Origin: a virus | Length of the DNA: 64,000 nt | Virus record (IMG/VR): IMGVR_UViG_3300008963_000727 | Coordinates: 1-64,000 of that record | Direction: 5' to 3' (one strand) | Shown here: positions 1 through 64,000 of the stretch, one piece after another | How positions within the stretch are numbered: position 1 is the stretch's first letter | Layout of the letters: every line of letters begins with the position of its first letter | Program-made: the position numbers and the translations under genes | Notes under the pieces: model-generated | Databases searched by the model: none | Told to the model about the DNA's origin: nothing | The model's input: the letters and a program-made list of their open reading frames with translations, nothing else

Positions 1-1
1 A

Positions 2-1069
2 CCAATTTACTCTGACAATTCGGGTGGCTTATCTCAAGAATTTACCAGATTAGGTGGGTCGCTAAGAAGCGTTATGCCACCAGAAATTGCAGCGGCAAAT
101 GCAGCATTATCAAGAAGTTTGGGGCAAATAACGAATATCTTTTCTGTCCCAGTTGATGATTTCGCAAAAGTATTACAAGATGTTGAAACTTTAAAAGACA
201 TTGATTCTATCCAAGACCAACCAGAACTTGTAGAGGATAATATTCAAGATATATGGTTTGATGAGAGCAGTCCTATTGATTTGGGCACAGGTCCTAGAGG
301 AAGACTATTGCTAACCGATTTAATTGGTATTGCTTCAGGATATAATATCGTTGCTCCAATACAGCAAAATAGAGAATTGTTCTTAGAATTAGAATCTGCG
401 GGGGTGTTTTTGCCATTTACTAAAAAAGGTGGACCCGAAGATCCAAGCATTGGGTTTTTTCAAGTTATTGAACATGTTTTAAATAACGAATATACAACTG
501 TCCAGACTACAGGCGGACAAGAGCCAGAAATTATTTCAGTTACAATAACAATACCATCAGGAGTAAAAGGAGAGGGAGAGTACGTAAAAGATACTTTTGG
601 AGAAGCATTTAATTCAGCTTGGTTCAATGGCATTTATCCAGAGTTAGTAGCAGCAACAAAAGCCATTGTTAATAATAATCCAGAAACCGCAAACACCATT
701 ATTGAAAACACCAAACGTTGGCAGATTCACCGTGCCAGAGAAAAACTCAACAGAGACAGGTTAATAGAACCAAATTTCTATGATCTACCACACTCCCGAG
801 AAGATTCCCTAAGATTTGCTCAGCAATTGCCTCAAAGAGCATTAGACATTACAGTTGGTGGTGCAGGACAACTTTTAGAAGGAATTGCTGACCGAAGTAC
901 AGAGGGTGGTCAAGCATTAATTTCTGCATTACGAGAAGGACGCAATATTGATCGCCTTGAATCTATCGGGATTTCAACCAGATCTATTAATTCTCCTCCA
1001 GAAGGTGACAGTATTAAGTTTGAAACATCAAAATATTCAGTTGATGAATCCAGAGACCGTCTTACATAG
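2..1069 (+). CDS. C-terminal part of a probable virion structural protein (5' end outside window)
   Basis: The reading frame is open to the left edge, so the ATG at 74 is probably internal and the true start lies outside the window. The visible 355 residues are acidic to neutral, have no membrane segment, and contain a proline/glycine-rich middle and a helical C-terminal third. I recognise no enzymatic motif. The style (long, soluble, ending just before an early-type promoter) fits a tail or baseplate protein, but that is inference from context; the function is unknown. Confidence 0.6.
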   Translation, partial: PIYSDNSGGLSQEFTRLGGSLRSVMPPEIAAANAALSRSLGQITNIFSVPVDDFAKVLQDVETLKDIDSIQDQPELVEDNIQDIWFDESSPIDLGTGPRGRLLLTDLIGIASGYNIVAPIQQNRELFLELESAGVFLPFTKKGGPEDPSIGFFQVIEHVLNNEYTTVQTTGGQEPEIISVTITIPSGVKGEGEYVKDTFGEAFNSAWFNGIYPELVAATKAIVNNNPETANTIIENTKRWQIHRAREKLNRDRLIEPNFYDLPHSREDSLRFAQQLPQRALDITVGGAGQLLEGIADRSTEGGQALISALREGRNIDRLESIGISTRSINSPPEGDSIKFETSKYSVDESRDRLT

Positions 1070-1072
1070 ACA

Positions 1073-1101
1073 TTGACATTTTAACATAATACTTGTATAA
1101 T
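1073..1101 (+). promoter_or_regulatory. sigma70-like promoter of the ligase gene, leaderless geometry
   Basis: TTGACA at 1073-1078, a 17-nt spacer and TATAAT at 1096-1101. Only six bases separate the -10 box from the ATG at 1108, so the expected transcription start falls on or next to the start codon. The TTG at 1093 lies inside the promoter and is therefore not the likely start. Confidence 0.85.
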
Positions 1102-1107
1102 AGCGGG

Positions 1108-2175
1108 ATGATTCAAATAACCAGTTTAGGTTCTAAGGTTTTTGAAGGGTTAAGAGTGGCTGCAGACTGGATTTACGATCTCAATAGTTCAAATAGCAGA
1201 AAACAAAAAGAACGAGTTATTGAACGGGCATTAATTGCATCAAGACTTGGGAGTAGCAGTGCACAATGTTTTCTTTACAATTGTTATTTGGCATATAATC
1301 CATTTTTTGTTTATCACACAAAATCTGTCCCAGAAACACAAGACTTGTCTGACAAGGAAAATCCGTGGATTGAGTTTTGGGGATTGATAGAAGATTTGCG
1401 AACAACAAAAGTATCTGGATACAAAGCAGAACGGTCCATTGAAAGAATGAGTTCTCGGTTTGATTCAGATGAATGGAACTTAGTTGCACGACCTGTTATC
1501 TTAAAAGATTTACGCTGCGGAATTTCAACAAAAACACTTAATAATGTTTTGGGTTCAACCGAATGGAAAATTCCTGTATTTGATTGCCAACATTCTCAAG
1601 ATAGTGAAAATCACCCACGACAACTTTCTGGAAGAAAATGGATAGAACCAAAGTTAGATGGTTCAAGAGCATTAGCAGTTATAACAGCCAGTTCAGTTGT
1701 TATGCATAGTAGAACTGGCAAAGTACTAAAAAACTTTAAACATCTTGAAAAACTGATACTTGAAAATATTGATATTTTTGACAGCCAAGCAAATCTTGGT
1801 ACTCGGTATGTCATTGATGGCGAGATCATAACAAAAGATGAAATGCTTGATGACGCCGTTTTTTACATATTTGACGTTATTCCACTTAGTGATTTTATAG
1901 ATGGCAGTTGTGAAATACAGCAGCATTACCGACACGAAATTATCCAGAATATAACTAAAAAATTACATCAACGAACTCCTTTTATTCGTGGTCTCAATGG
2001 TATTGAAGTAGATTTATCAACATCTGAAGGGCATAATATTATGCATCGGTACGCTCGCTCATCAGTCAATGATGGATTTGAAGGTATTATGATAAAAGAT
2101 CTAAACGCTCCATATTTTTGTGGGAATAGTAGTGCGTGGCTCAAATGGAAGCCTAGTATTTCTAATGCCCAATAA
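1108..2175 (+). CDS. ATP-dependent DNA ligase
   Basis: Seals nicks in duplex DNA using ATP via a lysyl-AMP intermediate. The nucleotidyltransferase motif I KLDGS is visible with the adenylated lysine near residue 182. Later motifs follow in order: VIDGEII (motif III/IIIa region), FEGIMIKD (motif IV) and WLKWKP (motif V). The N-terminal ~170 residues are helical, as in T4 gp30-like ligases. At 355 residues it is shorter than T4 gp30 (487), as are many phage ligases. I chose ATG 1108 because an upstream TTG at 1093 lies in the -35/-10 spacer. No Shine-Dalgarno sequence is visible, in keeping with a leaderless mRNA. The role in phage replication and repair is inferred from the family. Confidence 0.93.
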   Translation: MIQITSLGSKVFEGLRVAADWIYDLNSSNSRKQKERVIERALIASRLGSSSAQCFLYNCYLAYNPFFVYHTKSVPETQDLSDKENPWIEFWGLIEDLRTTKVSGYKAERSIERMSSRFDSDEWNLVARPVILKDLRCGISTKTLNNVLGSTEWKIPVFDCQHSQDSENHPRQLSGRKWIEPKLDGSRALAVITASSVVMHSRTGKVLKNFKHLEKLILENIDIFDSQANLGTRYVIDGEIITKDEMLDDAVFYIFDVIPLSDFIDGSCEIQQHYRHEIIQNITKKLHQRTPFIRGLNGIEVDLSTSEGHNIMHRYARSSVNDGFEGIMIKDLNAPYFCGNSSAWLKWKPSISNAQ

Positions 2176-2205
2176 AAATGTAGTTTGTGTTTATCACCTC
2201 TATGA

Positions 2206-2214
2206 GATAAATAC
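2206..2214 (+). promoter_or_regulatory. T4-type late promoter (GATAAATAC)
   Basis: GATAAATAC lies 20 nt upstream of the start of the GIY-YIG gene and is followed by a strong AGGAGG-like site (CGGAGG, 2221-2226). The box matches the class seen repeatedly in this window. Confidence 0.6.
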
Positions 2215-2234
2215 TTTTTTCGGAGGAATTACAG

Positions 2235-3101
2235 ATGTACCACTACACTTATATCATTACTAATAATAATGAAACAACTGATAATGGAAAATATTATATT
2301 GGTGTCAGGACTTCATTGAATATGCCACATGAAGATACAGAATACTTTGGATCCAGTGAATATCTTAAAGAGGATATCAATGAAAAAGGAAAAAATAGTT
2401 TTACGAAGGAAATTTTAGGTATTTTTAATAATCGCGAAGAAGCAATGCAGCATGAAATTGAGTTACATAATTTTTTTGATGTAGAAAAGAATGATTTATT
2501 TTATAATAAACACAATGCTAGAAATGAAGGATTTAGTTGGTACGGAAGAAATCATTCACCAGAAACAATAGAAAAAATAAAGAAACAACGCCAAAAACAA
2601 AAAGTAACAAAAGAACAAATTGAAAAGTTTAAAAATACATGGAAAGAAAAAACCGACGAGGAAAGAAATCAATATAAACTTTATAGACAAAAAATTTGGC
2701 AAGACAAAACGCCTGAAGAAAAAATAAATTTTAAAAATAAAATGTCTGAGATTGTGAAAGAACAGTGGAGAAAAATTTCAGAAGAAGAAAAAATAAAAAG
2801 AACCAAAAAAATTTTAGAAACAAAATCTAAATGGGACAATGAACAAAGAAAAAAAGATTTTGAAAATAGATCAAAAGCACAAAAAATATCAAAAAACAAC
2901 AGAACACCTAGCGAAATAAAAAATACCGTAAAAAAACGCAAAAAAACTTATGAGCAAATGTCTAAAGAACAATTAAATGAAATAAGTAATAAGTTAAGTA
3001 AAAAAATGAAAGGCAGAAAATGGTACAATAATGGATTTGTTTCTAAAATGTTTTTTGAAGATGATGTACCAGATGGCTTTAAACCGGGAAGAAAATTTTG
3101 A
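2235..3101 (+). CDS. GIY-YIG homing endonuclease
   Basis: The N-terminus carries a GIY-YIG nuclease core: YTYIITN followed about 12 residues later by YYIGVRTS, with a conserved acidic/helical stretch around residues 55-85. Next comes a NUMOD3-type DNA-binding motif (residues ~95-115, with SPETIEKIKKQ). The rest is a very lysine-rich helical tail (residues 110-250), and the C-terminus has another short DNA-binding module (KMKGRKWYNNG). This is the standard layout of phage free-standing mobile endonucleases (Seg / I-TevI-like). It is inserted between the ligase and a membrane-protein gene, and its TGA overlaps the downstream TTG start. It has its own late promoter, like I-TevI. Confidence 0.88.
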   Translation: MYHYTYIITNNNETTDNGKYYIGVRTSLNMPHEDTEYFGSSEYLKEDINEKGKNSFTKEILGIFNNREEAMQHEIELHNFFDVEKNDLFYNKHNARNEGFSWYGRNHSPETIEKIKKQRQKQKVTKEQIEKFKNTWKEKTDEERNQYKLYRQKIWQDKTPEEKINFKNKMSEIVKEQWRKISEEEKIKRTKKILETKSKWDNEQRKKDFENRSKAQKISKNNRTPSEIKNTVKKRKKTYEQMSKEQLNEISNKLSKKMKGRKWYNNGFVSKMFFEDDVPDGFKPGRKF

Positions 3102-5017
3102 TTTTTAGTTATGTAACACTTGCTACGGCATTAATTTTATCAGTATCAGCCATATATTATTCAGTCACTGGACTCGCCGCTATTTTTGCTGGGGCTGCAT
3201 TAACTACATTGATAATGGGAACTATTCTGGAGTCTTCTAAACTAGTTACAGTAGTTTGGCTTCATAGATATTGGCATCAGGCTACTTGGTGGTTAAAAAC
3301 ATACCTTGTAATTGCTGTTATCGTTTTAATGTTTATAACTAGTATGGGAATTTTCGGCGGATTATCAAACGCCCACGTTCAGCAGACTGCCCAAGGCGAC
3401 AGTGCCACTGCACAATTAGAAAGAATCAATTCAGAAATTGCACGACAAGAGGCTGTTGTTTCCCGGGCTGAAGACAAAATTGAATCTGCACAAAGTGAAG
3501 GTGTAGGTGGTGATTCAATTATTCAATCACAGATTGACAGAGAACAAGAAAGAATTGATCGTGCATACGAAAGAGTAGAACCTGCTATTCAAGAACAACG
3601 CGATATCATAGATCGTCAAGAGGGACGCATACTTGATGATATAGAAGAAATTGATACCGAATTAGACAGTCTAGACGCTGCAGTTTCAAATGGTGAAATC
3701 GCCACAGCACAAAGTATTATAGGTGTTCAATCAGATGGTATAATGGGTCCTAATACCAGAGAGGCAATTGAAAACTATCGCGATAGAAAATCAGATGACA
3801 AAGATGCTTTGGAAGAACGATTAGACGAGGTGGATAATGATTCACGTGTCATTGAGGCAAGGGAAGAAATTGATCGTCTGAGAAAACGCGTTGAATCGCA
3901 AGTTGAAGATTCCCAAAATTTGATTACAAGATTACGGTCTCAATTAGGAACAAACACTGGCGAAGATATTGACGCTGTAATTGATGAACAAACTGCACGA
4001 ATAGAATCAGCATCTGGCAAAATTGATAATCTTACCGAAGAAAAATTTGAAATAGAAGCCAAAACTAGACAGTTGGAAGCCGAGGTTGGTCCTATAAAAT
4101 ATATTGCGGAATTTGTATATGGAGAAGAGGCTGATCAAAATCTTCTTGAAAAAGCAGTGCAATGGGTTATTGTTATTATAATTTTTGTATTTGATCCGCT
4201 CGCAGTTCTTCTGCTCATTGCAAGTCAATATACATTTAGATGGAATGGACAAGACTTGTTTGACCACGTTACACCACCACCGCCTACAAGTCCGCCCACA
4301 AACAAAAATAATGGCGGAAGTACTGAAAATACTAACAGTAATAACACTAACAATGCTCAGCCTGTTACCGAAAGTAACGAAAAATATTCAAATATTGATG
4401 AAACTTTTGGTAATAGTGATTTTGAATGGACTCAGAAGGTAGATACTCCACACTATAACTATACTTTGGATTACGAAACTGCATATAATGATGTTTATAA
4501 TGATGATAGGCTTGCAACCAATTATGATCTAGAGGCCCCAGTATCCAGCGAAACAGAGAACCCAGAGCACTTTTATACTATTGATGAGACCAATGATTTA
4601 GAAACTACAGATTTTACTGAAAATTTGAGTGAGGAACATCCTTATGAACTAACAACTGGGTATGTTGAGTATAGAGGAAAACGATACACAAGAGATGTTT
4701 TCCAACGATTATATCCCAAGATTCAACTTCAATCAGACAATGATCCAAGAGAAACAAATGCTGGGTTTGGTACAGAATTCCCAACCAATCCAGAACGGGG
4801 AGATCTTTTTCTCCGAGTAGATTATTTGCCAACCAGATTGTTTAAGTGGAATGGTCAAAAATGGATTCCAGTAGATAAGGAACAAACAGACCAGTATGCA
4901 TATCACGATGCATATATTGATCACCTCATTGAAAAAATATCAACGGGCGAATATGATCCAGAATTATTAACAGATCTAGAAAGAACACAATTAGAAGAGA
5001 GACTAAAAGACCGGTAA
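3098..5017 (+). CDS. Large membrane-anchored coiled-coil protein with a PG-binding-like motif
   Basis: 639 residues, TTG start overlapping the previous stop. Three hydrophobic helices lie in the first ~95 residues (starting at residues ~3, ~28 and ~68) and a fourth at ~355-376, just before a proline-rich turn (PPPPTSPP). The segment from ~105 to 350 is strongly charged coiled coil (ERINSEIARQE and following heptads). Within it, near residue 209, VQSDGIMGPNTREAI resembles the core of a peptidoglycan-binding (PG_binding_1) repeat. The region after the last helix is Asn/Asp/Thr-rich, probably disordered, and ends in a small folded domain with WNGQKW. It could be a cell-envelope or superinfection-related protein; the function is not established. 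It sits directly upstream of clpX (2-nt gap). Confidence 0.8.
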   Translation: MIFSYVTLATALILSVSAIYYSVTGLAAIFAGAALTTLIMGTILESSKLVTVVWLHRYWHQATWWLKTYLVIAVIVLMFITSMGIFGGLSNAHVQQTAQGDSATAQLERINSEIARQEAVVSRAEDKIESAQSEGVGGDSIIQSQIDREQERIDRAYERVEPAIQEQRDIIDRQEGRILDDIEEIDTELDSLDAAVSNGEIATAQSIIGVQSDGIMGPNTREAIENYRDRKSDDKDALEERLDEVDNDSRVIEAREEIDRLRKRVESQVEDSQNLITRLRSQLGTNTGEDIDAVIDEQTARIESASGKIDNLTEEKFEIEAKTRQLEAEVGPIKYIAEFVYGEEADQNLLEKAVQWVIVIIIFVFDPLAVLLLIASQYTFRWNGQDLFDHVTPPPPTSPPTNKNNGGSTENTNSNNTNNAQPVTESNEKYSNIDETFGNSDFEWTQKVDTPHYNYTLDYETAYNDVYNDDRLATNYDLEAPVSSETENPEHFYTIDETNDLETTDFTENLSEEHPYELTTGYVEYRGKRYTRDVFQRLYPKIQLQSDNDPRETNAGFGTEFPTNPERGDLFLRVDYLPTRLFKWNGQKWIPVDKEQTDQYAYHDAYIDHLIEKISTGEYDPELLTDLERTQLEERLKDR

Positions 5018-5019
5018 TT

Positions 5020-6225
5020 ATGACTGATAATTCTCCTCATATCTGTAATTTCTGTAATCGCCCAGAATCTGAAGTTCAGAAACTTATTGTTAATAATTCT
5101 GTGGGTATATGCAATGAATGTGTTGTAATGTGCCAAGATTTATTAAAAGAACAAATTAATGGTTCTTCTGATAGTGTTAATATTAATCCAATAGAAATTA
5201 AAAACACTCTTGATAAAAATGTATTTGGACAAGATTGGGCCAAAATTGTCTTAAGTGTAGCAATTGCAAACCACTATAAAAGAATTTCAAATACAAATGA
5301 AAATAATTTGGCAAAATCAAATGTCTTAATGATTGGTCCCACTGGTTCAGGAAAAACATTATTAGCACAAACTGTAGCAAAGTATTTGGATGTTCCATTT
5401 ACTATTGCTGATGCTACCTCAGTAACCGAATCAGGATATGTAGGTGATGATGTTGAGAGTTTGGTTTCAAGATTATTAATTGCTGCTGATGGTGACGTTA
5501 AAAAATGTGAAAATGGCATTATTTTTGTTGATGAAATTGACAAAATTGCCAGAAAAAGCGAAAGCTCTTCTATCACTAGAGATGTTTCTGGCGAAGGCGT
5601 TCAACAGGCACTGTTAAAAATAGTAGAAGGCACTGTATGCCGGGTGCCTCCAGTGGGTGGTAGAAAAAATCCAAACTCGGGAACAGTTGATATTGATACG
5701 TCAAACATACTGTTCATTGCAGGTGGAGCGTTTATCGGTCTGGGTGATATTGTCCGTCGCCGTCAATCAGGAACAGCATCTGGTTTTACTGCACACATTG
5801 TCTCTCCGTCGGAAGAAGTGGATTTAGGCAAGGTTACCCCAGACGATCTTGTTAGTTTTGGAATGATTCCTGAATTTGTGGGAAGATTCCCAAATGTTGT
5901 CCCGCTAACAGAATTAGATAAGGGTGCATTAATATCAATATTAACAGAAGTTGATGGAAATTTAGTTAATCAATACAAAACATTATTTGCTCAAGAAGAT
6001 ATTGAACTTGAAATTACTCCAGATGCACTTGATGAGATCGCTGATAAAACGCTGGTCGGTGGAACAGGTGCCCGTGGGTTGCATTCAAACATAGAAAAAT
6101 CATTGCTCCCACATATGTTTGAAATGGTTCGGTATAGAGAAAACAATATTAACAAAATTATTGTAAATAAAGAACTTGTTGAACAACCAGCAAGTTTAAT
6201 TGATAAGAAATTTTACAATTTCTAA
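5020..6225 (+). CDS. clpX: ClpX, AAA+ unfoldase subunit of ClpXP
   Basis: Full-length ClpX (401 residues; E. coli 424). An N-terminal C4 zinc finger (Cys 9, 12, 31, 34) is followed by Walker A GPTGSGKT (106-113), pore loop GYVG (139-142), Walker B with FVDEID (D171, E172) and the RKH-type loop, here GGRKN. The small domain ends with TGARGLHSNIEKSL. By alignment with E. coli ClpX from memory, the ClpP-docking tripeptide IGF is replaced by SGF (254-256), so docking on host ClpP could be altered. It has the partner ClpP (21537) and adaptor ClpS (7105) in the same window. It uses ATP to unfold tagged proteins in the cytoplasm; the targets in infection are unknown. Confidence 0.96.
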   Translation: MTDNSPHICNFCNRPESEVQKLIVNNSVGICNECVVMCQDLLKEQINGSSDSVNINPIEIKNTLDKNVFGQDWAKIVLSVAIANHYKRISNTNENNLAKSNVLMIGPTGSGKTLLAQTVAKYLDVPFTIADATSVTESGYVGDDVESLVSRLLIAADGDVKKCENGIIFVDEIDKIARKSESSSITRDVSGEGVQQALLKIVEGTVCRVPPVGGRKNPNSGTVDIDTSNILFIAGGAFIGLGDIVRRRQSGTASGFTAHIVSPSEEVDLGKVTPDDLVSFGMIPEFVGRFPNVVPLTELDKGALISILTEVDGNLVNQYKTLFAQEDIELEITPDALDEIADKTLVGGTGARGLHSNIEKSLLPHMFEMVRYRENNINKIIVNKELVEQPASLIDKKFYNF

Positions 6226-6269
6226 AACAACACATAAATGTAATTAAAGGAACTCAAAGGTATTGACAA

Positions 6270-6509
6270 TTGAGAAAGAAAACTGACGAAATAAAGATTA
6301 AAGGAAATCGCGTAGAGGTTCGTGACGGACAATTTGAACGTGCACTTAAAAAGTTTAAGAAAAAAGTTGATGAATCTGGTGTGCTAAAAGATGTTCGGAA
6401 ACATGAATTCTATGAAAAGCCCTGCCAAGAAAGAAAGGCTAAAAAAGCCGCTGCGAGAAAGCGTTGGCTTAAAAAATTAAACGATGAAAAAAAGAATCAG
6501 CCCTTTTAA
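6270..6509 (+). CDS. rpsU: Ribosomal protein bS21 homologue
   Basis: 79 residues, very basic. The bS21 pattern is visible: [19 protein letters not shown], then a glutamate/arginine stretch and [16 protein letters not shown] with a lysine/arginine-rich helical tail. bS21 binds the 30S platform next to the anti-Shine-Dalgarno region and helps initiation; phage copies are known from marine phages and very large phages and are thought to bias ribosomes to phage mRNA. The start is TTG 6270: an in-frame TGA at 6264 excludes anything further upstream, and AAAGG at 6256-6260 is a fair ribosome binding site. It lies between clpX and hsp20. Confidence 0.92.
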
Positions 6510-6526
6510 ATGAACCGTAATTAGTG

Positions 6527-6564
6527 TATAATAAATACATGTGCAACGCCAACTTGGGTTGCAC
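6527..6564 (+). promoter_or_regulatory. Late promoter plus 5'-UTR hairpin upstream of hsp20
   Basis: ATAAATAC at 6531-6538 (also readable as TATAAT 6527-6532). A 7-bp hairpin GTGCAAC (6541-6547) / GTTGCAC (6558-6564) begins right at the expected transcription start. The hairpin does not include the AGGAGG ribosome binding site 30 nt further on, so it may cap or stabilise the mRNA. Confidence 0.6.
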
Positions 6565-6597
6565 TATTAGTCACTTGCTTAATAAAGGAGGACAACA

Positions 6598-7035
6598 ATG
6601 ACTAAAATTACTTCATTAGACCTATCACCGTTTTACAGAAATACAATTGGAATGGATCGAATTTTTGATCGCGTAATGGATCAAGTTGATACCGCTGGTT
6701 CCAATGGCAATTATCCACCATATAACATCGTTCGTGTTGATGAAGATCGTTATGAAATTCAGGTGGCAGTTGCTGGTTTCAATAAAGAAGAGATAGATAT
6801 TGAATACCATGAAGGACACCTAACTGTTACAGGTAGACAGGAAAACAAAAACGAAGATATTGAATATCTTTACCATGGTATTTCATCAAGAGACTTCACG
6901 CGTTCATTTACGCTTGCCGAATATGTAGAGGTAAATAATGCGGTTATTGAGAATGGAATTCTTACTATTAGTTTAGAGCGTATTGTCCCTGAGACAATGA
7001 AGCCTAAGTCTATTGCAATTACCCAAAAGGGATAA
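6598..7035 (+). CDS. Hsp20 / alpha-crystallin small heat-shock protein
   Basis: 145 residues with an alpha-crystallin domain (about residues 37-130). Visible hallmarks are YNIVRVDEDRYEIQVAVAGF, LTVTGRQE, the arginine-containing strand FTRSFTLAEYV and ENGILTISLERIVPE (the C-terminal consensus GILTI). The preceding ~35 residues with YRNTIGMDRIFDRV are the IbpA-like N-terminus. Small heat-shock proteins hold unfolding proteins for refolding; hsp20 genes are common in marine T4-like phages, where a role in virion assembly is suspected. It has a strong AAAGGAGG site and its own late promoter, and is followed by a hairpin terminator. Confidence 0.95.
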   Translation: MTKITSLDLSPFYRNTIGMDRIFDRVMDQVDTAGSNGNYPPYNIVRVDEDRYEIQVAVAGFNKEEIDIEYHEGHLTVTGRQENKNEDIEYLYHGISSRDFTRSFTLAEYVEVNNAVIENGILTISLERIVPETMKPKSIAITQKG

Positions 7036-7053
7036 TCAGTCTCTTGCAAACTA

Positions 7054-7080
7054 TAGAGCAGGGTCTTAGACCCTGCTCTA
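7054..7080 (+). terminator. Hairpin terminator between hsp20 and clpS
   Basis: A perfect 12-bp stem (7054-7065 with 7069-7080) and a 3-nt loop built on GAGCAGGGTC. There is no real T-tract after it (ACTAATTTAATTT), so it may be a weak terminator or a processing/stability hairpin. Confidence 0.65.
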
Positions 7081-7104
7081 CTAATTTAATTTACGAGGAA
7101 ACAA

Positions 7105-7419
7105 ATGACAACATCATCCGCATCAAGCGAGACAAAAGTAGAAATTAATACAGAGTTGCGTGAGCCACCAATGTACCAACTAATTTATATTAATGACAAT
7201 AGTACTGCATATGATTTTGTTGTTGAAAGTTTGATGAATCATCTTAATTATACTGAGGCTACTGCTCAAAAGATTACTGAAGAAGTTCATGAAGCGGGAT
7301 CTGCGTGTGTGGCAGTTCTTCCATATGAGATTGCAGAACAAAAGGGCATTGAGATTACAGTAAGTGCACGTAGCAACGGGTATCCTTTAAATATTAAAAT
7401 TGAGCCCGAAGCAGATTAA
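7105..7419 (+). CDS. clpS: ClpS, N-end-rule adaptor
   Basis: 104 residues, close to E. coli ClpS (106). After a ~20-residue flexible tail comes PPMYQLIYINDNS, with the N-degron pocket residues N30 and D31; His62 in EEVHEAG is the third pocket residue; ALRP-like ending YPLNIKIEPEAD. ClpS delivers proteins with bulky N-terminal residues to ClpA in proteobacteria. No clpA is seen here, so either host ClpA or the phage ClpX must be the partner. Ribosome binding site ACGAGGAAAC. It converges with the minus-strand gene at 7416, overlapping by 4 nt. Confidence 0.93.
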   Translation: MTTSSASSETKVEINTELREPPMYQLIYINDNSTAYDFVVESLMNHLNYTEATAQKITEEVHEAGSACVAVLPYEIAEQKGIEITVSARSNGYPLNIKIEPEAD

Positions 7420-8204
7420 ATTATTACTTCAATACGCTTTGGGTGATAAACAGACTTGGCCCAAGTTGATCCCTTTTCACCCAAGCAGTTATTAACATAT
7501 CGGATATTATTAATAACAGAATCAACATCTTTGTGGTAATGTCCAAAGCACCACGTATCAACTTTTCTTTCCGTGTCTTGTTCTAAAATTTGTTTAATAT
7601 ATGAATTGCCCAACAGATTATACTGAAGATCATCGTCAAATTCTTCATCGTGTTTTGTAATCATTTCGTGAGGAACAGTATGTGTAACAACAACAATTTT
7701 CTTAATATCTGGCATTGTCTGACACCGGTTGACAGTGTTTGCAAGATAATTCGCATCATTAATTGCCATAGCACGTAGTGTCATTGCATCACCAACATTA
7801 ATGTCATATCTATCAACAGCGTATTTTACTGAGTTTTCAAAATCCATGTTGGGATTGAAGTCGTATGTCCACCAGCCATTGGTACCGACTATCGCAACAC
7901 CATTGATTATGACCATGTTATCTTGCAGGAAAATAACATTTGGTATTTTTTGCAATTCTTCAACTAAGGTTTGATAACTTGAACCAAGATCAGAATAATT
8001 CCAACGATGCTCTGCATTACCATCAATATAAACGACTTTTTTGTAGCATTGGGACAAATGGGTAAGACAAGAAACCGTATCCTGAATATTTTTAGAAATA
8101 TCTCCAGCCACCACACAACATTGGCTGGTTGGCTGTCCATCCCAGTTAAAGCCATCTCGAGTTTCAAGATGTAAATCTGAAATTAAATCAAATGACAAGT
8201 ACAT
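7416..8204 (-). CDS. Calcineurin-like metallophosphoesterase
   Basis: 262 residues with the metal-binding motifs in order: DLHLE (D-x-H, residue ~10), AGDIS (GD), DGNAEHR (GN-x-E/H), VVTHTVP (histidine) and FGHYHKD (GHxH-like). These define the two-metal phosphoesterase fold. The substrate could be a phosphoester, nucleotide or nucleic acid and cannot be read from sequence. It is one of few minus-strand genes, read from a short 30-nt divergent gap shared with the gene at 8235. A second, different phosphoesterase lies at 17028. Confidence 0.9.
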   Translation of the reverse strand: MYLSFDLISDLHLETRDGFNWDGQPTSQCCVVAGDISKNIQDTVSCLTHLSQCYKKVVYIDGNAEHRWNYSDLGSSYQTLVEELQKIPNVIFLQDNMVIINGVAIVGTNGWWTYDFNPNMDFENSVKYAVDRYDINVGDAMTLRAMAINDANYLANTVNRCQTMPDIKKIVVVTHTVPHEMITKHDEEFDDDLQYNLLGNSYIKQILEQDTERKVDTWCFGHYHKDVDSVINNIRYVNNCLGEKGSTWAKSVYHPKRIEVII

Positions 8205-8210
8205 AATACA

Positions 8211-8217
8211 TATTTAC
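8211..8217 (-). promoter_or_regulatory. Possible late-type promoter for the minus-strand phosphoesterase
   Basis: On the minus strand GTAAATA is followed by six bases and then the ATG at 8204. This fits the late-box spacing seen elsewhere but the box is imperfect. Confidence 0.35.
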
Positions 8218-8234
8218 AATAAAAGGAAAAACTT

Positions 8235-8594
8235 ATGCAAATAATATTTGGTGAACCACCACAAGAAATAGTTGAGAAGTATGTGGTATTAGAATTGGAT
8301 ACCATAAAGTATGCTGAAGATGCAGAGCCGATAACTGCTTATTGTGTCATTGGTGGGGAAAATGTTACCTTAGAAGAGGTTTCTGTTCTTAAACAAACTG
8401 CTGATATGCATAAAGCATTAATGAACAATTATCGCAAAAAGAATTGGGATTTTTGTGAGCAAGCAATAGAGTCTCTTAGAGGAAAGTTTAAAGGAGAAAT
8501 GGATTCATTTTATGATGTATTAGAATCACGAATCCGAGACTATAAAAAAGGCAATATTGTATCTGAATGGGATGGAATTTTACGAAAGTATTAA
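8235..8594 (+). CDS. Conserved-looking phage protein of unknown function
   Basis: 119 residues, soluble, mixed alpha/beta N-terminal half (IVEKYVVLELDT, ITAYCVIGG) and a charged helical C-terminal half containing NNYRKKNWDFCEQAIESLRG. Good ribosome binding site (AAAAGGAAAAA, 8221-8231). Its 3' end overlaps the convergent glycosyltransferase-like gene by 4 nt. I recognise no family. Confidence 0.7.
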   Translation: MQIIFGEPPQEIVEKYVVLELDTIKYAEDAEPITAYCVIGGENVTLEEVSVLKQTADMHKALMNNYRKKNWDFCEQAIESLRGKFKGEMDSFYDVLESRIRDYKKGNIVSEWDGILRKY

Positions 8595-9967
8595 GATATT
8601 CCTATATTTTTCTTGCTTAATTCTATTCTTTCTGGATATTCAGATACAATTTGATCAGACCTATGTTTTGCATTTTTTTTCAAATATTTTTTATATAGCC
8701 TGTTTGACCGATATACAAGCCATAATTCTTTCGCAGTCTGGTTCTTTGGGTTATCTAACACACTTAATGAGTGTTGCAAATTTGTTTTTAATTCGGTTTT
8801 TATTAAATTAAAAAAATCATTCGAAAAAAACCATTTTTTATTTTCTTCGGCAATCAGATGCATTTTACAAAACAATTCATTTTTTTCGTTTTGTGTCAAA
8901 TTAGATATTTTTTTCATTGTTTCAATTATTTTTTCCATTCTTTTTGATGGGTCTGTGATAGTGTCATAACTTTCATCAATTAAACCATCAAATGATTTGA
9001 ATCCATATGATTTTAAATATTGTAATGCGTTTTTTTCAGAAACCAAAATAAAAGGTTTCCCGCAAGCAATTGGTCTCAAGATTTTTTCTGTTAGAAAAAT
9101 TTTATTTTGGTCAAAGACTGTTTCTAGTACTACATCAATTGCAGAATTTTTATAGTCATCTACAGAATATGATGCACTTAATGAAGGGTCAGAATTATTT
9201 TTTGTAATATATTCTGATTTATCAATTAATTCTTTTTCTTTTATTGAAATATTCCATTCTTTTGTTTTTGATAGACTATTACTAAAGTGTGACTGGTCAT
9301 TATACTCACTGAAAAATATATTTGCGTATTTGTCTATATTATTTTTAATCATTGTGCTTAAAAATTTAAGTCTATATTCTCTCACTCCTGACCATCCTCG
9401 GCAATAGATATTAAAATGCTTACTGAAATTAGAAAAAGAGGAATAATTAAGATATTCATCATGTTCAGCAAACCGATACCAATCTAAGGAGATAAAAGCA
9501 TGTGACCAGTAATACGCACCCACAAATCCATTTTTTTCGTACTTTTCTAAATCTTTACTTTCTTTTTCAGAATGTAATAAAATTTTCTTGTCATACACGG
9601 AAAAAACTATTTCCGGAGAACCATCTATATTTTTTTTCTTTTCTGCTATTTTTTGTTCTAAAGAATTTTCATGTCGTATATAATCAGCATTTTGATATAA
9701 TTCTTTCTTTTCTTCGGTTTTTCCATCATATAAAGTATAATATAATGGTTCTTGGTCATTACATATTAGTATTTTATGGTGCCAACTCCTGACGCTTCTT
9801 GATGATGATTTTAAGTTAAGCATAATATTCTGAATATGATTTTGCGTAGTCAAGTTTTTTATATTTTTAGAGCCATGTGGATCAAATCTGTACATGATTA
9901 GGTTTTTATTTGTGTGCCCAGTCAAACTGAATATATAATCATATAAGTTATCAAGAGGTATAGTCAT
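8591..9967 (-). CDS. Glycosyltransferase-like protein, paralogue 1 of 4
   Basis: 458 residues from ATG 9967; an upstream in-frame ATG at 10000 exists but lies inside the divergent dehydrogenase gene. The C-terminal third contains FLTEKILRPIACGKPFI, then YLKSYGFKSFDGLIDESYD and a DPSKRMEKI stretch. The same signature (TEK-x5-A-x3-PFI ... GF-x-F/D-x2-IDESYD ... R) recurs at 36334, 40871 and 53228, so the four are paralogues. The TEK...P core resembles the donor-binding part of GT-B transferases of the GT10 (fucosyltransferase) type. The glycosyltransferase role is inference. It is flanked by the sugar-nucleotide dehydrogenase at 9969, which supports a glycan pathway. Confidence 0.75.
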   Translation of the reverse strand: MTIPLDNLYDYIFSLTGHTNKNLIMYRFDPHGSKNIKNLTTQNHIQNIMLNLKSSSRSVRSWHHKILICNDQEPLYYTLYDGKTEEKKELYQNADYIRHENSLEQKIAEKKKNIDGSPEIVFSVYDKKILLHSEKESKDLEKYEKNGFVGAYYWSHAFISLDWYRFAEHDEYLNYSSFSNFSKHFNIYCRGWSGVREYRLKFLSTMIKNNIDKYANIFFSEYNDQSHFSNSLSKTKEWNISIKEKELIDKSEYITKNNSDPSLSASYSVDDYKNSAIDVVLETVFDQNKIFLTEKILRPIACGKPFILVSEKNALQYLKSYGFKSFDGLIDESYDTITDPSKRMEKIIETMKKISNLTQNEKNELFCKMHLIAEENKKWFFSNDFFNLIKTELKTNLQHSLSVLDNPKNQTAKELWLVYRSNRLYKKYLKKNAKHRSDQIVSEYPERIELSKKNIGIS

Positions 9968-9968
9968 T

Positions 9969-11207
9969 TTGAATTCAATAGGTTTTATCGGGTTAGGCAA
10001 ATTGGGCCTAGACTGTGCAGAAGTTTTTGCTGAACAGTATACGGTTTATGGTTACGATATTTACCCACGTCAAAGTCAGTCAGTCAATATTTGTGAATCA
10101 ATAAAAGAGTTAGTTAATAAAAGTGACTGGATTTTTATTGCGGTTCCAACTCCACACGATAAGGGCTATGATGGAAGTGTTCCAAGTTCTCATATGGAAC
10201 CACGGGATTTTGATCATTCTGCAGTGAAAGAAGCACTGACCTCTGTCAATACACATGCAGAAAGTTCTAAGAAAGTTGTGCTAATTTCAACAGTTTTGCC
10301 CGGCACAACACGCAAACATTTTGCTGAATTATTAAATGATAAGCATAGGTTATTTTATAATCCATATCTTATCGCTATGGGGAGTGTCAAATGGGACATG
10401 GTTAACCCTGAAATGATCATGATTGGAACAGAAAGTGGAGATGATGTTGAAGTACAAAAATTGATCGATATATATCAGCCAATTATGCAAAACAATCCCA
10501 GATACGTCACTGGCACTTGGGATGAGTGTGAGGCAATTAAAATTTTCTATAATACATTTATTTCAACAAAAATTGGCCTTGTGAATATGATACAAGATTG
10601 TGCTATGAAAATAGGTAATATCGATGTTGATGTTGTTACTGATGCATTGGCAAATAGTACAATGCGTATAATGGGCCCAAAATATATGACAGCAGGGATG
10701 GGCGATTCAGGGGCTTGTCATCCACGTGACAACATAGCACTCCGCTGGTTGGCAGAAGAATATGAACTTGGCTATGATCTATTTGATACAATTATGACAG
10801 CCCGGGAAAGACAAGCAGAAAATCTTGCTAAATTTTTGGTGCAGCAGAGTGAAGAACATAATGATCTGCCTATTGTAATTCATGGAAAATCTTATAAACC
10901 AAATGTCCCATATTGTATAGGAAGTTATTCAACATTAGTAGGACATTACGTAAAAGAATTGGGCCGTTCTGTTTGTTATGTTGATCCATTGGCAGATGAC
11001 ACTACTGAAGTTGTTGATGATGTTGCTTCACCCGCTGTAATATTATTAGCACATAACAGAAAAATAACTTATGGTTATACTGGCGAAGAGGCAGAAGACG
11101 AAGCATACTTTGAATTTGCTCCCGGAAGTGTCGTGGTTGACCCATGGCGAGCAACTGAAGAAAAATATAATATAAAGGTAATACATTATGGAAATACTAG
11201 AAAGTAA
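9969..11207 (+). CDS. UDP-glucose / GDP-mannose 6-dehydrogenase family protein
   Basis: 412 residues. The N-terminal Rossmann motif is GFIGLGKLGLDCA; a middle helical domain contains KIFYNTFISTKIGLVNM; the catalytic cysteine lies in GACHPRDNIALRWL (C250; the family has GxCxPKD). The C-terminal UDP-binding half has GKSYKPNVP and VYVDP-like motifs. The family oxidises the C6 hydroxyl of a nucleotide sugar to a uronate with two NAD+. K-to-R in the catalytic PKD motif (PRD here) is a variation. Start TTG 9969, only one base from the divergent ATG at 9967. It precedes an oxygenase and an amidinotransferase in an overlapping run, suggesting synthesis of a modified sugar or amine. Confidence 0.88.
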   Translation: MNSIGFIGLGKLGLDCAEVFAEQYTVYGYDIYPRQSQSVNICESIKELVNKSDWIFIAVPTPHDKGYDGSVPSSHMEPRDFDHSAVKEALTSVNTHAESSKKVVLISTVLPGTTRKHFAELLNDKHRLFYNPYLIAMGSVKWDMVNPEMIMIGTESGDDVEVQKLIDIYQPIMQNNPRYVTGTWDECEAIKIFYNTFISTKIGLVNMIQDCAMKIGNIDVDVVTDALANSTMRIMGPKYMTAGMGDSGACHPRDNIALRWLAEEYELGYDLFDTIMTARERQAENLAKFLVQQSEEHNDLPIVIHGKSYKPNVPYCIGSYSTLVGHYVKELGRSVCYVDPLADDTTEVVDDVASPAVILLAHNRKITYGYTGEEAEDEAYFEFAPGSVVVDPWRATEEKYNIKVIHYGNTRK

Positions 11208-11712
11208 AGACAGATGGTCTCGTTTTAAACTTCCAGAAGTTTGGTGGAAAGGTCACGAAACGCTCGCATATTACAATGAACAATTTAATGATCCTGACTC
11301 ACTGGCTTGGTGGCGGTCTCTTGGGTATACACAAACAAAATTTACTGGTGACATGTACGATATGAGATCAGAAGAACCGGAGTGGATGAACAGATTTCGC
11401 GAGTACCTGCCGTGGAAACACTTTTCTTGGTCAATATACAGAATGACTCCGGGATGTGCATTACCTAAGCATAGCGACCTTTATGTCCGGTTTAGAAAAT
11501 TACACAATATAGAAGATGCAAGTAAAATTCGACGTGCAGTTGTTTTCCTTGATGATTGGCAAAGCGGACACTATTTTGATGTAGATGATAACCCCATCTT
11601 GCAGTGGCGAGCAGGTGAAGGTGTGATATGGGAAAATGATGTTCCTCATAGTGCAGCGAATGTTGGTGTCACAGATCGTTATACATTACAGATTACCGGG
11701 GTTGTAGATTAA
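11188..11712 (+). CDS. Fe(II)/2-oxoglutarate-dependent oxygenase, Asp/Asn beta-hydroxylase-like
   Basis: 174 residues with the double-stranded beta-helix metal triad visible: LPKHSDLY (H-x-D) and the distal histidine in DVPHSAAN, followed by an arginine for 2-oxoglutarate in DRYTLQITG. The strand RRAVVFLDDWQSGHYF is typical of phage and marine aspartyl/asparaginyl hydroxylase-like proteins. It hydroxylates a protein side chain or small molecule; the substrate is unknown. It overlaps the dehydrogenase by 20 nt and is followed after 1 nt by the amidinotransferase, so the three are probably co-translated. Confidence 0.85.
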   Translation: MEILESKDRWSRFKLPEVWWKGHETLAYYNEQFNDPDSLAWWRSLGYTQTKFTGDMYDMRSEEPEWMNRFREYLPWKHFSWSIYRMTPGCALPKHSDLYVRFRKLHNIEDASKIRRAVVFLDDWQSGHYFDVDDNPILQWRAGEGVIWENDVPHSAANVGVTDRYTLQITGVVD

Positions 11713-11713
11713 C

Positions 11714-12637
11714 GTGGATATCAATGTTCATTCATATAATGAATGGGATAAACTGAAACAGGTGGTAGTTGGTTCTGCATTACATGCTAACTGGCCATCT
11801 AATGACTCAGTTTTCTCCAAAGAATCAGAAAAAACTTCTTGGACTGCAACTCCAGTACCATCTGGCCCCGTCCCAGATTGGGTGGTACGTGATACAGAAA
11901 GAGATTTAGAAAAACTATGTATTGTTTTAGAAGATCTTGGAGTAGATGTTCTTCGTCCAAATGAAATGGATTTTGTCACTCGTGAAGGAATGTATAATTA
12001 TTGTCCACGGGATAGGCTTCTCGTAGCAGGAGAAAAGGTTGTTGATCCTGCTATGATGTATCCATGTAGAGATCAAGAAATAGAGGCACTAGATTTTGTT
12101 GCCGATTTTGCTGATGTTGTAAAAATGCCAAGAAATTCTGGAATGACATTAGACGCCGCCAATATATGCAGATTGGGAGACACGTGGTTATACCTTGAAA
12201 GCCCGAGTGGGAATAGAAACGCAGCAAATTGGTTGAAAGAACAATTTCCTGAAATAGATATTCAAGTAGTCAATTTTTACTCTGGTGTCCATATAGACAG
12301 TACAATTGTTCCTTTAAATGATCATACTGTAATGTTAAATGCTCAAAGAGTAACTGAAGAAAATTGCCCAGCAGTATTTGATGAATGGGACAAAATATGG
12401 ATAGATGATTGTGCTGCACGTGCGTTTTATCGTTATCCATATGCCAGTAAGTGGATTGGAATGAACTGTTTAAGCGTAGATTCATCCACAGTCATTGTTG
12501 ATAATTTGCAAAAAAAGATAATTACATTATTAGAGAAGAAAAATTTTGATGTAATTCCGCTTGAATTAAGACACAGCAGGACACTTGGTGGCGGTTTTCA
12601 TTGTGTTACATTAGATACATGGAGACAAAATGATTGA
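11714..12637 (+). CDS. Amidinotransferase (glycine / inosamine amidinotransferase family)
   Basis: 307 residues, GTG start. The pentein-fold catalytic pieces are present: a DAANICRLGD segment (Asp), SGVHIDSTIVPL (His with Asp) and GGGFHCVTLD with the nucleophilic cysteine at 297. The early CPRD segment (YNYCPRDRLLVAG) is also typical. The family moves an amidino group from arginine to an amine such as glycine or an aminocyclitol. Its position after a nucleotide-sugar dehydrogenase and an oxygenase suggests guanidination of a sugar or amino compound. Related genes occur in marine T4-like phages, where their role is unclear. Confidence 0.87.
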   Translation: MDINVHSYNEWDKLKQVVVGSALHANWPSNDSVFSKESEKTSWTATPVPSGPVPDWVVRDTERDLEKLCIVLEDLGVDVLRPNEMDFVTREGMYNYCPRDRLLVAGEKVVDPAMMYPCRDQEIEALDFVADFADVVKMPRNSGMTLDAANICRLGDTWLYLESPSGNRNAANWLKEQFPEIDIQVVNFYSGVHIDSTIVPLNDHTVMLNAQRVTEENCPAVFDEWDKIWIDDCAARAFYRYPYASKWIGMNCLSVDSSTVIVDNLQKKIITLLEKKNFDVIPLELRHSRTLGGGFHCVTLDTWRQND

Positions 12638-13667
12638 TAAAGATCAACTAGCACGTACAATAGAAGACCAAATTAAACAGGTTATATCAGGGTACGTTGC
12701 TGAAACTATACAACAGCCAACATGGCAAAATCACCTTAAGACAATTATAAATCAAGTTGTTAGTAGAATGACAGGGGAGATGATGTCATCTACTGATAAC
12801 AGTGAGGTTGTTTCACAGGTAATTAGAGAAAGTTTAAGTCTTAACCAAGATGTTCTCACGAAAACATTTCCCGGTATTACAGACTTAAGTAAAACTGAAA
12901 AAGAACTTACTGTCTTAGATGGTACAGTAGTTGTTGAAAATGAATTGGTTTCCCGAGTTATACGTGCAATTGAAAGTATTAATGCTGAATCTGTGACTGT
13001 AAAAGATTTGTCAGTGACTGGCAGCGTAAACGTTGACAATGAGAGTTGGCAAAGTTTAGCAGACACTGTATCCACCAAAACACTTGATCAGTTAGGAGAA
13101 AGGTTTGTAACTGATACTGTAGATAAAGTATTAGATACGGCTAAAAATAGCGGAATTGAGTTCTCAAATGTACGACTTGGAGATCAGTTACTGGTTGATG
13201 GAAATCAATTGTCCAGCCGCATTACTGATACTAAAATAGAAAAAACTGGTACCCTAAAGTCATTAGATGTATCAGGCAATGCAGATATTTTTGATACCTT
13301 ACATGTAGTCAATGGACGAATCGGCGTAAACACTGACACCCCTGACATGTCTTTAAATATATGGGATGAAGAAGTGTCAATATCTGTTGGTAAAATTTCT
13401 TCCAACCGTGCATTCATTGGTAGCAATAGAAAGCATGAAATTGCATTAGGCGTAAATCGTCAAGGTGATATAGTTATTGATTCTGATGGCAATACAACTA
13501 TAAAGAACCTTCGTGTTGGTCGTAATACAATAGGACATGCTGATCAAGTTCCGGGGTGGTCTGGAACAAAAGGTGATTTCATTATTAATACTGCTCCCGG
13601 CAAAGACAATGTGTTTGGGTGGATTTGTTTAGGTGATTATCGCTGGAAAACACTGAAGTCTGTATGA
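12630..13667 (+). CDS. Tail fibre or baseplate-like structural protein
   Basis: 345 residues. The N-terminal ~100 residues are helical. A beta-repeat region follows (VTVKDLSVTGSVNVDN, TLKSLDVSGNADIFDT, GRIGVNTDTPDMSLNIWD), like the repeated strands of trimeric phage fibres. The C-terminal tip has IGHADQVPGWSGTKGDFI and ends in GWICLGDYRWKTLKSV, a pattern I associate with fibre tips of T4-like marine phages. It overlaps both neighbours by a few bases. A role in host contact is inferred from the fold type, not demonstrated. Confidence 0.7.
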   Translation: MIDKDQLARTIEDQIKQVISGYVAETIQQPTWQNHLKTIINQVVSRMTGEMMSSTDNSEVVSQVIRESLSLNQDVLTKTFPGITDLSKTEKELTVLDGTVVVENELVSRVIRAIESINAESVTVKDLSVTGSVNVDNESWQSLADTVSTKTLDQLGERFVTDTVDKVLDTAKNSGIEFSNVRLGDQLLVDGNQLSSRITDTKIEKTGTLKSLDVSGNADIFDTLHVVNGRIGVNTDTPDMSLNIWDEEVSISVGKISSNRAFIGSNRKHEIALGVNRQGDIVIDSDGNTTIKNLRVGRNTIGHADQVPGWSGTKGDFIINTAPGKDNVFGWICLGDYRWKTLKSV

Positions 13668-14203
13668 ATATAAGTTGGATTGTCACACCGCAATATCAAA
13701 CACAAGTAGATATTAAAGAGATAGGACCAATATGGGGTTCTGATATCACTTGGAGAATGTTTAACACTGATAATGTAATTTGTTTTGATTATCGTCGTGC
13801 ATCTGATTTAGTTACCAGAAACTTCCAAGAGCAGTGCAACTTTTACATACCAGAAAAGTTTTTTAGTGATTTAAATCGCCCATCATCTGTTCATCTCGTT
13901 GGTGGTGGATTTTCTGACGAAGTGGATCAAAAAGAAGAAGTGGTTGCTGCTCATCTTGTAAAAGATGTAAGTGATATAGTATTGTTAGGTGGATTTGATT
14001 TTTCAGCAGAATTTGAAAATTTAGAAGAATATGAACGGCATAGAGCAAATAATTTTCTTAATAGTATGAGACGCATTATAGAGACTTCTGAAAATATTCA
14101 GTGGGTTGCCCTTGATCATGTTAAACCACTTGATGAAAGATTCAGTAAGTTAGAAAACTTTACACAAGATACTACCGAAAATGTAGTATCTCTCCTCTCA
14201 TAA
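13664..14203 (+). CDS. Hypothetical protein following the fibre-like gene
   Basis: 179 residues, ATGA overlap with the fibre-like gene. The sequence is soluble and alpha/beta with a glycine-rich turn HLVGGGFSDEV and a strand-helix DIVLLGGFDFS. No known motif is visible. Tight coupling to the fibre-like gene suggests a related role such as a chaperone or accessory particle protein, which is inference only. Confidence 0.7.
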   Translation: MNISWIVTPQYQTQVDIKEIGPIWGSDITWRMFNTDNVICFDYRRASDLVTRNFQEQCNFYIPEKFFSDLNRPSSVHLVGGGFSDEVDQKEEVVAAHLVKDVSDIVLLGGFDFSAEFENLEEYERHRANNFLNSMRRIIETSENIQWVALDHVKPLDERFSKLENFTQDTTENVVSLLS

Positions 14204-14218
14204 ATTTCTCAATATAGA

Positions 14219-14247
14219 TTGACTAACCGAACACATTGTCATATAAT
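14219..14247 (+). promoter_or_regulatory. sigma70-like promoter of the UV endonuclease, leaderless geometry
   Basis: TTGACT (14219-14224), 17 nt, TATAAT (14242-14247), then exactly six bases to the ATG at 14254. The geometry is identical to that upstream of the ligase. Confidence 0.85.
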
Positions 14248-14253
14248 AGCACT

Positions 14254-15306
14254 ATGACAAATAAACGTATCGGATTTTGCTGTAAGTGGCTTAGCGACAT
14301 GAGTGCTAAGTCTAATTCCCTTAACCGCGACTTAAATGGTAGGTCAACTACCATGAAGTGGCTTCGTGAACACCCTGAAGATGCTGTAGAAAGACAGTGG
14401 GAGTTAATGAATTTTAACGCCCGTGCTGCATATAACCTTGTTGAACGCGTGGGCTCCTTAGAGCCTGAGTTGCGACAAGTCCGACTTGGCTCTGAGATGT
14501 TGCAAGGATATACAGAATCTAATTGGCAAGACTGGTGGCAGCAGCCGAGCGTTCAGCAACACCTTGAGTCAATTTTTGCTCCTGTGGGCAACCTTGCACG
14601 TAAGTTAGATGTTCGTCTTAGTTTCCACCCCGGACAGTTCTGCTGTTTAGTTTCTGATAATCCAGAGATTGTAGAGAGCAGTCTTGCAGAAATGGAATAC
14701 CATACAGACTTGGCTCGTTGGATGGGTTATGGAAAAGAGTTTCAGGATTTCAAAATCAATGTGCATGTAAGTGGTCGCCGTGGACCGGGGGCAATGCGTG
14801 AAGTAATCAATCGCATGAGCCCAGAACTTCGCAATTGCCTTACATTAGAAAACGATGAGTTTACAATTGGCATTGATGACCTCATTGAATTGCGAGATGT
14901 TGCTGCGATTGTCTTTGATGTGCATCATCATTGGGTTAAGACAGGTGAATATTTTAGTCCGCATGATGATCGTGTAAATTATATTTTGGAAAGTTGGCGG
15001 GGTGCTCGTCCTGTAGTGCACTATAGTCAGTGTCGTGAAGATCTTCTTGACGGACATGACCCCGATATTTTCCCAGATATGCAGTCACTGTTATCTGCTG
15101 GATTCAAGAAGACAAAGTTGAGAGCACACTCCGACTTTATGTGGAACAATGCACAAAATGAACAAATGTTAGAATTTTGGGAATGGGCTGATATTCAAGT
15201 GGAAGCCAAGGCCAAGAATCTTGCATCGGCTGATTTGTTAGACCGATGGATACAAAAAAGCCGGACAAATTGCCCGGCTGAAACTGAATGTGTCGAGGTT
15301 CTTTAA
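14254..15306 (+). CDS. uvsE: UV damage endonuclease (UvdE/UvsE family)
   Basis: 350 residues forming the TIM-barrel of UvdE. Recognisable landmarks are IGFCCKW at the start, LSFHPGQFCCL, a LENDEF metal/active-site strand and FDVHHHWV with metal-binding histidines. The enzyme nicks DNA 5' of cyclobutane dimers, 6-4 products and some abasic sites, starting repair without light. ATG 14254 is preferred over an upstream TTG inside the promoter; no Shine-Dalgarno is visible, fitting a leaderless mRNA. The last codons contain the terminator of the convergent gene. Confidence 0.93.
   Translation: MTNKRIGFCCKWLSDMSAKSNSLNRDLNGRSTTMKWLREHPEDAVERQWELMNFNARAAYNLVERVGSLEPELRQVRLGSEMLQGYTESNWQDWWQQPSVQQHLESIFAPVGNLARKLDVRLSFHPGQFCCLVSDNPEIVESSLAEMEYHTDLARWMGYGKEFQDFKINVHVSGRRGPGAMREVINRMSPELRNCLTLENDEFTIGIDDLIELRDVAAIVFDVHHHWVKTGEYFSPHDDRVNYILESWRGARPVVHYSQCREDLLDGHDPDIFPDMQSLLSAGFKKTKLRAHSDFMWNNAQNEQMLEFWEWADIQVEAKAKNLASADLLDRWIQKSRTNCPAETECVEVL
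15254..15279 (-). terminator. Rho-independent terminator for the minus-strand basic-protein gene
   Basis: Read on the minus strand: AGCCGG-type stem (15259-15279) followed by six T (complement of 15254-15259). It lies inside the last codons of the UV endonuclease, so the same bases code for protein on + and stop transcription on -. Confidence 0.8.
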
Positions 15307-15587
15307 GTGTTCGACTTTTTAGTAGTTGTCTTTTTGGTACCTGTGGTGCTGGTTTTTCTTCCAGTAGTTGCACTCTTTTTGGTGCCAGTCTTGCTGGTAC
15401 TACTCGCGGTCTTCTTGGCACCAGCAGTATTAGTTTTGGTGGCAGTTGCCTTCTTAGTTGAACCAGTAGTGGTTTTTTTAGTAGTTGACCGCGTGGCTGG
15501 TTTCTTTTCAGCAGGTTTTTGTGATGCAACTTGCTGAGATTCTGTTGGTGTATTTCCACCAAACAGGCGTTTAATAAAATTAAACAT
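15303..15587 (-). CDS. Lysine/threonine-rich low-complexity basic protein, histone H1-like
   Basis: 94 residues. The first ten (MFNFIKRLFG) are hydrophobic and basic. The rest is nearly only K, T, S, A and G in repeats such as GTKKS, TTKK and STKKAT. The composition resembles bacterial and phage H1-like DNA-compacting proteins, so DNA or RNA binding is plausible but unproven; the hydrophobic N-terminus could instead be a membrane or capsid anchor. Strong AGGAGG site, and its own terminator at 15254. It overlaps the end of the UV endonuclease by 4 nt. Confidence 0.75.
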   Translation of the reverse strand: MFNFIKRLFGGNTPTESQQVASQKPAEKKPATRSTTKKTTTGSTKKATATKTNTAGAKKTASSTSKTGTKKSATTGRKTSTTGTKKTTTKKSNT

Positions 15588-15656
15588 AATTTCCTCCTTT
15601 TGGTTATTTATGTATAGATATTATTAGGTCAATGAATTTTATTATAGGAGAAACAA

Positions 15657-15836
15657 ATGAAAGACTTTTTTATTTTTAATTGGATTACTTCACGGTTTTC
15701 AGAAAGGACGACATGGGACGGAGTAGTGCTAATTGCTGCTGGATTATCTTTCTTTCTGCTTAAGCCTATTGCATCAATTGTAGCAGCACTTGCCGTACTG
15801 TATGGTCTTTGGACTATTCTGCAGCCAGAATTCTAA
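15657..15836 (+). CDS. Small membrane protein
   Basis: 59 residues from ATG 15657 with a good site (TAGGAG, 15645-15650). A charged N-terminus with FNWITSRFSERTTWDG is followed by two adjacent hydrophobic segments (VVLIAAGLSFFLL and IASIVAALAVLYGLW). Small two-helix proteins of this kind are common in T4-like marine phages. Function unknown. Confidence 0.75.
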   Translation: MKDFFIFNWITSRFSERTTWDGVVLIAAGLSFFLLKPIASIVAALAVLYGLWTILQPEF

Positions 15837-16108
15837 GAATCACCGCCCATTTCATCATAGCCGATGTTTTTGGACTTGAGAAATTTTTTAAACTCTTCTT
15901 TTTCGGAGGGGTCGTAAAACATTACTTGGGCTCTGTCACCGGCTTTACTATATGATTCTTGCTCTGAACGAAACTCTTTCATTAAAGATGTCAGTTCATA
16001 AGAACTAATATCTAAAAGCATGACGTTTGGTTGTGTGATTAACTGTTGTTCTTCTTGTTCAAGCAAGTTGATTGTTTCACGAATTTGGTCAGCAGTGTTT
16101 TTATTCAT
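15833..16108 (-). CDS. Hypothetical small helical protein
   Basis: 91 residues starting MNKNTADQIRETINLLEQ. I use ATG 16108 because a late-type box (ATAAATAT) ends four bases upstream; a longer reading to 16195 would place the promoter inside the gene. The N-terminal half is a glutamine/glutamate-rich helix and the C-terminus is FKKFLKSKNIGYDEMGGDS. It overlaps the convergent membrane-protein gene by 4 nt. No family recognised. Confidence 0.7.
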   Translation of the reverse strand: MNKNTADQIRETINLLEQEEQQLITQPNVMLLDISSYELTSLMKEFRSEQESYSKAGDRAQVMFYDPSEKEEFKKFLKSKNIGYDEMGGDS

Positions 16109-16110
16109 CT

Positions 16111-16120
16111 TAATATTTAT
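16111..16120 (-). promoter_or_regulatory. T4-type late promoter on the minus strand
   Basis: Minus-strand ATAAATATTA, with ATAAATAT ending four bases before the ATG at 16108. Late-box spacing predicts a leaderless or nearly leaderless RNA. Confidence 0.6.
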
Positions 16121-16246
16121 GATGTTAGTAAAATTCTCAGATCTTAAATTTATTTTGCACTGCACAATAAAATGATAAATAAAATCAGTTGTCAAACGCT
16201 ATTATAGGTTTGCCAATTATAACTCGCTTACCAAAAGGAGATAATT

Positions 16247-16438
16247 ATGAGTTACATTCAACATTTTTCAACACAAGAACTTCTCAACAACATTGAGAAA
16301 AATTATAATTCTGTGTCCAGATTCATTCAGCCAGAGTGGTTGCGTTCATATTATGAAACTGTAACTGCAGCAAACTTTGAGGTTGCTCGTGCAACTGTTG
16401 CTGAAGTAGAAAAGGCACTCCCCGTTAATAATAATTAA
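16247..16438 (+). CDS. Small soluble protein of unknown function
   Basis: 63 residues, helical, with TQELLNNIEKNYNSVSRFI and EVARATVAEVEKAL, reminiscent in composition of phasin-like helices but too short to assign. Strong AAAGGAG site. A clear terminator follows. Confidence 0.7.
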   Translation: MSYIQHFSTQELLNNIEKNYNSVSRFIQPEWLRSYYETVTAANFEVARATVAEVEKALPVNNN

Positions 16439-16455
16439 AATAATTGTTGATTTGC

Positions 16456-16506
16456 AATCCGGTCTATGTTAGGCTTCATCTAAGTTTAGCAAGACCGGAT
16501 TTTTTA
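16456..16506 (+). terminator. Rho-independent terminator
   Basis: Ten-base stem AATCCGGTCT (16456-16465) with AGACCGGATT (16492-16501), followed by TTTTT. The T-tract runs straight into the ATG of the next gene at 16506, so that gene needs read-through. Confidence 0.85.
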
Positions 16507-16772
16507 TGAAACGGATTATAATCACAAGTGCATTTGCACTGTCACTAAGTGGGTGTGCTGGATTGACGTCACAAAGCCCACCTACTGATGTAGCACTCAT
16601 TCCAAATGACTGTGCAAATACGCATCATATTATTCCGTGGCTGGAGAGCCAACTTGAACGCCCTAAAGGCGTATTCCAATCCAACGCTCAACATCAGGAG
16701 AGTATTCGTGCAATTAAACACCGTATTTGGAGCATGCGTTATCATTGTGAGCCTACTGACGACAGCATGTAG
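16506..16772 (+). CDS. Small lipoprotein
   Basis: 88 residues. Type II signal peptide MKRIIITSAFALSLSGC with lipobox LSGC, so lipidation at Cys17 is expected. The mature part is short, with NDCANTHHIIPW and a YHC near the end. The last 65 nt overlap the next lipoprotein gene in another frame. An overlapping pair of small lipoproteins recalls spanin gene arrangements, but neither has the membrane-plus-coiled-coil layout of an inner-membrane spanin, so I do not assign a lysis role. Confidence 0.72.
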   Translation: MKRIIITSAFALSLSGCAGLTSQSPPTDVALIPNDCANTHHIIPWLESQLERPKGVFQSNAQHQESIRAIKHRIWSMRYHCEPTDDSM

Positions 16773-17037
16773 CACATCATCTGCACCGACATATTCAATG
16801 AGTGTTGATAGTTTAAATCACTATCAAGTTGATTGTTCAAAAAAAGAAGAACAGATACACTTTATTCAGAGTATGCGACCAACAGAGCCACAGCGTAATA
16901 TGGCAGCGATTGTTGCGACAGTACCATTCGCATGGATGGGTGATGTTGGGAATTATTCTGGTCAGCGTGAAGTAGCGTCTGGCCGCAAAGACTGGATGTT
17001 AAATCAGATTCTTATGGAGTTAAATCGATGCCCTTAG
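16708..17037 (+). CDS. Second small lipoprotein, start embedded in the preceding gene
   Basis: 109 residues from GTG 16708, which has AGGAG seven bases upstream and gives a proper lipoprotein signal (MQLNTVFGACVIIVSLLTTAC, lipobox TTAC). Longer readings to 16606 have no such signal. The mature part contains two further cysteines and a hydrophobic patch AAIVATVPFAWMGDVGNY. Overlaps the previous gene by 65 nt and the next by 10 nt. Envelope protein of unknown role. Confidence 0.65.
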   Translation: MQLNTVFGACVIIVSLLTTACSTSSAPTYSMSVDSLNHYQVDCSKKEEQIHFIQSMRPTEPQRNMAAIVATVPFAWMGDVGNYSGQREVASGRKDWMLNQILMELNRCP

Positions 17038-17582
17038 AAAAAAATATATGGCTGATTGCAGACACACATTTGAATCATAAAAACATTCTTCATTTTAGAA
17101 ATTATCATACCGGAGAATTAATTCGACCCGGGTTTGATGATATTCATCAGATGAATGAGTATATTATTGATCAGTGGAATTCTCATATCAATCCGGGTGA
17201 TAAAGTTATTCATCTTGGTGATGTATTCTTTGGACCAAAAGAAGAATTTCTTCCTATGTGGAAACAGTTGCATGGTTCCAAAGAATTAATAGTTGGTAAT
17301 CATGATGATGTTAAGTTCTTTGCTAAAAATGAATTAGTCACAAAAATTCATATGTGGAAGCAGATGCGAGATTTTGGATTGCTGTTATCACATGTTCCTT
17401 TGCATGAGAAACAATTAAGACGTGGTCCACCCGGCGAGGAACATGATTATATGGATAATCATCTACTCAATGTGCATGGTCATATTCATGATGAACCATC
17501 GCCACCGGGGCCATACCGTTGCATTTGCGTGGAACAGACGGATTATAAACCAGTAAATTTAGAGAACTTGACAATCACATAA
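17028..17582 (+). CDS. Metallophosphoesterase (small phage type)
   Basis: 184 residues with a complete set of metal ligands: ADTHLNH (D-x-H), HLGDVFF (GD), IVGNHDD (GNHD), LSHVPLH (His) and VHGHIHDE (GHxH). The GNHD core and short length match the YfcE-like or phage phosphoesterase group. The substrate may be a nucleic acid end or a nucleotide. Overlaps the lipoprotein gene by 10 nt. Confidence 0.9.
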   Translation: MPLEKNIWLIADTHLNHKNILHFRNYHTGELIRPGFDDIHQMNEYIIDQWNSHINPGDKVIHLGDVFFGPKEEFLPMWKQLHGSKELIVGNHDDVKFFAKNELVTKIHMWKQMRDFGLLLSHVPLHEKQLRRGPPGEEHDYMDNHLLNVHGHIHDEPSPPGPYRCICVEQTDYKPVNLENLTIT

Positions 17583-17628
17583 TCGTTTACTAAACTTAAA
17601 CCTCATTTACAGTAAAGGAGTAACTAAA

Positions 17629-17814
17629 ATGTTTCTTGATGATCGCGAAGCAGTAAACAGTCTGATTGAAGATATTTTTGAGCGTGAAATTTCTCCTGTA
17701 CATGAAAGTGGTTGGGTTGATATGGGCGAAATTTTTACTAATGATGATATCAACATGCTAACTGAAACGCACTCAGAACTTGATTGCACTCCAAATCTTG
17801 AAAAGTATATGTAA
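17629..17814 (+). CDS. Small acidic protein of unknown function
   Basis: 61 residues, strongly acidic, with DREAVNSLIEDIFEREISPV and a D/N-rich loop FTNDDINML. AAAGGAG site. A terminator follows after 8 nt. No family recognised. Confidence 0.7.
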   Translation: MFLDDREAVNSLIEDIFEREISPVHESGWVDMGEIFTNDDINMLTETHSELDCTPNLEKYM

Positions 17815-17822
17815 TTAAGAAG

Positions 17823-17851
17823 TGTGGGTAGGATTTCTGCCCACATTTTTT
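17823..17851 (+). terminator. Rho-independent terminator
   Basis: TGTGGG (17823-17828) pairs with CCCACA (17840-17845), followed by six T. The T-tract also provides the -35 box of the next promoter. Confidence 0.78.
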
Positions 17852-17878
17852 GAAACAGCATTAAAACTACACTATTCA
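17850..17878 (+). promoter_or_regulatory. sigma70-like promoter
   Basis: TTGAAA (17850-17855), 17 nt, TATTCA (17873-17878), upstream of the small gene at 17900. Confidence 0.6.
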
Positions 17879-17899
17879 TCAGCCAACAAGAGATTAGAA

Positions 17900-18037
17900 A
17901 TGATTCGCCAACCCGGGGATATTCAACGAGATATTGATCGTGCCAAAAACAATCAAGAGCGTGATCAGTTGTATCGCGAACTTTCCCAATCACAGGCACA
18001 TTGGGACCGAATAAGATTGATAGGTGCACTGGGTTGA
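17900..18037 (+). CDS. Small charged helical protein
   Basis: 45 residues from ATG 17900 (MIRQPGDIQRDIDRAKNNQ), a single charged helix ending in IRLIGALG. A longer GTG reading at 17822 lies in a terminator and promoter, so the short form is preferred. Function unknown. Confidence 0.6.
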   Translation: MIRQPGDIQRDIDRAKNNQERDQLYRELSQSQAHWDRIRLIGALG

Positions 18038-18062
18038 CACGATAGTCCGGAAGTAATATACT
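18034..18062 (+). promoter_or_regulatory. sigma70-like promoter
   Basis: TTGACA (18034-18039), 17 nt, TATACT (18057-18062), upstream of the SprT-like gene. The -35 overlaps the stop codon of the previous small gene. Confidence 0.85.
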
Positions 18063-18103
18063 GATCACATCATTTAGGGCAATACAGCAAAGAGAGATTG
18101 GAA

Positions 18104-18568
18104 ATGAATCTTCAGGAAGCAGAAACCCTCGCAATTGAGTTGATTAACAAGCACCTTGATGGCACATGGTCTTTTCGCTGGAACCGTCGTCAAAGAGCAT
18201 TCGGACTTTGCCATTATGGTCGTAACACAATTGAATTGAGTCGGATCCTTACTGAAACAGAATCCGAGTATGCCACGCGGCAGACTATTCTTCATGAAAT
18301 CGCTCACGCTATCGCAGGGTTCCATGCAGGTCATGGACCAGAGTGGAAAATGGTTGCTCGTCGCCTTGGCGTAGAAAACCCCAAATGTAAGCGTAATGCA
18401 ACCGGTGATACTAAGCCAAATTACAAGTGGGCCATTAAGTATAACAATGAAGTAATTAAGGGTTATTTCCGTCGTCCCAATCGTAATATTCAGCGACGCA
18501 TCTCACAGATGTATCTTAGGGGGCGTCCTGAAACCGAAGGACAACTTTATATCGAGCGTGTGGCATGA
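18104..18568 (+). CDS. SprT-like zinc metalloprotease domain protein
   Basis: 154 residues. The HEIAHAIAG motif (H64-E-x2-H68) with a third ligand candidate in AGHGPEWK matches SprT/Spartan-type domains. C-terminal part basic, with PKCKRNATGDTKPNYKW, possibly nucleic-acid binding. Spartan relatives cut DNA-protein crosslinks; the role here is inferred only. ATG 18104 preferred over TTG 18098. The stop overlaps the next ATG. Confidence 0.85.
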   Translation: MNLQEAETLAIELINKHLDGTWSFRWNRRQRAFGLCHYGRNTIELSRILTETESEYATRQTILHEIAHAIAGFHAGHGPEWKMVARRLGVENPKCKRNATGDTKPNYKWAIKYNNEVIKGYFRRPNRNIQRRISQMYLRGRPETEGQLYIERVA

Positions 18569-18711
18569 AATCACTAATTATTCTTGTAATTGGAATCACA
18601 GTCGGGTATTATTTTGGTATGGAAAACGTCGATAGCATCAGTGGTGTTATCGACATTACCCGAGATGCGTTTCAGTTTGCAGCAAATAAACTTGGAGAAT
18701 ACAATGATTGA
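18565..18711 (+). CDS. Very small membrane protein
   Basis: 48 residues in ATGA overlap with the SprT-like gene. One N-terminal hydrophobic helix (SLIILVIGITVGYYFGM) followed by an amphipathic tail. Overlaps the next ATG by 8 nt. It sits in a tightly coupled run, which supports it being a real gene. Confidence 0.65.
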   Translation: MKSLIILVIGITVGYYFGMENVDSISGVIDITRDAFQFAANKLGEYND

Positions 18712-18928
18712 TATTCAGGGCGTAACCCGTGAACAAGCAGAGATCCTTGATCAACTTTGGGCGTGTGAGTCTGAGGATGATGTGCATGAACTTCGTCTGG
18801 CTATGGACCCCGATCAGTGGCACACGCTTGATTTGTTGGTTGAAGCAATTGCTTTGGGTGTTTTAGATGAAGAAGTTCAATCAGAAGTTGATTGTGCACA
18901 GGTAAGGACTATTTTATCCAACTTTTAG
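18704..18928 (+). CDS. Small acidic protein of unknown function
   Basis: 74 residues from ATG 18704 with GGAGAA upstream (MIDIQGVTREQAEILDQLW). Helical and acidic. A longer frame from 18590 would run through the membrane-protein gene and is not used. No family recognised. Confidence 0.7.
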   Translation: MIDIQGVTREQAEILDQLWACESEDDVHELRLAMDPDQWHTLDLLVEAIALGVLDEEVQSEVDCAQVRTILSNF

Positions 18929-18940
18929 GTATAAAATTTT

Positions 18941-19066
18941 ATGGATTCTAATTCACTAAAAAAGAGTATTGAGGAATCTCGCAAACAGCGTGAAAAAACT
19001 CTGCGAAGAATTGATAAATTAGAATCTGACATTCGTAAAGTTAAGCGGATGCTTAACCTATCATAA
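18941..19066 (+). CDS. Small coiled-coil protein
   Basis: 41 residues, MDSNSLKKSIEESRKQREK then RRIDKLESDIRKVKRML: an almost continuous basic/acidic heptad helix. Weak ribosome binding site. Real but functionally unknown small phage gene, judged from composition and tight spacing. Confidence 0.6.
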   Translation: MDSNSLKKSIEESRKQREKTLRRIDKLESDIRKVKRMLNLS

Positions 19067-19079
19067 TGGATAAACAGTT

Positions 19080-19652
19080 ATGAAAAAAATCACATCTTTG
19101 TTGGCACTAACTTTTGGTATTGCGATTTCTGCACAGGCACAGGAATGTGTGTATCAATCACGAACGGTCACAAAAAACGACCTTGAAATTAGTGAGCGTA
19201 GTAACATTGTCCGAGATGTAACTGATGTTGGCAATGGCAACCGTAAATGCACAGTTCACTTTAGTGTCAGAATTAATCAAGACTGGAAAATGGCGACTGG
19301 TGAATGGGAGTGGTCTGGAAACAAACCACACCAACAGGCATGTGCCAAGGCAGTTCAACTTGCTGAAAAAATGGTAATTGAACGCGTTGCTGAACGAGAT
19401 GTTAGCAATGAACAAGTTCTTGTTTGTAATGATGATGAACGATATGAACAGTTAAAAAACATTGATGTCGGTACAGTTGGTTCTATTGAACAGTTTCGTC
19501 CCCATCCAGAATATGATAATTCTTTTTATCATCAGGGAGCAGAGTGCCGTTGGTTTGTGGATGCAAACTTTACAGGTACAGAAATTCGCAAGTATGAAGG
19601 TGTTATTTGTGAAACTAAACCTGATAAGTGGGTTGTTGTTGATAAATTTTAA
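19080..19652 (+). CDS. Exported protein of unknown function
   Basis: 190 residues with a classical signal peptide (MKKITSLLALTFGIAISAQA, cut before QECVYQ). The mature domain has five cysteines in an even-looking spread (ECVYQ, RKCTVHF, QACAKAV, LVCNDDE, AECRWFV, VICETKP), suggesting disulfides in the periplasm or cell surface. Exported proteins are unusual for phages and fit the envelope theme of the downstream lipoprotein and curli-like genes. Confidence 0.72.
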   Translation: MKKITSLLALTFGIAISAQAQECVYQSRTVTKNDLEISERSNIVRDVTDVGNGNRKCTVHFSVRINQDWKMATGEWEWSGNKPHQQACAKAVQLAEKMVIERVAERDVSNEQVLVCNDDERYEQLKNIDVGTVGSIEQFRPHPEYDNSFYHQGAECRWFVDANFTGTEIRKYEGVICETKPDKWVVVDKF

Positions 19653-19653
19653 C

Positions 19654-19682
19654 TTGACATTAGGTTTATTAATTAATATAAT
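19654..19682 (+). promoter_or_regulatory. sigma70-like promoter
   Basis: TTGACA (19654-19659), 17 nt, TATAAT (19677-19682), upstream of the run 19719-21388. Confidence 0.88.
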
Positions 19683-19718
19683 ACCAAGTGCCACTAAATT
19701 TAACAGAAGGATACAATA

Positions 19719-19931
19719 ATGAATTGGGATAGAAACGGTCATATTATTAGCGGGATGTACGAAGGCGTTGCTTACGCCGGACGTGTAACTAACTCCCGAG
19801 CAAAGTCTGGTGGAGAAATTCAGCACACTATTGACCTTTTTGAGCCAATTTATGTTGATGGCAAGCGTCATGATAAAATCACGGTAAATGATCTATTTGT
19901 CTTGCCTAATCGTTCTCGGATGAGTGCATAA
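19719..19931 (+). CDS. Small beta-rich protein of unknown function
   Basis: 70 residues, MNWDRNGHIISGMYEGVAY then a strand-rich core ending VNDLFVLPNRSRMSA. AGAAGGA site. The pattern (short, SH3-like strand order) is common among phage small proteins. Unknown. Confidence 0.72.
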   Translation: MNWDRNGHIISGMYEGVAYAGRVTNSRAKSGGEIQHTIDLFEPIYVDGKRHDKITVNDLFVLPNRSRMSA

Positions 19932-19935
19932 AATT

Positions 19936-20205
19936 ATGGAAAAATACTACATCGATGAATTTGTAAATTATATTGCTCCATCTCGTGGACGTTGTATTGA
20001 TATGAGCACACAAGTAAAAGCAGATGATGATAGTGTGCTATATGAAGAGATTCCCGATGAGTTTGCAAGTAGATTTCAATGGGACACTTGTAATAAACGT
20101 GCTTTTCCCGTGATGGTTTGGGAAAAGGAAGGAGAGCCCGTGGCATACTGGGATTGTGAGTATTGTGTGGGCTATTTTATGAACACTGAGGTATCTGATG
20201 TTTAA
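19936..20205 (+). CDS. Small protein of unknown function
   Basis: 89 residues from ATG 19936, which follows the previous stop by 4 nt; a GTG at 19924 is an alternative. Contains WDTCNKRAFPVMVW and a C-x2-C (WDCEYCVGYF) that could bind metal. Unknown. Confidence 0.65.
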   Translation: MEKYYIDEFVNYIAPSRGRCIDMSTQVKADDDSVLYEEIPDEFASRFQWDTCNKRAFPVMVWEKEGEPVAYWDCEYCVGYFMNTEVSDV

Positions 20206-20359
20206 TATTCAGTTGTGTACTTTTACAAAAGATTATGAAGGGGTTAGATTCAGTGTCTTTTCTGTGGGCATTACCGGTGAAAGAGAAAGATGCCTGTTTG
20301 CCATTGCCAAAGACGAAGATGCTTGGTATTTTGATATATTCTTTTTACGAATTATATAA
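20198..20359 (+). CDS. Small protein of unknown function
   Basis: 53 residues (MFNIQLCTFTKDYEGVRFS...), beta-rich, overlapping the previous gene by 8 nt. Unknown; retained because of coupling and compact coding. Confidence 0.55.
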   Translation: MFNIQLCTFTKDYEGVRFSVFSVGITGERERCLFAIAKDEDAWYFDIFFLRII

Positions 20360-20377
20360 TTACGCCGAGGCAAAAAC

Positions 20378-20788
20378 GTGTTAGAAGAAAAGATCAATCA
20401 ATATCGCGAAAACTTTGATATGGTGAGAGAGTTGTCGAATGACAATACTGCTGTGTTTGAGTATATTATTGATCTTGGAAAAAAGTTACAGGCAGACCCA
20501 CTGTCAGAAGAAAAAAGAACAGAGCATAGCCGTGTAAGCAAATGTCAATATGATTTGTTTGTAGATTGGGAAAATGGTAAATGGCATGCATATTCAAATG
20601 GGTTGATTTCTAGTGGATATGCGTATATACTCTTAGACGTGTTTAATAGTATTCCACTTGAAGAAGTCAATAAGGTAACAAGTGAATCATTTGAACCGTT
20701 GGGAATATCTCAACTATTATCAATGAACCGATCAGATGGATTTTACCAGATGATTGAAATTATGAAGCGTAACGCAACAAAGGTATAA
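20378..20788 (+). CDS. SufE-like Fe-S cluster assembly protein
   Basis: 136 residues, GTG start. The SufE pattern is visible: EYIIDLGKKLQADPLSEE, then RVSKCQYDLFV with the sulfur-accepting cysteine position (C56; family V-x-GCQS), GLISSGYAYILLDVFN, and FEPLGISQLLSMNRSDGF. SufE takes persulfide sulfur from SufS/CsdA for Fe-S cluster building. The glycine before the Cys and the serine after it are changed (KCQY), so activity is not certain. Phage copies are rare; related Fe-S proteins occur in marine phages. Confidence 0.78.
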   Translation: MLEEKINQYRENFDMVRELSNDNTAVFEYIIDLGKKLQADPLSEEKRTEHSRVSKCQYDLFVDWENGKWHAYSNGLISSGYAYILLDVFNSIPLEEVNKVTSESFEPLGISQLLSMNRSDGFYQMIEIMKRNATKV

Positions 20789-20791
20789 AAA

Positions 20792-21388
20792 ATGTTTATT
20801 AAAACTACACGTAACACAGTTGGTATTGCTGCCGTAGCATTAACACTGGCTGCTTGTTCCTCTACTTCAGACATTTATCAAGAGCGAGCAGAAAAGCAGC
20901 GTGAACTTGACAGCAAGGCCGTTGAAAGCACACTTGATAATATGCCAGACTGGATGACAGAAGTTCCAGAATCAGAGTCTGCAATTTATCAGAATGGTTC
21001 TGCTGCTAGTAGCAATTTATCAATGAGCCGGGCAAAAGCACGAAATATGGCTTATGGTCAGATTTGTGTTGCAGCAGGTGGTACTGTGAGTCAACAGAAT
21101 CAGACATTTATTTCTGATACTGGTAACTCCAGTGTAGAAAATTCTGAATTGGCTATTCGTAGTATGTGCACATCAACTGACATTACTGGAGCAGAAGTTG
21201 CTGATGAGGTAGTTGTACAGGAAAATAGTCGTTATCGTACATATGTTCTTGTTGCACTTCCAATTGGTGATGCAAATGTTCTCCTAGAGCGGAAACGTGA
21301 ACAGGAGATTCAAGAAAAAGCACTAGACCGTTCTAGTGAAGTTTTTGAAGAGATTGACACCAGAGAAGAAGCCCAGTCTTCTGAATAA
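20792..21388 (+). CDS. LPP20-like lipoprotein
   Basis: 198 residues. Signal peptide with lipobox LAACSS (Cys22). The mature part has the LPP20 features PDWMTEVPES and YQNGSAASSNLSMSRAKARNMAYGQI, then a beta strand TYVLVALPIGDANVL. LPP20-family proteins are outer-membrane lipoproteins of unknown function. It lies 150 nt before clpP and about 800 nt before the curli-type genes, with a terminator between. Confidence 0.78.
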   Translation: MFIKTTRNTVGIAAVALTLAACSSTSDIYQERAEKQRELDSKAVESTLDNMPDWMTEVPESESAIYQNGSAASSNLSMSRAKARNMAYGQICVAAGGTVSQQNQTFISDTGNSSVENSELAIRSMCTSTDITGAEVADEVVVQENSRYRTYVLVALPIGDANVLLERKREQEIQEKALDRSSEVFEEIDTREEAQSSE

Positions 21389-21422
21389 TAAAAAATCTAA
21401 CCAACGGCCATTCGGTCATTAA

Positions 21423-21484
21423 CCCAGTCAGCGTCTGTCTCCTTTGCCCCTTTTGCCCTGTCTACGCTGACTGGGCATTTTTTT
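21423..21484 (+). terminator. Rho-independent terminator before clpP
   Basis: CCCAGTCAGCGT (21423-21434) pairs perfectly with ACGCTGACTGGG (21464-21475), loop 29 nt, followed by CA and seven T. Confidence 0.85.
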
Positions 21485-21497
21485 GTCTTAAAGAAAT

Positions 21498-21505
21498 ATA
21501 AATCA
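21498..21505 (+). promoter_or_regulatory. Possible late-type promoter of clpP
   Basis: TATAAATC at 21498-21505, 31 nt before the clpP ATG; one base from the late box TATAAATA. Confidence 0.35.
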
Positions 21506-21536
21506 TAAATTAATATATAAACAAAAAGAGGAAAAC

Positions 21537-22121
21537 ATGCCTAATTTAGTGCCCATTGTTTTGGAAAAAACTGCTCAAGGCGAGCGTAGTTACGACATTT
21601 ATAGTCGGTTATTAAAAGACCGAATCATAATGCTTGATACAGAGGTTAGTGAACATTCTGCAAGCCTTATTGTGGCACAAATGCTATTCTTAGAGTCAGA
21701 AGATCCAGACTCTGATATTCTGTTTTACATCAACTCCCCCGGCGGCAGCGTCACTGCTGGCATGAGCATTTACGACACGATGCAGTTTATTAAATGCGAT
21801 GTTTCAACTATTGTTATAGGGCAAGCCGCGAGTATGGGGTCATTGTTATCTGCAAGTGGAACAGCAGGGAAAAGAAAGATTCTGCCTCACGCTCGGCATA
21901 TGATCCATCAACCATTGGGCGGTGCGTCAGGGCAAGCATCAGATGTAGAAATACAAGCCAAAGAATTACTTCGCTGGAAAACAATTCTTACGGGCGTGTA
22001 TGCTAAGCATACTGGCAAGGATGTAGAAGCACTTCAGGCTGATATGGAACGAGATAACTTCATGGGTGCACAAGAGTCAATTGATTATGGCTTGGCTGAC
22101 GAATTAATTTATAATAGATAA
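21537..22121 (+). CDS. clpP: ClpP, serine protease subunit
   Basis: 194 residues, full length for mature-type ClpP. The catalytic triad is intact: Ser99 in GQAASMGS, His124 in RHMIHQP and Asp173 in MERDNFM. Hydrophobic substrate-binding motif [16 protein letters not shown] is present. It forms the tetradecameric chamber fed by ClpX or ClpA. The phage also carries ClpX (5020) and ClpS (7105), so a complete phage-specific protease is possible. Good AGAGGAAA site and its own transcription unit after a strong terminator. Confidence 0.96.
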
Positions 22122-22184
22122 ATTAAAATCTATACTTAATTTGTCCAAAATATAAATTAAATAACACATAGGAAAGTATATACT

Positions 22185-22676
22185 ATGTGTTTACTTAAAA
22201 ATTGTCTTATCACTGCAGTACTTGTTGCCGCCATGGTCCTCTTTGGCGGTACAGTTTTTGCATCCCAACTAACACATCAATTTAAAAATCCTTCTTTTTC
22301 AGGACAAGGATGGTCAAACCACGTCTTGTCTAATGAACAATTGAGGCACAATCGCGAGAAAGAAATTCGTGAACGTAAAGAAGCAGAGCAACGACGTTTA
22401 GAAAGAGAAATGGAAGATTCTATTCTCAAGAAGTTTGTGACTAACATGGAATCAAGAATTTACGCCACTTTGTCAAAACAAATGGTAGACAATATGTTTA
22501 CAAAATGTGAGGAAGGGGATGAATCTTGTACTCAGCCTGACGGTGGGTCTACGGAAATAGAAGGATCCACTATTACTTGGAATAGATCTGAATCAGGTGC
22601 TATTACACTTACTGTAGATGGACCAGAGGGCTTTACAGAAATAGATATACCCGGTCCCGGGGAATTATTATTTTGA
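22185..22676 (+). CDS. csgF: CsgF-like curli assembly factor
   Basis: 163 residues with a signal peptide (cut near VFASQ). The mature N-terminus SQLTHQFKNPSFSGQG matches the CsgF N-terminal peptide that inserts into the CsgG channel (E. coli: F-x-NPxFGG). The rest differs: a long charged helix (residues ~50-75, EREKEIRERKEAEQRR-like), then a small C-terminal beta domain with two cysteines. In curli systems CsgF sits on the outside of the CsgG pore and holds the nucleator. Overlaps csgG by 4 nt. Confidence 0.85.
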   Translation: MCLLKNCLITAVLVAAMVLFGGTVFASQLTHQFKNPSFSGQGWSNHVLSNEQLRHNREKEIRERKEAEQRRLEREMEDSILKKFVTNMESRIYATLSKQMVDNMFTKCEEGDESCTQPDGGSTEIEGSTITWNRSESGAITLTVDGPEGFTEIDIPGPGELLF

Positions 22677-23509
22677 TAAAGACACCTATAAATCTTGTAT
22701 TTTGTTTAGCGATTTTAAGTGGGTGTGCTGCAACTGGAGAAGATAGATTTCAATCTGAACCTGCAGATATACAACCTGCTCCTATGCAGGAAAAATTAGA
22801 TGATATCCCCGAGTTAAATGGACCAAAGATTACGATAGCAGTTTATGATTTTTCAGATAAAACAGGACAAAGACAACCCAATGAAAATATAGCAAGTTTA
22901 TCTACCGCAGTTACACAAGGTGCAGAGGTTTGGGTTATTAAAAGTTTACAAGATATCGGCAATAGTTCGTGGTTTGATGTTGTTGAGCGAGTAGGTTTAG
23001 ATAATTTAGTAAAAGAAAGACAACTTATACGAAATACCAGAGAAAATTATGGCGAAGAGAGCCGCCAATTAGACCCAATGCGATTTGCAGGGTTAATATT
23101 AGAGGGTGGTATTGTAGGTTATGATGCAAATGTTTTAACCGGAGGTGCAGGGGCAAGGTACTTGGGAATTGGGGTAGATACCGAGTACAGGGTAGATACA
23201 GTAACTGTTGTAATGAGGTTAGTAAGTGTTAATTCAGGAAGAGTTTTAACGTCTGTGGCAACAGAAAAAACAATATTATCAACAAAGACGGGGGCAAATT
23301 TATTTCGTTTTTTTGATATGGGAACAGAACTCGTTGAGACTGAAATGGGCATGACAGCCAACGAGCCTGTAAATTATGCTGTGAGGGCAGCAATAGAAGC
23401 CGGAGTAATAGAACTTGTTTATCAAGGAGCGGAAAAAGAACTCTGGCAGTTTAAAGGGAGCGACAAAAATGAGAGGGGCATTAACTCTAACGCTGATACT
23501 AATGGTTAG
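22673..23509 (+). CDS. csgG: CsgG-like curli secretion channel lipoprotein
   Basis: 278 residues, TTG start in TTTTGA overlap. Lipobox LSGCAA gives a lipid anchor. CsgG signatures follow: ITIAVYDFSDKTGQRQP, STAVTQGAEVWVIKSL, ERVGLDNLVKERQLIR, LILEGGIVGYDANVLTGG, GARYLGIG, EKTILSTKTGANLFRFFD and NEPVNYAVRAAIEAGVIEL. CsgG forms the nonameric outer-membrane pore that exports curlin. In the constriction loop the usual Phe (E. coli F56) appears as Leu (ASLSTAV), by my alignment. CsgE and the regulator CsgD are not in the window. Confidence 0.93.
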   Translation: MIKTPINLVFCLAILSGCAATGEDRFQSEPADIQPAPMQEKLDDIPELNGPKITIAVYDFSDKTGQRQPNENIASLSTAVTQGAEVWVIKSLQDIGNSSWFDVVERVGLDNLVKERQLIRNTRENYGEESRQLDPMRFAGLILEGGIVGYDANVLTGGAGARYLGIGVDTEYRVDTVTVVMRLVSVNSGRVLTSVATEKTILSTKTGANLFRFFDMGTELVETEMGMTANEPVNYAVRAAIEAGVIELVYQGAEKELWQFKGSDKNERGINSNADTNG

Positions 23510-24155
23510 TATGGCATGGGCAAATGAAATATATGTGGATCAGATTGGTGATAATCTTGATCTTGATATCACACAAGATGGCACAGATAACGTTGCAGGT
23601 ACTTCAGAAGAACCAATGGTACTGAATGGCGATGATATGACTTTTGACATAGATCAGATAGGCGATAACAATATTATTGCAGCAACTATCAATGGTAATA
23701 CCTACACAGGTACTATTAGCCTTACTGGCAACAACAACAATGTTGATCTTGCTTGTGATAGTGTTGATGCAGTTCAATGTGAAACTGTGACAGCAGATAT
23801 TACAGTTAATGGTGATGGTGCAGACATAGATCTTCGCATAGGCGAAACTGCGGATGCTTCCGATCTTGTAGCAACATTCACAGTAGACGGTGATGCGAAC
23901 GTGATTGACGCTGAAGTAGACGGTGTAGATGCTGATGCTACTGTGGTGATTGACAACAGTAGCAGTCTTGCAGGTGGCAATACTGTTAATGTTGATATGG
24001 ATGGTGACGGTGATGTCAACGGACATTCACTCAATCTTGATATTACAGGTGGCGGCGGTGTTTATAACGTGACACAGAGCGGCATAAATGACAACACAGT
24101 GGATGCAACATTTGAAGGCGATAACGCTACTGTTGATATTGATCAGTCTGACTAA
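23469..24155 (+). CDS. Curlin-like (CsgA/CsgB type) amyloid repeat protein, major
   Basis: 228 residues from ATG 23469 with AAAGGGAG upstream; signal peptide ends near AWANE. The mature protein is made of short repeats with Q/I/G-D-N spacing typical of curlins: VDQIGDNLDLDITQDG, FDIDQIGDNNIIAA, YNVTQSGINDNTV. The middle is aspartate- and asparagine-rich with valine/isoleucine strands. It has two cysteines in the middle. The start overlaps csgG by 41 nt and the end overlaps fecR by 68 nt. Likely the exported fibre subunit; the highly acidic composition differs from E. coli CsgA. Confidence 0.82.
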   Translation: MRGALTLTLILMVSMAWANEIYVDQIGDNLDLDITQDGTDNVAGTSEEPMVLNGDDMTFDIDQIGDNNIIAATINGNTYTGTISLTGNNNNVDLACDSVDAVQCETVTADITVNGDGADIDLRIGETADASDLVATFTVDGDANVIDAEVDGVDADATVVIDNSSSLAGGNTVNVDMDGDGDVNGHSLNLDITGGGGVYNVTQSGINDNTVDATFEGDNATVDIDQSD

Positions 24156-25230
24156 TATTTCTGCACACGCCGCAATAGGTAGCGTGTCAGAAATATCAGG
24201 CTCGGGCGTGTTAGAACGTGAAGAGTCCGTTATTCAGGGTGAGCAAGGCACAGAAGTAGAATCCTACGATACTGCTGTGACCGAAAAAGGCAGGATGAGA
24301 ATTGACTTTGTGGATGATACTCGTGTTGATGTCACAGAGCATTCTCGTCTTGTTATAGATGAATTTGTGTATGATCCTGCTGCAAACGAAGGTTCACTTG
24401 CCCTAAAAATCAGTCTGGGTTCTGTCAAATATGCATCTGGACAAATCGCGAAAAAGCATCAGCAGAATGTAAAAATAGAAACGCCGTCCGCTACCATTGG
24501 TGTACGTGGTACTGACTTTGCGATGGTAGTAGATGAAATAGGAGGCTCCACAGTCACATTATTGCCTTCATGCAGAATAGTGAATCCCAGAGAACCCGCA
24601 CAATGTTTTGTGGGTGAAATAACTGTTGAATCCGATGCGGGTATGGTTGTAATGAATGAAGCATTTCAAACTACAGTAATAGAAACAGGAAATAAGCCAC
24701 CATCTAAGCCGTTGGTGCTTGATATAGACCCATCACAATTAAACAGTATGTTGATTGTGAGAAAAGAATCCAACTATGACTTGACTGCAAGAGAGTTGCA
24801 AGAACAGGCAGATGCGTTGGACGTGGATTATCTTGAGTTTGATGAATTAGATGAGGATAGTTTGCAAGAAACAATTGATGGAATATGGAATACAGAATTA
24901 GGTGATACTGCAGATATATTAAAAGTTGATATATTTGATATTATGCAAAATCTTCGTAATAACGTTAATTCCGCACTTGCAAATCAATTAGATAACCAAT
25001 ATGTGTTTGGAGACAGGCCAGAGGGATTAGATCCAGAAACTGGTATATTCTTTCAAGCCCCGCCACCAGAATTTACAGTAAGAAGAAAAGATGAAGCGGG
25101 AAACACATTTGAACTTAAACTAAGTGAATCACATGGTTATTCAATAGACATTTTACAAGGAAATTTTATAAAATATGATTATCAAACTGGTATTGGCAAT
25201 AATCGTATTAGGATTGATCAAAGTCGCTAA
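24088..25230 (+). CDS. FecR-domain exported protein
   Basis: 380 residues from ATG 24088. The first 28 codons give a good signal peptide (ITLLLILISLTNISAHA) although they also code, in another frame, for the end of the curlin. The mature part starts IGSVSEISGSGVLEREE and contains the FecR core: a beta-rich stretch with RMRIDFVDDTRVDVTEHS, and IETPSATIGVRGTDFAM, the FecR hallmark. The C-terminal half is acidic and helical. FecR domains outside iron uptake commonly accompany sensor proteins and curli-type systems; here it probably senses or binds an envelope partner of the cyclase at 25526. Confidence 0.88.
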   Translation: MTTQWMQHLKAITLLLILISLTNISAHAAIGSVSEISGSGVLEREESVIQGEQGTEVESYDTAVTEKGRMRIDFVDDTRVDVTEHSRLVIDEFVYDPAANEGSLALKISLGSVKYASGQIAKKHQQNVKIETPSATIGVRGTDFAMVVDEIGGSTVTLLPSCRIVNPREPAQCFVGEITVESDAGMVVMNEAFQTTVIETGNKPPSKPLVLDIDPSQLNSMLIVRKESNYDLTARELQEQADALDVDYLEFDELDEDSLQETIDGIWNTELGDTADILKVDIFDIMQNLRNNVNSALANQLDNQYVFGDRPEGLDPETGIFFQAPPPEFTVRRKDEAGNTFELKLSESHGYSIDILQGNFIKYDYQTGIGNNRIRIDQSR

Positions 25231-25501
25231 TGCGGATGAAATTGATATCCTTCAACAAGGCAATGATTTTGAACTTTCTGTTCTACAATCATCTGGAGAT
25301 AACTTTTTACAAGGTAGCGTTGTAGGAGATAACCACTCTATAACCTCTGAGCAATCTGGGAGTTCTTCTGCATCGTTTGATTTAACGAATTCTGGCGGTG
25401 GTGTTAATTTAAATATTCAACAAAATGACAATGATTCTGTATCCGTGACTAAAATTTGCACAGACCCCGCTGGGTGTTCTGTTTCTATTAATCAAAATTA
25501 A
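25175..25501 (+). CDS. Second curlin-like protein, minor
   Basis: 108 residues with a signal peptide (IIKLVLAIIVLGLIKVANA). The mature part has curlin-type repeats: IDILQQGNDFELSVLQS, GDNFLQGSVVGDNHSITS, LNIQQNDNDSVSV, SVSINQN. It has two cysteines in KICTDPAGCSV. It starts inside fecR (56 nt overlap). The short size suggests a nucleator (CsgB-like) or a capping subunit; inference. Confidence 0.78.
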   Translation: MIIKLVLAIIVLGLIKVANADEIDILQQGNDFELSVLQSSGDNFLQGSVVGDNHSITSEQSGSSSASFDLTNSGGGVNLNIQQNDNDSVSVTKICTDPAGCSVSINQN

Positions 25502-25513
25502 TAATACACGAAC

Positions 25514-25521
25514 ATAAATAT
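25514..25521 (+). promoter_or_regulatory. T4-type late promoter of the CHASE2 cyclase
   Basis: ATAAATAT at 25514-25521 followed by four bases and the ATG at 25526. A leaderless late transcript is expected. Confidence 0.65.
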
Positions 25522-25525
25522 CCCA

Positions 25526-27580
25526 ATGAAGTGGATAACTCATTGGACAACGGCTCTCATAACCTTAATCTTAATTCTATCTATACACTACAGTGATGGG
25601 TTTATCACCGAGACGCTTCGCCTTAAACAATTTGACCTACTACAACAAACCGATCCCGTTCAAGTTTCCAAAGACATTGGCGTTGTTACTATTGATGAGG
25701 ATGCAATAGAACGATATGGACAATGGCCTTGGAGCAGGGAAACTATAGCAGATATAATATGGCAGTTGAGAAAAGATGGGGCAGGTGTAATTGTACTTCC
25801 TATTTTATTTTCAGAAATTGACAGGTTAGGGGGTGATGAGTATCTTGCTGAAACCCTTGAAAACAACAGCATAGTAATATCACAAACAGGCACACAGAGG
25901 TATAGTCAAAACTCTGTTCCAAGAGGCATCGCAAAAATAGGCGAACCTGTGCCCTATCTATTCCAATGGCAAGGCGTTTTGGGTCCTATTCCAGAGCTAG
26001 GAAAAGCAGCAGATGGTGTGGGCGTTATCAATACAGTTCCTGAGATAGACGGCGTTGTTCGCAGAGTGCCACTTCTTATGCGAGTAGAAGACGAGGTGTT
26101 TCCCTCTTTGGGAGTAGAAGTTATTAGAGTAGCAACAGGCCAACCATCTTATCAAGTAAAAGAATCTGGATCGGGAATAGAGGCAGTCCGAGTTCCCGGG
26201 TTTCCCATAATAAACACAGACCCCAATGGAAGAATATGGTTACGATGGAATAAAAAATTCCCCACCATATCTGCAGCAGAATCTGACTTTTCAGAGTTTC
26301 AAGGCAAAACTGTAATCATTGGTGCTCAAGCCGCAGGGATAAGTGGTATCATAGCCTCCCCAACAGGACCAAGATATAATTACGAACCCGCAGCAGTAAC
26401 TTTACAAACACTTATTGACGGCGAACAAATTGAGCGTCCTTACTGGGCATTTCAAGCAGAACTTGCATCTACTCTTGCGTTAGGCTTGGTGGTTATTGTT
26501 CTTGGAAGATTCACGCCTTATTGGGTAGTGGGTATAGGAATGATTGCACTTAGTGCCACACTTGTATTCGCTGTAGATTATGCTTGGTCTAACTATTTGT
26601 ACATGCTTGATGGTACAATGCCTCTTGCTGCATTAATTCTTGTTGGATTACACTCAGTATTTCTTCGCTTTGTGAAAGAATTTAAAGAAAAACAAGCAAT
26701 TAAAAAGCAATTTTCTGGATATGCTTCCCCACAAGTTGTAAAACTACTTCAGACCAATCCTGATTTAATCAAACACGGCACAAAAAAGAAAATCACAACC
26801 GTAATGACTGATCTCCGAGGATTTACTCCTCTAAGTGAAAGTTTTGGTGATGATGTTCAAGGTTTGACGCGTATGATGAACTCATATATGGATGCAATAT
26901 CCAAGCCCGTTCTTGAAAGTAATGCCATGATTATCAAGTACATTGGTGATGCAACCATGCATATTCACAATGCACCGATAGATGACGATATGCATGCTAC
27001 AAACGCTGTATCCACCGCATTAAAGATGTTATCTGCAGTTGATCGGTTCAATGAGCATTTGACAGAACAAAATAAACCACAAATTGGAATGGGTGTAGGA
27101 ATTAATACTGGTAAAGCCTATATGGGAGAAATTGGTAGTACTCAGCGTCACAGTTATGATGTATTGGGTGATAGTGTTAATGTTGCCGCTCGTTTAGAAG
27201 GACAATCAAAGTCCTATGGCGTAAGAATAGTCACAGGTTCTGAAACCGCTCATTTAACATACAAACAGTTTTTCTATCTGGAGTTAGATAAAATAGCAGT
27301 AAAAGGAAAGAGCAAACCGTTAAAAATTTACACGGTATTAGAACACGCCGAAAATACACCTGACGAATATTTTGATGCAAGAGAAAAGCATGATCGTATG
27401 TTAGAGATGTATCGCATTAAAAACTTTGATGAAACAATTACATTATGCAATGAGTTGTGTGGAAGTTTTGATGGTGCCATGGATGCTTATTATGATTTGT
27501 GGATAGAGCGTTGTAAATTTATGCTTGCCCAAGATTTGCCATCTGATTGGGATGGCACATTCACAGCAACCAGCAAATAA
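25526..27580 (+). CDS. CHASE2-domain class III adenylate/guanylate cyclase
   Basis: 684 residues: one N-terminal membrane helix, an extracytoplasmic CHASE2 domain (about residues 40-305, with DIGVVTIDEDAIERYGQWPW), three more membrane helices (~310-385) and a cytoplasmic class III catalytic domain (~415-605). The metal aspartates D429 (MTDLRGFT) and D475 (KYIGDATM), and SYDVLGDSVNVAARLEG with the transition-state Asn and Arg, are intact. The K and D of the substrate pocket favour ATP. It would make cAMP in the host in response to an envelope signal. Bacterial genes of this type often follow a fecR gene, as here. Confidence 0.92.
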   Translation: MKWITHWTTALITLILILSIHYSDGFITETLRLKQFDLLQQTDPVQVSKDIGVVTIDEDAIERYGQWPWSRETIADIIWQLRKDGAGVIVLPILFSEIDRLGGDEYLAETLENNSIVISQTGTQRYSQNSVPRGIAKIGEPVPYLFQWQGVLGPIPELGKAADGVGVINTVPEIDGVVRRVPLLMRVEDEVFPSLGVEVIRVATGQPSYQVKESGSGIEAVRVPGFPIINTDPNGRIWLRWNKKFPTISAAESDFSEFQGKTVIIGAQAAGISGIIASPTGPRYNYEPAAVTLQTLIDGEQIERPYWAFQAELASTLALGLVVIVLGRFTPYWVVGIGMIALSATLVFAVDYAWSNYLYMLDGTMPLAALILVGLHSVFLRFVKEFKEKQAIKKQFSGYASPQVVKLLQTNPDLIKHGTKKKITTVMTDLRGFTPLSESFGDDVQGLTRMMNSYMDAISKPVLESNAMIIKYIGDATMHIHNAPIDDDMHATNAVSTALKMLSAVDRFNEHLTEQNKPQIGMGVGINTGKAYMGEIGSTQRHSYDVLGDSVNVAARLEGQSKSYGVRIVTGSETAHLTYKQFFYLELDKIAVKGKSKPLKIYTVLEHAENTPDEYFDAREKHDRMLEMYRIKNFDETITLCNELCGSFDGAMDAYYDLWIERCKFMLAQDLPSDWDGTFTATSK

Positions 27581-27584
27581 ATAC
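27577..27584 (+). promoter_or_regulatory. T4-type late promoter
   Basis: ATAAATAC overlapping the cyclase stop codon and ending four bases before the ATG at 27589. Leaderless geometry. Confidence 0.65.
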
Positions 27585-27588
27585 TTTT

Positions 27589-27867
27589 ATGGAGTTTTTA
27601 ACACTTGTATCTGAAGTTGGATTCCCTATTGCTGGTGCACTGGTAGCAGGAGCATTTGTTTTTATATCGCTGAGATTTATACTTGCAAGTGTTACCGAAT
27701 CTCTAAACACTCTCAAAAACATTATATCTCAATTAGATAACCGTGTCTTAACAATGAACAATGATCTTGTAAAAATAGATGCACTTATGAGTTATGCATT
27801 AGGAGTTAAACCAAACATAGAGCGGATTGCTGCGAATGAGGGCAAGGATGATGCTCGCCGAGATTAA
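27589..27867 (+). CDS. Small holin-like membrane protein, BhlA/UviB-like
   Basis: 92 residues from ATG 27589. One membrane helix (GFPIAGALVAGAFVFISLRFI) preceded by SEVGFPI, and a helical tail SLNTLKNIISQLDNRVLTM. The layout (short N-terminus, YGFPI-like helix, coiled tail) resembles BhlA/UviB holin-like proteins. It is a paralogue of the next gene. Lysis role is inference. Confidence 0.68.
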   Translation: MEFLTLVSEVGFPIAGALVAGAFVFISLRFILASVTESLNTLKNIISQLDNRVLTMNNDLVKIDALMSYALGVKPNIERIAANEGKDDARRD

Positions 27868-27869
27868 AA

Positions 27870-28214
27870 ATGGATAACATTGTCAATGCCATTAATGAAT
27901 ATGGTTTTCCTATTGTTGCCGCAGTGGGAATGGGTGGGTTCATTTATTATATATGGCGATGGGTAACAGAAACCGTTGATCCAGTTATTGGCGAGACAAT
28001 GGGAACACTTATTAAGTTAGTAGATAGAGTTAGAATGTTGGATAACGATATGATTCGTCTCAACACAAAACTCGCAATGGTTTTAGAACATAAATCTCAT
28101 ATTGACCAAAATCTTTCAGCAGAACAGCGAGATGAATTAGAAGAAATTATTCATCGCTATCAATCACAAAGTGAAACATTTGATTCTACTGGAAACTCCC
28201 CCAAAAACAAATAA
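27870..28214 (+). CDS. Small holin-like membrane protein, paralogue of 27589
   Basis: 114 residues. NAINEYGFPIVAAVGMGGFIYYIW is the membrane helix with the same YGFPI lead-in as its neighbour; the tail DRVRMLDNDMIRLNTKL matches the neighbour's coil, then an extra C-terminal extension. Tandem duplication is likely. No amidase or other endolysin is visible nearby. Confidence 0.68.
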   Translation: MDNIVNAINEYGFPIVAAVGMGGFIYYIWRWVTETVDPVIGETMGTLIKLVDRVRMLDNDMIRLNTKLAMVLEHKSHIDQNLSAEQRDELEEIIHRYQSQSETFDSTGNSPKNK

Positions 28215-28235
28215 TATAATTTGGTGCTCTGCAAC

Positions 28236-28262
28236 ATAAATACTCCCATAAAAAAGGAGTAT
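28236..28262 (+). promoter_or_regulatory. Late promoter nested in an RBS-hiding hairpin
   Basis: ATAAATAC (28236-28243). A 7-bp stem ATACTCC (28240-28246) / GGAGTAT (28256-28262) buries the GGAG ribosome binding site. Late RNA is expected to start around 28248-28250, after the 5' arm, so only read-through RNA could form the hairpin. Confidence 0.65.
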
Positions 28263-28266
28263 AAAG

Positions 28267-28488
28267 TTGTATATCATGTCATTAGGAAAATCTATTTCTG
28301 AAATGTCTATTGAAGAGATTAACCGTGCAGTGCAAGATAGATCGGACTGGATAGAAAATTATCTGAGTATATCACTTGAGGGCGATACGACGGTTGATAT
28401 GGAACCATTAAGGCATTGGTCCAATGAACTATATGCACTCAATTCTGCCAGAATACAACGCTTTTCAGAATTAAAAGCCACAGCATAA
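28267..28488 (+). CDS. Small protein under hairpin/late-promoter control
   Basis: 73 residues from TTG 28267 (spaced 7 nt from GGAG) or 70 from ATG 28276 (MSLGKSISEMSIEEINRAVQ). Acidic, helical, with LEGDTTVDMEPLRHW. Function unknown. The T4-like switch upstream suggests a late product. Confidence 0.65.
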   Translation: MYIMSLGKSISEMSIEEINRAVQDRSDWIENYLSISLEGDTTVDMEPLRHWSNELYALNSARIQRFSELKATA

Positions 28489-28494
28489 ACTCTG

Positions 28495-28503
28495 ATTAAA
28501 TAC
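28495..28503 (+). promoter_or_regulatory. Late-type promoter
   Basis: ATTAAATAC, seven bases before the ATG at 28511. Confidence 0.5.
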
Positions 28504-28510
28504 AGGTATT

Positions 28511-29158
28511 ATGATACCTTCAGCCAACATTCATGCAAACAGTAATGCCAAGATTATTTTTTCCAGTTTAAAAACTGTAGGACAGCATTACTACTATCGT
28601 AATTCTGCGATTGATAAAATATTCTTCTTAAATATACCCAAAAATGCATCGTCCTATATTAGAAACACGATGCATTTTATTGATAACCCATCCACCGAAC
28701 CACGAAGTTTTTGTATTGTTCGTGAGCCATTAGAAAGATTTATAAGCATTTACAAATATATGATAAATGTAGAAGAAAGATTTGACGAGTTCTTTCAAGC
28801 ATTCTTGTATGATAAAGATTTATCTAATGAGAATTATATAAAAGTTGGTGTTGAACACCTAATGCCGCAATCGTTTTTTGTAGATAACGCACCATCTGAA
28901 TGGAAAAAACAATGCCAACTTATCACAATGGAAGATTTTTTTGCTGATGGTGTGGAATCTGGACTTCAACAAGTTGGATTAAAATCCAGAATTAGTCTTC
29001 CTAATACCAAAGTTAATTCCTCTGACTATGATGCATCATACAAAGATTGGATAATTGATAAAATCTATAAAGACCACTCAGAAATTTTTGACAAATATCT
29101 ATCTCAAGATTCTGAACTGTACCAAAAAGCAAAAAATAGAGAAGTGCTAATCCCTTGA
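28511..29158 (+). CDS. Sulfotransferase-family protein 1
   Basis: 215 residues. FFLNIPKNASSYIRNTM is the 5'-phosphosulfate-binding loop (PK-x2-SS) and FCIVREPLERFISIYKYM the 3'-phosphate motif (R-x-P-x2-RF-x-S). The enzyme should move sulfate from PAPS to a sugar or protein. A second member lies at 57106. With glycosyltransferase-like genes in the same window, glycan sulfation is a reasonable guess. Confidence 0.8.
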   Translation: MIPSANIHANSNAKIIFSSLKTVGQHYYYRNSAIDKIFFLNIPKNASSYIRNTMHFIDNPSTEPRSFCIVREPLERFISIYKYMINVEERFDEFFQAFLYDKDLSNENYIKVGVEHLMPQSFFVDNAPSEWKKQCQLITMEDFFADGVESGLQQVGLKSRISLPNTKVNSSDYDASYKDWIIDKIYKDHSEIFDKYLSQDSELYQKAKNREVLIP

Positions 29159-29183
29159 CATATGATGCTATACGGTGTAGCAT
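29155..29183 (+). promoter_or_regulatory. Promoter of the tRNA-Leu
   Basis: TTGACA (29155-29160), 17 nt, TAGCAT (29178-29183), ten bases before the tRNA 5' end. The -35 overlaps the sulfotransferase stop codon. Confidence 0.75.
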
Positions 29184-29192
29184 ACTAAAAAT

Positions 29193-29277
29193 GCCCGGGT
29201 GGTGGAATGGGTAGTCACTGAGGATTTAAAATCCTTTGCCGCAAGGCGTGCGAGTTCGAGTCTCGCTCCGGGCACCA
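29193..29277 (+). tRNA. tRNA-Leu (TAA)
   Basis: 85 nt including CCA. Acceptor GCCCGGG with TCCGGGC, long variable arm (class II), anticodon loop TTTAAAA with TAA, T-loop GTTCGAGTC. Encoded CCA. Confidence 0.93.
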
Positions 29278-29286
29278 AATAAAAAT

Positions 29287-29328
29287 TCTGATGGTATTTT
29301 AAACTGTTTAAATACAATTGCCATCAGA
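29287..29328 (+). other. Long imperfect hairpin between tRNA-Leu and tRNA-Thr
   Basis: TCTGATGG (29287-29294) pairs with CCATCAGA (29321-29328) and the inside contains a further near-perfect AT-rich palindrome (GTATTTTAAAC with GTTTAAATAC). Possibly a tRNA processing element or small RNA. Confidence 0.5.
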
Positions 29329-29331
29329 CAG

Positions 29332-29360
29332 TTGCCGAGTTAATCGCTCGGCAATTTTTT
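29332..29360 (+). terminator. Rho-independent terminator after tRNA-Leu
   Basis: TTGCCGAG (29332-29339) / CTCGGCAA (29347-29354) followed by TTTTTT, ending exactly at the tRNA-Thr 5' end. Confidence 0.85.
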
Positions 29361-29434
29361 GCCCGGTTAGTTAAATGGTATAACCACGGTTTTGTAATCC
29401 GTTGTTGGGAGTTCGATTCTCTCACCGGGCACCA
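29361..29434 (+). tRNA. tRNA-Thr (TGT)
   Basis: 74 nt with CCA. Acceptor GCCCGGT with ACCGGGC, anticodon loop TTTGTAA, T-loop GTTCGATTC. The last pair of the anticodon stem is T-T. Confidence 0.9.
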
Positions 29435-29442
29435 ATACACTC

Positions 29443-29500
29443 GGCCTGTATCTCAGTTGGATAGAACCAGCCTTCTATAGTAAAGTCATTTGAACCAAAC
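29443..29500 (+). pseudogene. Degenerate tRNA-Arg (TCT) remnant
   Basis: A good 5' half (GGCCTGTATCTCAGTTGGAT, then AGAACCAGCC TTCTA) resembles a tRNA D-arm and anticodon arm with TCT, but the 3' half is lost: no T-arm or matching acceptor strand follows. Either a decayed gene or the target scar of a recombination event. Confidence 0.6.
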
Positions 29501-29512
29501 CCTCTTTAATAA

Positions 29513-29520
29513 CTAAATAC
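29513..29520 (+). promoter_or_regulatory. Late-type promoter
   Basis: CTAAATAC 24 nt before the GTG at 29544; one base from the window's late box. Confidence 0.45.
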
Positions 29521-29543
29521 CTTAATAAACATAGGATTATGAA

Positions 29544-30422
29544 GTGATAGTTACTGACCTATTTGAAGGTATTTCTGATATAATTTTTCATCGCACTGGA
29601 TTTGGAAATCTAAAACAAATTCTTGAAAAAGACCAATTTGAACTGCGTCCAACATTTGCTAAACCATCAGAACAAGAATCAACCAGACGAAAGACAGACT
29701 TGTACTTTATGTCTACTGCCAGAACAAAAAACAGCAAATATATTAGTGACAGTGGATCTCCAGTATTAACACTTGATGGTCAAAAACTAAAACAAAATTA
29801 TTCTGGTTATGGTATGGATTATTATGGCCCATCATGGAGAGAAGTCAGTGGTGGTGAATATGAGCAAGAAGATCGTGTTTTCTCGCAAAAACCTAACATA
29901 ACCAATGCCAAAAAATATATTCTAATGATAGAGTTAGTCATGGAGTTCAATGCTGGTCAAGCAGACAATATTTTTAAAATTTATAGCATGGCTAAAAAAA
30001 GCGGCATACCAATAAAATTTTATGATAGTAAAGAAGATAGAAACCTTGGTAAAAATGCATTATCAGAAAAGGCGGTAAGAGAGGAGTTAAAGCGAAATCT
30101 TGCTAATTTAGAAAAGCGTAGACCATACACTCCACCGAGAAAAGAAATGTATGTTGGTGACGCAGTTCCTGCTATATTTTTAGGATTAAAGTTTGACCCA
30201 GAAGATAACATTCCTGCAGATGCAAAAACCCGAATTGATAAATTTCTAAGAAAATGGCCGGGAATGGACAAAGAATCTGTGCGTGTAGATTTTCACAATG
30301 CAGTATCTGATAAAAAATACAGAAACTTGATGACTCAAATTGTCGCGTTTATGAAGAAAAATAATTTGCGAACGATTGATGATTTGGGCGAGTTTGTGTA
30401 TCAAAAATGGATAGATAGATAA
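29544..30422 (+). CDS. Protein with possible ADP-ribosyltransferase-like fold and capsid-targeting-like N-terminus
   Basis: 292 residues, GTG start (MIVTDLFEGISD). The next segment FHRTGFGNLKQILEKDQF, then FMSTARTKNS and YEQEDRVFS, resembles the order of strands and the E-x-E/D element of ART-type folds, but no motif is conclusive. The first 12 residues (hydrophobic-acidic, TDLFEG) recall T4 capsid-targeting N-termini such as that of Alt, an injected ART. So an injected host-modifying enzyme is possible; low certainty. Its stop overlaps the ATG of the cysteine-protease-like gene. Confidence 0.6.
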   Translation: MIVTDLFEGISDIIFHRTGFGNLKQILEKDQFELRPTFAKPSEQESTRRKTDLYFMSTARTKNSKYISDSGSPVLTLDGQKLKQNYSGYGMDYYGPSWREVSGGEYEQEDRVFSQKPNITNAKKYILMIELVMEFNAGQADNIFKIYSMAKKSGIPIKFYDSKEDRNLGKNALSEKAVREELKRNLANLEKRRPYTPPRKEMYVGDAVPAIFLGLKFDPEDNIPADAKTRIDKFLRKWPGMDKESVRVDFHNAVSDKKYRNLMTQIVAFMKKNNLRTIDDLGEFVYQKWIDR

Positions 30423-30943
30423 TGGTTAAAATTTTTGAAGTTGAAAACAACAATACAAATACAATCGAAAATATTATAAAAATTGCACAAAACATATTTG
30501 GCACTGATAATCTTAGCAGTGGCAACTGTGGAAATTTTGCGTTAGCATTAGGTAAAATTCTTAAAGAAAAAGGCTTAAATCCAAAACTTGCTTTTACATT
30601 CAGAGAAGTAGATGATCTTACAAGCACCGAAATATCTAATCAAGGTACTCAAACTATCAGCAAAACAACTGTGTCCACTGAAACTATAGATGATGTTATT
30701 AACGCAGAAACTGATATCTATCATATTATTTTAAAAGTAAATGGGCAGTATTACGATGGCACAGGAAAAACAAACACAGACGAATTATTAGATATGGCAG
30801 ATGATCAATATGATGATTATTATCCGGGATTTTTTGATAATATCGAGTTGAATGACCCGGCTATGTTAAAATTAATACGAACTGAAACCAACTGCCAAAT
30901 TCCAATGCAAACATTTTATCAAAAAATTAAAGAAAAAATTTAA
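30422..30943 (+). CDS. Papain/transglutaminase-like cysteine enzyme candidate
   Basis: 173 residues, ATAATG overlap with the previous gene. A Cys36 at the start of a helix (SSGNCGNFALALGKIL), His101 (IYHIILKVNGQYY) and Asp112 (YDGTG) appear in the order and context of papain-like or transglutaminase-like triads. It may cut or modify a protein, perhaps in partnership with 29544. No signal peptide. Inference from motif order only. Confidence 0.62.
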   Translation: MVKIFEVENNNTNTIENIIKIAQNIFGTDNLSSGNCGNFALALGKILKEKGLNPKLAFTFREVDDLTSTEISNQGTQTISKTTVSTETIDDVINAETDIYHIILKVNGQYYDGTGKTNTDELLDMADDQYDDYYPGFFDNIELNDPAMLKLIRTETNCQIPMQTFYQKIKEKI

Positions 30944-30976
30944 CATTCAAAACACAAGATAAATTATAGAGTCAAT

Positions 30977-31054
30977 TCCGGCGTGGCTGAGATGGTAAAA
31001 GCGGCTGACTGTTAATCAGCGTCATTTATGTAGGTTCGACTCCTACCGCCGGAG
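30977..31054 (+). tRNA. tRNA-Asn (GTT)
   Basis: Acceptor TCCGGCG with CGCCGGA, anticodon stem TGACT-GTTAATC, T-loop GTTCGACTC, discriminator G. CCA is not encoded (CATT follows), unlike the other tRNAs here. Confidence 0.9.
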
Positions 31055-31087
31055 CATTCATATCCTTTCTCAATCTCCCATATCTTA

Positions 31088-31095
31088 ATAAATAC
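31088..31095 (+). promoter_or_regulatory. T4-type late promoter
   Basis: ATAAATAC five bases before the ATG at 31101. Confidence 0.65.
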
Positions 31096-31100
31096 ACTGT

Positions 31101-31628
31101 ATGAAAATAAAAGATATCTTATCCGAGGATAAAGATCCACTTTCTCAGTGGAACAACCAAGATCCAGTAAATTATATTAAACACTTACAAAAAACTTTTG
31201 GCAAACCTGACGAACTAACAACAGAACGTGCAGTTTGGTACAACAAAGATGGATTCAAGCGTATTGAAGTGTTGGATGAATATATCCTTCATAGTTCACC
31301 AACCCCACATTACGATTTTGTTTATTCATATATTGATTTGGATATCCCACATGAACTCTCTGATGAATTTGCCAAAAGTTCAGAAAGCATCCTAATTGAC
31401 CACCTTAAGGGTGAAGTGGGTGGACGCTGTGCTACACTTACTGCTAATGCGGTAACGCTGCAATATGTTATCGATGTTGTTACTAATAATGTTAAGCCTT
31501 CAAAAGCAGAATATGAAAAGCGTATTAAATCAATGAAGCGTATGTTTGAGAAAGGCGAAAAATATGAAAACGATTGGTGGCCTGACAAATCAAACGATGC
31601 TGACCCCAGCAATCCTTATTACAAATAA
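31101..31628 (+). CDS. Hypothetical phage protein with capsid-targeting-like N-terminus
   Basis: 175 residues, MKIKDILSEDKDPLSQW. The LSED-type N-terminus recalls capsid-targeting peptides. The C-terminus KYENDWWPDKSNDADPSNPYYK is acidic and aromatic. No catalytic motif. Probably a late product, from its promoter. Confidence 0.65.
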   Translation: MKIKDILSEDKDPLSQWNNQDPVNYIKHLQKTFGKPDELTTERAVWYNKDGFKRIEVLDEYILHSSPTPHYDFVYSYIDLDIPHELSDEFAKSSESILIDHLKGEVGGRCATLTANAVTLQYVIDVVTNNVKPSKAEYEKRIKSMKRMFEKGEKYENDWWPDKSNDADPSNPYYK

Positions 31629-31642
31629 TTGCACAATAATAC

Positions 31643-31671
31643 TTGACAAGCACTCCCCTCGCCTGTATTCT
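31643..31671 (+). promoter_or_regulatory. sigma70-like promoter
   Basis: TTGACA (31643-31648), 17 nt, TATTCT (31666-31671). Confidence 0.82.
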
Positions 31672-31704
31672 GCACACAAGTGTTAGTTAAAAAGGATGCT
31701 TGAT

Positions 31705-32034
31705 ATGTCAATGAACAAGATTATTCGTGAAAGAAAAGTCGCAGTGCTATACTCGCCGGGCTTTGGTGGCGGTTGGTTTTCTTGGAACACAGGCTGCCCA
31801 GAGTGCATCTTTGACCCTGAGATAGTCCAAATGGTACTTGACCGCGAACAAGCAGACGCAATTGAAGGGCGAGCACGAGAGAAGTGGAATCAGGGTGACA
31901 ACCATTTCTTCCCGGGCGGTGCAGATGCTCTTCAGGTGGCGTGGTTGCCCGAGGGTGTTCGTTTCTTTATCGAAGAGTATGATGGTTCAGAGGCAATAGT
32001 CACAGAACACGAAGTAAAATGGGTTACAGCATGA
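31705..32034 (+). CDS. Conserved phage protein of unknown function (FGxGWxSWN type)
   Basis: 109 residues from ATG 31705 (in-frame ATGs at 31696 and 31711 are alternatives; AAAGGA is best spaced for 31705). VAVLYSPGFGGGWFSWN followed by two cysteines (TGCPECIFDP) is a pattern I know from many unrelated phages, function unknown. Overlaps the next ATG by 4 nt. Confidence 0.75.
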   Translation: MSMNKIIRERKVAVLYSPGFGGGWFSWNTGCPECIFDPEIVQMVLDREQADAIEGRAREKWNQGDNHFFPGGADALQVAWLPEGVRFFIEEYDGSEAIVTEHEVKWVTA

Positions 32035-32270
32035 TCAAACAGCGTATTCAAGATTGTATATCTGGTTCAGGTTATCTTGAACGATACGGATCGCACCCGG
32101 GAACCTTACCGCTCATCGGCCCTGTCGTACTAGATGCGGTGGCTGGTTCAGAGCGAGGTTGGATGGGTAGTGTATTAGGTGCTGTTATGATGCTTGTGTT
32201 GTTTGGTGGCGTGTGGTTAATTGGAGCACATGATCGCGGCAAAGAACATCGTCTTCAACGCCGGGGTTGA
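32031..32270 (+). CDS. Small single-pass membrane protein
   Basis: 79 residues, ATGA overlap (MIKQRIQDCISGSGYLERYG). One helix near the C-terminus (MGSVLGAVMMLVLFGGVWLI) followed by a charged tail DRGKEHRLQRRG. Unknown. Confidence 0.65.
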   Translation: MIKQRIQDCISGSGYLERYGSHPGTLPLIGPVVLDAVAGSERGWMGSVLGAVMMLVLFGGVWLIGAHDRGKEHRLQRRG

Positions 32271-32295
32271 CAACTCAACTGTTAAAGCATATATT
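32267..32295 (+). promoter_or_regulatory. sigma70-like promoter
   Basis: TTGACA (32267-32272) overlapping the previous stop, 17 nt, TATATT (32290-32295). Confidence 0.8.
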
Positions 32296-32329
32296 GAAAT
32301 AACTTGAAATATACCAAGAGGATTTAAAA

Positions 32330-32506
32330 ATGGGATTTCTTGAAACACTTACAATTGTATTCATCGTACTCAAACTAACCGCAGTTATTGATTGGAGTTG
32401 GTTATATGTTTTCTCTCCTATCTTTGTTGCAGTCGGCATCTACTTTCTGATTTTTGCAACATACTTTGTTGTAGAACTACGATCTAAATTACGATCTATC
32501 AAGTAA
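32330..32506 (+). CDS. Small membrane protein, Fragile-X-F type phage family
   Basis: 58 residues with two hydrophobic segments. MGFLETLTIVFIVLKLTAVIDWSWLYVFSPIF matches the layout of the widespread phage proteins named transmembrane Fragile-X-F (VLKLTGVIDWSWWWVFAP). AGAGGA site. Function unknown. (Motif shown in parts: FIVLKLTAVIDWSWLYVF.). Confidence 0.75.
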   Translation: MGFLETLTIVFIVLKLTAVIDWSWLYVFSPIFVAVGIYFLIFATYFVVELRSKLRSIK

Positions 32507-32520
32507 TAGGAAAAGTAGTC

Positions 32521-32706
32521 ATGGTTGATATTGTAGATGATATTAGAAATGACCCAAGACAGTGCCCTGCATGTGAGCAGGGCATTATCTGTCCAATGAT
32601 TAAACAAGAAACCAGTGAGTATTTGGGGCGTATGATTTGTGATACTTGTGGGTCAGAGTTTAAAGTATCATACGAAAAGTATGCAGAACTTCAGGGTATA
32701 TCATGA
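32521..32706 (+). CDS. Small zinc-ribbon protein
   Basis: 61 residues. CPAC (residues ~18-21) and a later CDTC give four cysteines for one zinc; a CPM lies between. Might bind nucleic acid or a polymerase subunit. Overlaps the next ATG by 4 nt. Confidence 0.7.
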   Translation: MVDIVDDIRNDPRQCPACEQGIICPMIKQETSEYLGRMICDTCGSEFKVSYEKYAELQGIS

Positions 32707-32912
32707 GTGAAAATTCAATATTAAAAGCAAGAATAGACTCTTGCGAAAGGCGACAAACAGTAGCCGGAATATTAATAGCAATTGGTGTTGCAGCACAACA
32801 GTCAGGCAGTTTTTTTGATTGCTGGACAGTTGAGTATCTTGGGGTTGTTAAAATATTAGCTGGGTTGGCTGTTTTGACATATTCAATGTACCGTTCTGTT
32901 GTAGATTATTAA
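32703..32912 (+). CDS. Small two-helix membrane protein
   Basis: 69 residues with helices VAGILIAIGVAAQQSG and VVKILAGLAVLTYSMY and two cysteines (DSCERR, DCWTVE). Unknown. Confidence 0.65.
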   Translation: MSENSILKARIDSCERRQTVAGILIAIGVAAQQSGSFFDCWTVEYLGVVKILAGLAVLTYSMYRSVVDY

Positions 32913-32924
32913 TTTAAAAAAACA

Positions 32925-32953
32925 TTGACTGAGAAATCATTTACTGATAGTCT
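32925..32953 (+). promoter_or_regulatory. Promoter of the tRNA-Lys
   Basis: TTGACT (32925-32930), 17 nt, TAGTCT (32948-32953). TAGCAT/TAGTCT -10 boxes precede both promoter-bearing tRNAs. Confidence 0.72.
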
Positions 32954-32979
32954 ACACATATTGAAATAAGTTTTAAAAC

Positions 32980-33055
32980 GGGTGCGTAGCTCAGTTGGTA
33001 GAGCATCGGACTTTTAATCCGCTGGCCGGGGGTTCGAGACCCTCCGCACCCACCA
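32980..33055 (+). tRNA. tRNA-Lys (TTT)
   Basis: 76 nt with CCA. Acceptor GGGTGCG with CGCACCC, anticodon loop CTTTTAA, T-loop GTTCGAGAC. Confidence 0.95.
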
Positions 33056-33080
33056 TACATTAAAATAGGAAATAAAACAT

Positions 33081-33890
33081 ATGACATGTGGATGTGGCAG
33101 ATCACCAGACGGTTGTAGAGGTTGGCACAACCTCTCAGAAGAAGAATATCAGGTTGAGTATCAGCGGTTTCTGGCAGAAGAACAGGGACTGATGACTGTA
33201 ACCGAAGTAGAACATTATACTGATAATCTTTTTCGGTTTAGAGTGACAAAGCCAGACAACTTTGAATTTACTGCTGGCGACTTTACTATGATTAGTATTG
33301 ATGACGCTCCTAAACGTGCATATAGTATTACTTCAAGTCCTAGTGACGATTACTTAGAATTCTATAGTATCAAGGTTCCAGATGGTCCTCTTACTAGTAA
33401 GTTGCAGAACATTGTAGTTGGAGATACCGTTTATGTCAGTAACCAGCCAACGGGCAGTTTAATCCTTGATAATCTAAGCGATGGTAAAGACCTTTGGATG
33501 CTGGCAACAGGCACTGGTATTGCCCCATTTATTAGTTTGCTACGAGACGCCGCTACCAAGGAAAAGTATGAAAATCTTCACCTTGTTTGGAGTGTGAGAA
33601 CCGCTGATGAACTTGCGGCATATGATGAATTTCTAAAAGATGCAGGTGTAGATTATATTCCTGTTGTCACTCAAGATGGTACATGGGGTGGATTTACGCA
33701 GCGTATTACTGATTTGATTAGGAAAGGCATATTAATGACTGACGCTGCACCAGACACAGATAAAGTCATGCTTTGTGGAAACATGGATTTTAATGTAGAA
33801 ATTCGTGACATCCTAAAAAGCAAGAACTGGGTACAAGGTGGCAGAAAAACTCCCGGTTCATTTGTTCTTGAACGTGCATTCGTAGGATAA
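33081..33890 (+). CDS. Ferredoxin-NADP reductase-like flavoprotein with an N-terminal cysteine module
   Basis: 269 residues. The first ~30 are MTCGCGRSPDGCRGWHNLSEE, a Cys-rich module also seen in marine phage proteins and possibly metal-binding. Then an FNR fold: FAD-binding RAYSITSSPS (R-x-Y-S), a nucleotide site ATGTGIAPFISLLRD and CGN near residue 234, ending PGSFVLERAFVG, the bacterial FNR C-terminus. It would transfer electrons between NADPH and a ferredoxin or flavodoxin. With SufE it hints at Fe-S or redox metabolism carried by the phage. The fusion is unusual. Confidence 0.88.
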   Translation: MTCGCGRSPDGCRGWHNLSEEEYQVEYQRFLAEEQGLMTVTEVEHYTDNLFRFRVTKPDNFEFTAGDFTMISIDDAPKRAYSITSSPSDDYLEFYSIKVPDGPLTSKLQNIVVGDTVYVSNQPTGSLILDNLSDGKDLWMLATGTGIAPFISLLRDAATKEKYENLHLVWSVRTADELAAYDEFLKDAGVDYIPVVTQDGTWGGFTQRITDLIRKGILMTDAAPDTDKVMLCGNMDFNVEIRDILKSKNWVQGGRKTPGSFVLERAFVG

Positions 33891-33899
33891 CGATTTTAT

Positions 33900-33976
33900 T
33901 CGGGAATAGTTTAATTGGCAGAACGCTGGACTTTGAATCCAGAGATGACTCGGTTCGATTCCGTCTTCCCGAACCA
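33900..33976 (+). tRNA. tRNA-Gln (TTG)
   Basis: 77 nt with CCA. Acceptor TCGGGAA with TTCCCGA, anticodon loop CTTTGAA, T-loop GTTCGATTC. Starts 9 nt after the flavoprotein stop. Confidence 0.93.
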
Positions 33977-33978
33977 TT

Positions 33979-33987
33979 TATAAATAT
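33979..33987 (+). promoter_or_regulatory. T4-type late promoter
   Basis: TATAAATAT directly after the tRNA-Gln CCA, ending four bases before ATG 33992. Confidence 0.68.
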
Positions 33988-33991
33988 CAAA

Positions 33992-34414
33992 ATGATTAAT
34001 CCTAAACAATATATTACAGATAACAGAATCAAACTTCGTGGGTTTGGCCCACAGGGGGCACAGGGAGAAGAAAATAGAAAGCGTGGTGACCAGTTTATGA
34101 GAGAACTGATTGCCAACACGTCTCAGCACCCATTCAACAATAACGCCAGAATTATTGGCAATGCTCATGTAGTAATAGAATACGATGGTGACGGAGTTCG
34201 TATTAAAAATATTCAGTCTCATGAACCCGGTTCTGGTGCTGGCACAAGAGCACTTCAATATCTCATAAGATTGTCTGAAAAACACAAAGTACCACTCCAT
34301 TTGTATGCCAAGGGGTATGCATCAACCAAGACAAGTCAGTTAAAAAATTGGTATAAACGGTTTGGATTTGAGCCAGATGAGAGTGGTGCACAAGAAATGA
34401 CCCGCAAACCTTGA
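33992..34414 (+). CDS. GNAT-family acetyltransferase-like protein
   Basis: 140 residues. The acetyl-CoA loop is suggested by EPGSGAGTRALQYLIRLS (motif A, R/Q-x2-G-x-G/A), then PLHLYAKGY and LKNWYKRFGFEPDE, the usual GNAT ending. The N-terminal ~50 residues are divergent. The substrate is unknown. Confidence 0.72.
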   Translation: MINPKQYITDNRIKLRGFGPQGAQGEENRKRGDQFMRELIANTSQHPFNNNARIIGNAHVVIEYDGDGVRIKNIQSHEPGSGAGTRALQYLIRLSEKHKVPLHLYAKGYASTKTSQLKNWYKRFGFEPDESGAQEMTRKP

Positions 34415-34428
34415 TACGAGGGTTAATC

Positions 34429-34842
34429 ATGAATACCTTGGAAACATTTAATCATCTTGTTGGACCAGTTGAAAAGTTTGATGACTTGTTAGGTCATTGT
34501 ATTACTCACATTGATAAAAAGCATGATGAACTAAAATTGTATCTAAGCGATGCAGTATATGTTCATATGTATCATCAACAAGACTGCTGTGAAGATGTGT
34601 TTATTGAAGACGTTTGTGGTGACTTAGATGACTTAATTGGTTCTCCACTACTTCAGGCAGAAGAAGTCAGTAACCGTGATGACGAAGGCCCGCTAAATGA
34701 ATATGATGAATCATATACATGGACATTTTACAAATTCGCCACAAATAAAGGTTTTGTGACTATTCGTTGGTATGGGTCATCAAATGGGTACTACTCTGAG
34801 TATGTTGATGTAGAAGTTGTTGATGATTCTAAACGCAACTAA
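34429..34842 (+). CDS. DUF7448-like phage protein
   Basis: 137 residues from ATG 34429 with GAGGG upstream. DDLLGHCITHI, HQQDCCEDVFIEDVCGDLDDL and SYTWTFYKFATNKG, TIRWYGSSNGYYSE are the hallmarks of this beta-rich family, frequent in phages, function unknown. Paired cysteines in QDCCED. Confidence 0.82.
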   Translation: MNTLETFNHLVGPVEKFDDLLGHCITHIDKKHDELKLYLSDAVYVHMYHQQDCCEDVFIEDVCGDLDDLIGSPLLQAEEVSNRDDEGPLNEYDESYTWTFYKFATNKGFVTIRWYGSSNGYYSEYVDVEVVDDSKRN

Positions 34843-34880
34843 TATTGCGTATAAAAACTAAACGCAAACATATCTAACTG

Positions 34881-34908
34881 TTGACTTCTTTGTGGTAGTC
34901 TGTATAAT
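34881..34908 (+). promoter_or_regulatory. sigma70-like promoter
   Basis: TTGACT (34881-34886), 16 nt, TATAAT (34903-34908). Confidence 0.82.
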
Positions 34909-34945
34909 CGTACTCAGACTTAAGGCAAAGCAGAGGCAACAAGTC

Positions 34946-35098
34946 ATGAAAGAAACCATTCAGTCTTATATTGATGCTTGTGACAGCAATATTGCAAAGT
35001 ATATGCTCATTGAAGACAAAGAAGAGCGTGAACGGGCACTCGATGCAATCTATGTCATGAAAGCCGAATTTGAAAAAACCCTTGCAGAACTACAGTAG
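34946..35098 (+). CDS. Small helical protein
   Basis: 50 residues from ATG 34946 (MKETIQSYIDACDSNIAKYM) after AGAGGCAAC. An upstream reading would pass through the promoter. A charged coiled-coil. Same AGAGGCAAC ribosome binding region as the next gene. Unknown. Confidence 0.65.
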   Translation: MKETIQSYIDACDSNIAKYMLIEDKEERERALDAIYVMKAEFEKTLAELQ

Positions 35099-35110
35099 TA
35101 TTGATATACT
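35082..35110 (+). promoter_or_regulatory. sigma70-like promoter
   Basis: TTGCAG (35082-35087), 17 nt, TATACT (35105-35110), starting within the end of the previous gene. Confidence 0.65.
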
Positions 35111-35142
35111 ATCCTTGTTGGTTAAAAAAAGAGGCAACGAAA

Positions 35143-35568
35143 ATGGCTTACATCACTACCGAAGAAGTCCGTGCTATTCGCAATGAACTCAAGAACTGGT
35201 TCCCGACAATGAAGTTTTCTGTACGGAAAGATGATGGTCTTGCAGTTACTGTATCCATTCTTTCTGGTGATTGTGATTTTTCTGATATTGAACTACGTAA
35301 CTTCATCACTGGAGATATCGTCAACTTCAGTGGTTACATACAGGTCAACCACCATCATCTTTATAACTATGGGGATCATCAGTATCTTCTTGGTGAAATT
35401 CTTGATGTCATCAAGACTGCACCAGCAAATGCAGAAGGTGGTCGGGCATGGTATAACAACTCTGATGCCATGGTTGATTACTTTGACACTGCTTTTTACA
35501 TTCATATGGAAATCGGTCGTTGCAACCGCTCATATAAGTTTGTAGAAAGTAAAAAGAAGGCAGCATAA
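35143..35568 (+). CDS. LPD29-like domain protein
   Basis: 141 residues from ATG 35143. VRAIRNELKNWFPTMKFSV, then VNHHHLYNYG and DYFDTAFYIHMEIGRCNRSY follow the pattern of the large-polyvalent-protein domain 29 found in phages and mobile elements, where it is often part of multi-domain proteins. Here it stands alone. Its function, possibly anti-defence, is unknown. Confidence 0.78.
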   Translation: MAYITTEEVRAIRNELKNWFPTMKFSVRKDDGLAVTVSILSGDCDFSDIELRNFITGDIVNFSGYIQVNHHHLYNYGDHQYLLGEILDVIKTAPANAEGGRAWYNNSDAMVDYFDTAFYIHMEIGRCNRSYKFVESKKKAA

Positions 35569-35586
35569 AGAAACTTGGGATATTGT

Positions 35587-35609
35587 GTCGTGGCTGCAAT
35601 GGCCACGAC
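35587..35609 (+). other. Stable hairpin in a 154-nt untranslated leader
   Basis: GTCGTGGC (35587-35594) pairs with GCCACGAC (35602-35609). The 35569-35722 gap also has CCTC-AATTATTC-GAGG. It lies just after the LPD29-like gene and could be its 3' end or a processing element; no T-tract follows directly. Confidence 0.5.
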
Positions 35610-35708
35610 TTCTCAAAAAGAAAAACAAACCCACAATTTGGCCGTGCAGCATTGTACTTTTCTCCTCAATTATTCGAGGTTATTTTAGTGGGCACGGGTA
35701 TTTTTTCT

Positions 35709-35718
35709 CTATAAATAT
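35709..35718 (+). promoter_or_regulatory. T4-type late promoter (CTATAAATAT)
   Basis: CTATAAATAT, four bases before ATG 35723. Confidence 0.7.
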
Positions 35719-35722
35719 TCCA

Positions 35723-36337
35723 ATGCATGATTCTATTGACGATGACTGGGTATGGGACAAAGTACCCACTGAACATTTATGGATATTTGACAAGTTAATT
35801 CTTGCGAAAAAGTGTGGGTATTCCTCTGGTCCAGTTGGCATATCTGTTCCGCAACCCGGTTGGTATATTGTTCGTCCATGTGTGCATATTATGGGATTTG
35901 GCTTGGGTGCTCAACGAGCGTGGATAGATAGTAAAACTGACGAATACTCATTTGGGCACTTTTGGTGTGAATGGTTTTCGGGTAGGCATCTATCAGTTGA
36001 TTACTCATACGGGAAACAAGTTTTATGCGTTGAAGGGCATAAAAACAATTTATCGGATGCAGCACATAATCTTTCTATTTGGGATAAATGGGTCAAAACA
36101 AATGATGATGTGTCACTCCCCAAAATTTTAAATTTTTTAAAAGAATATCCGTATGTCAATTGTGAGTTTATTGGTGGAAAATTAACTGAAGTACATCTTA
36201 GACACAATCCTGACTTTCGTTGGGGGCAATTGGAATACATTCCAGTATGGGAGGGAGAGAGTACAATACCACCAAGTAGATATACTTTTGTTCATGACCC
36301 AGAAGTTCATGGACGTATTGGGGCGTTTATAAAATGA
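35723..36337 (+). CDS. Conserved phage protein of unknown function
   Basis: 204 residues from ATG 35723 (MHDSIDDDWVWDKVPTEHLW). A longer frame to 35585 would contain the promoter and hairpins. WCEWFSGRHLSVDYSYGKQV and HIMGFGLGAQ are strongly patterned; I associate them with a conserved T4-like marine phage protein but know no function. The last codons overlap the next ATG by 4 nt. Confidence 0.72.
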   Translation: MHDSIDDDWVWDKVPTEHLWIFDKLILAKKCGYSSGPVGISVPQPGWYIVRPCVHIMGFGLGAQRAWIDSKTDEYSFGHFWCEWFSGRHLSVDYSYGKQVLCVEGHKNNLSDAAHNLSIWDKWVKTNDDVSLPKILNFLKEYPYVNCEFIGGKLTEVHLRHNPDFRWGQLEYIPVWEGESTIPPSRYTFVHDPEVHGRIGAFIK

Positions 36338-37332
36338 ACAAAAAAACTTTTACCATAACACCAGATACTAAAGAGATAGATTTAACAGCAGAGGTTTATT
36401 ATGTAGAAGATCATATACCAGATTTGGATAATTTTGTTGAATGTGTTGAATTAGACTTCAGAATTAACAATTCTAATTCTATAAAATATTATTTTGATAA
36501 ACATGGCGTGGATTACAGAGAAAAACAATTTGTATTTGATCATTACTTGTATTACGATGATTTTAAAGATAATGGGTATTTTAATCCAAGTCTATTCATT
36601 TCTGATGTAAAAGATTTTTTGAAGTATGAAAAAGACAATAACATTAATCACCAATTTTCAGTTGATGATGTAATTAAGAAAAAACATATCCCATTAAATT
36701 GTTTAATGAATAAAGGTAGACCACACAGAGAAATCACAAGTTGCTGGTTGCTAAACAATGTTAATTTAAAAAATTTGCTCTACACACAAAGATGCCAATC
36801 ATCAAATCACCGATCTTCTGCAAGAAACTATATTGATTTTTTAGACAATAAAAATAGTATTAAAGAATACAGTGAATTGCCAAAAAGATGGATTAATTTT
36901 TATTCTTCTCTGACATACAAAGACAATGCTCAACGATTTTACCAATATTTTAATCCAAAAATTTTTTCTAAAACTTTTTTTAGTTTGGTGTTAGAGCCTG
37001 ACTTCCTTGACAATTCTTGTTCATTAAGCGAAAAGTATATCTATGCAATAAAAGGTTTGACTATTCCTATAGTAAGTGGATATAAAATATATGAAAAACT
37101 AGAAGCATTAGGCTTTCACATTTTTGATGATATTATAAACACTGATTATCAATATGAAATACACCCAGTAAAAAGAATATGGAAAATGTTAGAGAGTAAT
37201 AAAGAATTAATGACTGGCAGTATAGAACGTTTTAAAAATGAATCAGTAAAACAGCGAATGATTGAAAATTATAATCACGTTGACAATGTTGACAAATTAA
37301 TATATAATTTCCGGTATTTAAATGACAGATAA
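36334..37332 (+). CDS. Glycosyltransferase-like protein, paralogue 2 of 4
   Basis: 332 residues. The family core is recognisable: SEKYIYAIKGLTIPIVSG then LEALGFHIFDDIINTDYQYE and a VKRIWKML stretch. Compared with paralogue 1 the DESYD block is worn to NTDYQ. N-terminal half has KGRPHREITSCWLLNN, shared in type with paralogue 4 (RPHRKILANQL). The donor and acceptor are unknown. Confidence 0.7.
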   Translation: MNKKTFTITPDTKEIDLTAEVYYVEDHIPDLDNFVECVELDFRINNSNSIKYYFDKHGVDYREKQFVFDHYLYYDDFKDNGYFNPSLFISDVKDFLKYEKDNNINHQFSVDDVIKKKHIPLNCLMNKGRPHREITSCWLLNNVNLKNLLYTQRCQSSNHRSSARNYIDFLDNKNSIKEYSELPKRWINFYSSLTYKDNAQRFYQYFNPKIFSKTFFSLVLEPDFLDNSCSLSEKYIYAIKGLTIPIVSGYKIYEKLEALGFHIFDDIINTDYQYEIHPVKRIWKMLESNKELMTGSIERFKNESVKQRMIENYNHVDNVDKLIYNFRYLNDR

Positions 37333-37334
37333 AA

Positions 37335-37769
37335 ATGCCAAAAATAGAAAATTGTTCTTTTCATGATGTGCAGCGTGGCAATCATCGTATATCTCCCATT
37401 GGTTCGGTGTTGATTCAGATTTCTGATCCACCAGATCCTGTATACCCAGAACCTGCCGAAGATGTATTTGTTGAAAAGCACCAGTTTGCATTTCTTGATG
37501 CGGACAATCCAACACAATATTTTCCAGAAGAACAGTTAATTTCAACAGAGCAAGCACAACAAATTGTTGAGATACTAAAAACCGCTCTTGACAATGAACA
37601 AGATGTTTTAGTACATTGTGTGGTAGGAGCCTGTCGTTCTGGTGCTGTTGTTGAAGTAGCAGAAATGATGGGATTTGACGAATGCTTTCGTTATCGTTTG
37701 CCTAATGTTAGAGTTAAACGTATGTTAATGGAAGCCGCTGGTTTATTGCCAGTTGATACTAAAGGATAA
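37335..37769 (+). CDS. Tyrosine/dual-specificity phosphatase-like protein
   Basis: 144 residues. The P-loop VLVHCVVGACRSGAV has the C-x5-R signature (C95, R101) with following serine. N-terminal strands VLIQISDP fit the DSP fold; a general-acid Asp could lie at LDADNP. It may dephosphorylate a protein, RNA cap-like or phosphoester. Begins 3 nt after the transferase-like gene. Confidence 0.78.
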   Translation: MPKIENCSFHDVQRGNHRISPIGSVLIQISDPPDPVYPEPAEDVFVEKHQFAFLDADNPTQYFPEEQLISTEQAQQIVEILKTALDNEQDVLVHCVVGACRSGAVVEVAEMMGFDECFRYRLPNVRVKRMLMEAAGLLPVDTKG

Positions 37770-37775
37770 CATATA

Positions 37776-38009
37776 ATGACCTTACCATTTGAAAGAAAAA
37801 GAGCGGTAACAAATACCGAGCAGTTCTTAAAGGATTTGCTCGACCCTCAAAAAACACCACGAGTACCAGCAAACGTTCGTCGTCAGGCTGGTTCGTTGTT
37901 AAAGCACTATCCTCGTCATCATGAAATGGACAGTGCTGGAGAACAAGCTCCAAATATTTTTGGTGATGATGATTTAAAAGTATTGACAAAGAATAATAAA
38001 CCTGTATAA
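37776..38009 (+). CDS. BPSL0761-like small protein
   Basis: 77 residues. MTLPFERKRAVTNTEQFL, then TPRVPANVRRQAGSLLKHYP and NIFGDDD follow the BPSL0761 family pattern (small, helical, widespread in proteobacteria and phages, function unknown). Confidence 0.78.
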   Translation: MTLPFERKRAVTNTEQFLKDLLDPQKTPRVPANVRRQAGSLLKHYPRHHEMDSAGEQAPNIFGDDDLKVLTKNNKPV

Positions 38010-38067
38010 TATAATAAAGTTCTTTTACAATTTAATATTAAAATCGTAACTTAATTTAGTTAGAGCA

Positions 38068-38095
38068 GATCAGCAATAAATAATATTGTATGATC
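38068..38095 (+). promoter_or_regulatory. Late promoter inside a start-codon hairpin of the homing endonuclease
   Basis: GATCA-G-CAATA (38068-38078) pairs with TATTG-TA-TGATC (38084-38095); the ATG at 38090 lies in the 3' arm and ATAAATAA (38076-38083) in the loop side of the 5' arm. A late RNA starting at about 38089-38090 would be leaderless and free of the hairpin. Confidence 0.58.
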
Positions 38096-38914
38096 CATCA
38101 AAAAATAATAAAGTTAGTAAATCAAGGCTACCTCAAAAAAGATATTCCAGAAATTTTAGGAGTATCATATAGTTTGGTAAGAAAGGTTTCAAAAGGCATT
38201 GAGAGTAAAAATCGTTATGCATCAAGAAAAAATAACAATCCAGTAATAAATGCCAATTGTCAATATTGTGGTAAACTTTATAAAACAAAAGTATCTTTGC
38301 GTCAGCATGAAATACGGTGTAAAGAAAACCCCGACAAAATAAAAGTTAAACCTTCATATGGAATGTTAGGTAAGGAGGGAAAAGGTTCTAATCAGTTTCT
38401 AAAAGCAGAAAGATTAAATCAGCCAAAGCCTGTCGTCTCCGAAGAAACTAGAAAAAAAATATCAGAGGCGAGTAAAAAAAGAGTATGGACGACTGAACAA
38501 AAGTCTAATCATTCTAAATCTATGTTGAAAGCCGTTGAAGATTATCCTGAATCATATTCGGTGAATAACATTATTGGTAGAGTTAAACAAATTGAATACA
38601 GGGGAATTCTCTTAAAAGGTAATTGGGAAGTTAAGACCGCAGAGTGGCTAGACTTTAATAAAATAGAGTGGCAATATGAACATTGTTCTTATCCCTACAT
38701 TTTTGAGGGCAAAGAACGGCGTTATTTTCCAGATTTTTATTTGCCAGAGTATGATTCTTATTTGGAAGTAAAAGGATTTGAAACAGAACAAGATCGGGCA
38801 AAGTGGAATCAATTAACAGCAAATCTTGTAGTTATTGATAAAAAAGTAGTTGACAATTTGTATGATTATAGTATAATGCAACTATTGAATGAACATAAGT
38901 TTTTGGGACCATAG
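38090..38914 (+). CDS. PD-(D/E)XK-type homing endonuclease
   Basis: 274 residues. A helix-turn-helix-like N-terminus (LKKDIPEILGVSYSLVRKVS), a C2H2-like zinc finger (CQYCGKLYKTKVSLRQHEIRC, residues ~57-77) and a NUMOD-type motif with VSEETRKKISEASKKR. The C-terminal nuclease has RRYFPDFYLPEYDSYLEVKG, the PD...E-x-K core, as in vsr-like free-standing endonucleases. Its last 10 bases form the 5' end of the tRNA-CAT. Placement against a tRNA is typical of mobile endonucleases. Confidence 0.85.
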   Translation: MIHQKIIKLVNQGYLKKDIPEILGVSYSLVRKVSKGIESKNRYASRKNNNPVINANCQYCGKLYKTKVSLRQHEIRCKENPDKIKVKPSYGMLGKEGKGSNQFLKAERLNQPKPVVSEETRKKISEASKKRVWTTEQKSNHSKSMLKAVEDYPESYSVNNIIGRVKQIEYRGILLKGNWEVKTAEWLDFNKIEWQYEHCSYPYIFEGKERRYFPDFYLPEYDSYLEVKGFETEQDRAKWNQLTANLVVIDKKVVDNLYDYSIMQLLNEHKFLGP

Positions 38915-38982
38915 TTTAATTGGTTAAAACCCCGTCCTCATAAGACGCGTGAGTCTCAGTTCAAATCTGAGTGGTCCCACCA
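38905..38982 (+). tRNA. tRNA with CAT anticodon (Met, or Ile if modified by TilS)
   Basis: 78 nt with CCA. Acceptor GGGACCA with TGGTCCC, anticodon stem CGTC-CTCATAA-GACG, T-loop GTTCAAATC, A73. CTCATAA occurs in both elongator Met and tRNA-Ile2. A TilS-like gene at 45655 makes lysidine-modified Ile2 plausible. The 5' end overlaps the homing endonuclease stop. Confidence 0.9.
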
Positions 38983-39004
38983 TTTAAAAAAAATATGGAG
39001 ACAA

Positions 39005-39154
39005 TATAACGATACACACTCAGGGTTGCGTTCAGTGTACAAGACATGAACGGTAAATGTACTAGAACCATCGGGAGTGGCTTCCCGACTGCACTATACA
39101 GACCCTGCCAAATCCTAGGCTATCGGGCAATAAAAATGAGTGTGTATTGTTATG
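39005..39154 (+). ncRNA. Structured RNA A, closed by an 18-bp stem
   Basis: 39005-39022 pairs with 39137-39154, all 18 positions (two G-T wobbles). Inside are a TCGGGA/TCCCGA hairpin (39071-39088), a GTTC-A-GTGTAC / GTAC-TA-GAAC arm (39029-39069) and GCC/GGC around 39107-39120. About 150 nt, no ORF, directly after the tRNA-CAT. It lacks recognisable tmRNA, 6S or RNase P motifs. Resembles in position the stable RNAs C and D of the T4 tRNA region, but similarity was not tested. Confidence 0.75.
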
Positions 39155-39171
39155 GTGTCATCAATGCAATT

Positions 39172-39266
39172 TTTTAGTATAGAGACTGAAACACTCTGCA
39201 GGGTGTTCCTTTCGGTGGAGGAAGTTTACCTTTAGAGGGAAAAACCGAACAGTCTCTATTCTAAAA
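39172..39266 (+). ncRNA. Structured RNA B, three-way junction
   Basis: TTTTAG-T-ATAGAGACTG (39172-39188) pairs with CAGTCTCTAT-T-CTAAAA (39250-39266), 16 bp with one T-T mismatch. Inside: ACACTC-TGCA-GGGTGT hairpin (39191-39206) and TTCGGT (39211-39216) with ACCGAA (39244-39249). About 95 nt. Confidence 0.72.
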
Positions 39267-39282
39267 CATTGTTATCATTGAC

Positions 39283-39392
39283 AAGATGACTGCTGAAATG
39301 GGAGTAGCCGGGTTCGATTCCCGTGCACCCGGTGGCCGGTGATAAAAAGGTAGCTCCGCTCGGTGGTTCAACTCCACCCTGTCAGTCATCTT
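39283..39392 (+). ncRNA. Structured RNA C with two T-arm-like hairpins
   Basis: AAGATGACTG (39283-39292) pairs perfectly with CAGTCATCTT (39383-39392). Inside lie CGGG-TTCGATT-CCCG (39309-39323) and GGTGG-TTCAACT-CCACC (39362-39378), both with tRNA T-loop sequence and 7-nt loops, and AGC-TCC-GCT. No anticodon arm or CCA in the usual places. About 110 nt. Confidence 0.72.
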
Positions 39393-39429
39393 CTCAATGG
39401 TTTTAAAAGTAAAAAAATAGGAAAAATTT

Positions 39430-39876
39430 GTGATTGAAGAAACCGAAGAACCCGTAGTACGAATTCATCCACTTGAAAAGAAATCAGTGGATTATTTGGT
39501 TGAGATGTTTCAGAAAACACCTGAAGGTAATGTGCGTGGGTTTGATGTCACAGAGACTTACCGCTGGGGTCAGGGATTTGTTCCCGAAGAAGACATGGAT
39601 TGGGTTGAGGAAGAAGAAGTAGCAGTGTGCGACCCTCAACATGGATGGGGAGCAGAACTGGACGACCTTATCGCAGTATCCGTAGAATTCCATGGCGAAT
39701 TTGATTCCGAAGAACGAGATTATATTGAACAGTTATGCACTCGTGAAACAGAAGACGCTGATGGTCTTACAGGTTTGGAGTGGATCTTTGGTGGTGAGCA
39801 TGATTGGGAAGTGGATATGGAACAGATTCTAATTCGAGCACCTTTTGTTATAGACAAAGGCGAAGAAGACACTTAG
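39430..39876 (+). CDS. Acidic hypothetical protein
   Basis: 148 residues, GTG start after AGGAAAAAT. Very acidic (DMDWVEEEEVAVCDP, EFDSEERDYIEQ), aromatic WGQGF and HDWEVDME. No motif. It is the only coding gene between the structured RNAs. Confidence 0.72.
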   Translation: MIEETEEPVVRIHPLEKKSVDYLVEMFQKTPEGNVRGFDVTETYRWGQGFVPEEDMDWVEEEEVAVCDPQHGWGAELDDLIAVSVEFHGEFDSEERDYIEQLCTRETEDADGLTGLEWIFGGEHDWEVDMEQILIRAPFVIDKGEEDT

Positions 39877-39894
39877 TTTAAATATTAAATCATT

Positions 39895-39980
39895 ACCCCC
39901 TGTTCCCGACAGCGGTCTTCTAAACCGCTTCCTTAATGTTGGGTGGAAGGTGCAAGGTTCAATTCCTTCAGGGGGTGCCA
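39895..39980 (+). tRNA. tRNA-Arg (TCT)-like RNA lacking a D-arm
   Basis: Acceptor ACCCCCT (39895-39901) with AGGGGGT (39970-39976), discriminator G, CCA. Anticodon arm AGCGGT-CTTCTAA-ACCGCT (39911-39929) with TCT. T-loop GGTTCAATTCC. Only nine bases separate acceptor and anticodon stem; there is no D-arm. Instead CCCGAC (39905-39910) pairs with GTTGGG (39938-39943), extending the anticodon helix. May be a truncated tRNA, a tRNA mimic or a fourth structured RNA. Confidence 0.7.
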
Positions 39981-39999
39981 AACAAAAGAGAGAAACATT

Positions 40000-40578
40000 A
40001 TGAAAATTAATCTACGCAAAGCACACGCTATTCAAACACAGATTCGTGAAGAAATGAATCGTTTAGATTTTTCTACCGAAATTTCACTTAATGAATATGA
40101 GTGGGCAGAAGACCAAGTTAAGACAGCCAAGAGCAATCTTGATGGTCACTTGAAAACATGGGATAAACTAACTGGCGTTATGCTTGATATTCGCAAGAAG
40201 GTTGCACGAGCAAATGCAGATGAAGGTATTTCTGACCTCCTCGCAGATGCAGCAATGATTGACAAGCAAATTCAACTTTACACGCAGTTTGCAAATGCCC
40301 GACCACAAGATAAAACTACTGTTTTGAACGGTCGTCTTAAAAAGCGTCAGGAATCTACTGAAGCAAGCCATTATGGTGGCTTTGGTGGTGTTTCTATTAG
40401 CACAGGCGTTCTGACTGATAATGATATTGACAAATATCGCTTAGAACTTGCCAACCTTAAACGTACCAAGCAGGAAGTACAGGAAATGATTCTTGCTGCT
40501 AACATTGACACTGAAATTGAGTTAGATGAAGATGAAGAAAAACTTCTTGCTCGTTTAGGTATGATTTCCGATTTTTGA
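40000..40578 (+). CDS. Helical protein of unknown function
   Basis: 192 residues from ATG 40000 (MKINLRKAHAIQTQIREEMN); an earlier ATG at 39943 is inside the tRNA-like RNA. Mostly amphipathic helices, with a glycine-rich hinge HYGGFGGVSIS near residue 125 and an acidic end. AGAGAGAAA site. No family recognised. Confidence 0.72.
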   Translation: MKINLRKAHAIQTQIREEMNRLDFSTEISLNEYEWAEDQVKTAKSNLDGHLKTWDKLTGVMLDIRKKVARANADEGISDLLADAAMIDKQIQLYTQFANARPQDKTTVLNGRLKKRQESTEASHYGGFGGVSISTGVLTDNDIDKYRLELANLKRTKQEVQEMILAANIDTEIELDEDEEKLLARLGMISDF

Positions 40579-40608
40579 TGGTTAAGCCTGTTTTGAGTGG
40601 TAAACCAT

Positions 40609-40850
40609 CCAGAAGCGGTTGAAAAGTGAGGATGAACCCCAGTAAGTTTTTTCTTACTATTTTTTAACAGAGAACGCGTTGATGACGTGACTTTCTGCAG
40701 TGTTCCAAAGTGATTATTTGATTTTGTAAATTGTTCTTTGGAAATAAGCAGTTTGTAAATTGTGATTTGTGCATTGTTTATGCTGGATCACTGATACGGT
40801 TAATCAGCATATGTCTTTTGTTTTTGTTCATTACTCGTTCACCGCTTCTG
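40609..40850 (+). ncRNA. Structured RNA E, about 240 nt, closed by a long-range stem
   Basis: CAGAAGCGGT (40610-40619) pairs with ACCGCTTCTG (40841-40850); the helix continues imperfectly to ATGAAC (40632-40637) / GTTCAT (40826-40831). Inside: CTGC...TTCCAAAG (40695-40710) with CTTTGGAA...GCAG (40736-40751); ATGCTG (40780) with CAGCAT (40805-40810); a small hairpin 40641-40658. The direct repeat TTTGTAAATTGT occurs twice (40724, 40752). No ORF. A late promoter for the next gene begins 7 nt after the helix. Confidence 0.7.
40641..40665 (+). terminator. Weak hairpin-T terminator inside RNA E
   Basis: AGTAAG-TTTTTT-CTTACT followed by A and six T. All-AT-rich 6-bp stem, so termination may be partial; it would shut off the upstream gene. 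Confidence 0.55.
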
Positions 40851-40856
40851 TTTTTC

Positions 40857-40865
40857 TATAAATAT
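40857..40865 (+). promoter_or_regulatory. T4-type late promoter (TATAAATAT)
   Basis: TATAAATAT, five bases before ATG 40871. Confidence 0.72.
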
Positions 40866-40870
40866 CACTA

Positions 40871-41896
40871 ATGAATTTTCGCAGAGAATTTACCGTTGCT
40901 TATCCCTTTCAAGCACAATTTCCAAATGCTATTGAAATAGACCGCTCAGAGTTTTCTCTGGTACTTGACGGCATTTTTGAAAATTATAATGACGTAAGAC
41001 AAGAAATCCCACCCGTACCAAAAGAAGATATATGCTTTATATTTGAAGAAAATTGTGAGTCATATAAAGAGTGGGACTGGGATTTTGTATTAAACAGAAT
41101 TTATAGTTGTCTTAAAGATATCCCAATATTTGTCAATGACGAGTATTACTACAATATCTTTAAAAGAAATGGGTTTTCAGTTTGGAGATACTGGCCCGGC
41201 CATCTAATTGCTCCAATATATGAAATCAACTCAGATTTCGATTTACGCCTTGATAGCATTGACAAAACATTTTGTCGGTTAAGTAGTAGTCGCCATGACC
41301 ACAATTATTACATACACAAATTCTTAGTAGAAAAACAGTTGTTGGATAATACACACTGGAGTTATAGCAAGTGTGATTATCATGAGTGGTACTACAACTT
41401 CAATCGTTTTCTAAATTTAAGAGAACGTGATTATACGGAATTGCCAGAGCAGGAACAGGCTGGATCACACATTGGGCAGATGATGTCTTTTGATAGCCTA
41501 CAGCCACATATAAAAAGTGCAGTGAGCATAAATTGTGAAACTGTATTTCATGGCCATGGACCGTGTTATTCTGAAAAGTTAATTAAATGTGCTAACCTTG
41601 CTCGACCATTTATTGAAGTGAGTTCTCCACATACACTAAAAGATTTGCGAAAATGGGGATTTGAAAGTTTTCCAGATTTGATTGATGAATCCTATGATGA
41701 CATAGAAGATCCACATGAACGTATCGAACACGTTTGTGGCGAGATTGATAGGCTATCTAAAATACCACTACAACATTTTAAAGACTATATTGCGAAGAAC
41801 GAAGAAAAATTACATCATAATTTTGTTGTGGGCCAACGAATGGCAGAGTCCGTTTTCGAGCAAAATTATCGCGGCTTAATATTGCCCAATTTATAA
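40871..41896 (+). CDS. Glycosyltransferase-like protein, paralogue 3 of 4
   Basis: 341 residues. Core: YSEKLIKCANLARPFIEVSS, then LRKWGFESFPDLIDESYDD and EDPHERIEHV. The DESYD block is the best preserved of the four. N-terminal part has an RYWPGHLIAPIYE stretch and RLSSSRHDHNYYIHKFL (motif near residue 140, like RPHR of the others). Late promoter at its start. Confidence 0.75.
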   Translation: MNFRREFTVAYPFQAQFPNAIEIDRSEFSLVLDGIFENYNDVRQEIPPVPKEDICFIFEENCESYKEWDWDFVLNRIYSCLKDIPIFVNDEYYYNIFKRNGFSVWRYWPGHLIAPIYEINSDFDLRLDSIDKTFCRLSSSRHDHNYYIHKFLVEKQLLDNTHWSYSKCDYHEWYYNFNRFLNLRERDYTELPEQEQAGSHIGQMMSFDSLQPHIKSAVSINCETVFHGHGPCYSEKLIKCANLARPFIEVSSPHTLKDLRKWGFESFPDLIDESYDDIEDPHERIEHVCGEIDRLSKIPLQHFKDYIAKNEEKLHHNFVVGQRMAESVFEQNYRGLILPNL

Positions 41897-41944
41897 AACT
41901 TTTTAGCATTACCAAAATTCTTTAAGTATGGCAAAGGAATATTT

Positions 41945-42412
41945 GTGACAACCAAAATAGACTTCAACAACATCGATAAATTTTTAGAAACTTGTGGTCC
42001 AGAAACACGATTGTATGTAGGTTGTGATAGTCGGGTATTTCACAATAGCGAACGAAAACCAATGATTTCTTATACTACAGCCATTGTTGTGCATATCGAT
42101 AGCAAGCACGGTGGGAAATTGTTTTATGAAAACTCGGTTGAAGAAGCCAAGGGATTAGACAAAAAGAAACCCAGTCTTCGTTTAATGACCGAAGTGTATA
42201 AAGTATCACAATTATATCTTGATTTGATTGATAATGTTGACAATTGTTTAGACAAAGACATTGAGATACATCTTGATATTAATCCAGAAAAAGAGCATAA
42301 AAGTTCTGCAATTATAACTGAAGCATTGGGATATATTCGAGGTATGTGTCAAGTTGATGCTAAAGTAAAACCAGAAGCATGGGCTGCATCATCAGTGGCA
42401 GATGCTTTTTGA
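41945..42412 (+). CDS. YkuK/DUF458-type RNase-H-like protein
   Basis: 155 residues, GTG start after AAAGGAAT. LYVGCDSRVF (G-x-DS, strand 1 acidic residue), TTAIVVHIDSKHGGK, RLMTEVYKVSQLYLDL and EIHLDINPEKEHKSS, AWAASSVADAF follow the DUF458 family. The fold is RNase-H-like, suggesting a nuclease or nucleic-acid-binding role; biochemical function not established. Confidence 0.82.
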   Translation: MTTKIDFNNIDKFLETCGPETRLYVGCDSRVFHNSERKPMISYTTAIVVHIDSKHGGKLFYENSVEEAKGLDKKKPSLRLMTEVYKVSQLYLDLIDNVDNCLDKDIEIHLDINPEKEHKSSAIITEALGYIRGMCQVDAKVKPEAWAASSVADAF

Positions 42413-42442
42413 ATAAATACTTGAGTCAGTAGGAGACTCAAG
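42411..42442 (+). promoter_or_regulatory. Late promoter nested in an RBS-hiding hairpin
   Basis: GAATAAATAC (42411-42420) overlaps the 5' arm CTTGAGTC (42420-42427), which pairs with GACTCAAG (42435-42442). The loop holds AGTAGGA, the ribosome binding site; the TTG start follows immediately. A late RNA starting near 42425-42427 lacks the 5' arm. Confidence 0.75.
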
Positions 42443-42772
42443 TTGTCAAAAAAATCTTATAAAAACTCATTCCAAGAATTTGCTGATTTAAACAAAGATG
42501 GCAAAATCACAGAACAAGAATTAGTTCATTACGAAAAACTAATTGAACTGGAAAACGAAGATGAAAAATCTGATGCCCAAAGAAAAATGGCTTGGTTTAG
42601 TTTGAGTGGAATGCTCTTATATCCGTTCGCTGTGGTAGTTGCTAATCTTTTGGGTCTTGATAAAGCACCTGACATTTTGGGAGATATGGCACCAACTTAT
42701 TTTGTCTCTGTGGCTGCTATTGTTGCTGCTTTTTATGGCAAAGAAGCCTACGTTGGTAAAAAATCTAGTTAG
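42443..42772 (+). CDS. EF-hand membrane protein, holin-like
   Basis: 109 residues, TTG start. DLNKDGKITEQEL is a canonical EF-hand calcium loop (residues ~14-26), then a charged linker and two hydrophobic segments (WFSLSGMLLYPFAVVVANLL and FVSVAAIVAAFYG). Calcium-regulated membrane protein; a holin or ion-linked role is possible given T4 lysozyme-like control upstream, but that is inference. The stop overlaps the convergent gene. Confidence 0.78.
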   Translation: MSKKSYKNSFQEFADLNKDGKITEQELVHYEKLIELENEDEKSDAQRKMAWFSLSGMLLYPFAVVVANLLGLDKAPDILGDMAPTYFVSVAAIVAAFYGKEAYVGKKSS

Positions 42773-43011
42773 CCAATTACTTTTAATAATCCGTTGACAG
42801 CCGACACTAAGTTGCTGCGTAATTCCATATCGTCGCCATCTTGATCTAATCTATCTGTTCTGATTAAATCTTCTAATAGTTCTTTATACTCAGAGTCAGT
42901 GAGATTTCCTCTACGATATTGTTGATGAATAGCCTTGGCAACTTCGGCTCTTTCTCTTGCCCAGCGTTTCTCTGAAGTCATTACTTCTTCTAATTGATCC
43001 ATTGCACTCAT
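42769..43011 (-). CDS. Small charged protein of unknown function
   Basis: 80 residues on the minus strand, overlapping the EF-hand gene by 4 nt and the lipoprotein gene by 4 nt. Helical, MDQLEEVMTSEKRWARERAE, then LTDSEYKELLEDLIRTDRL. Coupled to the lipoprotein; possibly its cytoplasmic partner or a virion protein. Unknown. Confidence 0.7.
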   Translation of the reverse strand: MSAMDQLEEVMTSEKRWARERAEVAKAIHQQYRRGNLTDSEYKELLEDLIRTDRLDQDGDDMELRSNLVSAVNGLLKVIG

Positions 43012-43400
43012 AGTTTAAATCTCCCTAATATTGCTTCGGCTGCTCTACCACTCTGTTGTTGCATATTTCGCTTTTTCAAATTGCAATATACAGGATTGAT
43101 AGAATTCTCTTTCTCAAATCTGTTTTCAAATGCTTCTACTGTTTCATCAAGTGGTTGGATTAATTGTAGAACATCTTGGTGTCTCCAACCGGAACTCTTG
43201 CTGTATGTTTGGAACCATTCTATTTCATCTGTTATTGCCGTTATTTGATTTTGTTTTAGATTATCACAATCAACATTATTAACTGCAATTTGAATATCAA
43301 CAATAGACTCTGCTTGATTTGGATCCCAAAAACTTGGAATTTTTATTGTTGAGCAACCAGTTATGGTGGCTAATAATAGTACAGTTGCGAACGATCTCAT
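43008..43400 (-). CDS. Lipoprotein near the holin-like gene
   Basis: 130 residues. Signal MRSFATVLLLATITGC with lipobox ITGC. The mature part has NVDCDNLKQ and NPVYCNLKK cysteines and a helical IEWFQTYSK segment. A lysis (outer-membrane spanin-like) role could be imagined because it sits beside the EF-hand membrane gene, but no spanin partner is recognisable. Minus strand, late promoter upstream. Confidence 0.72.
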   Translation of the reverse strand: MRSFATVLLLATITGCSTIKIPSFWDPNQAESIVDIQIAVNNVDCDNLKQNQITAITDEIEWFQTYSKSSGWRHQDVLQLIQPLDETVEAFENRFEKENSINPVYCNLKKRNMQQQSGRAAEAILGRFKL

Positions 43401-43404
43401 ACTT

Positions 43405-43412
43405 TTATTTAG
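43405..43412 (-). promoter_or_regulatory. Late-type promoter, minus strand
   Basis: Minus-strand CTAAATAA then AAGT then the ATG at 43400. Confidence 0.5.
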
Positions 43413-43443
43413 GTGTAATTCGGATATTAACTTCTGCTTTAAA

Positions 43444-43451
43444 ATAAATAC
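43444..43451 (+). promoter_or_regulatory. T4-type late promoter
   Basis: ATAAATAC 22 nt before ATG 43474. It forms a divergent pair with the minus-strand box at 43405. Confidence 0.65.
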
Positions 43452-43473
43452 TTTATAAACTACAATTAAAATT

Positions 43474-45213
43474 ATGAGATTTCAAGAATTTTCCAAATTT
43501 ATAATAAAGCCACACCTGTTTGAGAATAAGCAGCAATACAAGCAAATCATGGATACCATGGTGAATGCTGATATTATCAGTCAAGAAAGAGCCAATGAGA
43601 AACTAAAAGAAGTAAGAACTCTTCTTAAAAGAGCAGATCGTATCATCTGGTGGCTTCGCTGGTGGAGAATAAAAGAGACCGGTGAAGTTATTGATGCAAA
43701 AATACAAGAATTGGAAAATAAATGGCAGTTTGTGCAATCTGATAGAGATGCTGGTACAGACGCACCACAATCAGCGGAAGAGCTTAAACAACAAGTTCAA
43801 CAATTAGAAAATCTGTATAAAAAAATAACCAAAAAAAATTTTGACTTTTATGTTAATAACACTAGTAATTTAATAGAGTTTCAAGGTGCATTTAATGTTT
43901 TAGCTTTAGGGAATCACTGGTCTACCATGTTTGAGCAATCTCCCCAAGTTAATGCAGTAGAATGGGAAGCAAATCTTGATCCAACTGAACTTATTAGACG
44001 ATTACAAGAAGCAGAAAGAGAGTGGGAACAAAAACAGCGTGAGGAAATTGAACCTGAACCTGACGACCAAATCATTATTGATTACGGCAAATACGCTTGG
44101 GTTAAATTAGACAGAGAATATTGTGAAATAGAAGGCAGAGCAATGGGTCATTGTGGCAACACAGGTGCACCGTCTGGTGGAGATCGTATATTAAGTTTCC
44201 GCTCAAAAGTCGGTGAAACAAAACAAAAGCCACATCTTACCTTTATTTTGGACCAGAACGGGTATTTGGGAGAAATGAAAGGGCGTGGTAATGACAAACC
44301 CAGCGAGAAATATCATCCGTATATAATTGATTTACTACAGAAAGATTTTGTAAAAGGCATCAAAGGCGGTGGTTATTTGCCTGAAAATAACTTTGAGATG
44401 GAAGATTTAGACGATGGTGTTGCCGAAAAATTATTAGATGCAAAACCTGCATTGGGCGGTTTAGTTGCAATTTATGAAAAACAGGGAATGAGTGAGGAAG
44501 TCATAAATGCGTTTGAATCTCAATTACGAAGTTCTGAACTAGATTATGAAGATATAGTTAAAAATGGAGAAGATTCATATATTGTTATTGGTGAATTTTC
44601 CGAATTAATCGATATTAGTAATCAATTTTCAGTTGATAGAACAGTTTCAGATCTTATAGATATTTTTGAAGATTCAGACACTTATCAAAACATAAGCAAT
44701 ATGGTTGATGGCACACTCGGCGAAGATGGCTATGCAAAAGAGTTATACGACGAATTAGACGAGGATGTTCAAGAAAAAATCGAAAAATATGCAAGAGAAG
44801 ATGCCGGTGAAACGGCTGATATTGACAGTTTTGAAGATATGATAGAAGAATCATTGGATATTCGTCGTATGTTTATGAGTGCCTTGTTTGATGGAATATA
44901 TTCTGGTACAACTGCGAAAGCAGAAAAGTACCTAGGTGAGTGGTTAAGAGACAATGGTTTCGTACAAACAGAAGGTTCTGAAAAATATCAACTTAGATTA
45001 TCTATTGAACTTATGTTAGATTTTATGGAGTCCCTCACCGATGATCGCCCCATAAATGTTTCTCAATTTGGTGACTGGGGTGACATACTAGATGCACTTA
45101 CCAGTATTTCAGAGCCAACTATAAGCATTGACAATGTATATGCTTATGATGAGGATGCAGCCAAAGAAAAATTGCAAGAAGAGATTGACGAATTGTTTGG
45201 TGAAGACAATTAA
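43474..45213 (+). CDS. Large phage protein with MGHCG motif and capsid-targeting-like N-terminus
   Basis: 579 residues. N-terminus MRFQEFSKFIIKPHLFENK is close in style to T4 internal-protein targeting peptides (M-x2-YQEFI). Residues ~45-200 are helical with a WWLRWWRI patch. The middle, YCEIEGRAMGHCGN to ILSFRSKVGE, PHLTFILDQNGYLGEMKGRGN, is a distinctive motif block that recalls PcfJ-like proteins. The C-terminal half is acidic. Probably a packaged or virion-associated protein; the activity is unknown. Late promoter upstream. Confidence 0.72.
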   Translation: MRFQEFSKFIIKPHLFENKQQYKQIMDTMVNADIISQERANEKLKEVRTLLKRADRIIWWLRWWRIKETGEVIDAKIQELENKWQFVQSDRDAGTDAPQSAEELKQQVQQLENLYKKITKKNFDFYVNNTSNLIEFQGAFNVLALGNHWSTMFEQSPQVNAVEWEANLDPTELIRRLQEAEREWEQKQREEIEPEPDDQIIIDYGKYAWVKLDREYCEIEGRAMGHCGNTGAPSGGDRILSFRSKVGETKQKPHLTFILDQNGYLGEMKGRGNDKPSEKYHPYIIDLLQKDFVKGIKGGGYLPENNFEMEDLDDGVAEKLLDAKPALGGLVAIYEKQGMSEEVINAFESQLRSSELDYEDIVKNGEDSYIVIGEFSELIDISNQFSVDRTVSDLIDIFEDSDTYQNISNMVDGTLGEDGYAKELYDELDEDVQEKIEKYAREDAGETADIDSFEDMIEESLDIRRMFMSALFDGIYSGTTAKAEKYLGEWLRDNGFVQTEGSEKYQLRLSIELMLDFMESLTDDRPINVSQFGDWGDILDALTSISEPTISIDNVYAYDEDAAKEKLQEEIDELFGEDN

Positions 45214-45226
45214 TAGATAATATTAC

Positions 45227-45258
45227 ATAAATAAGGCATATAGGAGCGAAATATGCCT
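45227..45258 (+). promoter_or_regulatory. Late promoter nested in an RBS- and start-hiding hairpin
   Basis: ATAAATAA (45227-45234) touches the 5' arm AGGCATAT (45234-45241), which pairs with ATATGCCT (45251-45258). The loop holds AGGAG and the 3' arm includes the ATG at 45253. A late RNA starting around 45239-45241 lacks most of the 5' arm. Confidence 0.75.
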
Positions 45259-45594
45259 GATACTGCAGAGTTAGAACAACTTATAGCACCGTATCTAACA
45301 GGTCTTTTTATATTAGTACTAACACTTTGGTTTAGAGACTTAGCAACCAAAATGGCAAAAGGACTTGCTTTTAAACTTGATAAAAATTTCAATGAAGGTG
45401 ATCAAGTTATTTTAGACGGTACTCCCGCTGTTATTATTAGAATTGGAATCACTACCACAGTTTTTGGAACATATAGGACGGAACCAGACAGTGTTGATGT
45501 AAAACACTACTGGAGATATGTACCAAATGAACGCATACCTTATCTTACCTTAGAAAAAATTATCAGCGATAACGGAACAAAAGAAACCGCTTGA
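45253..45594 (+). CDS. Small MscS-domain-like membrane protein
   Basis: 113 residues. One membrane helix (LIAPYLTGLFILVLTLWF), then the MscS beta-domain signature NEGDQVILDGTPAVIIRIG and TTVFGTY, with YWRYVPNERIPYL. It has only one pore-type helix, so on its own it may form or modulate a small channel. Late, translationally gated gene. Confidence 0.78.
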   Translation: MPDTAELEQLIAPYLTGLFILVLTLWFRDLATKMAKGLAFKLDKNFNEGDQVILDGTPAVIIRIGITTTVFGTYRTEPDSVDVKHYWRYVPNERIPYLTLEKIISDNGTKETA

Positions 45595-45619
45595 CATTCT
45601 GTTTTACATGATGTAGCCT
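45591..45619 (+). promoter_or_regulatory. sigma70-like promoter of the TilS-like gene
   Basis: TTGACA (45591-45596) overlapping the MscS-like stop codon, 17 nt, TAGCCT (45614-45619). Confidence 0.7.
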
Positions 45620-45654
45620 ACTGTATGAAAGTAGCCACATTGTAAAACTGGATA

Positions 45655-46272
45655 ATGATTAAACTTCAAGGTCAACTACCACACAAATTCATTCTCGCCT
45701 GTTCCGGCGGCGTTGACTCTATGAGTGCGTTAGACTTCTTGCAGCGAAAGCACGAGGTTGTTGTGCTCTATGTCAATCACGGCACTGTTCAAGCAACTGC
45801 AATGCAAGATTGTGTGGTCAATTATTGTCAGGAAAATGACATTGAGGTTATTGTCAGACATATTGACAACCCAAACCGACCAGATGATAAAAGTCCAGAA
45901 GAACACTGGCGTAACGAACGCTATCGTATTATTGATGCCGTATCTGAAGATACCGATTTGCCAGTTGTCACCTGTCACCATCTTGATGATTGTATTGAGA
46001 CTTGGATTTGGTCAGCAATGCATGGCATTCCAAAAATCATTCCGTGGAATCGTCTAAACACAGTTATTCGTCCATTTCGTCTTACACCCAAGCGTGTTTT
46101 TAGACAGTGGGCTGAGCGACACAATGTGCCGTATGTTGAAGATTCCAGCAATAGTGAAATGCGATATACCAGAAATTATGTCAGGCATGTATGTGTCCCG
46201 CATGTAAAGCACATTAATCCCGGAATTGAAAAAACGATTGCGAAAAAAGTTTTGACTTCCGGTCCTGCATAA
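45655..46272 (+). CDS. tilS: TilS-like tRNA-Ile lysidine synthetase
   Basis: 205 residues, the catalytic core only. PP-loop SGGVDS (17-22), EEHWRNERYRIIDA, TCHHLDDCIETWIW and VIRPFRLTPK, DSSNSEMRYTRNYVRH follow the TilS/MesJ order. TilS adds lysine to C34 of a CAU anticodon, turning a Met-like codon reader into Ile (AUA). A tRNA-CAT lies at 38905. The C-terminal tRNA-binding domains of the full bacterial enzyme are missing, as in short TilS forms. Activity is inferred. Confidence 0.85.
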   Translation: MIKLQGQLPHKFILACSGGVDSMSALDFLQRKHEVVVLYVNHGTVQATAMQDCVVNYCQENDIEVIVRHIDNPNRPDDKSPEEHWRNERYRIIDAVSEDTDLPVVTCHHLDDCIETWIWSAMHGIPKIIPWNRLNTVIRPFRLTPKRVFRQWAERHNVPYVEDSSNSEMRYTRNYVRHVCVPHVKHINPGIEKTIAKKVLTSGPA

Positions 46273-46292
46273 TTTAATAGAGGAAATAGACA

Positions 46293-46502
46293 ATGAAAGA
46301 TATCCATAAAATGTTACTTTCACGAGAGCAAGTAGAAAAAATGTACGATTTGCTTCAAGAAAATGATAAAGCACGGTACATGTGGCTTCGGTCAAAAGAC
46401 AACTTGACCGGAATAGGCCCAGATGTTTTGATAGCAACGGTTGAAGATATTAACACAGACATACTGAAAGAAAAAGATATCACAGACCCGGGGACTTGGT
46501 AA
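46293..46502 (+). CDS. Small hypothetical protein
   Basis: 69 residues, charged, MLLSREQVEKMYDLLQEND at the start and an acidic end. AGAGGAAA site. Coupled by 7 nt spacing to the next gene. Unknown. Confidence 0.68.
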   Translation: MKDIHKMLLSREQVEKMYDLLQENDKARYMWLRSKDNLTGIGPDVLIATVEDINTDILKEKDITDPGTW

Positions 46503-46504
46503 TT

Positions 46505-46783
46505 ATGACTAGAGTACAAAAACGGTTTCTTCAAAAGATTGCAAAGCCTGTTCTTACTACTGCTACAGTTTTGGGAACAATTTCATTAACGCATTTTGCT
46601 GCGACACTGTGGGGATATACTCTTGCTCATGTGGTGTTGGCCCTATTTTATATTGTGCCACTGGTTTGTTTCTTGGGTGGAATCTTATATGGGTTATTCG
46701 TGTTTTGTTCTGATAACTGGCATGATGCACGAGAAGAAGTAGAACAAGAAAACGAAACTCTTATGCAGGTGTTGAAAAAATGA
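46505..46783 (+). CDS. Small two-helix membrane protein
   Basis: 92 residues from ATG 46505 (an upstream TTG at 46496 is less likely). Helices GTISLTHFAATLWGYTLA and FYIVPLVCFLGGILYGLFVF, then an acidic coiled tail. Unknown. Confidence 0.68.
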   Translation: MTRVQKRFLQKIAKPVLTTATVLGTISLTHFAATLWGYTLAHVVLALFYIVPLVCFLGGILYGLFVFCSDNWHDAREEVEQENETLMQVLKK

Positions 46784-47190
46784 TTAAACATGATCCAGTA
46801 TTTCCAACTGAAAAGGTAGTTGAGCATTATACTAAAAAAGACGGTGTGTCTGTACAGTATGTATGCACCACTGATCTTTCTCTCAGTGACACACCTGCAG
46901 ATGTTTTTTACCGTGAAACACCACATCCAGAGTTTGGTAATCGTTATTTTGGCTTATATTATCATCCCGATGGGCAGGTAATGATTACTAATGCTGATGG
47001 AGTGGAAGAGTTCGAGTTTGGCTTAGTAGAAAATGATGATGGTGATTTAGAATATTCACGGAGCCATCATGACTATAAACAATTTGAAAATGGTAACACA
47101 ATTGATGGTGGAAGAACCTATATCCGTTCGTCTCTGAATGGATGCGAGGTATACCGAGTAAAAGATGGAAAATTTGTCAAAGATGAATGA
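46780..47190 (+). CDS. Hypothetical protein
   Basis: 136 residues, ATGA overlap. Beta-rich, with YYHPDGQVMITNADGVEEF. Aromatic. Unknown; belongs to a run of overlapping small genes from 46293 to 52512. Confidence 0.7.
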   Translation: MIKHDPVFPTEKVVEHYTKKDGVSVQYVCTTDLSLSDTPADVFYRETPHPEFGNRYFGLYYHPDGQVMITNADGVEEFEFGLVENDDGDLEYSRSHHDYKQFENGNTIDGGRTYIRSSLNGCEVYRVKDGKFVKDE

Positions 47191-47416
47191 TGTCAATACA
47201 GAAGCGAAACCCACAGATTATGCCGAGTACGGTGGAGATATTGATCGTTGGGAAAACAAAAATTTAGAATATCCAGATTGTAGTTGTGGTTGTATCTGGT
47301 ATGACCGTATAGACGATGATTATGGATATTGCAGAAACCCACGTTCAGAAAGATTTGGACTGCTTACCTTTGAACATCAATCTGGGTTTAACTGTTTTGA
47401 AGAATCTAATGCTTAA
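47183..47416 (+). CDS. Small cysteine-rich protein
   Basis: 77 residues from ATG 47183 (47165 is an alternative). Cys motif DCSCGCIWYDRIDDDYGYC then NCFE: up to five cysteines able to bind zinc or an Fe-S cluster. Unknown. Confidence 0.65.
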   Translation: MNDVNTEAKPTDYAEYGGDIDRWENKNLEYPDCSCGCIWYDRIDDDYGYCRNPRSERFGLLTFEHQSGFNCFEESNA

Positions 47417-47438
47417 CAACAATTTAAGAGGTTAAAAA

Positions 47439-47744
47439 ATGAGCAAGTATGTAATGGTTGACGCAATTTCACAGTTTCGTATGCGTTATGTTGTAGAAGT
47501 TCCCGATGATGCTGAATGCGATCCGATTGAATATGCAGAAGATTCCGTAGTTTGCGAAGATGTCAAAGAATTTACACAGAAACATCTTGGCGAAACAATT
47601 GTTAGTTCGCGTGAGGTTACACTAGAAGAAGCAATTAAGCAGTTTAGAGAAGATGAGCCTATAAATGTTGGATGGACTAATGATATAATTGTTGAAAACG
47701 CAATTACCGAAATTGGTTATAAACCAGAAAGGATTAAAAAATGA
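47439..47744 (+). CDS. Small acidic hypothetical protein
   Basis: 101 residues, AGAGG site. RYVVEVPDDAECDPIEYAED resembles several small phage proteins with a common acidic motif. Unknown. Overlaps the next ATG by 4 nt. Confidence 0.68.
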   Translation: MSKYVMVDAISQFRMRYVVEVPDDAECDPIEYAEDSVVCEDVKEFTQKHLGETIVSSREVTLEEAIKQFREDEPINVGWTNDIIVENAITEIGYKPERIKK

Positions 47745-47932
47745 AAATTAATATTGAATTAGATTTGACAACAGATGAAGCAAAAGAACTCTTTATACCA
47801 TCTGAAAAGCAAGCAGAATTAGGTAGCCAAGTTTATGAAAAGTGGTTAGAATCTGTGCATAAAAGTATCACGGAAGTATATAATCCAATAAATTATATGA
47901 ATAATGAAGATAAAAGCGGTACACCCAAGTAA
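47741..47932 (+). CDS. Small acidic helical protein
   Basis: 63 residues, MKINIELDLTTDEAKELFIP. Helical. Overlaps the next gene by 29 nt. Confidence 0.65.
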   Translation: MKINIELDLTTDEAKELFIPSEKQAELGSQVYEKWLESVHKSITEVYNPINYMNNEDKSGTPK

Positions 47933-48203
47933 ATTTTTCTACAATCAATACCGTTATCGTGTTAGTGTGCAGTCATATGTTGTGCTAAAACCAGAAACCT
48001 GCTGCCCACACCGAACAACAGTGAATGATAAACCACCGCTTGACGAAACTCGCCGTGCTATAAGCAGCCGAGACACAAAACTTGTCCCTGATGTATCACA
48101 GTGGGGTAATGTCACGGTCTACTTCAATGATATATCTTTGGTAGATGACCTTAAAAATATGGAAGACTTGCTGGTTTATAATTTGGTAGAAGCCGTAATT
48201 TAA
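47904..48203 (+). CDS. Small hypothetical protein
   Basis: 99 residues; start ATG 47904 inside the preceding gene. Contains PETCCPHRTTV, possible metal site. Unknown. Confidence 0.6.
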   Translation: MKIKAVHPSKFFYNQYRYRVSVQSYVVLKPETCCPHRTTVNDKPPLDETRRAISSRDTKLVPDVSQWGNVTVYFNDISLVDDLKNMEDLLVYNLVEAVI

Positions 48204-48212
48204 ACACATTGG

Positions 48213-48674
48213 ATGGAGAAAATGACAACTGAAAAAGATGATATACTGCAAAAATTCACCGACATAAGTGAAGAAATACAAGCAGCGAAAGATGAATACG
48301 AAAAACAGAACGATGCGTGGTGGGAAGGTCTTACCGAGAAAGAAAGAGAAGACGCCTTCTACGCAGTGTGTAAGAGAATCTGGAAGGCAGATGGTCAGGA
48401 CAGAGGTTCCTATCGTCATACACTTTACCAAGTATTTGGTTTTGACACTGGAATGTACGGCAGAGGTTTAGACTGTGGATATATGTCAATCCATAATGCT
48501 ATCTTTGATGGTGAAGAATTAAATGCAATGTCGGGCATTAATCGTCTTGAGGTTATTGATGCCGATGAAAGAAGTTATGTAAGGTATCTTGACAAGAGAG
48601 AAATTCCAAAGTATTCTCTACAAGACGATAATAACACATTGAAAATTTTTATTGATGACAAAATTATAGGTTGA
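48213..48674 (+). CDS. Hypothetical protein
   Basis: 153 residues; ATG 48213 or 48222. EKREDAFYAVCKRIWKAD-like motif and DCGYMSIHNAIFDGEEL. Acidic and aromatic. Unknown. Confidence 0.68.
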   Translation: MEKMTTEKDDILQKFTDISEEIQAAKDEYEKQNDAWWEGLTEKEREDAFYAVCKRIWKADGQDRGSYRHTLYQVFGFDTGMYGRGLDCGYMSIHNAIFDGEELNAMSGINRLEVIDADERSYVRYLDKREIPKYSLQDDNNTLKIFIDDKIIG

Positions 48675-48677
48675 ACA

Positions 48678-48941
48678 ATGCCTTATATTAAAAAAGAACA
48701 GCGTGACATATTCAGAGATTTGCCAAAAAATTTGGGATACTGTTGTGATAACGCTGGAGAACTGAACTATATTTTTACAGTGGTTGTTCAAAATTATCTC
48801 AGAGATAAAGGATTAAATTACCAGAACGTCAATGATTGTATTGGTGCATTAGAGGGTTGTAAACTTGAGTTATACCGGCGTATTGCAGCACCGTATGAAG
48901 ATACAAAAATTGATGAAAACGGTGATGTAAAGGAAGTCTAA
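48678..48941 (+). CDS. DUF6899-like small phage protein
   Basis: 87 residues. MPYIKKEQRDIFRDL, then GELNYIFTVVVQNYL, NDCIGALEGCKLELYRRIAAPYED follow a conserved phage family (MPYIxxxxR ... GELNY ... YRR-x2-APYE). Overlaps the next ATG by one base. Function unknown. Confidence 0.8.
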   Translation: MPYIKKEQRDIFRDLPKNLGYCCDNAGELNYIFTVVVQNYLRDKGLNYQNVNDCIGALEGCKLELYRRIAAPYEDTKIDENGDVKEV

Positions 48942-49420
48942 TGATTCAAGAAACCTATTATAAGAAAGATGAAAACGGAGATTTTGTTCCTGTTTCACAT
49001 TATGATAGCAATGTAATGGAAAGTTTGCCTTACGGTGCACACTTGATTCGCGTAGCCCCCGGTCGTGGTGCAACACGCTATCACATTGATCCAGATAATG
49101 CCGCAGTTATTGCTGCGTTAGAATATGCCCGTGATGCTATTATCGTTGAACTGGTAGAAAACAGTTATGCAAAATCAAGTCATACGCCAGTGACTGCAAT
49201 GCAGAAAGAAGCATGGGACAATATGAAAGAGGCATTTGGAAATGATTTAGTTGGGTTGCAACATCCAAGCCCACACGAGGTTGCTCAAGCAGCAATATCA
49301 GAGTTGGAATTTCTGGTTGACGAAATGTTATCCAACGAGAGTGTTAAGAAAGCCTATGAAGAATTTGTCTTAATGGCAAAACTGTGTGGTCAGGAAAAAC
49401 AAAAAAAGGCAACATCATGA
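48941..49420 (+). CDS. Hypothetical protein
   Basis: 159 residues. RVAPGRGATRYHIDPDNAAVIAALEYARDAI has a beta-helix feel; the rest is helical. Unknown. ATGA overlap with the next gene. Confidence 0.7.
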   Translation: MIQETYYKKDENGDFVPVSHYDSNVMESLPYGAHLIRVAPGRGATRYHIDPDNAAVIAALEYARDAIIVELVENSYAKSSHTPVTAMQKEAWDNMKEAFGNDLVGLQHPSPHEVAQAAISELEFLVDEMLSNESVKKAYEEFVLMAKLCGQEKQKKATS

Positions 49421-49830
49421 AGAGTGAAACACCCGCCGAAGGCATTTTGAAGAAAAAAGATTATGGTGATGCTGTGTGGTATGAAGTTGAATGTGATTGC
49501 GGATCAAAGGATCATTATCACAGCATTTGGATAGAAGCAGACCGAGAAACAAAACAGATTTCAGTTGATATCACTACAGAAGTATCAACCGACTTTTGGA
49601 GTACAACTGTTGAACAAAATCCTCGGGTAGATAATGAAGCACTCTATTGGGTGTGGAGTTGGGCTGCATACATTCTAAATGAAACTGTGCGTCGCAGTCG
49701 GTTGATTTGGAATATTCTATTCCGTGGTTATGTAAAATATGAGTCAAGCATTTTTCTTTCTCGGCAACAAGCATTAAACTATGCTAACACACTTAACAAA
49801 GCAATAAAGAAAGTAGAAAGTGATGGGTGA
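49417..49830 (+). CDS. Small hypothetical protein with a putative membrane-adjacent helix
   Basis: 137 residues from ATG 49417. CDCGSKDHYHSIWIE includes a C-x-C metal candidate; WVWSWAAYILNETVRRSRLIW is a tryptophan-rich amphipathic or membrane helix. Unknown. Confidence 0.65.
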   Translation: MKSETPAEGILKKKDYGDAVWYEVECDCGSKDHYHSIWIEADRETKQISVDITTEVSTDFWSTTVEQNPRVDNEALYWVWSWAAYILNETVRRSRLIWNILFRGYVKYESSIFLSRQQALNYANTLNKAIKKVESDG

Positions 49831-50167
49831 TACTATTAAAAATTTTTCCAAAAAATATCGTGCTCGTGTAGAAGAAAGCCCCTATCGCGTTAATAAGGTC
49901 AAAAACACTGGCGTAACTTTTAGTGATAGAGAAGCAATTACAGATCCTGCTCTAGATATTGAATATGAACAAATGGTCGCAATTCACATGCCACAAGCAC
50001 AGTTTCATGCTCTTGTGGAACATGATACGTGGATTAGAAAACACTTTGGAAAAAGCATAGATCTAATAATTGACCAACACGAACACGAAAGTCGTGTTAG
50101 AAATGAAAATCCTGCTGTGAAAGATGCATATGAAAAGTATCTTACCGTGCTCAGTCTAGCACAATAA
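49823..50167 (+). CDS. Hypothetical protein
   Basis: 115 residues at most from 49820, 114 from ATG 49823. Charged, helical, HEHESRVRNENPAVKDAYEKY. Unknown. Confidence 0.68.
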   Translation: MGDTIKNFSKKYRARVEESPYRVNKVKNTGVTFSDREAITDPALDIEYEQMVAIHMPQAQFHALVEHDTWIRKHFGKSIDLIIDQHEHESRVRNENPAVKDAYEKYLTVLSLAQ

Positions 50168-50182
50168 TTTATTGAGGCAATT

Positions 50183-50245
50183 ATGAAAAATATAACCAAG
50201 ACCTTTCCTATGGGAGTTGGTAAATTAAATGGTTCCAAAACATGA
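50183..50245 (+). CDS. Possible leader peptide
   Basis: 20 codons (MKNITKTFPMGVGKLNGSKT) after GAGGCAA; the stop overlaps the next ATG. Could be a translational coupling peptide. Low confidence because so short. Confidence 0.4.
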   Translation: MKNITKTFPMGVGKLNGSKT

Positions 50246-50409
50246 AAACTAAAAGAAACAAATATCCTGATTATGTTCAGGTATCGCATGACGGCGATAT
50301 ATATGTTGATGTAGACAAGTGGATTCAGTCTCCCGAACGCGAACGCGAAATAGAATACACAGAACAATTGAGAAGGTATTTGAAAAATGAACAAAACATT
50401 AACCTATGA
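50242..50409 (+). CDS. Small hypothetical protein
   Basis: 55 residues (MKTKRNKYPDYVQVSHDGDI). Overlaps the next gene by 23 nt. Charged. Missing from simple minimum-length lists but fits the operon spacing. Unknown. Confidence 0.6.
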   Translation: MKTKRNKYPDYVQVSHDGDIYVDVDKWIQSPEREREIEYTEQLRRYLKNEQNINL

Positions 50410-50587
50410 AGAATGGTTAGAAAAACACGGAAGTAAAATAAAAGGCAACCTATGGACGTCAGTAGAAGAGCAGATATCTGAATTTCAAAAGTTTCATGGA
50501 GAGTCTTTGCAAGATGAAGTTGATAAGATAAATCAACAAGAGTATCAGTTATACTTACAACGAGTTGATGCAGGATTAGAAGAATGA
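50387..50587 (+). CDS. Small hypothetical protein
   Basis: 66 residues, helical, MNKTLTYEEWLEKHGSKIKG. Overlaps the next gene by 4 nt. Unknown. Confidence 0.65.
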   Translation: MNKTLTYEEWLEKHGSKIKGNLWTSVEEQISEFQKFHGESLQDEVDKINQQEYQLYLQRVDAGLEE

Positions 50588-51285
50588 AAGCGACCATAGG
50601 TAAACACGTGCACTGGTTCAACACCCAGCGTATAGAAAAACGATACCTAGAGTGGCGTCACGGTAAGTATGACTGGCAAGTCAATGATAGCGAACACGAT
50701 TGGTTAGATCGAACAGTATTGAAGTTCCTGGATGGATGGCAGAATGTACTGCATTATACCATCAACCTGATTCAGAGTCGACGTAAGCAAAAAGTACGAG
50801 TGCATGTAGACCCATGGGACGTTTGGAATGCAAACGAAACCCTTTCTCACATTATTCTACCTGTTTTAGAGCAGTTACGCGTAACCAAACAGGGTGCTCC
50901 GTTTGTTGATTTAGAAGACGTGCCCAAGAAATTGCATGGCGACAAACTTACCAAAAAGCAGAAAGAAAATGGCGAAGTAGACGACAAGCATTTTGAACGC
51001 TGGGATTACGTTCTAGACGCTATGATCTGGAGTTTTAGAGAAATTTCCGAAGACATGCCCGGCGAAGAAGAGTTTTTTACTGGAGAAAGTGATCTTATAT
51101 GGACCAAAGTTGATGTAAAAGGCAACGAAGTTGATGACGACTATGACGGCATAATTTATTACAGAATGGACAAAGGTCCTAATGATACTAGACATTTTGA
51201 CAAAGAAGGATATGATGCATATTCGGAGCGTGTGGATTATGGCCTAAAAATGTTTGGAAAATATTTTAGGGCACTTTGGGATTAG
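50584..51285 (+). CDS. Conserved phage protein of unknown function
   Basis: 233 residues. RRKQKVRVHVDPWDVWNANETLSHIILPVLEQL then KQGAPFVDLEDVPKKL and RWDYVLDAMIWSFREI recall a protein family often seen in tailed phages (VRVHIDPYDTW ... WDYVLDEMIWAF). Function not known. Starts with ATGA overlap. Confidence 0.78.
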   Translation: MKATIGKHVHWFNTQRIEKRYLEWRHGKYDWQVNDSEHDWLDRTVLKFLDGWQNVLHYTINLIQSRRKQKVRVHVDPWDVWNANETLSHIILPVLEQLRVTKQGAPFVDLEDVPKKLHGDKLTKKQKENGEVDDKHFERWDYVLDAMIWSFREISEDMPGEEEFFTGESDLIWTKVDVKGNEVDDDYDGIIYYRMDKGPNDTRHFDKEGYDAYSERVDYGLKMFGKYFRALWD

Positions 51286-51286
51286 T

Positions 51287-51544
51287 ATGGCTTGGTCAAT
51301 AGGTAATGAATCCCGCTGCGTTGTTAGAAATCTAACGCATGACATAGACAAAAATGGTGATATTCTGGAGTTTGAACCAAAACAAAAATTGGTTATCAAA
51401 ATAAACGAATCATCTATATTAGAAATGTTATATGTTGAATCTACAAAAATGTATCAATGTGTTCTTGGTAAAAATGTATTCGTATCGCTTGGCCCAGATT
51501 GGCGTATAGACAAAGAACAAGAGGACAACAAAGATGGGCGGTAA
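51287..51544 (+). CDS. Small hypothetical protein
   Basis: 85 residues from ATG 51287 one base after the previous stop. NESRCVVRNLTHDIDKNGD. Beta-rich with WRIDKEQ near the end. Unknown. Confidence 0.65.
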   Translation: MAWSIGNESRCVVRNLTHDIDKNGDILEFEPKQKLVIKINESSILEMLYVESTKMYQCVLGKNVFVSLGPDWRIDKEQEDNKDGR

Positions 51545-51665
51545 ATGGGAAGGTGGCAAAGGTGATCAACGAAGAAAAGGTGCAGATGATGACAAATACA
51601 AAAAAGGGTGGGACAGAATTTGGAACCCTGACTCTAACAAACAACCAGATAGAAAACACGATTGA
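51534..51665 (+). CDS. Small conserved phage protein (GKWEGGKG type)
   Basis: 43 residues, MGGKWEGGKGDQRRKGADD then a KGWDRIWNPD block. The pattern (GGKGSxxRP ... NWDRIF) is one I know from many phages, function unknown. It overlaps the next gene in a different frame, so both frames of 51586-51665 may be coding. Confidence 0.7.
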   Translation: MGGKWEGGKGDQRRKGADDDKYKKGWDRIWNPDSNKQPDRKHD

Positions 51666-52512
51666 TATATCTGATGCATTGTTTAGTGATGATGATATTA
51701 CAATTGACATCGATTGCATAGATTTGAGTGCTGGAGATGCAAGTATTGATGCAACAATAGACTGGCCATTTGATATATTTGATGTGGGTACTCCACTGAG
51801 AAAATTCACTTTTCCATCTGATCTTCTTGCTATTATCTGTGAGTTGAAGAATAAACAAATTGGCAATGTAGAAATTGTTCAGATACTGGAAGGATTTTTG
51901 CTATCTGGTACACTGGACATTGGCGACTCTGAACTTGAGAAGCATTTTCACAACCCTAGTAATGCTGCAAAAGAAAAAGCAGATGATATTAGAAAACACT
52001 TTGAAAGTAAATTCACGGTGGCAGCATTAAAATCTGGTGATGTTAGTGACACAAGAAAAAAGATGATGAGACTTTTAAGAGAAGACCTCTCTGCTAAAAC
52101 GGTTAATTCTGCTTGTTTTCCTTTGTTGGTAACTATCCCAGATTTTTATGATGAAGATTTAAAATTAGAACATCTACAATCACATTATCGTTCAGAAAAG
52201 TCAGCGTATAAAAATGATATGGTGCCTATTGCTAAAACACTTTACCCTGTATTGAAAACATCCAGAGGAAAAAGTGGTGGGAACGGAAGTTCACATTCAG
52301 GTGCAAGTTATTTTTGGGTGGATGAGGAAAAATATGTCTATAGAATATGGTGTGAGCGTTCAAACCGTCTGCGTCCATTTTTAGATTACTTTTTTTCAAA
52401 AGAAAGCGTTGATTTTGTTATACATAAAATGTCCAGAGACAAGATCCCGTCTGTAGATTTGTTTTTCTATGATGTGAGACAAATTCAGCCAGCAGAGACA
52501 ATTTATATTTAA
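51586..52512 (+). CDS. Hypothetical protein, helical
   Basis: 308 residues from ATG 51586 (AAAAGG seven nt upstream); a TTG at 51499 gives 337. The start overlaps the small gene above. A start near 51678 cannot be excluded. Helical central part (RKHFESKFTVAALKSGDVSD) and a C-terminal domain with SGASYFWVDEEKYVYRIWCE, NRLRPFLDYFF. No motif recognised. Confidence 0.65.
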   Translation: MMTNTKKGGTEFGTLTLTNNQIENTIDISDALFSDDDITIDIDCIDLSAGDASIDATIDWPFDIFDVGTPLRKFTFPSDLLAIICELKNKQIGNVEIVQILEGFLLSGTLDIGDSELEKHFHNPSNAAKEKADDIRKHFESKFTVAALKSGDVSDTRKKMMRLLREDLSAKTVNSACFPLLVTIPDFYDEDLKLEHLQSHYRSEKSAYKNDMVPIAKTLYPVLKTSRGKSGGNGSSHSGASYFWVDEEKYVYRIWCERSNRLRPFLDYFFSKESVDFVIHKMSRDKIPSVDLFFYDVRQIQPAETIYI

Positions 52513-52514
52513 AG

Positions 52515-52548
52515 ATAAGTACATGATAATTTGGAGATTATCATGTAC
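52515..52548 (+). promoter_or_regulatory. Late promoter nested in a perfect start-hiding hairpin of the nuclease gene
   Basis: ATAAGTAC (52515-52522, a one-base variant of the late box) overlaps the 5' arm GTACATGATAAT (52519-52530), which pairs perfectly with ATTATCATGTAC (52537-52548). The six-base loop TTGGAG holds the ribosome binding site; the ATG at 52543 lies in the stem. Late RNA beginning near 52527-52529 loses most of the 5' arm. Confidence 0.78.
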
Positions 52549-53013
52549 GAATACAGGGCAAAAGTAATTAATGTTGTAGATGGCGATACTGTTGATGTTG
52601 ATATTGATTTAGGATTTGACATCATATTGCGAGATGAAAGAGTACGCATAATGGGTATTGATACACCAGAGTCAAGAACATTAGACAGAGTAGAAAAACT
52701 ATTTGGCAAACTTGCTGGTAAAAGGGTTGGAGAATTATTAGAAGGTGATGTCATTCTCTGTACTCGTTTGAATAAAGAAGGCGAAGATATGCGAGGCAAG
52801 TTTGGGCGAGTATTGGGTGACTTTAAAATTGGTGATAAGTTATTAACTGAAATTTTAGTTGAAGAAGGTTACGCAGTCCCATATGACGGTGGTGCAAAAG
52901 AAGATATTGATGCTAAACACTTGGCTAATAGAAAACGATTATTGGCAGAAGGTGTAGTCACCGAAGAAGAACTTAAAGCCGCAGAAGAAGAAACACGAAG
53001 ATTAGCCAATTAA
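52543..53013 (+). CDS. Staphylococcal-nuclease-like (thermonuclease) protein
   Basis: 156 residues from ATG 52543. KVINVVDGDTVDVDIDLGF, RVRIMGIDTPESR (Arg and Glu of the active site) and KFGRVLGDFKIG (second Arg) are the SNase hallmarks. No signal peptide, so an intracellular or released nuclease. Translationally gated and late: it could degrade host DNA or release nucleotides at the end of infection. C-terminal acidic helix. Confidence 0.88.
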   Translation: MYEYRAKVINVVDGDTVDVDIDLGFDIILRDERVRIMGIDTPESRTLDRVEKLFGKLAGKRVGELLEGDVILCTRLNKEGEDMRGKFGRVLGDFKIGDKLLTEILVEEGYAVPYDGGAKEDIDAKHLANRKRLLAEGVVTEEELKAAEEETRRLAN

Positions 53014-53018
53014 AACGG

Positions 53019-53048
53019 TTGACTTTTGTGTCACTGTTATAATATTAT
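53019..53048 (+). promoter_or_regulatory. sigma70-like promoter
   Basis: TTGACT (53019-53024), 18 nt, TATTAT (53043-53048), upstream of ATG 53077. Confidence 0.68.
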
Positions 53049-53076
53049 AAACTTTGGTTTCTTAGGAGAGTAAACC

Positions 53077-53226
53077 ATGAAAAAAATTATGAACCGTTTA
53101 TACATTGCAGTCATATTTGTTCCTGTTCTTGTATGGACTACACTATATGAACTTGCTGTTGGTGTTCCTCGGTTACTGCTTCGTTCGTGGAAAGCAGAAA
53201 TTAAGGCAATGCGAAATGAGTGGTGA
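53077..53226 (+). CDS. Small membrane protein
   Basis: 49 residues, MKKIMNRLYIAVIFVPVLVW then a basic tail (LLLRSWKAEIKAMRNEW). AGGAGAG site. One hydrophobic helix. Unknown; not in the same frame as the following transferase-like gene. Confidence 0.68.
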   Translation: MKKIMNRLYIAVIFVPVLVWTTLYELAVGVPRLLLRSWKAEIKAMRNEW

Positions 53227-53227
53227 G

Positions 53228-54307
53228 ATGGAAATACTTGTCCAAGCAGACACTGATAACAAAGAAAATTTATTAAAATCATTTGAAAATAATAAAATCA
53301 AGTTTCAACATATAAATTTTTTTGATAATGATGAGAATTGTTACCTAATTCCTGAATTTATCGATGCTCTTGTCGTATTTGACTGTCATATGTTAGAAGA
53401 TTTATTTAATACGGATGCCGGTGTTAAATCAATATTCAGGTTCTTAAAAAACAAAAAAAATAAACTATGGGTATATCAAGATATAGATAATACAATCTTT
53501 CTAACATCGCAGAAATTTAAGAAAATATTATTTTATATAGATAAAAATATTATTTTTTCTAATATTTTTTTAATACATGATTCGCATCTTGTAAAAAAAT
53601 CTTTTTTTTACTCATTTAAAAATATTAAAAATTATATCAAACCATTACCAGATGATTTTTCCAGATTTCCTACAATATCTGAAAAAATAAAAAAAGGAGA
53701 TGATTCGAAATTTTTTTTATTAACCACAGTCGTTAAACATTGTAGACCGCATAGAAAAATTCTCGCCAATCAGTTACGACAACGGAACAATCTTTTAGAT
53801 AATTCTCATATAATTATGCACAACAACAGCGAAGATGCACATAACAATTGGATAGGTGAGCAAACTACTGTTCATGGTTGGCAAGATGGAAACCCATCTA
53901 TGGATTTATATAATAATAGTCTTTTTGAACTAGTACCAGAAACTGAGTACAAGCAATTATATCTTATAACAGAAAAAATTATCAAACCAATTGCCACAAT
54001 GACGCCTTTTTTAATACTATCAACAATGGGTTACTTAGATTTTTTGCGAAGTATAGGGTTTAAGACATTTGATGGGATTATTGATGAATCATATGATTTA
54101 GAACACCGTGTTGAAGATAGATCAAGAATGATTTTGAATGAACTAGAAAATATTTTGCATAAAGGCCCAAAAACTGTTTACAAAGAATGTTTGCCTATCC
54201 TAGAACACAATTTTCATCATTTGATGTATCTTTCTGGTTCTCATGATTATAAACATGATGAATTTATTAGATATTGTTTAGAAAAAACTAAACAAAATAT
54301 ACAATAA
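53228..54307 (+). CDS. Glycosyltransferase-like protein, paralogue 4 of 4
   Basis: 359 residues from ATG 53228; a 5' extension to 53105 overlaps the membrane-protein gene and is not used (an ATG at 53216 is an alternative). Core: LITEKIIKPIATMTPFLILS, LRSIGFKTFDGIIDESYD and RSRMILNEL. N-terminal half has HCRPHRKILANQLRQRN, as in paralogue 2. Unknown donor and acceptor; possibly adds sugar to DNA, protein or cell wall. Confidence 0.76.
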   Translation: MEILVQADTDNKENLLKSFENNKIKFQHINFFDNDENCYLIPEFIDALVVFDCHMLEDLFNTDAGVKSIFRFLKNKKNKLWVYQDIDNTIFLTSQKFKKILFYIDKNIIFSNIFLIHDSHLVKKSFFYSFKNIKNYIKPLPDDFSRFPTISEKIKKGDDSKFFLLTTVVKHCRPHRKILANQLRQRNNLLDNSHIIMHNNSEDAHNNWIGEQTTVHGWQDGNPSMDLYNNSLFELVPETEYKQLYLITEKIIKPIATMTPFLILSTMGYLDFLRSIGFKTFDGIIDESYDLEHRVEDRSRMILNELENILHKGPKTVYKECLPILEHNFHHLMYLSGSHDYKHDEFIRYCLEKTKQNIQ

Positions 54308-54310
54308 GTA

Positions 54311-54339
54311 TTGATATCCGTATTATAATCATATATAAT
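54311..54339 (+). promoter_or_regulatory. sigma70-like promoter
   Basis: TTGATA (54311-54316), 17 nt, TATAAT (54334-54339). Confidence 0.78.
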
Positions 54340-54366
54340 ACGCATAGATAAGCCAAGGAGTTGGAA

Positions 54367-54483
54367 ATGATTAGCAATTTTTTAAAGAAGGTGTTTAACA
54401 CCAAAAAGCCTACCAAAGAAGAAAGGCTTGACAAATCAGAGCATCGCAAGTACACTACAAAATATGAAGACCTTTGTCAGTAA
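54367..54483 (+). CDS. Very small charged protein
   Basis: 38 residues (MISNFLKKVFNTKKPTKEE) after AAGGAG. Basic then acidic, helical. Its promoter and site support it being translated. Unknown. Confidence 0.6.
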   Translation: MISNFLKKVFNTKKPTKEERLDKSEHRKYTTKYEDLCQ

Positions 54484-54535
54484 AAGTTCTTCATTGTAAA
54501 ACTTAAACACTATTAGCAATATAGAGAGATCCAAC

Positions 54536-54760
54536 ATGCTTACTATTAATGGACGCGAAGTTGATGTATCTGCCACAGTAGATGGTCACGGTGCTGCCGC
54601 TGCTGCTATCATGGGTGCCGATGTTTTTGCTGACGCATATATTGATTATGCAGAGTGGGTGGATACCGGTGAAGAATTTACGATTGCAGAGTATAAAGAG
54701 CATGAAGATATTCTGAACGATTTGGACGCTGGAGATATTTACTTCCATCAGGTAGCGTAA
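54536..54760 (+). CDS. Small acidic protein, paralogue of 61812
   Basis: 74 residues, MLTINGREVDVSATVDGHG then FADAYIDYAEWVDTGEEFT. The pattern NxREVxV ... DAYI-x2-A-x5-TGEE-x-T is shared with the gene at 61812. A terminator follows. Unknown. Confidence 0.7.
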   Translation: MLTINGREVDVSATVDGHGAAAAAIMGADVFADAYIDYAEWVDTGEEFTIAEYKEHEDILNDLDAGDIYFHQVA

Positions 54761-54775
54761 TACAGTTTAATACGG

Positions 54776-54815
54776 CCCCCGTCAGTTGCTTTATAGGACT
54801 GCTTGGGGGTTTTTA
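54776..54815 (+). terminator. Rho-independent terminator
   Basis: CCCCC (54776-54780) with GGGGG (54805-54809), inner CAGT/ACTG, followed by TTTTT. Confidence 0.85.
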
Positions 54816-54838
54816 TTTTTGAATTTTAAATTAAATCT

Positions 54839-55036
54839 ATGACAAGAAAAATAATGGGCAGGATGATTGAACTTGCTGACCACCAATTTGAGACTTGGGA
54901 AACGATCGCAATAGCAGTAATGGATTATATTAGTGAAGAAGAACTCGCCAAAATAGCAATCAAAGAAGAATTCATTGATCATGATGATGAAATTTTGACT
55001 GGTATCCACATTAACAAAGATAATACCGATGAGTGA
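54839..55036 (+). CDS. Small acidic protein upstream of a methyltransferase
   Basis: 65 residues (MTRKIMGRMIELADHQFETW), no clear ribosome binding site. Overlaps the methyltransferase start by 8 nt. Could be a small regulatory protein of the cassette. Unknown. Confidence 0.6.
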   Translation: MTRKIMGRMIELADHQFETWETIAIAVMDYISEEELAKIAIKEEFIDHDDEILTGIHINKDNTDE

Positions 55037-55793
55037 AATAACACTAATGCAGGGCGATTGTCTTGAGAGCATTGATCTAATTTACGAAAAAAGCGGATGC
55101 TGTGTTGATATGGTCTTAACCGACCTTCCTTATGGTACCACTTCAAATAAATGGGATTCTGTAATTGATTTAGAGAAAATGTGGGATAGGCTTGAATATA
55201 TTTGCGAACATACAGCAGCAAAGGTTTTTACCGCATCGCAACCATTTACTTCAACTTTAATTACTTCCAATATTAGTAAATTTCGTCATGAATGGATTTG
55301 GATCAAAAATAGAGGAAGCAATTTTGCTAATACAGTAAGAGAACCTATGAAAGAACATGAATCTGTTTTGGTTTTCAGTAATGGCAAATGGACTTATAAT
55401 AAACAAATGCAGCCAAGGACTGGATCGGGGCTTGATAGGGTCAAATATAATGTAGCATTTGAATCCAAATCGTCAAATTATCGTGACTTTGAAGGTAGAA
55501 AAACTAACAATCTGAAAGATCTTCGTGTCCCATCCTCGTGGCAAAAGTTTAACACCGAAGTTGGTTTACACCCAACCCAAAAACCTGTGGCTTTGATGGA
55601 ATATCTTATCAAAACTTATACAGACGAAGGCGATACAATTTTGGATTTTACAATGGGATCTGGAACTACCGGCGTGGCGGCGTCGAACCTCAATCGAAAT
55701 TTTATCGGTATTGAACTTGATCCTGAATATGTTGAGATTGCCAGAGCAAGAATTGGATCAGACAATCTATCAAATTTCTTTGACTTTGAGTAA
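55029..55793 (+). CDS. DNA adenine/cytosine-N4 methyltransferase 1 (beta class)
   Basis: 254 residues. Motif IV DLPY (32-35) is N-terminal and motif I TMGSGTTGVAA near the C-terminus, so the order is beta class. HPTQKP lies before motif I. Amino methylation of adenine or N4-cytosine is expected. Target sequence not readable. The C-terminus (LSNFFDFE) is almost the same as in methyltransferase 2, so the pair arose by duplication. Confidence 0.9.
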   Translation: MSEITLMQGDCLESIDLIYEKSGCCVDMVLTDLPYGTTSNKWDSVIDLEKMWDRLEYICEHTAAKVFTASQPFTSTLITSNISKFRHEWIWIKNRGSNFANTVREPMKEHESVLVFSNGKWTYNKQMQPRTGSGLDRVKYNVAFESKSSNYRDFEGRKTNNLKDLRVPSSWQKFNTEVGLHPTQKPVALMEYLIKTYTDEGDTILDFTMGSGTTGVAASNLNRNFIGIELDPEYVEIARARIGSDNLSNFFDFE

Positions 55794-55826
55794 AAAATGA
55801 TGAAAATTTAATAATTATGGAGAGTT

Positions 55827-56348
55827 ATGTTTTTAGTTGAAGATGCAGTTGATATAAAATATATTAAAGAAAATTTAAATGATTTGTGGGCGGGTACTAT
55901 ATTTGAAGGATATAGATACTTAGATAATAAACAAAAAGGTGAGTTTGGGGAGAGATATGTTGAACGCGGAATGAAAAAAAACCATGATATTCAACCGTCA
56001 AAATATAATAATGCAGGGCATGACAGAATCATTGACAAAATCCCCACAGAAATTAAATTCTCTCTTGCCCACAGTGATCACAAAAAAGGTATTATAAAAG
56101 ATAATTGTTGGACAATGAATCATGTTGCCGAGGGGAAAGATTGGGAAAGGCTCATATTTGTGGGTATTAACTCAGACCCAAAAAATCCTGTAATTAAATG
56201 GATGACTAAAAATGACTTTATTTCTTTAAAGAGTAAATATTTTAATCCACAACAAGGTGGCAACAGTGCGGACAATGATGATTGGATGACTGCAAGCAGA
56301 AAACTTTTTGAGTTGACAAAGGAAATGCGAGATATATCTGAATGGTAA
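55827..56348 (+). CDS. Candidate restriction endonuclease (PD-(D/E)XK-like)
   Basis: 173 residues between the two methyltransferases. KGEFGERYVERGM, then NNAGHDRIIDKIPTEIKFS (D66, E75, K77) resembles a D...E-x-K site. No DNA-binding domain is visible. Cassette position suggests a restriction partner; a repair nuclease or MTase accessory is the alternative. No homology search was possible. GGAGAG site; overlaps methyltransferase 2 by 7 nt. Confidence 0.6.
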   Translation: MFLVEDAVDIKYIKENLNDLWAGTIFEGYRYLDNKQKGEFGERYVERGMKKNHDIQPSKYNNAGHDRIIDKIPTEIKFSLAHSDHKKGIIKDNCWTMNHVAEGKDWERLIFVGINSDPKNPVIKWMTKNDFISLKSKYFNPQQGGNSADNDDWMTASRKLFELTKEMRDISEW

Positions 56349-57079
56349 ATTTGATGCAAGGTGAATGTCTGGAAATGATGGCAGAAATTCCAGATAATTC
56401 AATTGACATGGTTTTGGTTGATCTTCCTTATGGAACAACCGCATGTAAATGGGACAGTATAATTCCATTCGATAAATTGTGGGAACATTATTACAGAGTG
56501 TGCAAAGAAAATGCAGCAATGGTCTTTACAAGTGTTCAACCATTTACGACAACATTGATTGCATCTAACATCAACGACTACCGTTATGAATGGATTTGGG
56601 AAAAACCACAGGGAACAAATCCAATGTGTGCAAAAGTTATGCCGTTGAAGAACCACGAGAATATTGCGGTTTTCTACCGTAAAAAACCAACATACAATCC
56701 TCAAATGTGGTATAGCACACCATACTCTGGTTTTTCTTCCGAAACGGCAAAGATTGGTGAGGTGTATAATAGTGCAAAATCAAAGCACAGAGACAATCCA
56801 GATGGTTCAAGATATCCCAAAACAATTATTAAATGTAAACAAGATAAAGGATTGCACCCAACACAAAAACCATTAGAACTAATGCAATATCTAGTCAAAA
56901 CATACACTGATTTGGGTGATACTGTTTTAGATAATACAATGGGTAGCGGCACCACGGGTGTTGCTTGTGTCACCACCGGTCGTAATTTCACAGGTATTGA
57001 GTTAGACTCCGATTACTTTGCTGTCGCCAAAAAAAGAATAGATTCTGAAAAACTATCAGATTTTTTTGACTTTGAGTAA
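56342..57079 (+). CDS. DNA adenine/cytosine-N4 methyltransferase 2 (beta class)
   Basis: 245 residues. DLPY (27-30), HPTQKP and TMGSGTTGVAC in the same beta order. About half the residues match methyltransferase 1 in the core strings I can align by eye, but the target-recognition stretch between them (PQGTNPMCAKVMPLKNHE vs RGSNFANTVREPMKEHE) differs, so two sequences may be recognised. No separate terminator between the genes. Confidence 0.9.
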   Translation: MVNLMQGECLEMMAEIPDNSIDMVLVDLPYGTTACKWDSIIPFDKLWEHYYRVCKENAAMVFTSVQPFTTTLIASNINDYRYEWIWEKPQGTNPMCAKVMPLKNHENIAVFYRKKPTYNPQMWYSTPYSGFSSETAKIGEVYNSAKSKHRDNPDGSRYPKTIIKCKQDKGLHPTQKPLELMQYLVKTYTDLGDTVLDNTMGSGTTGVACVTTGRNFTGIELDSDYFAVAKKRIDSEKLSDFFDFE

Positions 57080-57091
57080 AGATAATACTTA

Positions 57092-57099
57092 CTAAATAA
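57092..57099 (+). promoter_or_regulatory. Late-type promoter
   Basis: CTAAATAA followed by six bases and ATG 57106. Confidence 0.5.
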
Positions 57100-57105
57100 G
57101 CCGAA

Positions 57106-57708
57106 ATGTTAATCTCTCATAAACATAAATTTGTTTTTACTGCTATTCCTAAAACAGGAACGAGATCGGTATATACAGTTTTAAAAAAGCATTATGATGG
57201 TGAAGTATATAAAGACCATCATACTGTAATACCGGATGAGTTCAAACACTTTTATTCATTTACGGTAATTAGAAACCCATATGATAGAGTAGTTTCTATG
57301 TGGTGGGCTACTTGTAAAAGAGAGTTAAGCACAGAAAAAACATATTTGGGCGATGATTTTAGAGTATTGGCAGGTTCAGATAAATTAGAAGATTTACTGT
57401 CCTACATGCTCAAGACAGACCGTAAAAATAATTTATTATCAAAGCAAAATGATTATCTAAAGCATAACCGGTTTGACTGTTTGCTGCGTAATGAAAAACT
57501 AAACGAACAGTTTAAAGACCTTCCATTTATTACCGGTGATGAAGATTTGCCAAGAGTAAATTCCACAACATTAGTTGGTGGTAGAACAGTTCTCGCCAGA
57601 GACCCAGATCCATTTGCACATATTAATTCCAAGTCCTTGAAACTTATTAATGAGTATTATGCAGAGGACTTTGATGTTCTTCCATATGAGAAAGTAACAA
57701 AACTATAA
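57106..57708 (+). CDS. Sulfotransferase-family protein 2
   Basis: 200 residues. KFVFTAIPKTGTRSVYTVL is the PAPS loop and FTVIRNPYDRVVSMWWATC the 3'-phosphate motif. Clearly the same family as 28511 but with the classical PK-TG-T-S loop. No terminal membrane helix, so a soluble enzyme. Substrate unknown. Confidence 0.83.
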   Translation: MLISHKHKFVFTAIPKTGTRSVYTVLKKHYDGEVYKDHHTVIPDEFKHFYSFTVIRNPYDRVVSMWWATCKRELSTEKTYLGDDFRVLAGSDKLEDLLSYMLKTDRKNNLLSKQNDYLKHNRFDCLLRNEKLNEQFKDLPFITGDEDLPRVNSTTLVGGRTVLARDPDPFAHINSKSLKLINEYYAEDFDVLPYEKVTKL

Positions 57709-57712
57709 CCAT

Positions 57713-57741
57713 TTGACATTTTCTCACTTTTGTCGTAAATT
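57713..57741 (+). promoter_or_regulatory. sigma70-like promoter, leaderless geometry
   Basis: TTGACA (57713-57718), 17 nt, TAAATT (57736-57741), six bases to ATG 57748, the same spacing as at the ligase and the UV endonuclease. Confidence 0.78.
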
Positions 57742-57747
57742 ATTTTT

Positions 57748-58380
57748 ATGACTACAAAATCCGAAATAAAAGACAGGTTTGTTCAGAAGTTTGGAGAGCC
57801 AACAACTCCAGATTATCTGGCAAAGTGTGTCATTGAGAATATTAAACTCGCACTACCTGCAATCAAGGTTCAAGGATTTTTTTGGGAGTTTATCTCAACT
57901 GCGGCAATCCCGAATAGGAACTGTTCTCCTGTTAATGGCGTTGATTTTTTAGAGAACCAACCTGACACACTAAAGTATTATCCCGGATTTTATGGGTCAT
58001 TGAGTATACGCGTTGATAAGTTATTATGGTTGGGCGACTATCCCAAAAAATACTGCCCGATTAACAAGGCTACAAAAAATTCACTTGTCCATATAGAAAA
58101 CGGCACAATGAACAATGGATTCAGATGGGAACTTAGCCCTTGGACTGAAATATTTGCGTATTGTATTAAAAACAATTTAACAAGTCCACTTGTATATACA
58201 TGGGAAATGTGTTTTTTTGAGGATGACTGGACACACTTTAAACCGTGGAGAGAAGAAGCAACTACCATGGGTATTCTAAAAAATGAACTTGTTCGTGGCG
58301 TAAATCACATTTCTCATAGTTACTCTTGGGTAGATCCGGCAACGCTTGAAGATGATAATCGTATTGTTAGTTTAGATTAA
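57748..58380 (+). CDS. Hypothetical protein, leaderless
   Basis: 210 residues (MTTKSEIKDRFVQKFGEPTT). Mixed fold with WEFISTAAIPNRNCSPVNG and YSWVDPATLEDD. No motif recognised; early-type promoter. Confidence 0.7.
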   Translation: MTTKSEIKDRFVQKFGEPTTPDYLAKCVIENIKLALPAIKVQGFFWEFISTAAIPNRNCSPVNGVDFLENQPDTLKYYPGFYGSLSIRVDKLLWLGDYPKKYCPINKATKNSLVHIENGTMNNGFRWELSPWTEIFAYCIKNNLTSPLVYTWEMCFFEDDWTHFKPWREEATTMGILKNELVRGVNHISHSYSWVDPATLEDDNRIVSLD

Positions 58381-58391
58381 CAATTTATCTC

Positions 58392-58420
58392 TTGACACGC
58401 TATAGGAATGCTGATACATT
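58392..58420 (+). promoter_or_regulatory. sigma70-like promoter
   Basis: TTGACA (58392-58397), 17 nt, TACATT (58415-58420). Confidence 0.78.
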
Positions 58421-58453
58421 CAAACTTCGTTAAACAAATTTGGAGAAACCAAA

Positions 58454-58726
58454 ATGACAAACCGTGAATCCATGCTTGCAAATCTTCGTGAGGGTGCTTA
58501 CCGAGTAACTTTCACCAAAAAGAATGGTGATACTCGTGAGATGCTTTGCACCCTTGAAATGCGAAATATTCCAGACTACATGCGACCAGTCAGCGAATCC
58601 GCTGTAAAAGATAACCCAGAGGTCATCCGTGTATTTGACATGGAAAAGTATGAATGGCGTTCATTCCGGGTAGATTCAGTAACTAACTTTGAATTTGAAC
58701 CCAACCCAGAATATGCCATCTATTAA
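58454..58726 (+). CDS. DUF2693-like small phage protein
   Basis: 90 residues. NLREGAYRVTFTKKNGDTREMLCTL, then VFDMEKYEWRSFRVDSV are the hallmarks of the small SH3-like family common in T4-like phages. Function unknown. (Motif parts: VTFTKKNGDTREMLCTL; WRSFRVDSV.). Confidence 0.82.
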   Translation: MTNRESMLANLREGAYRVTFTKKNGDTREMLCTLEMRNIPDYMRPVSESAVKDNPEVIRVFDMEKYEWRSFRVDSVTNFEFEPNPEYAIY

Positions 58727-58752
58727 ATCTGTGGTTGCTATTATAGAATTCG

Positions 58753-58760
58753 ATAAATAT
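58753..58760 (+). promoter_or_regulatory. T4-type late promoter
   Basis: ATAAATAT 22 nt before ATG 58783, with GGAGGTG as site. Not in a hairpin. Confidence 0.5.
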
Positions 58761-58782
58761 TTTTTGGAGGTGAAAAACTACA

Positions 58783-58974
58783 ATGGGTGACATGCTTTAT
58801 AATAGCAACCGTGCACAACCGCCAGTTGGCGTTAAAATGATTGAGGAAGATGAAAAATGGTATTGGGTTGATGATATTGAAATCCCAAACGGACCATTTG
58901 ACACTCGTCATGAAGCCGTTCAGGCTGCGTGGGCAGACCAAGACCTTGATTTAGATGACGACAACAATTACTAA
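58783..58974 (+). CDS. Small acidic protein
   Basis: 63 residues, KWYWVDDIEIPNGPFDTRHE and a DDD tail. Beta-strand then helix, like many small phage proteins. Unknown. Confidence 0.7.
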   Translation: MGDMLYNSNRAQPPVGVKMIEEDEKWYWVDDIEIPNGPFDTRHEAVQAAWADQDLDLDDDNNY

Positions 58975-58991
58975 ACACAGGAGTATTCATC

Positions 58992-59294
58992 ATGGGAATG
59001 TTTGATAGGATTTATTATGAAGGCAAAGAATATCAGACTAAAGATACTCCCGTGCAGTGTTTAGATACATATGAAATCCGTGGTGATGAACTATGGCTTA
59101 AAAATGTCGAGCGTGTGTGGGTCAATGATGATGACGCGATTCTTGGCGGTTATCTAAAGCCCATCTCAGAAAAGTGGGAAGCCGTGCCAGATTTTGATGG
59201 CAGTATAGAATTCTATGATGACAAAGATATCTATATTGCCCTATTCTGGGAAGGCAAGATGATTAAAATTAAAAAGAGAGACAGCAATACTTGA
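58992..59294 (+). CDS. Conserved phage protein (MGMFD type)
   Basis: 100 residues. MGMFDRIYYEGKEYQTKDTP then YEIRGDELWLKNVERV is a pattern seen in many phages; function unknown. Overlap-free, close to the next gene. Confidence 0.75.
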   Translation: MGMFDRIYYEGKEYQTKDTPVQCLDTYEIRGDELWLKNVERVWVNDDDAILGGYLKPISEKWEAVPDFDGSIEFYDDKDIYIALFWEGKMIKIKKRDSNT

Positions 59295-59295
59295 A

Positions 59296-59724
59296 ATGCT
59301 TCTCCAAAAAGCCAAATCAACATTTAATCGTCTTTATGAACCCTATGATTTAAAAACCGCTCATAAAGCCAGATTAGAAAAACGCCAGCCCCGAGAACAG
59401 ATTATCCGCGAGTATGACTGGGAAAATCTTCCTGAATGGTTCACAGACCGCTGGCATGTTGATTTTTTTATATTAACAAAAGAATACTTCAAGCGTTGGC
59501 ATACTTGGTATTTGATTCAAGGAGATAAAAAATTAGCCGAGCAGTATGCATTATATGATTATCCAGAAAGAATGATGAGTACCATTACTAATATATGTTT
59601 TTGGATACCCACCTATTCACACTGGCTAATAAAATACAATGACAATGACGAAATGGTTGTCAGAACACACATAACAAATCCAGACTCACGACTTGGGTTT
59701 GGCACTTTTACAGAAATTCAATAA
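59296..59724 (+). CDS. Hypothetical protein
   Basis: 142 residues, aromatic and basic, FKRWHTWYLIQGDKKLAEQY. Unknown. Confidence 0.68.
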   Translation: MLLQKAKSTFNRLYEPYDLKTAHKARLEKRQPREQIIREYDWENLPEWFTDRWHVDFFILTKEYFKRWHTWYLIQGDKKLAEQYALYDYPERMMSTITNICFWIPTYSHWLIKYNDNDEMVVRTHITNPDSRLGFGTFTEIQ

Positions 59725-59747
59725 CAGAAAACTTTGTAGGTGACAAA

Positions 59748-59984
59748 ATGGCTAACTTCAATGACCGTTTAACCCGCCTTGAAAAAGCAGTTGAGCGAAT
59801 TGAGCAACGACTCTGGGAACAAGACAATGAACCACTTGTTCCTGATGACGGAGGATTAGTTGACTTTGACGATGTCTCTCCTGAGATAAAAGAACTTAAA
59901 GAACAAATTGCTCAATTAGAAATTCAACGTCAAAACTTACTCAATGATGGTGAGAACGTCATTGAGTTTCCGCAAAAGACATAA
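59748..59984 (+). CDS. Small coiled-coil protein
   Basis: 78 residues. RLTRLEKAVERIEQRLWEQ and EIKELKEQIAQLEIQRQNLL are two coils with an acidic spacer. Unknown. Confidence 0.72.
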   Translation: MANFNDRLTRLEKAVERIEQRLWEQDNEPLVPDDGGLVDFDDVSPEIKELKEQIAQLEIQRQNLLNDGENVIEFPQKT

Positions 59985-59991
59985 ATTTTTC

Positions 59992-60018
59992 TTGACATCT
60001 TTTAAAATTGTCTATACC
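59992..60018 (+). promoter_or_regulatory. sigma70-like promoter
   Basis: TTGACA (59992-59997), 15 nt, TATACC (60013-60018). Confidence 0.6.
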
Positions 60019-60052
60019 CTAGGGTCGTTTTTAGAAAATAGAGAGAACAGAG

Positions 60053-60337
60053 ATGAGTAATCCAAATGTTGATTGGGATCATGCTCCAGAATGGGCCCAG
60101 TGTTGGGCAATGGATGCTGATGGTATGGCTTGCTGGTATGATGCAGAACCAGATTTAGATGAACCAGATTTGGTATGGACTACCATAAAAGAAAGTGTGT
60201 GGTCAGGCTTTGCGGAAGAAATGAAGTCGGCGGTAGCCCCCACTTTCGAGTGGAGTAGTAAAGATTGGAAAAAATCTCTGTCTCACCGGTGGGTGGCTGA
60301 AAGACTCACAGATAGACCGCTAAAAGAACGAGCATGA
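60053..60337 (+). CDS. Small acidic hypothetical protein
   Basis: 94 residues. WDHAPEWAQCWAMDADGMACW is tryptophan-rich; related short tryptophan-acidic phage proteins exist, function unknown. Confidence 0.68.
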   Translation: MSNPNVDWDHAPEWAQCWAMDADGMACWYDAEPDLDEPDLVWTTIKESVWSGFAEEMKSAVAPTFEWSSKDWKKSLSHRWVAERLTDRPLKERA

Positions 60338-60368
60338 GATGTGAAGTTAAGAACAAGGAATTTTAACA

Positions 60369-61217
60369 ATGCTTTTTGAATCGGAAATTCCCAAAGAGTT
60401 TGTAAAAAAACTTTTAAAGAAAGTCAATATCGATCATGATGCAGAAGTAAAGGCGATTTCTAAACCAAAATCTAATGATTTTGATGATGATGTTTTTATA
60501 GTAAATATTCTCCCGAATGGCGACACTACTGGTGCTGCTAAAGTTTTTGCAGAAACAGGAGATTATTGGGCTAAACTAATCATGAAATCAGGTAAATTCC
60601 CTCAATGGGATTGGTCTGTTCGTGGTGCCAAAGAGGCACTTCGCGGAATGAGCGTGAAAGGTAAGTTTTTTTCAATAGAGACAGATAGTTTTGGCACTGA
60701 TTTTAGGGCAAAAAAACCTACTCAAGAAGAATTGCGGAAATATTATTTTGATGATTTTGATGCACTTGCTGGAGGCATACATGGTGTATATTTTCATATG
60801 AAAAAAGTCTTTTTGCCTAAGTTAAGAGCCAAGATGGAAACAATGATTGACGACATCTATGCCAATTTAAGGTATCTCAGTAACGAGAAAAAACATTTAA
60901 ATGCAAAAACTGAACAAGAACGGGCATTGGAATGCGTTGCTGCGATAGAAAAAATTTCAAAAACTGGTTTTGACGAAGATCAACTATTAAAATCATTTGG
61001 CAAATATCAAAGTGGGTTTAATAGTTTTAACATAAATGACAAAGAGTTTGAAAATTTATTACAAACAGAACCTAATATTAGGGCTAAATGGGCAAAGATA
61101 GTTCTAGAATCGGCAAAAATGCAGCATGGTGTAGTAAAAAATATGCATTATGCACATGTTGTGAAAACACTTAAAAAGGAAACAGACACGGAGAACAACG
61201 ATGTATTTTACACCTAG
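60369..61217 (+). CDS. Hypothetical protein
   Basis: 282 residues. N-terminal beta strands (DDVFIVNILPNGDTTGA), middle helices with PQWDWSVRGAKEALRG, C-terminal helical block. No motif. Overlaps the next gene by 17 nt. Confidence 0.7.
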   Translation: MLFESEIPKEFVKKLLKKVNIDHDAEVKAISKPKSNDFDDDVFIVNILPNGDTTGAAKVFAETGDYWAKLIMKSGKFPQWDWSVRGAKEALRGMSVKGKFFSIETDSFGTDFRAKKPTQEELRKYYFDDFDALAGGIHGVYFHMKKVFLPKLRAKMETMIDDIYANLRYLSNEKKHLNAKTEQERALECVAAIEKISKTGFDEDQLLKSFGKYQSGFNSFNINDKEFENLLQTEPNIRAKWAKIVLESAKMQHGVVKNMHYAHVVKTLKKETDTENNDVFYT

Positions 61218-61401
61218 TGAAATTGAAAAAATGATTGAGAACATTAAAGTAAAAATGCAGGGGCTTTCTCCTATAGACCCCGATTTTATTGAACTTGATT
61301 GCGAACTTAACGCTCTATATCAAGAGTTACAGTTGATGGAGGACAATATGGCTCGTCTTCAAGAAGAAGAACTTTATTATCAAGAAGAATTTGTAGATTG
61401 A
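61201..61401 (+). CDS. Small coiled-coil acidic protein
   Basis: 66 residues, MYFTPSEIEKMIENIKVKMQ then a long acidic helix. Unknown. Confidence 0.68.
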   Translation: MYFTPSEIEKMIENIKVKMQGLSPIDPDFIELDCELNALYQELQLMEDNMARLQEEELYYQEEFVD

Positions 61402-61408
61402 AAGACTA

Positions 61409-61437
61409 TTGACATAATCAATCAGTGTGCCTATACT
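61409..61437 (+). promoter_or_regulatory. sigma70-like promoter
   Basis: TTGACA (61409-61414), 17 nt, TATACT (61432-61437). Confidence 0.85.
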
Positions 61438-61472
61438 ACAAGTGAACTTTTGGCAAAGAAAGGAAATATATC

Positions 61473-61727
61473 ATGGATCGCAATCAAATCATTGAAAATT
61501 ACCTCAATCTTGCCCGCGATGCTCAGGAAGCAGAGTATTACTGGGAGAACAATACAGGCAGTGAAGAGGCATACGTTGATGCCACAGACGCAGCCCACCT
61601 TTATTATCGTGACAACAGCATTACTCGTCAGGAACTGACTGACTACAATGACAGTAAACGAAATGTGGTCAAGTGCGATAACGTCAACGATGCTCTCGCG
61701 GCAATGGAAAACTTTTTCTCAAAGTAA
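61473..61727 (+). CDS. Small acidic helical protein
   Basis: 84 residues. MDRNQIIENYLNLARDAQEAEY. AAAGGAAA site. Unknown. Confidence 0.72.
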   Translation: MDRNQIIENYLNLARDAQEAEYYWENNTGSEEAYVDATDAAHLYYRDNSITRQELTDYNDSKRNVVKCDNVNDALAAMENFFSK

Positions 61728-61747
61728 AAAGAATAACATTCAAAGGA

Positions 61748-61776
61748 TTGACATTCTTAGACTACAATCATACAAT
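61748..61776 (+). promoter_or_regulatory. sigma70-like promoter
   Basis: TTGACA (61748-61753), 17 nt, TACAAT (61771-61776). Confidence 0.82.
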
Positions 61777-61811
61777 GCTGTATGGACACTATTAAACAAG
61801 AGGACTTGAAA

Positions 61812-62072
61812 ATGAAATTGAATGAACGTGAAGTTGAAATTGTTAGTTTTGGTGGAATTGATATGCGAGACTACCCGGAACTCTGTGATGCGTATATTGA
61901 AAATGCACGATTCACAGATACTGGCGAAGAACTTACAGAAGAACAGATTGACACTTTCCACGAAATGTATAAGTGTGATGTCAACGGTCTAGCCGCTATA
62001 GAGGCGGTAGAGGGTATGTTAGAGACAGGGGTTGACACACTCTACTCAAGAGCATATACTGTACACAGTTAG
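61812..62072 (+). CDS. Small acidic protein, paralogue of 54536
   Basis: 86 residues from ATG 61812, which has AGAGG nine nt upstream; ATG 61782 is an alternative. LNEREVEIVSFGGIDMRDY and DAYIENARFTDTGEELTEEQ match the small protein at 54536. The next promoter lies in its last codons. Unknown. Confidence 0.72.
   Translation: MKLNEREVEIVSFGGIDMRDYPELCDAYIENARFTDTGEELTEEQIDTFHEMYKCDVNGLAAIEAVEGMLETGVDTLYSRAYTVHS
62032..62060 (+). promoter_or_regulatory. sigma70-like promoter inside the previous gene
   Basis: TTGACA (62032-62037), 17 nt, TATACT (62055-62060), within the 3' end of the gene ending at 62072. Confidence 0.82.
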
Positions 62073-62091
62073 AGCAAAGAGGATAAACAGA

Positions 62092-62253
62092 ATGATTTAC
62101 CTAGTACTATTCGGATACAACTTGGAAGGCATGTGGAAGGACGATGCAAAGTCGTTCAGAGATGAGAACAAGGCCAAGGAGTACGGCGAGAGGATCCTGA
62201 GCGAAAACTCACTCTACGACTTCTACGAAGTTATTCCTATGGAGGTAGAGTAA
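62092..62253 (+). CDS. Small hypothetical protein
   Basis: 53 residues from ATG 62092 after AGAGGA (MIYLVLFGYNLEGMWKDDAK). Codon use here is GC-richer (CTC, TAC, GAG) than in neighbours, hinting at different ancestry. Unknown. Confidence 0.68.
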   Translation: MIYLVLFGYNLEGMWKDDAKSFRDENKAKEYGERILSENSLYDFYEVIPMEVE

Positions 62254-62265
62254 GAAGATCGTGGG

Positions 62266-62294
62266 TTGACACACCCCCCACTCTCCCCTATACT
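62266..62294 (+). promoter_or_regulatory. sigma70-like promoter
   Basis: TTGACA (62266-62271), 17 nt C-rich spacer, TATACT (62289-62294). Confidence 0.85.
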
Positions 62295-62326
62295 GTAGTC
62301 CAACTTATGGCAAAGAGAGCGGAAAG

Positions 62327-62602
62327 ATGGAATACACCTTTGAAATCTATAAAAAAGATGGTCGCACCAAAGCAGGTGAGCGGTTTCTGAAAGAGGTCAC
62401 GGTTGACTGCGGAGATTCGGACGCCGGTGTTGTTAAGGCACAAAACGAAATCTCTGAAAAGTTTCCAGCACCATCTTATCGTATTGAGCAGCATGTAACT
62501 TGGGTAACCCGCACTAATTTTATGTCGGGCAAAGAGTTCAAAGAGCGGTATGACACGCCTCATTATTGCTCACCCTCAAGCGAATCATACTGGAGTATGT
62601 AA
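62327..62602 (+). CDS. Small hypothetical protein
   Basis: 91 residues, MEYTFEIYKKDGRTKAGERF then beta strands; VTWVTRTNFMSGKEFKERYD. AGAG site. Unknown. Confidence 0.7.
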   Translation: MEYTFEIYKKDGRTKAGERFLKEVTVDCGDSDAGVVKAQNEISEKFPAPSYRIEQHVTWVTRTNFMSGKEFKERYDTPHYCSPSSESYWSM

Positions 62603-62610
62603 AAAACATA

Positions 62611-62643
62611 AGTAAGAGGGGCACAAGGAAGTGCCTCCTTACT
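62611..62643 (+). terminator. Strong hairpin after the small gene
   Basis: AGTAAGAGGGGCAC pairs with GTGCCTCCTTACT (one mismatch). There is no T-tract, so termination or protection of the 3' end is uncertain. Confidence 0.55.
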
Positions 62644-62670
62644 ACTAAATCTCAAAATCAATAGGTACCT

Positions 62671-63069
62671 ATGAATTTAGAATATGCTTTTATTCTGTTG
62701 CTTGCATTTCAAATCAAGCATTTCGTTGCAGATTATCCGCTGCAAAACTATCAAATGGTAGTAGAAAAAGGTCATTATGGTAAAAAGGGTGGAATATATC
62801 ATTCTCTTATCCATGCTGTTATGACATTTGCTGTGTTGGTGGCATTTGATTATCTCGTATTCCCCGTTGAATACACTGTAATGTTTGCTATAGCAGCAAT
62901 AGAGTTTTTCGTGCATTATCATATTGATTGGGGCAAAATGCAGATGTCAAAGCAATTCACTCCGCAAGAAAAAGGGTTTTGGAACTGGATTGGTTTTGAT
63001 CAATTGTTACATCATCTTACTTACATAGTGTTTGTGTGGGTTATCATAGGATCAAAGTTGATTGTCTAA
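62671..63069 (+). CDS. DUF3307-like membrane protein
   Basis: 132 residues, four hydrophobic segments. FQIKHFVADYPLQNYQMV, then HSLIHAVMTFAVLVAF and HYHIDWGKM are the DUF3307 landmarks (HF-x2-DF...Q, H-x2-H). Integral membrane protein of unknown activity, found in bacteria and phages. The stop overlaps the next gene. Confidence 0.78.
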   Translation: MNLEYAFILLLAFQIKHFVADYPLQNYQMVVEKGHYGKKGGIYHSLIHAVMTFAVLVAFDYLVFPVEYTVMFAIAAIEFFVHYHIDWGKMQMSKQFTPQEKGFWNWIGFDQLLHHLTYIVFVWVIIGSKLIV

Positions 63070-63268
63070 TATAGAACACCGTCTGTACGATATAGAATTA
63101 TGGCAAGAAAACAATATTGTTGATCGCAAGATAATGTTGGCAACACCTGCACGTATAACTTGGTATGCACTCCAAGGCTATCAAATTTTTGATTATTCTC
63201 AAAAGTTAGAAATGGAACCAGAGTTTTTTGACACCGAACAAGAAACCGTAATAGTTGATAAACAATAA
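63062..63268 (+). CDS. Small hypothetical protein
   Basis: 68 residues from TTG 63062 (overlap of 8 nt with the membrane-protein gene). ARITWYALQGYQIFDY. Unknown. Confidence 0.6.
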   Translation: MSNIEHRLYDIELWQENNIVDRKIMLATPARITWYALQGYQIFDYSQKLEMEPEFFDTEQETVIVDKQ

Positions 63269-63275
63269 CTGATTG

Positions 63276-63284
63276 TATAAGTAC
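63276..63284 (+). promoter_or_regulatory. Possible late promoter (TATAAGTAC)
   Basis: TATAAGTAC, 30 nt before ATG 63315. The same one-base variant as at the nuclease gene. Confidence 0.45.
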
Positions 63285-63314
63285 GGTCCCGAGATATAAA
63301 CCCGGAGAAATATT

Positions 63315-64000
63315 ATGCAAAACACAAGCGAACACGAACATCATCTTTCCCCACTGCTACGCCAAACATCTGACGTTGTTGTAGATCATGCTGAAGGCAT
63401 GTATGTATGGGGAGAAGATGGCAAGGGATATATGGATTTTTCTTCGGGAATTGGCGTTTTAAGCACAGGGCATTCTCACCCAAAAGTTATTGAGGCTGCA
63501 AAGGATCAGATTGATAAAGTAGTGCATGCCCAGTATGCTATTATGAAGCATCGCCCTATTTTAGAATTGTCAGATCGAATTTGTGAATTATTGCCTGATT
63601 CTATAAATTCTGTATTCTTTTCAAGTGCAGGAACAGAGGCAGTGGAAGCATCAATCCGACTGGCACGACAGGCAACCGGCAAGCCAAATATTATTGCTTT
63701 CCGTGGCTGCTTCCACGGTAGGACTATGGGAAGTCTAAGCACAACTACCTCGAGTGCTGCTGTTCGTCAGGGTGTGCAGCCTATGATGGGTGGCGTTGTA
63801 ACGGCACCTTTCCCCGACACTAATTGGTATAATATGACAGAGGATGAGGCTGCAGACTTCTGTTTGCGTGAACTTGATTATATCCTGCAGGTGCAGAGTG
63901 TGCCTATGGAAACTGCTGCAATGCTGATAGAAAGCATTCAGGGAGAAGCAGGATATATCACTGCAAGCAAGCGTTTCATGCAGGGACTGGAAGAGCGTTG
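63315..64000 (+). CDS. Class III PLP-dependent aminotransferase, N-terminal part (runs off the window)
   Basis: 228 codons visible from ATG 63315 (CCGGAG site). GKGYMDFSSGIGVLSTGHSHP, FFSSAGTEAVEASIRLAR and FRGCFHGRTMGSLS, then IESIQGEAGY (family PVQGEGG) are class III landmarks, close to GABA or acetylornithine aminotransferases. The PLP-binding lysine would lie beyond the window. Transfers an amino group between an omega-amine and a keto acid. Unusual in a phage; with amidinotransferase and dehydrogenase genes it hints at amine or amino-sugar metabolism. Confidence 0.88.
   Translation, partial: MQNTSEHEHHLSPLLRQTSDVVVDHAEGMYVWGEDGKGYMDFSSGIGVLSTGHSHPKVIEAAKDQIDKVVHAQYAIMKHRPILELSDRICELLPDSINSVFFSSAGTEAVEASIRLARQATGKPNIIAFRGCFHGRTMGSLSTTTSSAAVRQGVQPMMGGVVTAPFPDTNWYNMTEDEAADFCLRELDYILQVQSVPMETAAMLIESIQGEAGYITASKRFMQGLEER

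Follow-up and report, generated by a model that had tools for sequence, protein, structure and literature searches.

The locus at 22185-27580 of the window, a stretch of 64,000 nucleotides from IMG/VR record IMGVR_UViG_3300008963_000727, raises the question of what a curli-type secretion module joined to a FecR-domain protein and a CHASE2 cyclase does in a phage-like genome, and whether it belongs to a phage at all. The original prediction placed CsgF, CsgG, two curlin-like proteins, FecR and a CHASE2 cyclase here as consecutive, mostly overlapping genes, and all six ORFs were found in this arrangement, on the + strand and forming one operon. The operon runs past 27580 to 28214 and adds two genes for small membrane proteins, TM1 and TM2:

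22185..22676, + strand: csgF, secreted CsgF homologue (Pfam CsgF 2.8e-11; phrog_35372 2.9e-34; alignment)
22673..23509, + strand: csgG, outer-membrane secretion channel lipoprotein (Pfam CsgG 1.2e-54; PDB CsgG 1.4e-51)
23472..24155, + strand: cur1, secreted curlin-repeat protein (Curlin_rpt in family members; AlphaFold model)
24088..25230, + strand: fecR, exported FecR-domain protein (Pfam FecR 2.6e-10; fold matches)
25138..25227, + strand: conserved FecR C-terminal tail, weakly curlin-like (alignment of 46 sequences)
25175..25501, + strand: cur2, small curlin-like protein, secreted (position; C-terminus conserved in relatives)
25526..27580, + strand: CHASE2-domain class III adenylyl cyclase (Pfam CHASE2 2.3e-42, Guanylate_cyc 3.1e-22)
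27589..27867, + strand: TM1, 92-aa single-span membrane protein (phrog_18771 2.9e-28)
27870..28214, + strand: TM2, 114-aa TM1 paralogue (phrog_18771 1.3e-28)

The module is carried by a contig of 194.5 kb (G000), a linear fragment of a phage genome. As a check for phage hallmark genes had been proposed, the contig was searched, and PolB, baseplate wedge, baseplate hub/lysozyme and tail fibre genes were found in it. The carrier is probably a large marine phage. An assembly chimera or host DNA would fit the slightly higher GC content of the module (39.2% vs 36.7% in the flanks) and the fact that neither terminase nor capsid genes were recognised across the 194.5-kb fragment. However, the same module recurs with phage flanks in cultured phages and in considerably more than a hundred viral contigs, in the sister contig G015 it adjoins the same ClpP and further phage genes, and 58 ORFs are common to G000 and the sister phage G025. 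These observations make a chimera or host DNA extremely improbable. The Rfam search returned tRNAs and nothing else, and matches in the promoter scan were no more frequent than chance.

The original prediction also held that no phage was known to carry such a module, but Pelagibacter phage HTVC008M, Methylophilales phage Melnitz, pelagipodophages and metagenomic phages carry it. Phage curli modules including FecR and the cyclase were published in three papers from 2020-2022, and the literature on the phage module comprises PMC7029224, PMC9004378, PMC9599517 and PMC7198788. HTVC008M and Melnitz (KC465899, MZ577095-98) encode the six core genes in identical order and also TM1-TM2, with about 42-57% protein identity to the window in the five long core proteins. 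In contrast, their TM1/TM2 genes lie upstream of csgF, while those of the window lie downstream of the cyclase, and the rest of their genomes is unlike that of the carrier. An HTVC008M-type genome was rejected for the carrier, since terminase, capsid, portal and sheath were all without match and PolB was about 30% identical. The carrier lineage differs from the HTVC008M type, and its PolB kin reach 357 kb. In the T8SS of HTVC023P-type pelagipodophages, CsgF, CsgG, CsgA/B, FecR, a second CsgA/B and adenylate cyclase are clustered likewise (PMC9599517). The module was therefore known already and the window is a further instance in a new phage lineage; what is new is this lineage, TM1/TM2 as module members and a version with a type I exporter.

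In 90/91 viral loci that have the complete set of five core genes, the order F-G-Cur1-FecR-AC was kept, and the arrangement is therefore far beyond chance. The CsgG and AC trees mix both phage lineages, so that clean vertical descent by lineage was rejected and the module must have moved between them. Well-supported branches of these trees force at least three changes of TM position and 4-7 changes of lineage label, the exact counts being unsure because of the long branches L219 and L247.

CsgG and CsgF were both recovered by the HMM searches that had been proposed, and the CsgF match exceeds the cut-off; CsgF gave no match at E<1 against PDB. The N-terminal neck peptide of csgF (LTHQFKNPSFSG) aligns with E. 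coli CsgF (MTFQFRNPNFGG). By inspection, the CsgG lipobox is LSGC, and Cys1 was kept in 131 of 132 viral CsgG sequences. The constriction residues Y51/N55/F56 are replaced by N/S/L. The predicted exchange of the constriction Phe for Leu was thus seen in the alignment, but was rejected as a phage peculiarity, since Leu is standard both in viral CsgG (127/132) and in alphaproteobacterial CsgG (53/74) and is ordinary for this CsgG lineage. The CsgE gate (PF10627), predicted to be missing, was absent from all nine records searched, which is typical of this lineage. The alphaproteobacterial curli type likewise has no CsgE (PMC9599517), and its loss is therefore not disqualifying for a curli subtype. 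Of the constituents of a curli system, CsgG, CsgF and a curlin-repeat substrate are present.

For Cur1, ATG 23472 is a more probable start codon than TTG 23415. Cur1 of the window matched Curlin_rpt at 0.0018, just under the cut-off, and 36 of the 45 members of its family matched this repeat (best 4.4e-7). Its AlphaFold model was all-beta (pLDDT 82, pTM 0.78), and the fold search returned beta-helix proteins only, none of them significant. The Cur2 ORF had no Pfam match. It displayed a conserved Cys pair and the C-terminus CTDPAGCSVSINQN, and the C-terminal pattern C-x5-GC-x-V-x-V-x-Q was present in 41 of the 53 loci with a candidate. Position and conserved C-terminus suggest that Cur2 is curlin-like; across loci the second curlin varies in length (about 108-490 aa). 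Amyloid fibres may be formed by the module.

In the FecR protein a signal peptide, identified by inspection, directly precedes the FecR domain, whose fold matches the periplasmic domains of PupR and BDI_1681 (E 9e-5 to 5e-4). The FecI-type cytoplasmic, sigma-binding part is absent, and a scan of the operon detected neither a sigma factor nor a TonB receptor. A classic FecR anti-sigma regulator was rejected because both this cytoplasmic part and an adjacent fecI/fecA are lacking. Alignment of 46 sequences gave the tail consensus GYxIxxxQ...YDYRLGxGxNxIxIxQ. The profile of the tail was weakly similar to Cur1 (E 0.011) and to the Cur2 tail (E 5.5e-4), with unrelated controls at 0.23-0.8, in a test that gives false positives (a Cur1-CsgF match at 64%, mostly signal peptide). 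A true curlin repeat in the tail is only suggestive.

The cyclase was identified as a class III adenylyl cyclase with CHASE2, having the two metal-binding Asp, Lys and Arg; the catalytic residues D429, K471, D475, D545, N552 and R556 are present. The metal-binding D, the K and the transition-state R were intact in 99/99 cyclases, and the transition-state Asn, retained in the window, was Ser in 85/99 phage cyclases. The K471/D545 pair predicts ATP as the substrate. A phage cAMP receptor (PF00027) was found in 0/9 records; cAMP output therefore depends on a Crp-type protein of the host, through which it would presumably act.

TM1 and TM2 are small phage-specific membrane proteins that have been overlooked so far, and these two unnamed proteins are the best-conserved part of the module. 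TM1 is its most conserved protein (median identity 74%), with a near-invariant C-terminus EGKxDARRD. Among loci found via TM1 alone, TM1 was linked to the module in 71/80 and TM2 lay alongside it in 79/80; in the TM1 tree, the L046 entry labelled 'TM1' is actually TM2 of that locus. A search of 399 Pseudomonadota genomes for a cellular source of TM1/TM2 gave only one weak match (E 4.5e-4), and no such source was found. One or two 'histidine kinases' were reported ahead of csgF in HTVC023P-type clusters (PMC9599517). No such kinase was found upstream of csgF here: HATPase_c was absent from G000, lay near the module in 0/27 records and was wholly absent in 25/27. In HTVC008M-type loci TM1/TM2 occupy the place of the published kinase, which probably represents relatives of TM1/TM2. 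There was no support for TM1/TM2 as kinases, and TM2 relatives match no kinase family.

In the bacterial loci compared, the two halves of the module occur apart. Alphaproteobacterial curli operons (Dueholm-type, without CsgC/D/E) encode CsgG 42-53% identical to that of the window, with the same Leu at position 56 and weak CsgF similarity. They differ in that FecR, the CHASE2 cyclase or TM genes were found in the flanks of 0/74 loci. FecR genes adjoined CHASE2 genes at 6/20 alphaproteobacterial CHASE2 loci, and the four best matches to the phage AC were among these six. Therefore, the phage appears to have joined two cellular cassettes. Similar pairings of an envelope or FecR protein with a CHASE2 enzyme are known from Sinorhizobium, where the outer-membrane protein NsrA acts via the CHASE2 cyclases CyaK/CyaD (PMC7529298, PMC13001267), from the FecR-CHASE2-cyclase clusters (AC-PDE-FecR-TPR) of Campylobacterota (PMC9239204) and from a biofilm operon pairing FecR with a CHASE2-kinase (PMC5192318), as in Burkholderia BiofilmReg. 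Unlike the phage module, these cassettes are not joined to a secretion channel. The phage FecR also differs in being exported, 380 aa long and curlin-like in its tail.

Sister phages, among them G025 (148 kb), keep TM1/TM2 and the cyclase, with curli replaced by TolC (TIGR01844 5e-31), HlyD (TIGR01843 5.6e-45) and an ABC permease (TIGR03375 5e-18, covering the membrane part only). The surface protein of this version is a FecR-cadherin adhesin, in which FecR forms the N-terminus. No nucleotide-binding domain was found in the type I set, and the permease has no Walker A or signature motif. TM1/TM2 were missing from the flanks of 10/79 such loci. No report of this version was found in the literature. 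It resembles LapA/LssB-type secretion in its TolC-type OMP, HlyD adaptor, LssB-type permease and large adhesin without signal peptide, but departs from it in a permease reduced to its membrane portion of about 250 aa, in a short HlyD and in its link with the CHASE2 cyclase and TM1/TM2. The core shared with the curli loci is joined here to another, unrelated export machine.

The best explanation overall, which we consider a little better than evenly balanced, is that the phage, while infecting, sets up a module for surface export and envelope signalling. CsgG/CsgF would form an ungated, CsgE-less outer-membrane channel exporting Cur1 and Cur2, which may assemble into curli-like surface fibres. 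The exported FecR protein, with its curlin-resembling tail, would be located at the channel or fibre, or close by, and relay the state of that structure to the CHASE2 domain in the periplasm, possibly by direct contact, and the inner-membrane cyclase would make cAMP. TM1/TM2 may serve the cyclase or the exporter as dedicated partners in the inner membrane. Infected cells might thereby be held or shielded to the benefit of the phage. The originally predicted effects on aggregation, biofilm, superinfection and cAMP are plausible and were published before as 'sibling capture' or superinfection defence. Counting against this explanation are CsgG without a CsgE gate, the lack of a phage cAMP receptor in the nine records, the absence of clumping in Melnitz-infected cultures (PMC9004378), the weak likeness of the FecR tail to curlins, Ser for Asn in most phage cyclases and the type I loci without TM1/TM2. 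We judge it moderately probable that marine phages have a display-signalling core, plugged into interchangeable exporters, in which sensing of the exported surface protein sets host cAMP. The constant part would be the FecR-domain exported protein and the CHASE2 cyclase (with TM1/TM2), and exporter and surface protein would be interchangeable between curli T8SS and type I adhesin. If so, curli would be one option and the setting of cAMP via surface-protein sensing the common function, which points to phages deliberately controlling the infected-cell surface, coupled to a second messenger.

With the same machinery, the phage could instead gain by excluding superinfection or by protection from grazing, not by capturing sibling cells. 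Curli-type coats have been argued to restrict phage access in other bacteria (PMC9599517), and a second curlin of variable length suits an arms race; the sequence is compatible with either benefit, and we regard this one as possible but doubtful. Extending a proposal in PMC9004378, CsgG/CsgF might be a gated, pinholin-like channel in a lysis or timing device, with TM1/TM2 holin/antiholin-like and the curlins accessory. TM1/TM2 are indeed small and single-span, lie beside csgF in HTVC008M and Melnitz, and TM2 weakly matched the holin phrog_4898 (9.3e-4), with no endolysin next to it. However, this match spans 21 residues only, and the conservation of TM1 is unlike that of holins. Curlins with intact repeats and the FecR-cyclase pair are retained in order, and the TM pair also accompanies the type I set and adhesin, where lysis makes little sense. 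Such a device is therefore unlikely. Uptake of nutrients or cofactors, with larger molecules such as cobalamin or siderophores passing through ungated CsgG and FecR as an iron sensor, was suggested in PMC7029224 and PMC9599517 and agrees with the missing CsgE gate and the FecR homology. CsgF, two exported curlin-like proteins and the cyclase would then be needless, FecR has no anti-sigma cytoplasmic part or FecI/FecA partner, and the type I version retains FecR in an exported adhesin, which makes uptake very unlikely.

In favour of the surface-export and signalling explanation, comparison with the sister phage showed amino-acid change far below synonymous change, with pN/pS of about 0.14-0.44 and synonymous sites near saturation.

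The six consecutive reading frames of the original prediction were all present on the + strand, mostly overlapping, and are followed by two short genes in the same orientation:

22185..22676, +, csgF
22673..23509, +, csgG
23472..24155, +, cur1 (large curlin)
24088..25230, +, fecR
25175..25501, +, cur2 (small curlin-like protein)
25526..27580, +, CHASE2 adenylyl cyclase
27589..27867, +, TM1
27870..28214, +, TM2

The CsgF, CsgG, FecR, CHASE2 and class III cyclase assignments each scored above their own Pfam cut-offs. The large curlin of the window scored slightly under the Pfam cut-off for Curlin_rpt (0.0018); 36 of its 45 relatives matched this model (best 4.4e-7), and as judged from these matches the family is clearly curlin. 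CsgF, CsgG, FecR and the cyclase each have a full-length family in PHROGs, therefore these genes are present in other phages. The belief that no phage carries such a module did not hold, as the annotated operons of the Pelagibacter phage HTVC008M and the Methylophilales (OM43) phage Melnitz display the same gene order as the window (tblastn: CsgG 53%, cyclase 46-57%), and the phage curli module has already been discussed (PMC7029224, 2020; PMC9004378, 2022; PMC9599517, 2022). The last of these studies extends the description to FecR, adenylate cyclase and a "histidine kinase", suggests a role in aggregation or in defence against superinfection, and states that FecR and the cyclase are absent from bacterial curli operons. 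A metagenomic, T4-like phage genome with a link to marine Bacteroidetes was also reported to contain curli genes (PMC7198788). A CsgG match at 41% came from OR851715.1 (H7; 1,499 bases), named Salmonella phage S.Kent 1-2-1, which is probably a mislabelled host fragment. The window adds a further case to an already known kind of phage module, here in a new phage lineage; what is new is a probable redefinition of this module.

The window occupies positions 1-64000 of a 194,522-base IMG/VR virus record (G000) and is phage DNA. Its phage-like character was borne out by hallmark genes of the record: a PolB closest to that of jumbo phages (PA5oct-like, SCTP-2 and Atu_ph07), baseplate proteins (a wedge protein, 2.7e-287, and a hub/lysozyme) and tail fibres, together with a Lon-like protease. 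Terminase and capsid genes were unrecognised in this record, a linear sequence that is possibly a fragment. Outside the module, G000 had little in common with HTVC008M, and terminase, capsid, portal, sheath, UvsX and gp41 were all without match. The PolB of G000 was 63-69% identical to those of contigs G015, G017, G019 (237 kb), G023 (203 kb), G024 (357 kb), G025, G029 and G031, all found via the module or TM1, and about 30% to those of HTVC008M and Melnitz. Among contigs where a terminase was found, those of G019, G022, G023 and G024 formed their own group (55-85% mutually, about 33% to HTVC008M). On the PolB and terminase comparisons, the G000 lineage is therefore called large-genome ("jumbo-like"), and by these sequences it differs from the HTVC008M type. 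The sister contig G015 (locus L014) carried the same module at 58-84% identity, adjoining the same ClpP and two other genes present in both contigs.

The PolB of G000 was apparently split (116336-120656, L006), with a 725-aa ORF, a second PolB match about 1.1 kb on and a 367-aa radical-SAM-type ORF between them; relatives had a single, unbroken ORF of about 900 aa. The gene immediately before the operon (21537-22121) encodes a ClpP of cellular housekeeping type (NF001368, 2.8e-91); other contigs of this lineage also have ClpP, at a distance of several kb from the module. Six tRNA genes (Leu, Thr, Asn, Lys, Gln, Met) lie downstream of the module at 29193-38982, and a minus-strand cluster with radical SAM proteins (G000 155643-166819) adjoins a Nol-like carbamoyltransferase (154025-155530).

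TM1 and TM2 are short single-span paralogues, both belonging to phrog_18771. Among 50,697 phage records, HTVC008M and Melnitz alone had them, and the same phages are the only ones there with the CsgF-CsgG-cyclase module. Scanning IMG/VR with TM1 alone yielded 80 loci, with TM2 in 79 and module genes in the examined flank in 71; the remaining nine, none of which contained CsgG, lay mostly at the ends of contigs or on very short ones. TM1 was also the best-conserved module protein (median 74% to the window, versus 60% for CsgG). The TM pair was located before csgF in 64 loci (median 23 bases from the TM2 end) and beyond the cyclase in 68. Its position followed lineage, being upstream in 8/8 HTVC008M-like contigs and downstream in 9/9 contigs with a G000-type PolB. 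One or two short "histidine kinases" directly before csgF have been described (PMC9599517). No histidine-kinase ATPase was detected near the module in 27 records, a set outside the podophage genomes of that study, and TM2 relatives gave no kinase match; therefore, we infer that these "histidine kinases" are TM1/TM2. No convincing cellular homologue of TM1 was found in 399 Pseudomonadota genomes. In one phage contig (L238), a 278-aa ORF (10301-11137) was inserted between TM1 and TM2; the cyclase was present, and the next 6 kb beyond it, free of curli genes, contained just radical SAM genes and others of surface type.

In the CsgG and cyclase trees the two phage lineages were intermixed, indicating movement of the module between them. 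Well-supported branches forced several changes of lineage label, and in the cyclase tree at least three changes of TM position, the exact counts being limited by long branches. The bacterial CsgG lay together on the same side of a supported branch (100/95).

An exporter-swapped version was found at one TM1 locus (L237) on the 148 kb contig G025, where TM1, TM2 and the CHASE2 cyclase were present and CsgG was nowhere in the record. The region upstream of the cyclase instead encoded an HlyD adaptor and a membrane protein, as well as a TolC-type protein (OEP 3.5e-51) and a protein of 1299 aa whose FecR domain is N-terminal and which also has a cadherin domain. NCBIfam names for relatives were type_I_sec_TolC, type_I_hlyD and the membrane part of an LssB-type permease; no ABC ATPase motif was detected in G025, therefore the permease is without a visible motor. 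Judged by its genes, G025 belongs to the same phage lineage as the window, with 58 ORFs, PolB included, matching G000. Searching with the G025 cyclase retrieved 307 relatives. Among 79 loci examined, TM1/TM2 were present in 69 and HlyD in 40, and every locus had phage-gene homologues in its flanks, some of these matches being to HTVC008M module genes. Wherever a non-curli locus reached 7 kb or more upstream of the cyclase, its order was FecR-adhesin, TolC, ABC-type membrane protein, HlyD, cyclase; this applied to seven distinct loci (L307/L308/L324, L313, L335, L343, L350, L354 and L370; the ABC-type gene of L354 was seen by tblastn, not as a clean ORF). The adhesins were 1000-1700 aa, often with cadherin domains, and the ABC-type membrane protein had no ATPase (L237/L324, L313, L335, L343, L350, L354, L370). 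No TolC relative was found among the 50,697 reference phages, and no report of the type I version in the open-access papers searched. In L333 and L369, the type I set with its cyclase faced an opposite-strand FecR-CsgG-CsgF, each of these phage contigs having the two versions next to each other.

Near bacterial curli loci, FecR, cyclase or TM genes were found in 0/74. In 14 curli-bearing Alphaproteobacteria, a FecR gene adjoined 6 of 20 CHASE2 genes, including the four nearest the Pfam CHASE2 model and the three nearest the phage cyclase. In cells, the association of FecR with CHASE2 enzymes is already recognised (PMC9239204; PMC5192318), and the NsrA-CyaK route (PMC7529298) is a comparison case. 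Beyond the absence from curli operons (PMC9599517), the alphaproteobacterial data show where the bacterial pairing exists. By gene content, the phage module is two cellular cassettes joined, curli and FecR-CHASE2. Leu at CsgG position 56, originally noted as a Phe-to-Leu change (F56L), was the norm (127/132 viral and 53/74 alphaproteobacterial CsgG).

Across both versions, the genes predict a constant set of an exported FecR-domain protein, a CHASE2 cyclase and mostly TM1/TM2, and a variable exporter and surface protein. Most simply read, a surface protein chosen by the phage, either fibre or adhesin, would be displayed on infected cells, and its presence would be coupled to cAMP through FecR/CHASE2. 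The parts and their association are supported by sequence; fibre formation, coupling and advantage are proposals. The two metal Asp, the Lys and the Arg were kept in 99/99 cyclases, and the window cyclase has the D/N typical of adenylyl cyclase; no phage cAMP-binding protein was found. Melnitz showed no clumping in culture (PMC9004378), and this sole culture observation does not favour strong aggregation.

The FecR structure model resembled the periplasmic FecR-type domains of PupR and BDI_1681 and, over 61 residues, the cell-surface anchoring domain 5ix9. Cur1 was predicted as an all-beta repeat protein. A C-terminal tail, GYxIxxxQ...YDYRLGxGxNxIxIxQ, was common to all viral FecR, and a similar strand forms the C-terminus of Cur1, Cur2 and E. 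coli CsgB (...MAIRVTQR). The profile similarity between this tail and curlin was weak, though above unrelated controls, and a curlin-like FecR tail is a lead, not a result.

Follow-up and report, generated by a model that had tools for sequence, protein, structure and literature searches.

RNA A, encoded beside a tRNA gene of a large uncultured phage, is a folded, non-coding RNA of ~150 nt. The 64,000 nt stretch of DNA analysed here (the window) comes from an IMG/VR record of 194,522 bases, and the features of the locus are listed in Table 1. RNA A lies in a non-coding gap and begins 22 nt past the 3' end of tRNA-Met(CAT). An endonuclease gene (phrog_15137) is encoded directly upstream of the tRNA and overlaps its start; no relative of the gene was found in the syntenic locus of contig L044, and it is probably a homing endonuclease insertion. 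Relatives of the flanking protein encoded at 39430-39876 were searched for and none were found, and no reverse transcriptase, the hallmark of retrons, was present among the scanned proteins neighbouring RNA A in the window. The only same-strand ORF across RNA A is of 43 aa and the length differences among members of the family are not multiples of three, which together rule out a coding gene.

The first-pass annotation of this region had drawn attention to an uninterrupted 18 bp helix with two wobbles, closing ~115 nt with internal hairpins, and had judged it very unlikely to arise by chance. Folding and a direct stem scan agreed on this closing stem, P1, in which TATAACGATACACACTCA and TGAGTGTGTATTGTTATG form 18 consecutive pairs, two of them G-U, around ~115 nt; it was the longest + strand stem in the 13.5 kb scanned. 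The minimum free energy of RNA A was -53.4 kcal/mol compared with a shuffled mean of -33.99 (z -5.08), and none of 200 dinucleotide shuffles folded as well, in line with the original judgement. The description of the interior was accurate insofar as interior helices exist, but incomplete, as the interior comprises P2 to P6 together with highly conserved single-stranded segments. P1, P2 and P6 share a junction, the linkers of which measure 0, 0 and 9 nt, the last being AAUAAAAAU, whilst P3 and the P4/P5 arm lie beyond P2. Nucleotide A39022 is able to pair in either P1 or P2.

Table 1. Features of the RNA A locus and of related loci (positions refer to the window unless a contig or phage is named)
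Feature	Position	Strand	Evidence or description
RNA A, whole	39005-39154	+	Fold z -5.1; model R1 match 39007-39152, 142.6 bits, this copy being among the model's own sequences; relatives in at least 18 other contigs
P1 5' arm	39005-39022	+	Double-sided changes in 15/15 aligned pairs; 98.3% of cells paired, 16 copies
P1 3' arm	39137-39154	+	Covariation, 16 copies; 17-24 uninterrupted bp in 14/16
P2 5' strand, AGGGUU	39022-39027	+	100% of cells paired; AU to GC and GC to AU swaps
P2 3' strand, GACCCU	39101-39106	+	Covariation, 16-copy alignment
P3 hairpin, CGUUCA...UGAACG	39029-39052	+	6/6 pairs double-changed; 98.9% of cells paired
P4/P5 arm, UGUACUAG ... CUAUACA plus apical hairpin	39058-39100	+	Covariation
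P6 hairpin, GCC-AAAUCCUAGGCUAUCG-GGC	39107-39128	+	GCC/GGC stem invariant in 16/16 copies
A-rich single strand, AAUAAAAAU	39129-39137	+	Conserved; P6-to-P1 linker
tRNA-Met(CAT), upstream neighbour	38905-38982	+	ARAGORN, Rfam
RNA B, second stem-closed RNA	39173-39265	+	Stem TTTAGTATAGAGACT/AGTCTCTATTCTAAA around ~63 nt
RNA C	39284-39393	+	Long stem around two T-arm-like hairpins
Endonuclease gene	38090-38914	+	phrog_15137
tRNA-like gene	39894-39978	+	Anticodon TCT
Large protein	25526-27580	+	Resembles phage proteins with an adenylate/guanylate cyclase annotation
RNA at the place of RNA C, L044	2149-2319	-	22 bp stem; three T-arm-like hairpins
Three other RNAs, L191	4076-4250, 5881-5961, 6081-6154	-	Same 15 bp closing stem
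Stand-alone abiF RNA, L022	3624-3655	-	
Stand-alone abiF RNA, L330	4120-4151	+	
Stand-alone abiF RNA, L240	3180-3211	+	
Stand-alone abiF RNA, L246	6242-6273	-	
Stand-alone abiF RNA, phage Acj61	77202-77237		

An exact 21-mer search identified five viral contigs with RNA A, and gapped conserved-core patterns identified at least 18 besides the window. With the window counted, there are at least 20 copies in at least 19 viral contigs, the others being L001, L002, L003, L004/L198 (one contig), L005, L021, L022, L044, L191, L193, L195, L199 (two copies), L202, L205, L257, L304, L306 and L330. A covariance model of RNA A, R1, was built from 12 copies; when 473 kb were searched with it, the only matches were the four copies that had not been used in its construction (E-values 1.3e-36 to 1.3e-21). 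Covariation in related phages, which the first-pass annotation had proposed as a check, was abundant. Across 37 base pairs in 16 aligned copies, 96.9% of cells were paired, and double-sided compensatory changes occupied 95 cells against a shuffled mean of 22.7, a level reached in none of 500 shuffles. As a control, partners were slid by 1-3 columns, and pairing fell to 26-42%.

The compensatory changes extend through the interior helices. P2 exchanges AGGG/CCCU for GAGG/CCUC across copies, and P3 exchanges CGUUCA/UGAACG for UACUCA/UGAGUA, amongst others. In P4, 88.4% of cells were paired and four of seven pairs were double-changed in the 16 copies, with a single pair occurring as AU, CG and UA. 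P5 was scored on the 12-copy alignment, in which all three of its pairs were double-changed; it should be noted that these pairs do not form in the window copy. Compensated stem changes also separate the window copy from that of L044, which is closely related to the window phage (flanking proteins ~90% identical). A pseudoknot between CCUAG of P4 and CUAGG of the P6 loop was considered and found to be unsupported on inspection, as column 63 covaries with column 109 within P4 and the pseudoknot pairing is broken in the L205 and L001 copies.

The RNA A alignment contained 28 G-U and 2 A-C cells, an excess that identifies the + strand, that of the tRNA, as the functional strand, and in each of the nine carriers that have tRNAs, RNA A has the same orientation as they do. 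These observations bear on the reading that RNA A is a DNA-level element, such as a cruciform or a recombination or mobility site, with the fold as a by-product. Such an element would be in keeping with the perfect inverted repeat formed by the closing stem, with the change of neighbouring genes from contig to contig, and with the presence of endonuclease genes close by in the window and L191. However, the ratio of G-U to A-C, the covariation of P2 to P5, the conservation of the loops and the constant agreement with the tRNA strand argue against it, and we regard it as the least probable of the readings weighed here. There is good support for RNA A being a real, conserved, structured and strand-specific RNA that belongs to no family described before.

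The first-pass annotation had recognized no known RNA class in this sequence, and Rfam gave the same answer at both gathering and permissive thresholds, ruling out a known class. Only tRNA reached the gathering score in the window, only tRNA and abiF were matched in the carriers, and permissive scans of RNA A and two relatives returned noise only, with no abiF match. RNA A is not itself an abiF RNA, as the RF03085 model did not match it at permissive E-values, whilst the neighbouring RNAs in L022 and L330 do match. Nor is it a tRNA or tmRNA: ARAGORN and Rfam called the neighbouring tRNAs only, and the fold has no T-arm.

Structured RNAs of this sort are already known from phage tRNA arrays (T4 rnaC/rnaD, ROOL and GOLLD), and the RNA A family matches none of them. 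The earlier comparison with the T4 stable RNAs holds for position in a tRNA region; rnaC (species 1) and rnaD (species 2) are also small, of similar size to RNA A, and located inside a phage tRNA cluster. The likeness does not extend further, as the T4 RNAs fold differently, rnaC having a T-arm-like hairpin that RNA A lacks, and the best score of R1 against T4 was 12 bits (E 0.47), outside the rnaC/rnaD site.

A distant blastn search of 50,697 cultured-phage records found no convincing match to RNA A; a match in S-CAM7 (E 8) was rejected, as R1 does not match it and its position is annotated as a coding gene. No match was found in plasmids or E. coli genomes, or in sets of 369, 399 and 385 proteobacterial genomes, where few candidates were scored per genome and without a positive control. 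RNA A was likewise absent from 30 Abi_2 loci, and a bacterial origin was set aside on the basis of the three genome sets and these loci. A pattern scan of genome contigs gave no RNA A closing stem among the matches listed.

RNA A is carried by unrelated phages. The terminase of G009 (262 kb) is T4-like and closest to those of Pseudomonas jumbo phages of ~285 kb; the terminase of G013 is closest to those of 37 kb Vibrio phages; and one window gene is closest to the myophages Methylophilales phage Melnitz and Pelagibacter phage HTVC008M. A large protein encoded in the window is similar to the Melnitz/HTVC008M proteins annotated as adenylate/guanylate cyclase.

RNA A is found among tRNAs in the window, L022, L044, L191, L193, L195, L199, L202 and L330, with 21 tRNAs in L191 and 10 and 20 in L193 and L202, respectively. 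Similar closing stems, TTTAGAATAGACACT/AGTGTCTATTCTAAA, surround different interiors in L022, L191 and L195, and a related form of this stem closes RNA B of the window, the closing stem of which resembles that used by other carriers for RNA A and other RNAs. In all, similar stems of 13-17 bp close several unrelated interiors in the RNA A arrays. Because similar stems enclose different interiors in the same arrays, the sequences suggest a shared processing rule for the array RNAs, most simply the cutting of long stems by RNase III. The 21-tRNA array of L191 contains three other RNAs with one and the same closing stem, and an RNA with three T-arm-like hairpins occupies the place of RNA C in L044.

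ROOL, GOLLD and the T4 species 1 and 2 RNAs are suspected of acting in the takeover of host translation. RNA A could similarly act on the tRNA and translation side, binding a tRNA-processing enzyme, the ribosome or an RNase during that takeover. Such a role would be in keeping with the embedding of RNA A in tRNA arrays on the same strand, and with the T-arm-like hairpins in other RNAs of these arrays. ROOL and GOLLD are also structured phage or prophage RNAs found near phage tRNA islands, and they form RNA-only complexes (PMC12286853), although both are far longer than RNA A, GOLLD often exceeding 800 nt. Against this role, RNA A lacks a T-arm and any other tRNA-like element, and 10 of the 19 carrier contigs contained no tRNA in the stretch examined, several of these stretches being short. 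We consider a tRNA or translation role rather unlikely, but it is the main rival to the reading that we favour, that of an antitoxin or decoy.

The nearly invariant portion of RNA A consists of the P6 hairpin loop and the A-rich linker. The highly conserved loop is 16 nt in length, is AAAUCCUAGGCUAUCG in most copies, and contains the self-complementary hexamer CCUAGG. Variants of the hexamer are UCUAGA in L330, UCUAGG in L304 and CCAUGG in L001, whilst L306 has CCUAGG with another flank; self-complementarity is retained in every copy, through two double changes and one G-U. Because 43% of random 16-mers contain a self-complementary 6-mer, only this maintained covariation counts as evidence. 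The self-complementarity of the loop is compatible with a kissing dimer or with a capped inner hairpin.

Phage sRNAs that pair with mRNAs or titrate an RNA chaperone exist, and the conservation of the single-stranded loop and of the AAUAAAAAU linker would be expected if RNA A paired with host or phage mRNAs, or titrated a host RNA chaperone, through these segments. However, phages whose genes are unrelated, and whose hosts presumably differ, have nearly the same loop; a conserved protein or RNA partner would account for this more readily than a variety of mRNA targets. In addition, RNA A was unmatched in E. coli genomes. We therefore think a regulatory sRNA of this kind improbable.

A structural or packaging RNA has also to be weighed. 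The pRNA of phi29 has a terminal helix, a junction and loops through which separate molecules can pair, as in RNA A, and the long terminal helix, junction and loop of maintained self-complementarity could in principle build a loop-held dimer or ring with P1 as a handle. RNA A has no Rfam match, however, and its carriers include phages of different lineages with standard large terminases; where the context is known, RNA A sits among tRNAs rather than packaging genes. This reading strikes us as highly improbable.

The most telling association of RNA A is with abiF RNA. In L022, an exact 32/32 match to abiF RNA (RF03085) lies between tRNA-Asn and RNA A, and in L330 an abiF RNA is located ~50 nt downstream of RNA A; the adjacency is thus seen in two carriers. 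No Abi_2 (AbiF/AbiD) gene, the kind of gene that an abiF RNA precedes, was matched in 14 carrier records or in the L330 locus, and of 14 viral contigs with abiF RNA, 13 had no Abi_2 gene close to it. In L240 and L246, abiF RNA follows tRNAs. Amongst cultured phages, the T4-like Acinetobacter phage Acj61 has a stand-alone abiF RNA with a compensated stem, and cyanophage S-CREM1 has already been reported to carry an abiF sRNA (PMC9964418). Motifs of abiF make up the antitoxin RNA of the defence toxin AbiF, which is inhibited both in cis and in trans, and RCd22, an RNA antitoxin built on abiF motifs, neutralizes AbiF in trans (PMC12373285). RNA A bears a loose likeness to abiF RNA in its hairpin flanks, GCCAA...AUCGG(G)C, but is four times longer and has a long closing stem.

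The association with abiF RNA leads us to infer that part of these arrays consists of RNA antitoxins or decoys, RNA A among them. We propose that RNA A is a stem-excised phage ncRNA that acts in trans as an antitoxin or decoy against an RNA-regulated host defence toxin, and give this reading a probability of about 0.4, given that RNA A falls outside the abiF family and that the bacterial searches yielded no copy. According to this model, RNA A would be transcribed on the tRNA strand within the tRNA-array transcript, and double-strand-specific cleavage in P1 would excise it, as RNase III does with rRNA precursors. Excision would leave a compact and presumably stable RNA, with its highly conserved P6 loop and the A-rich linker exposed to a partner, most likely an RNA-regulated defence toxin that is of the host or host-resident. 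RNA A would then act on this toxin in trans, as the abiF RNA next to it in two carriers does for AbiF, and the self-complementary P6 loop could allow it to work as a dimer. In a broader version of the model, phage tRNA arrays would double as sets of RNA counter-defence modules, sharing one excision rule and having interiors that mimic the antitoxin RNAs of different RNA-regulated host toxins; this is conceivable, and we hold it to be doubtful.

Ever since T4 rnaC/rnaD, the stable RNAs of phage tRNA clusters have lacked an explanation. For RNA A there are now a structure backed by covariation, a covariance model and numerous natural variants, which make the question testable, and the link to stand-alone abiF RNA provides the hypothesis that phages carry RNA antitoxins as anti-defence agents. 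The occurrence of abiF RNA next to RNA A in two carriers may reflect a phage toolkit of RNAs against bacterial defences. If so, orphan phage RNAs would expose RNA-gated defence toxins not yet discovered, and RNA A, if a counter-defence module, would be a sign of a toxin-RNA defence system still to be discovered.

Other RNAs of these arrays deserve mention. In L022, L330, L240, L246, L242 and L250, the abiF motif stands at the head of a longer RNA, ~200 nt in length, which is itself conserved. Another conserved RNA adjoins RNA A in L001, L195 and L199; by eye, its 3' half, UUGUAAGUC..GAUAAUG..GGACUACCCG, resembles that of the abiF-headed RNA and its 5' domain differs, as if domains had been swapped on one scaffold. 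Finally, the window contains an unusual tRNA-like gene with anticodon TCT, which was missed by ARAGORN and scored below the cut-off of the tRNA-Sec model; at the same place, L044 has an ordinary tRNA-Arg(TCT).
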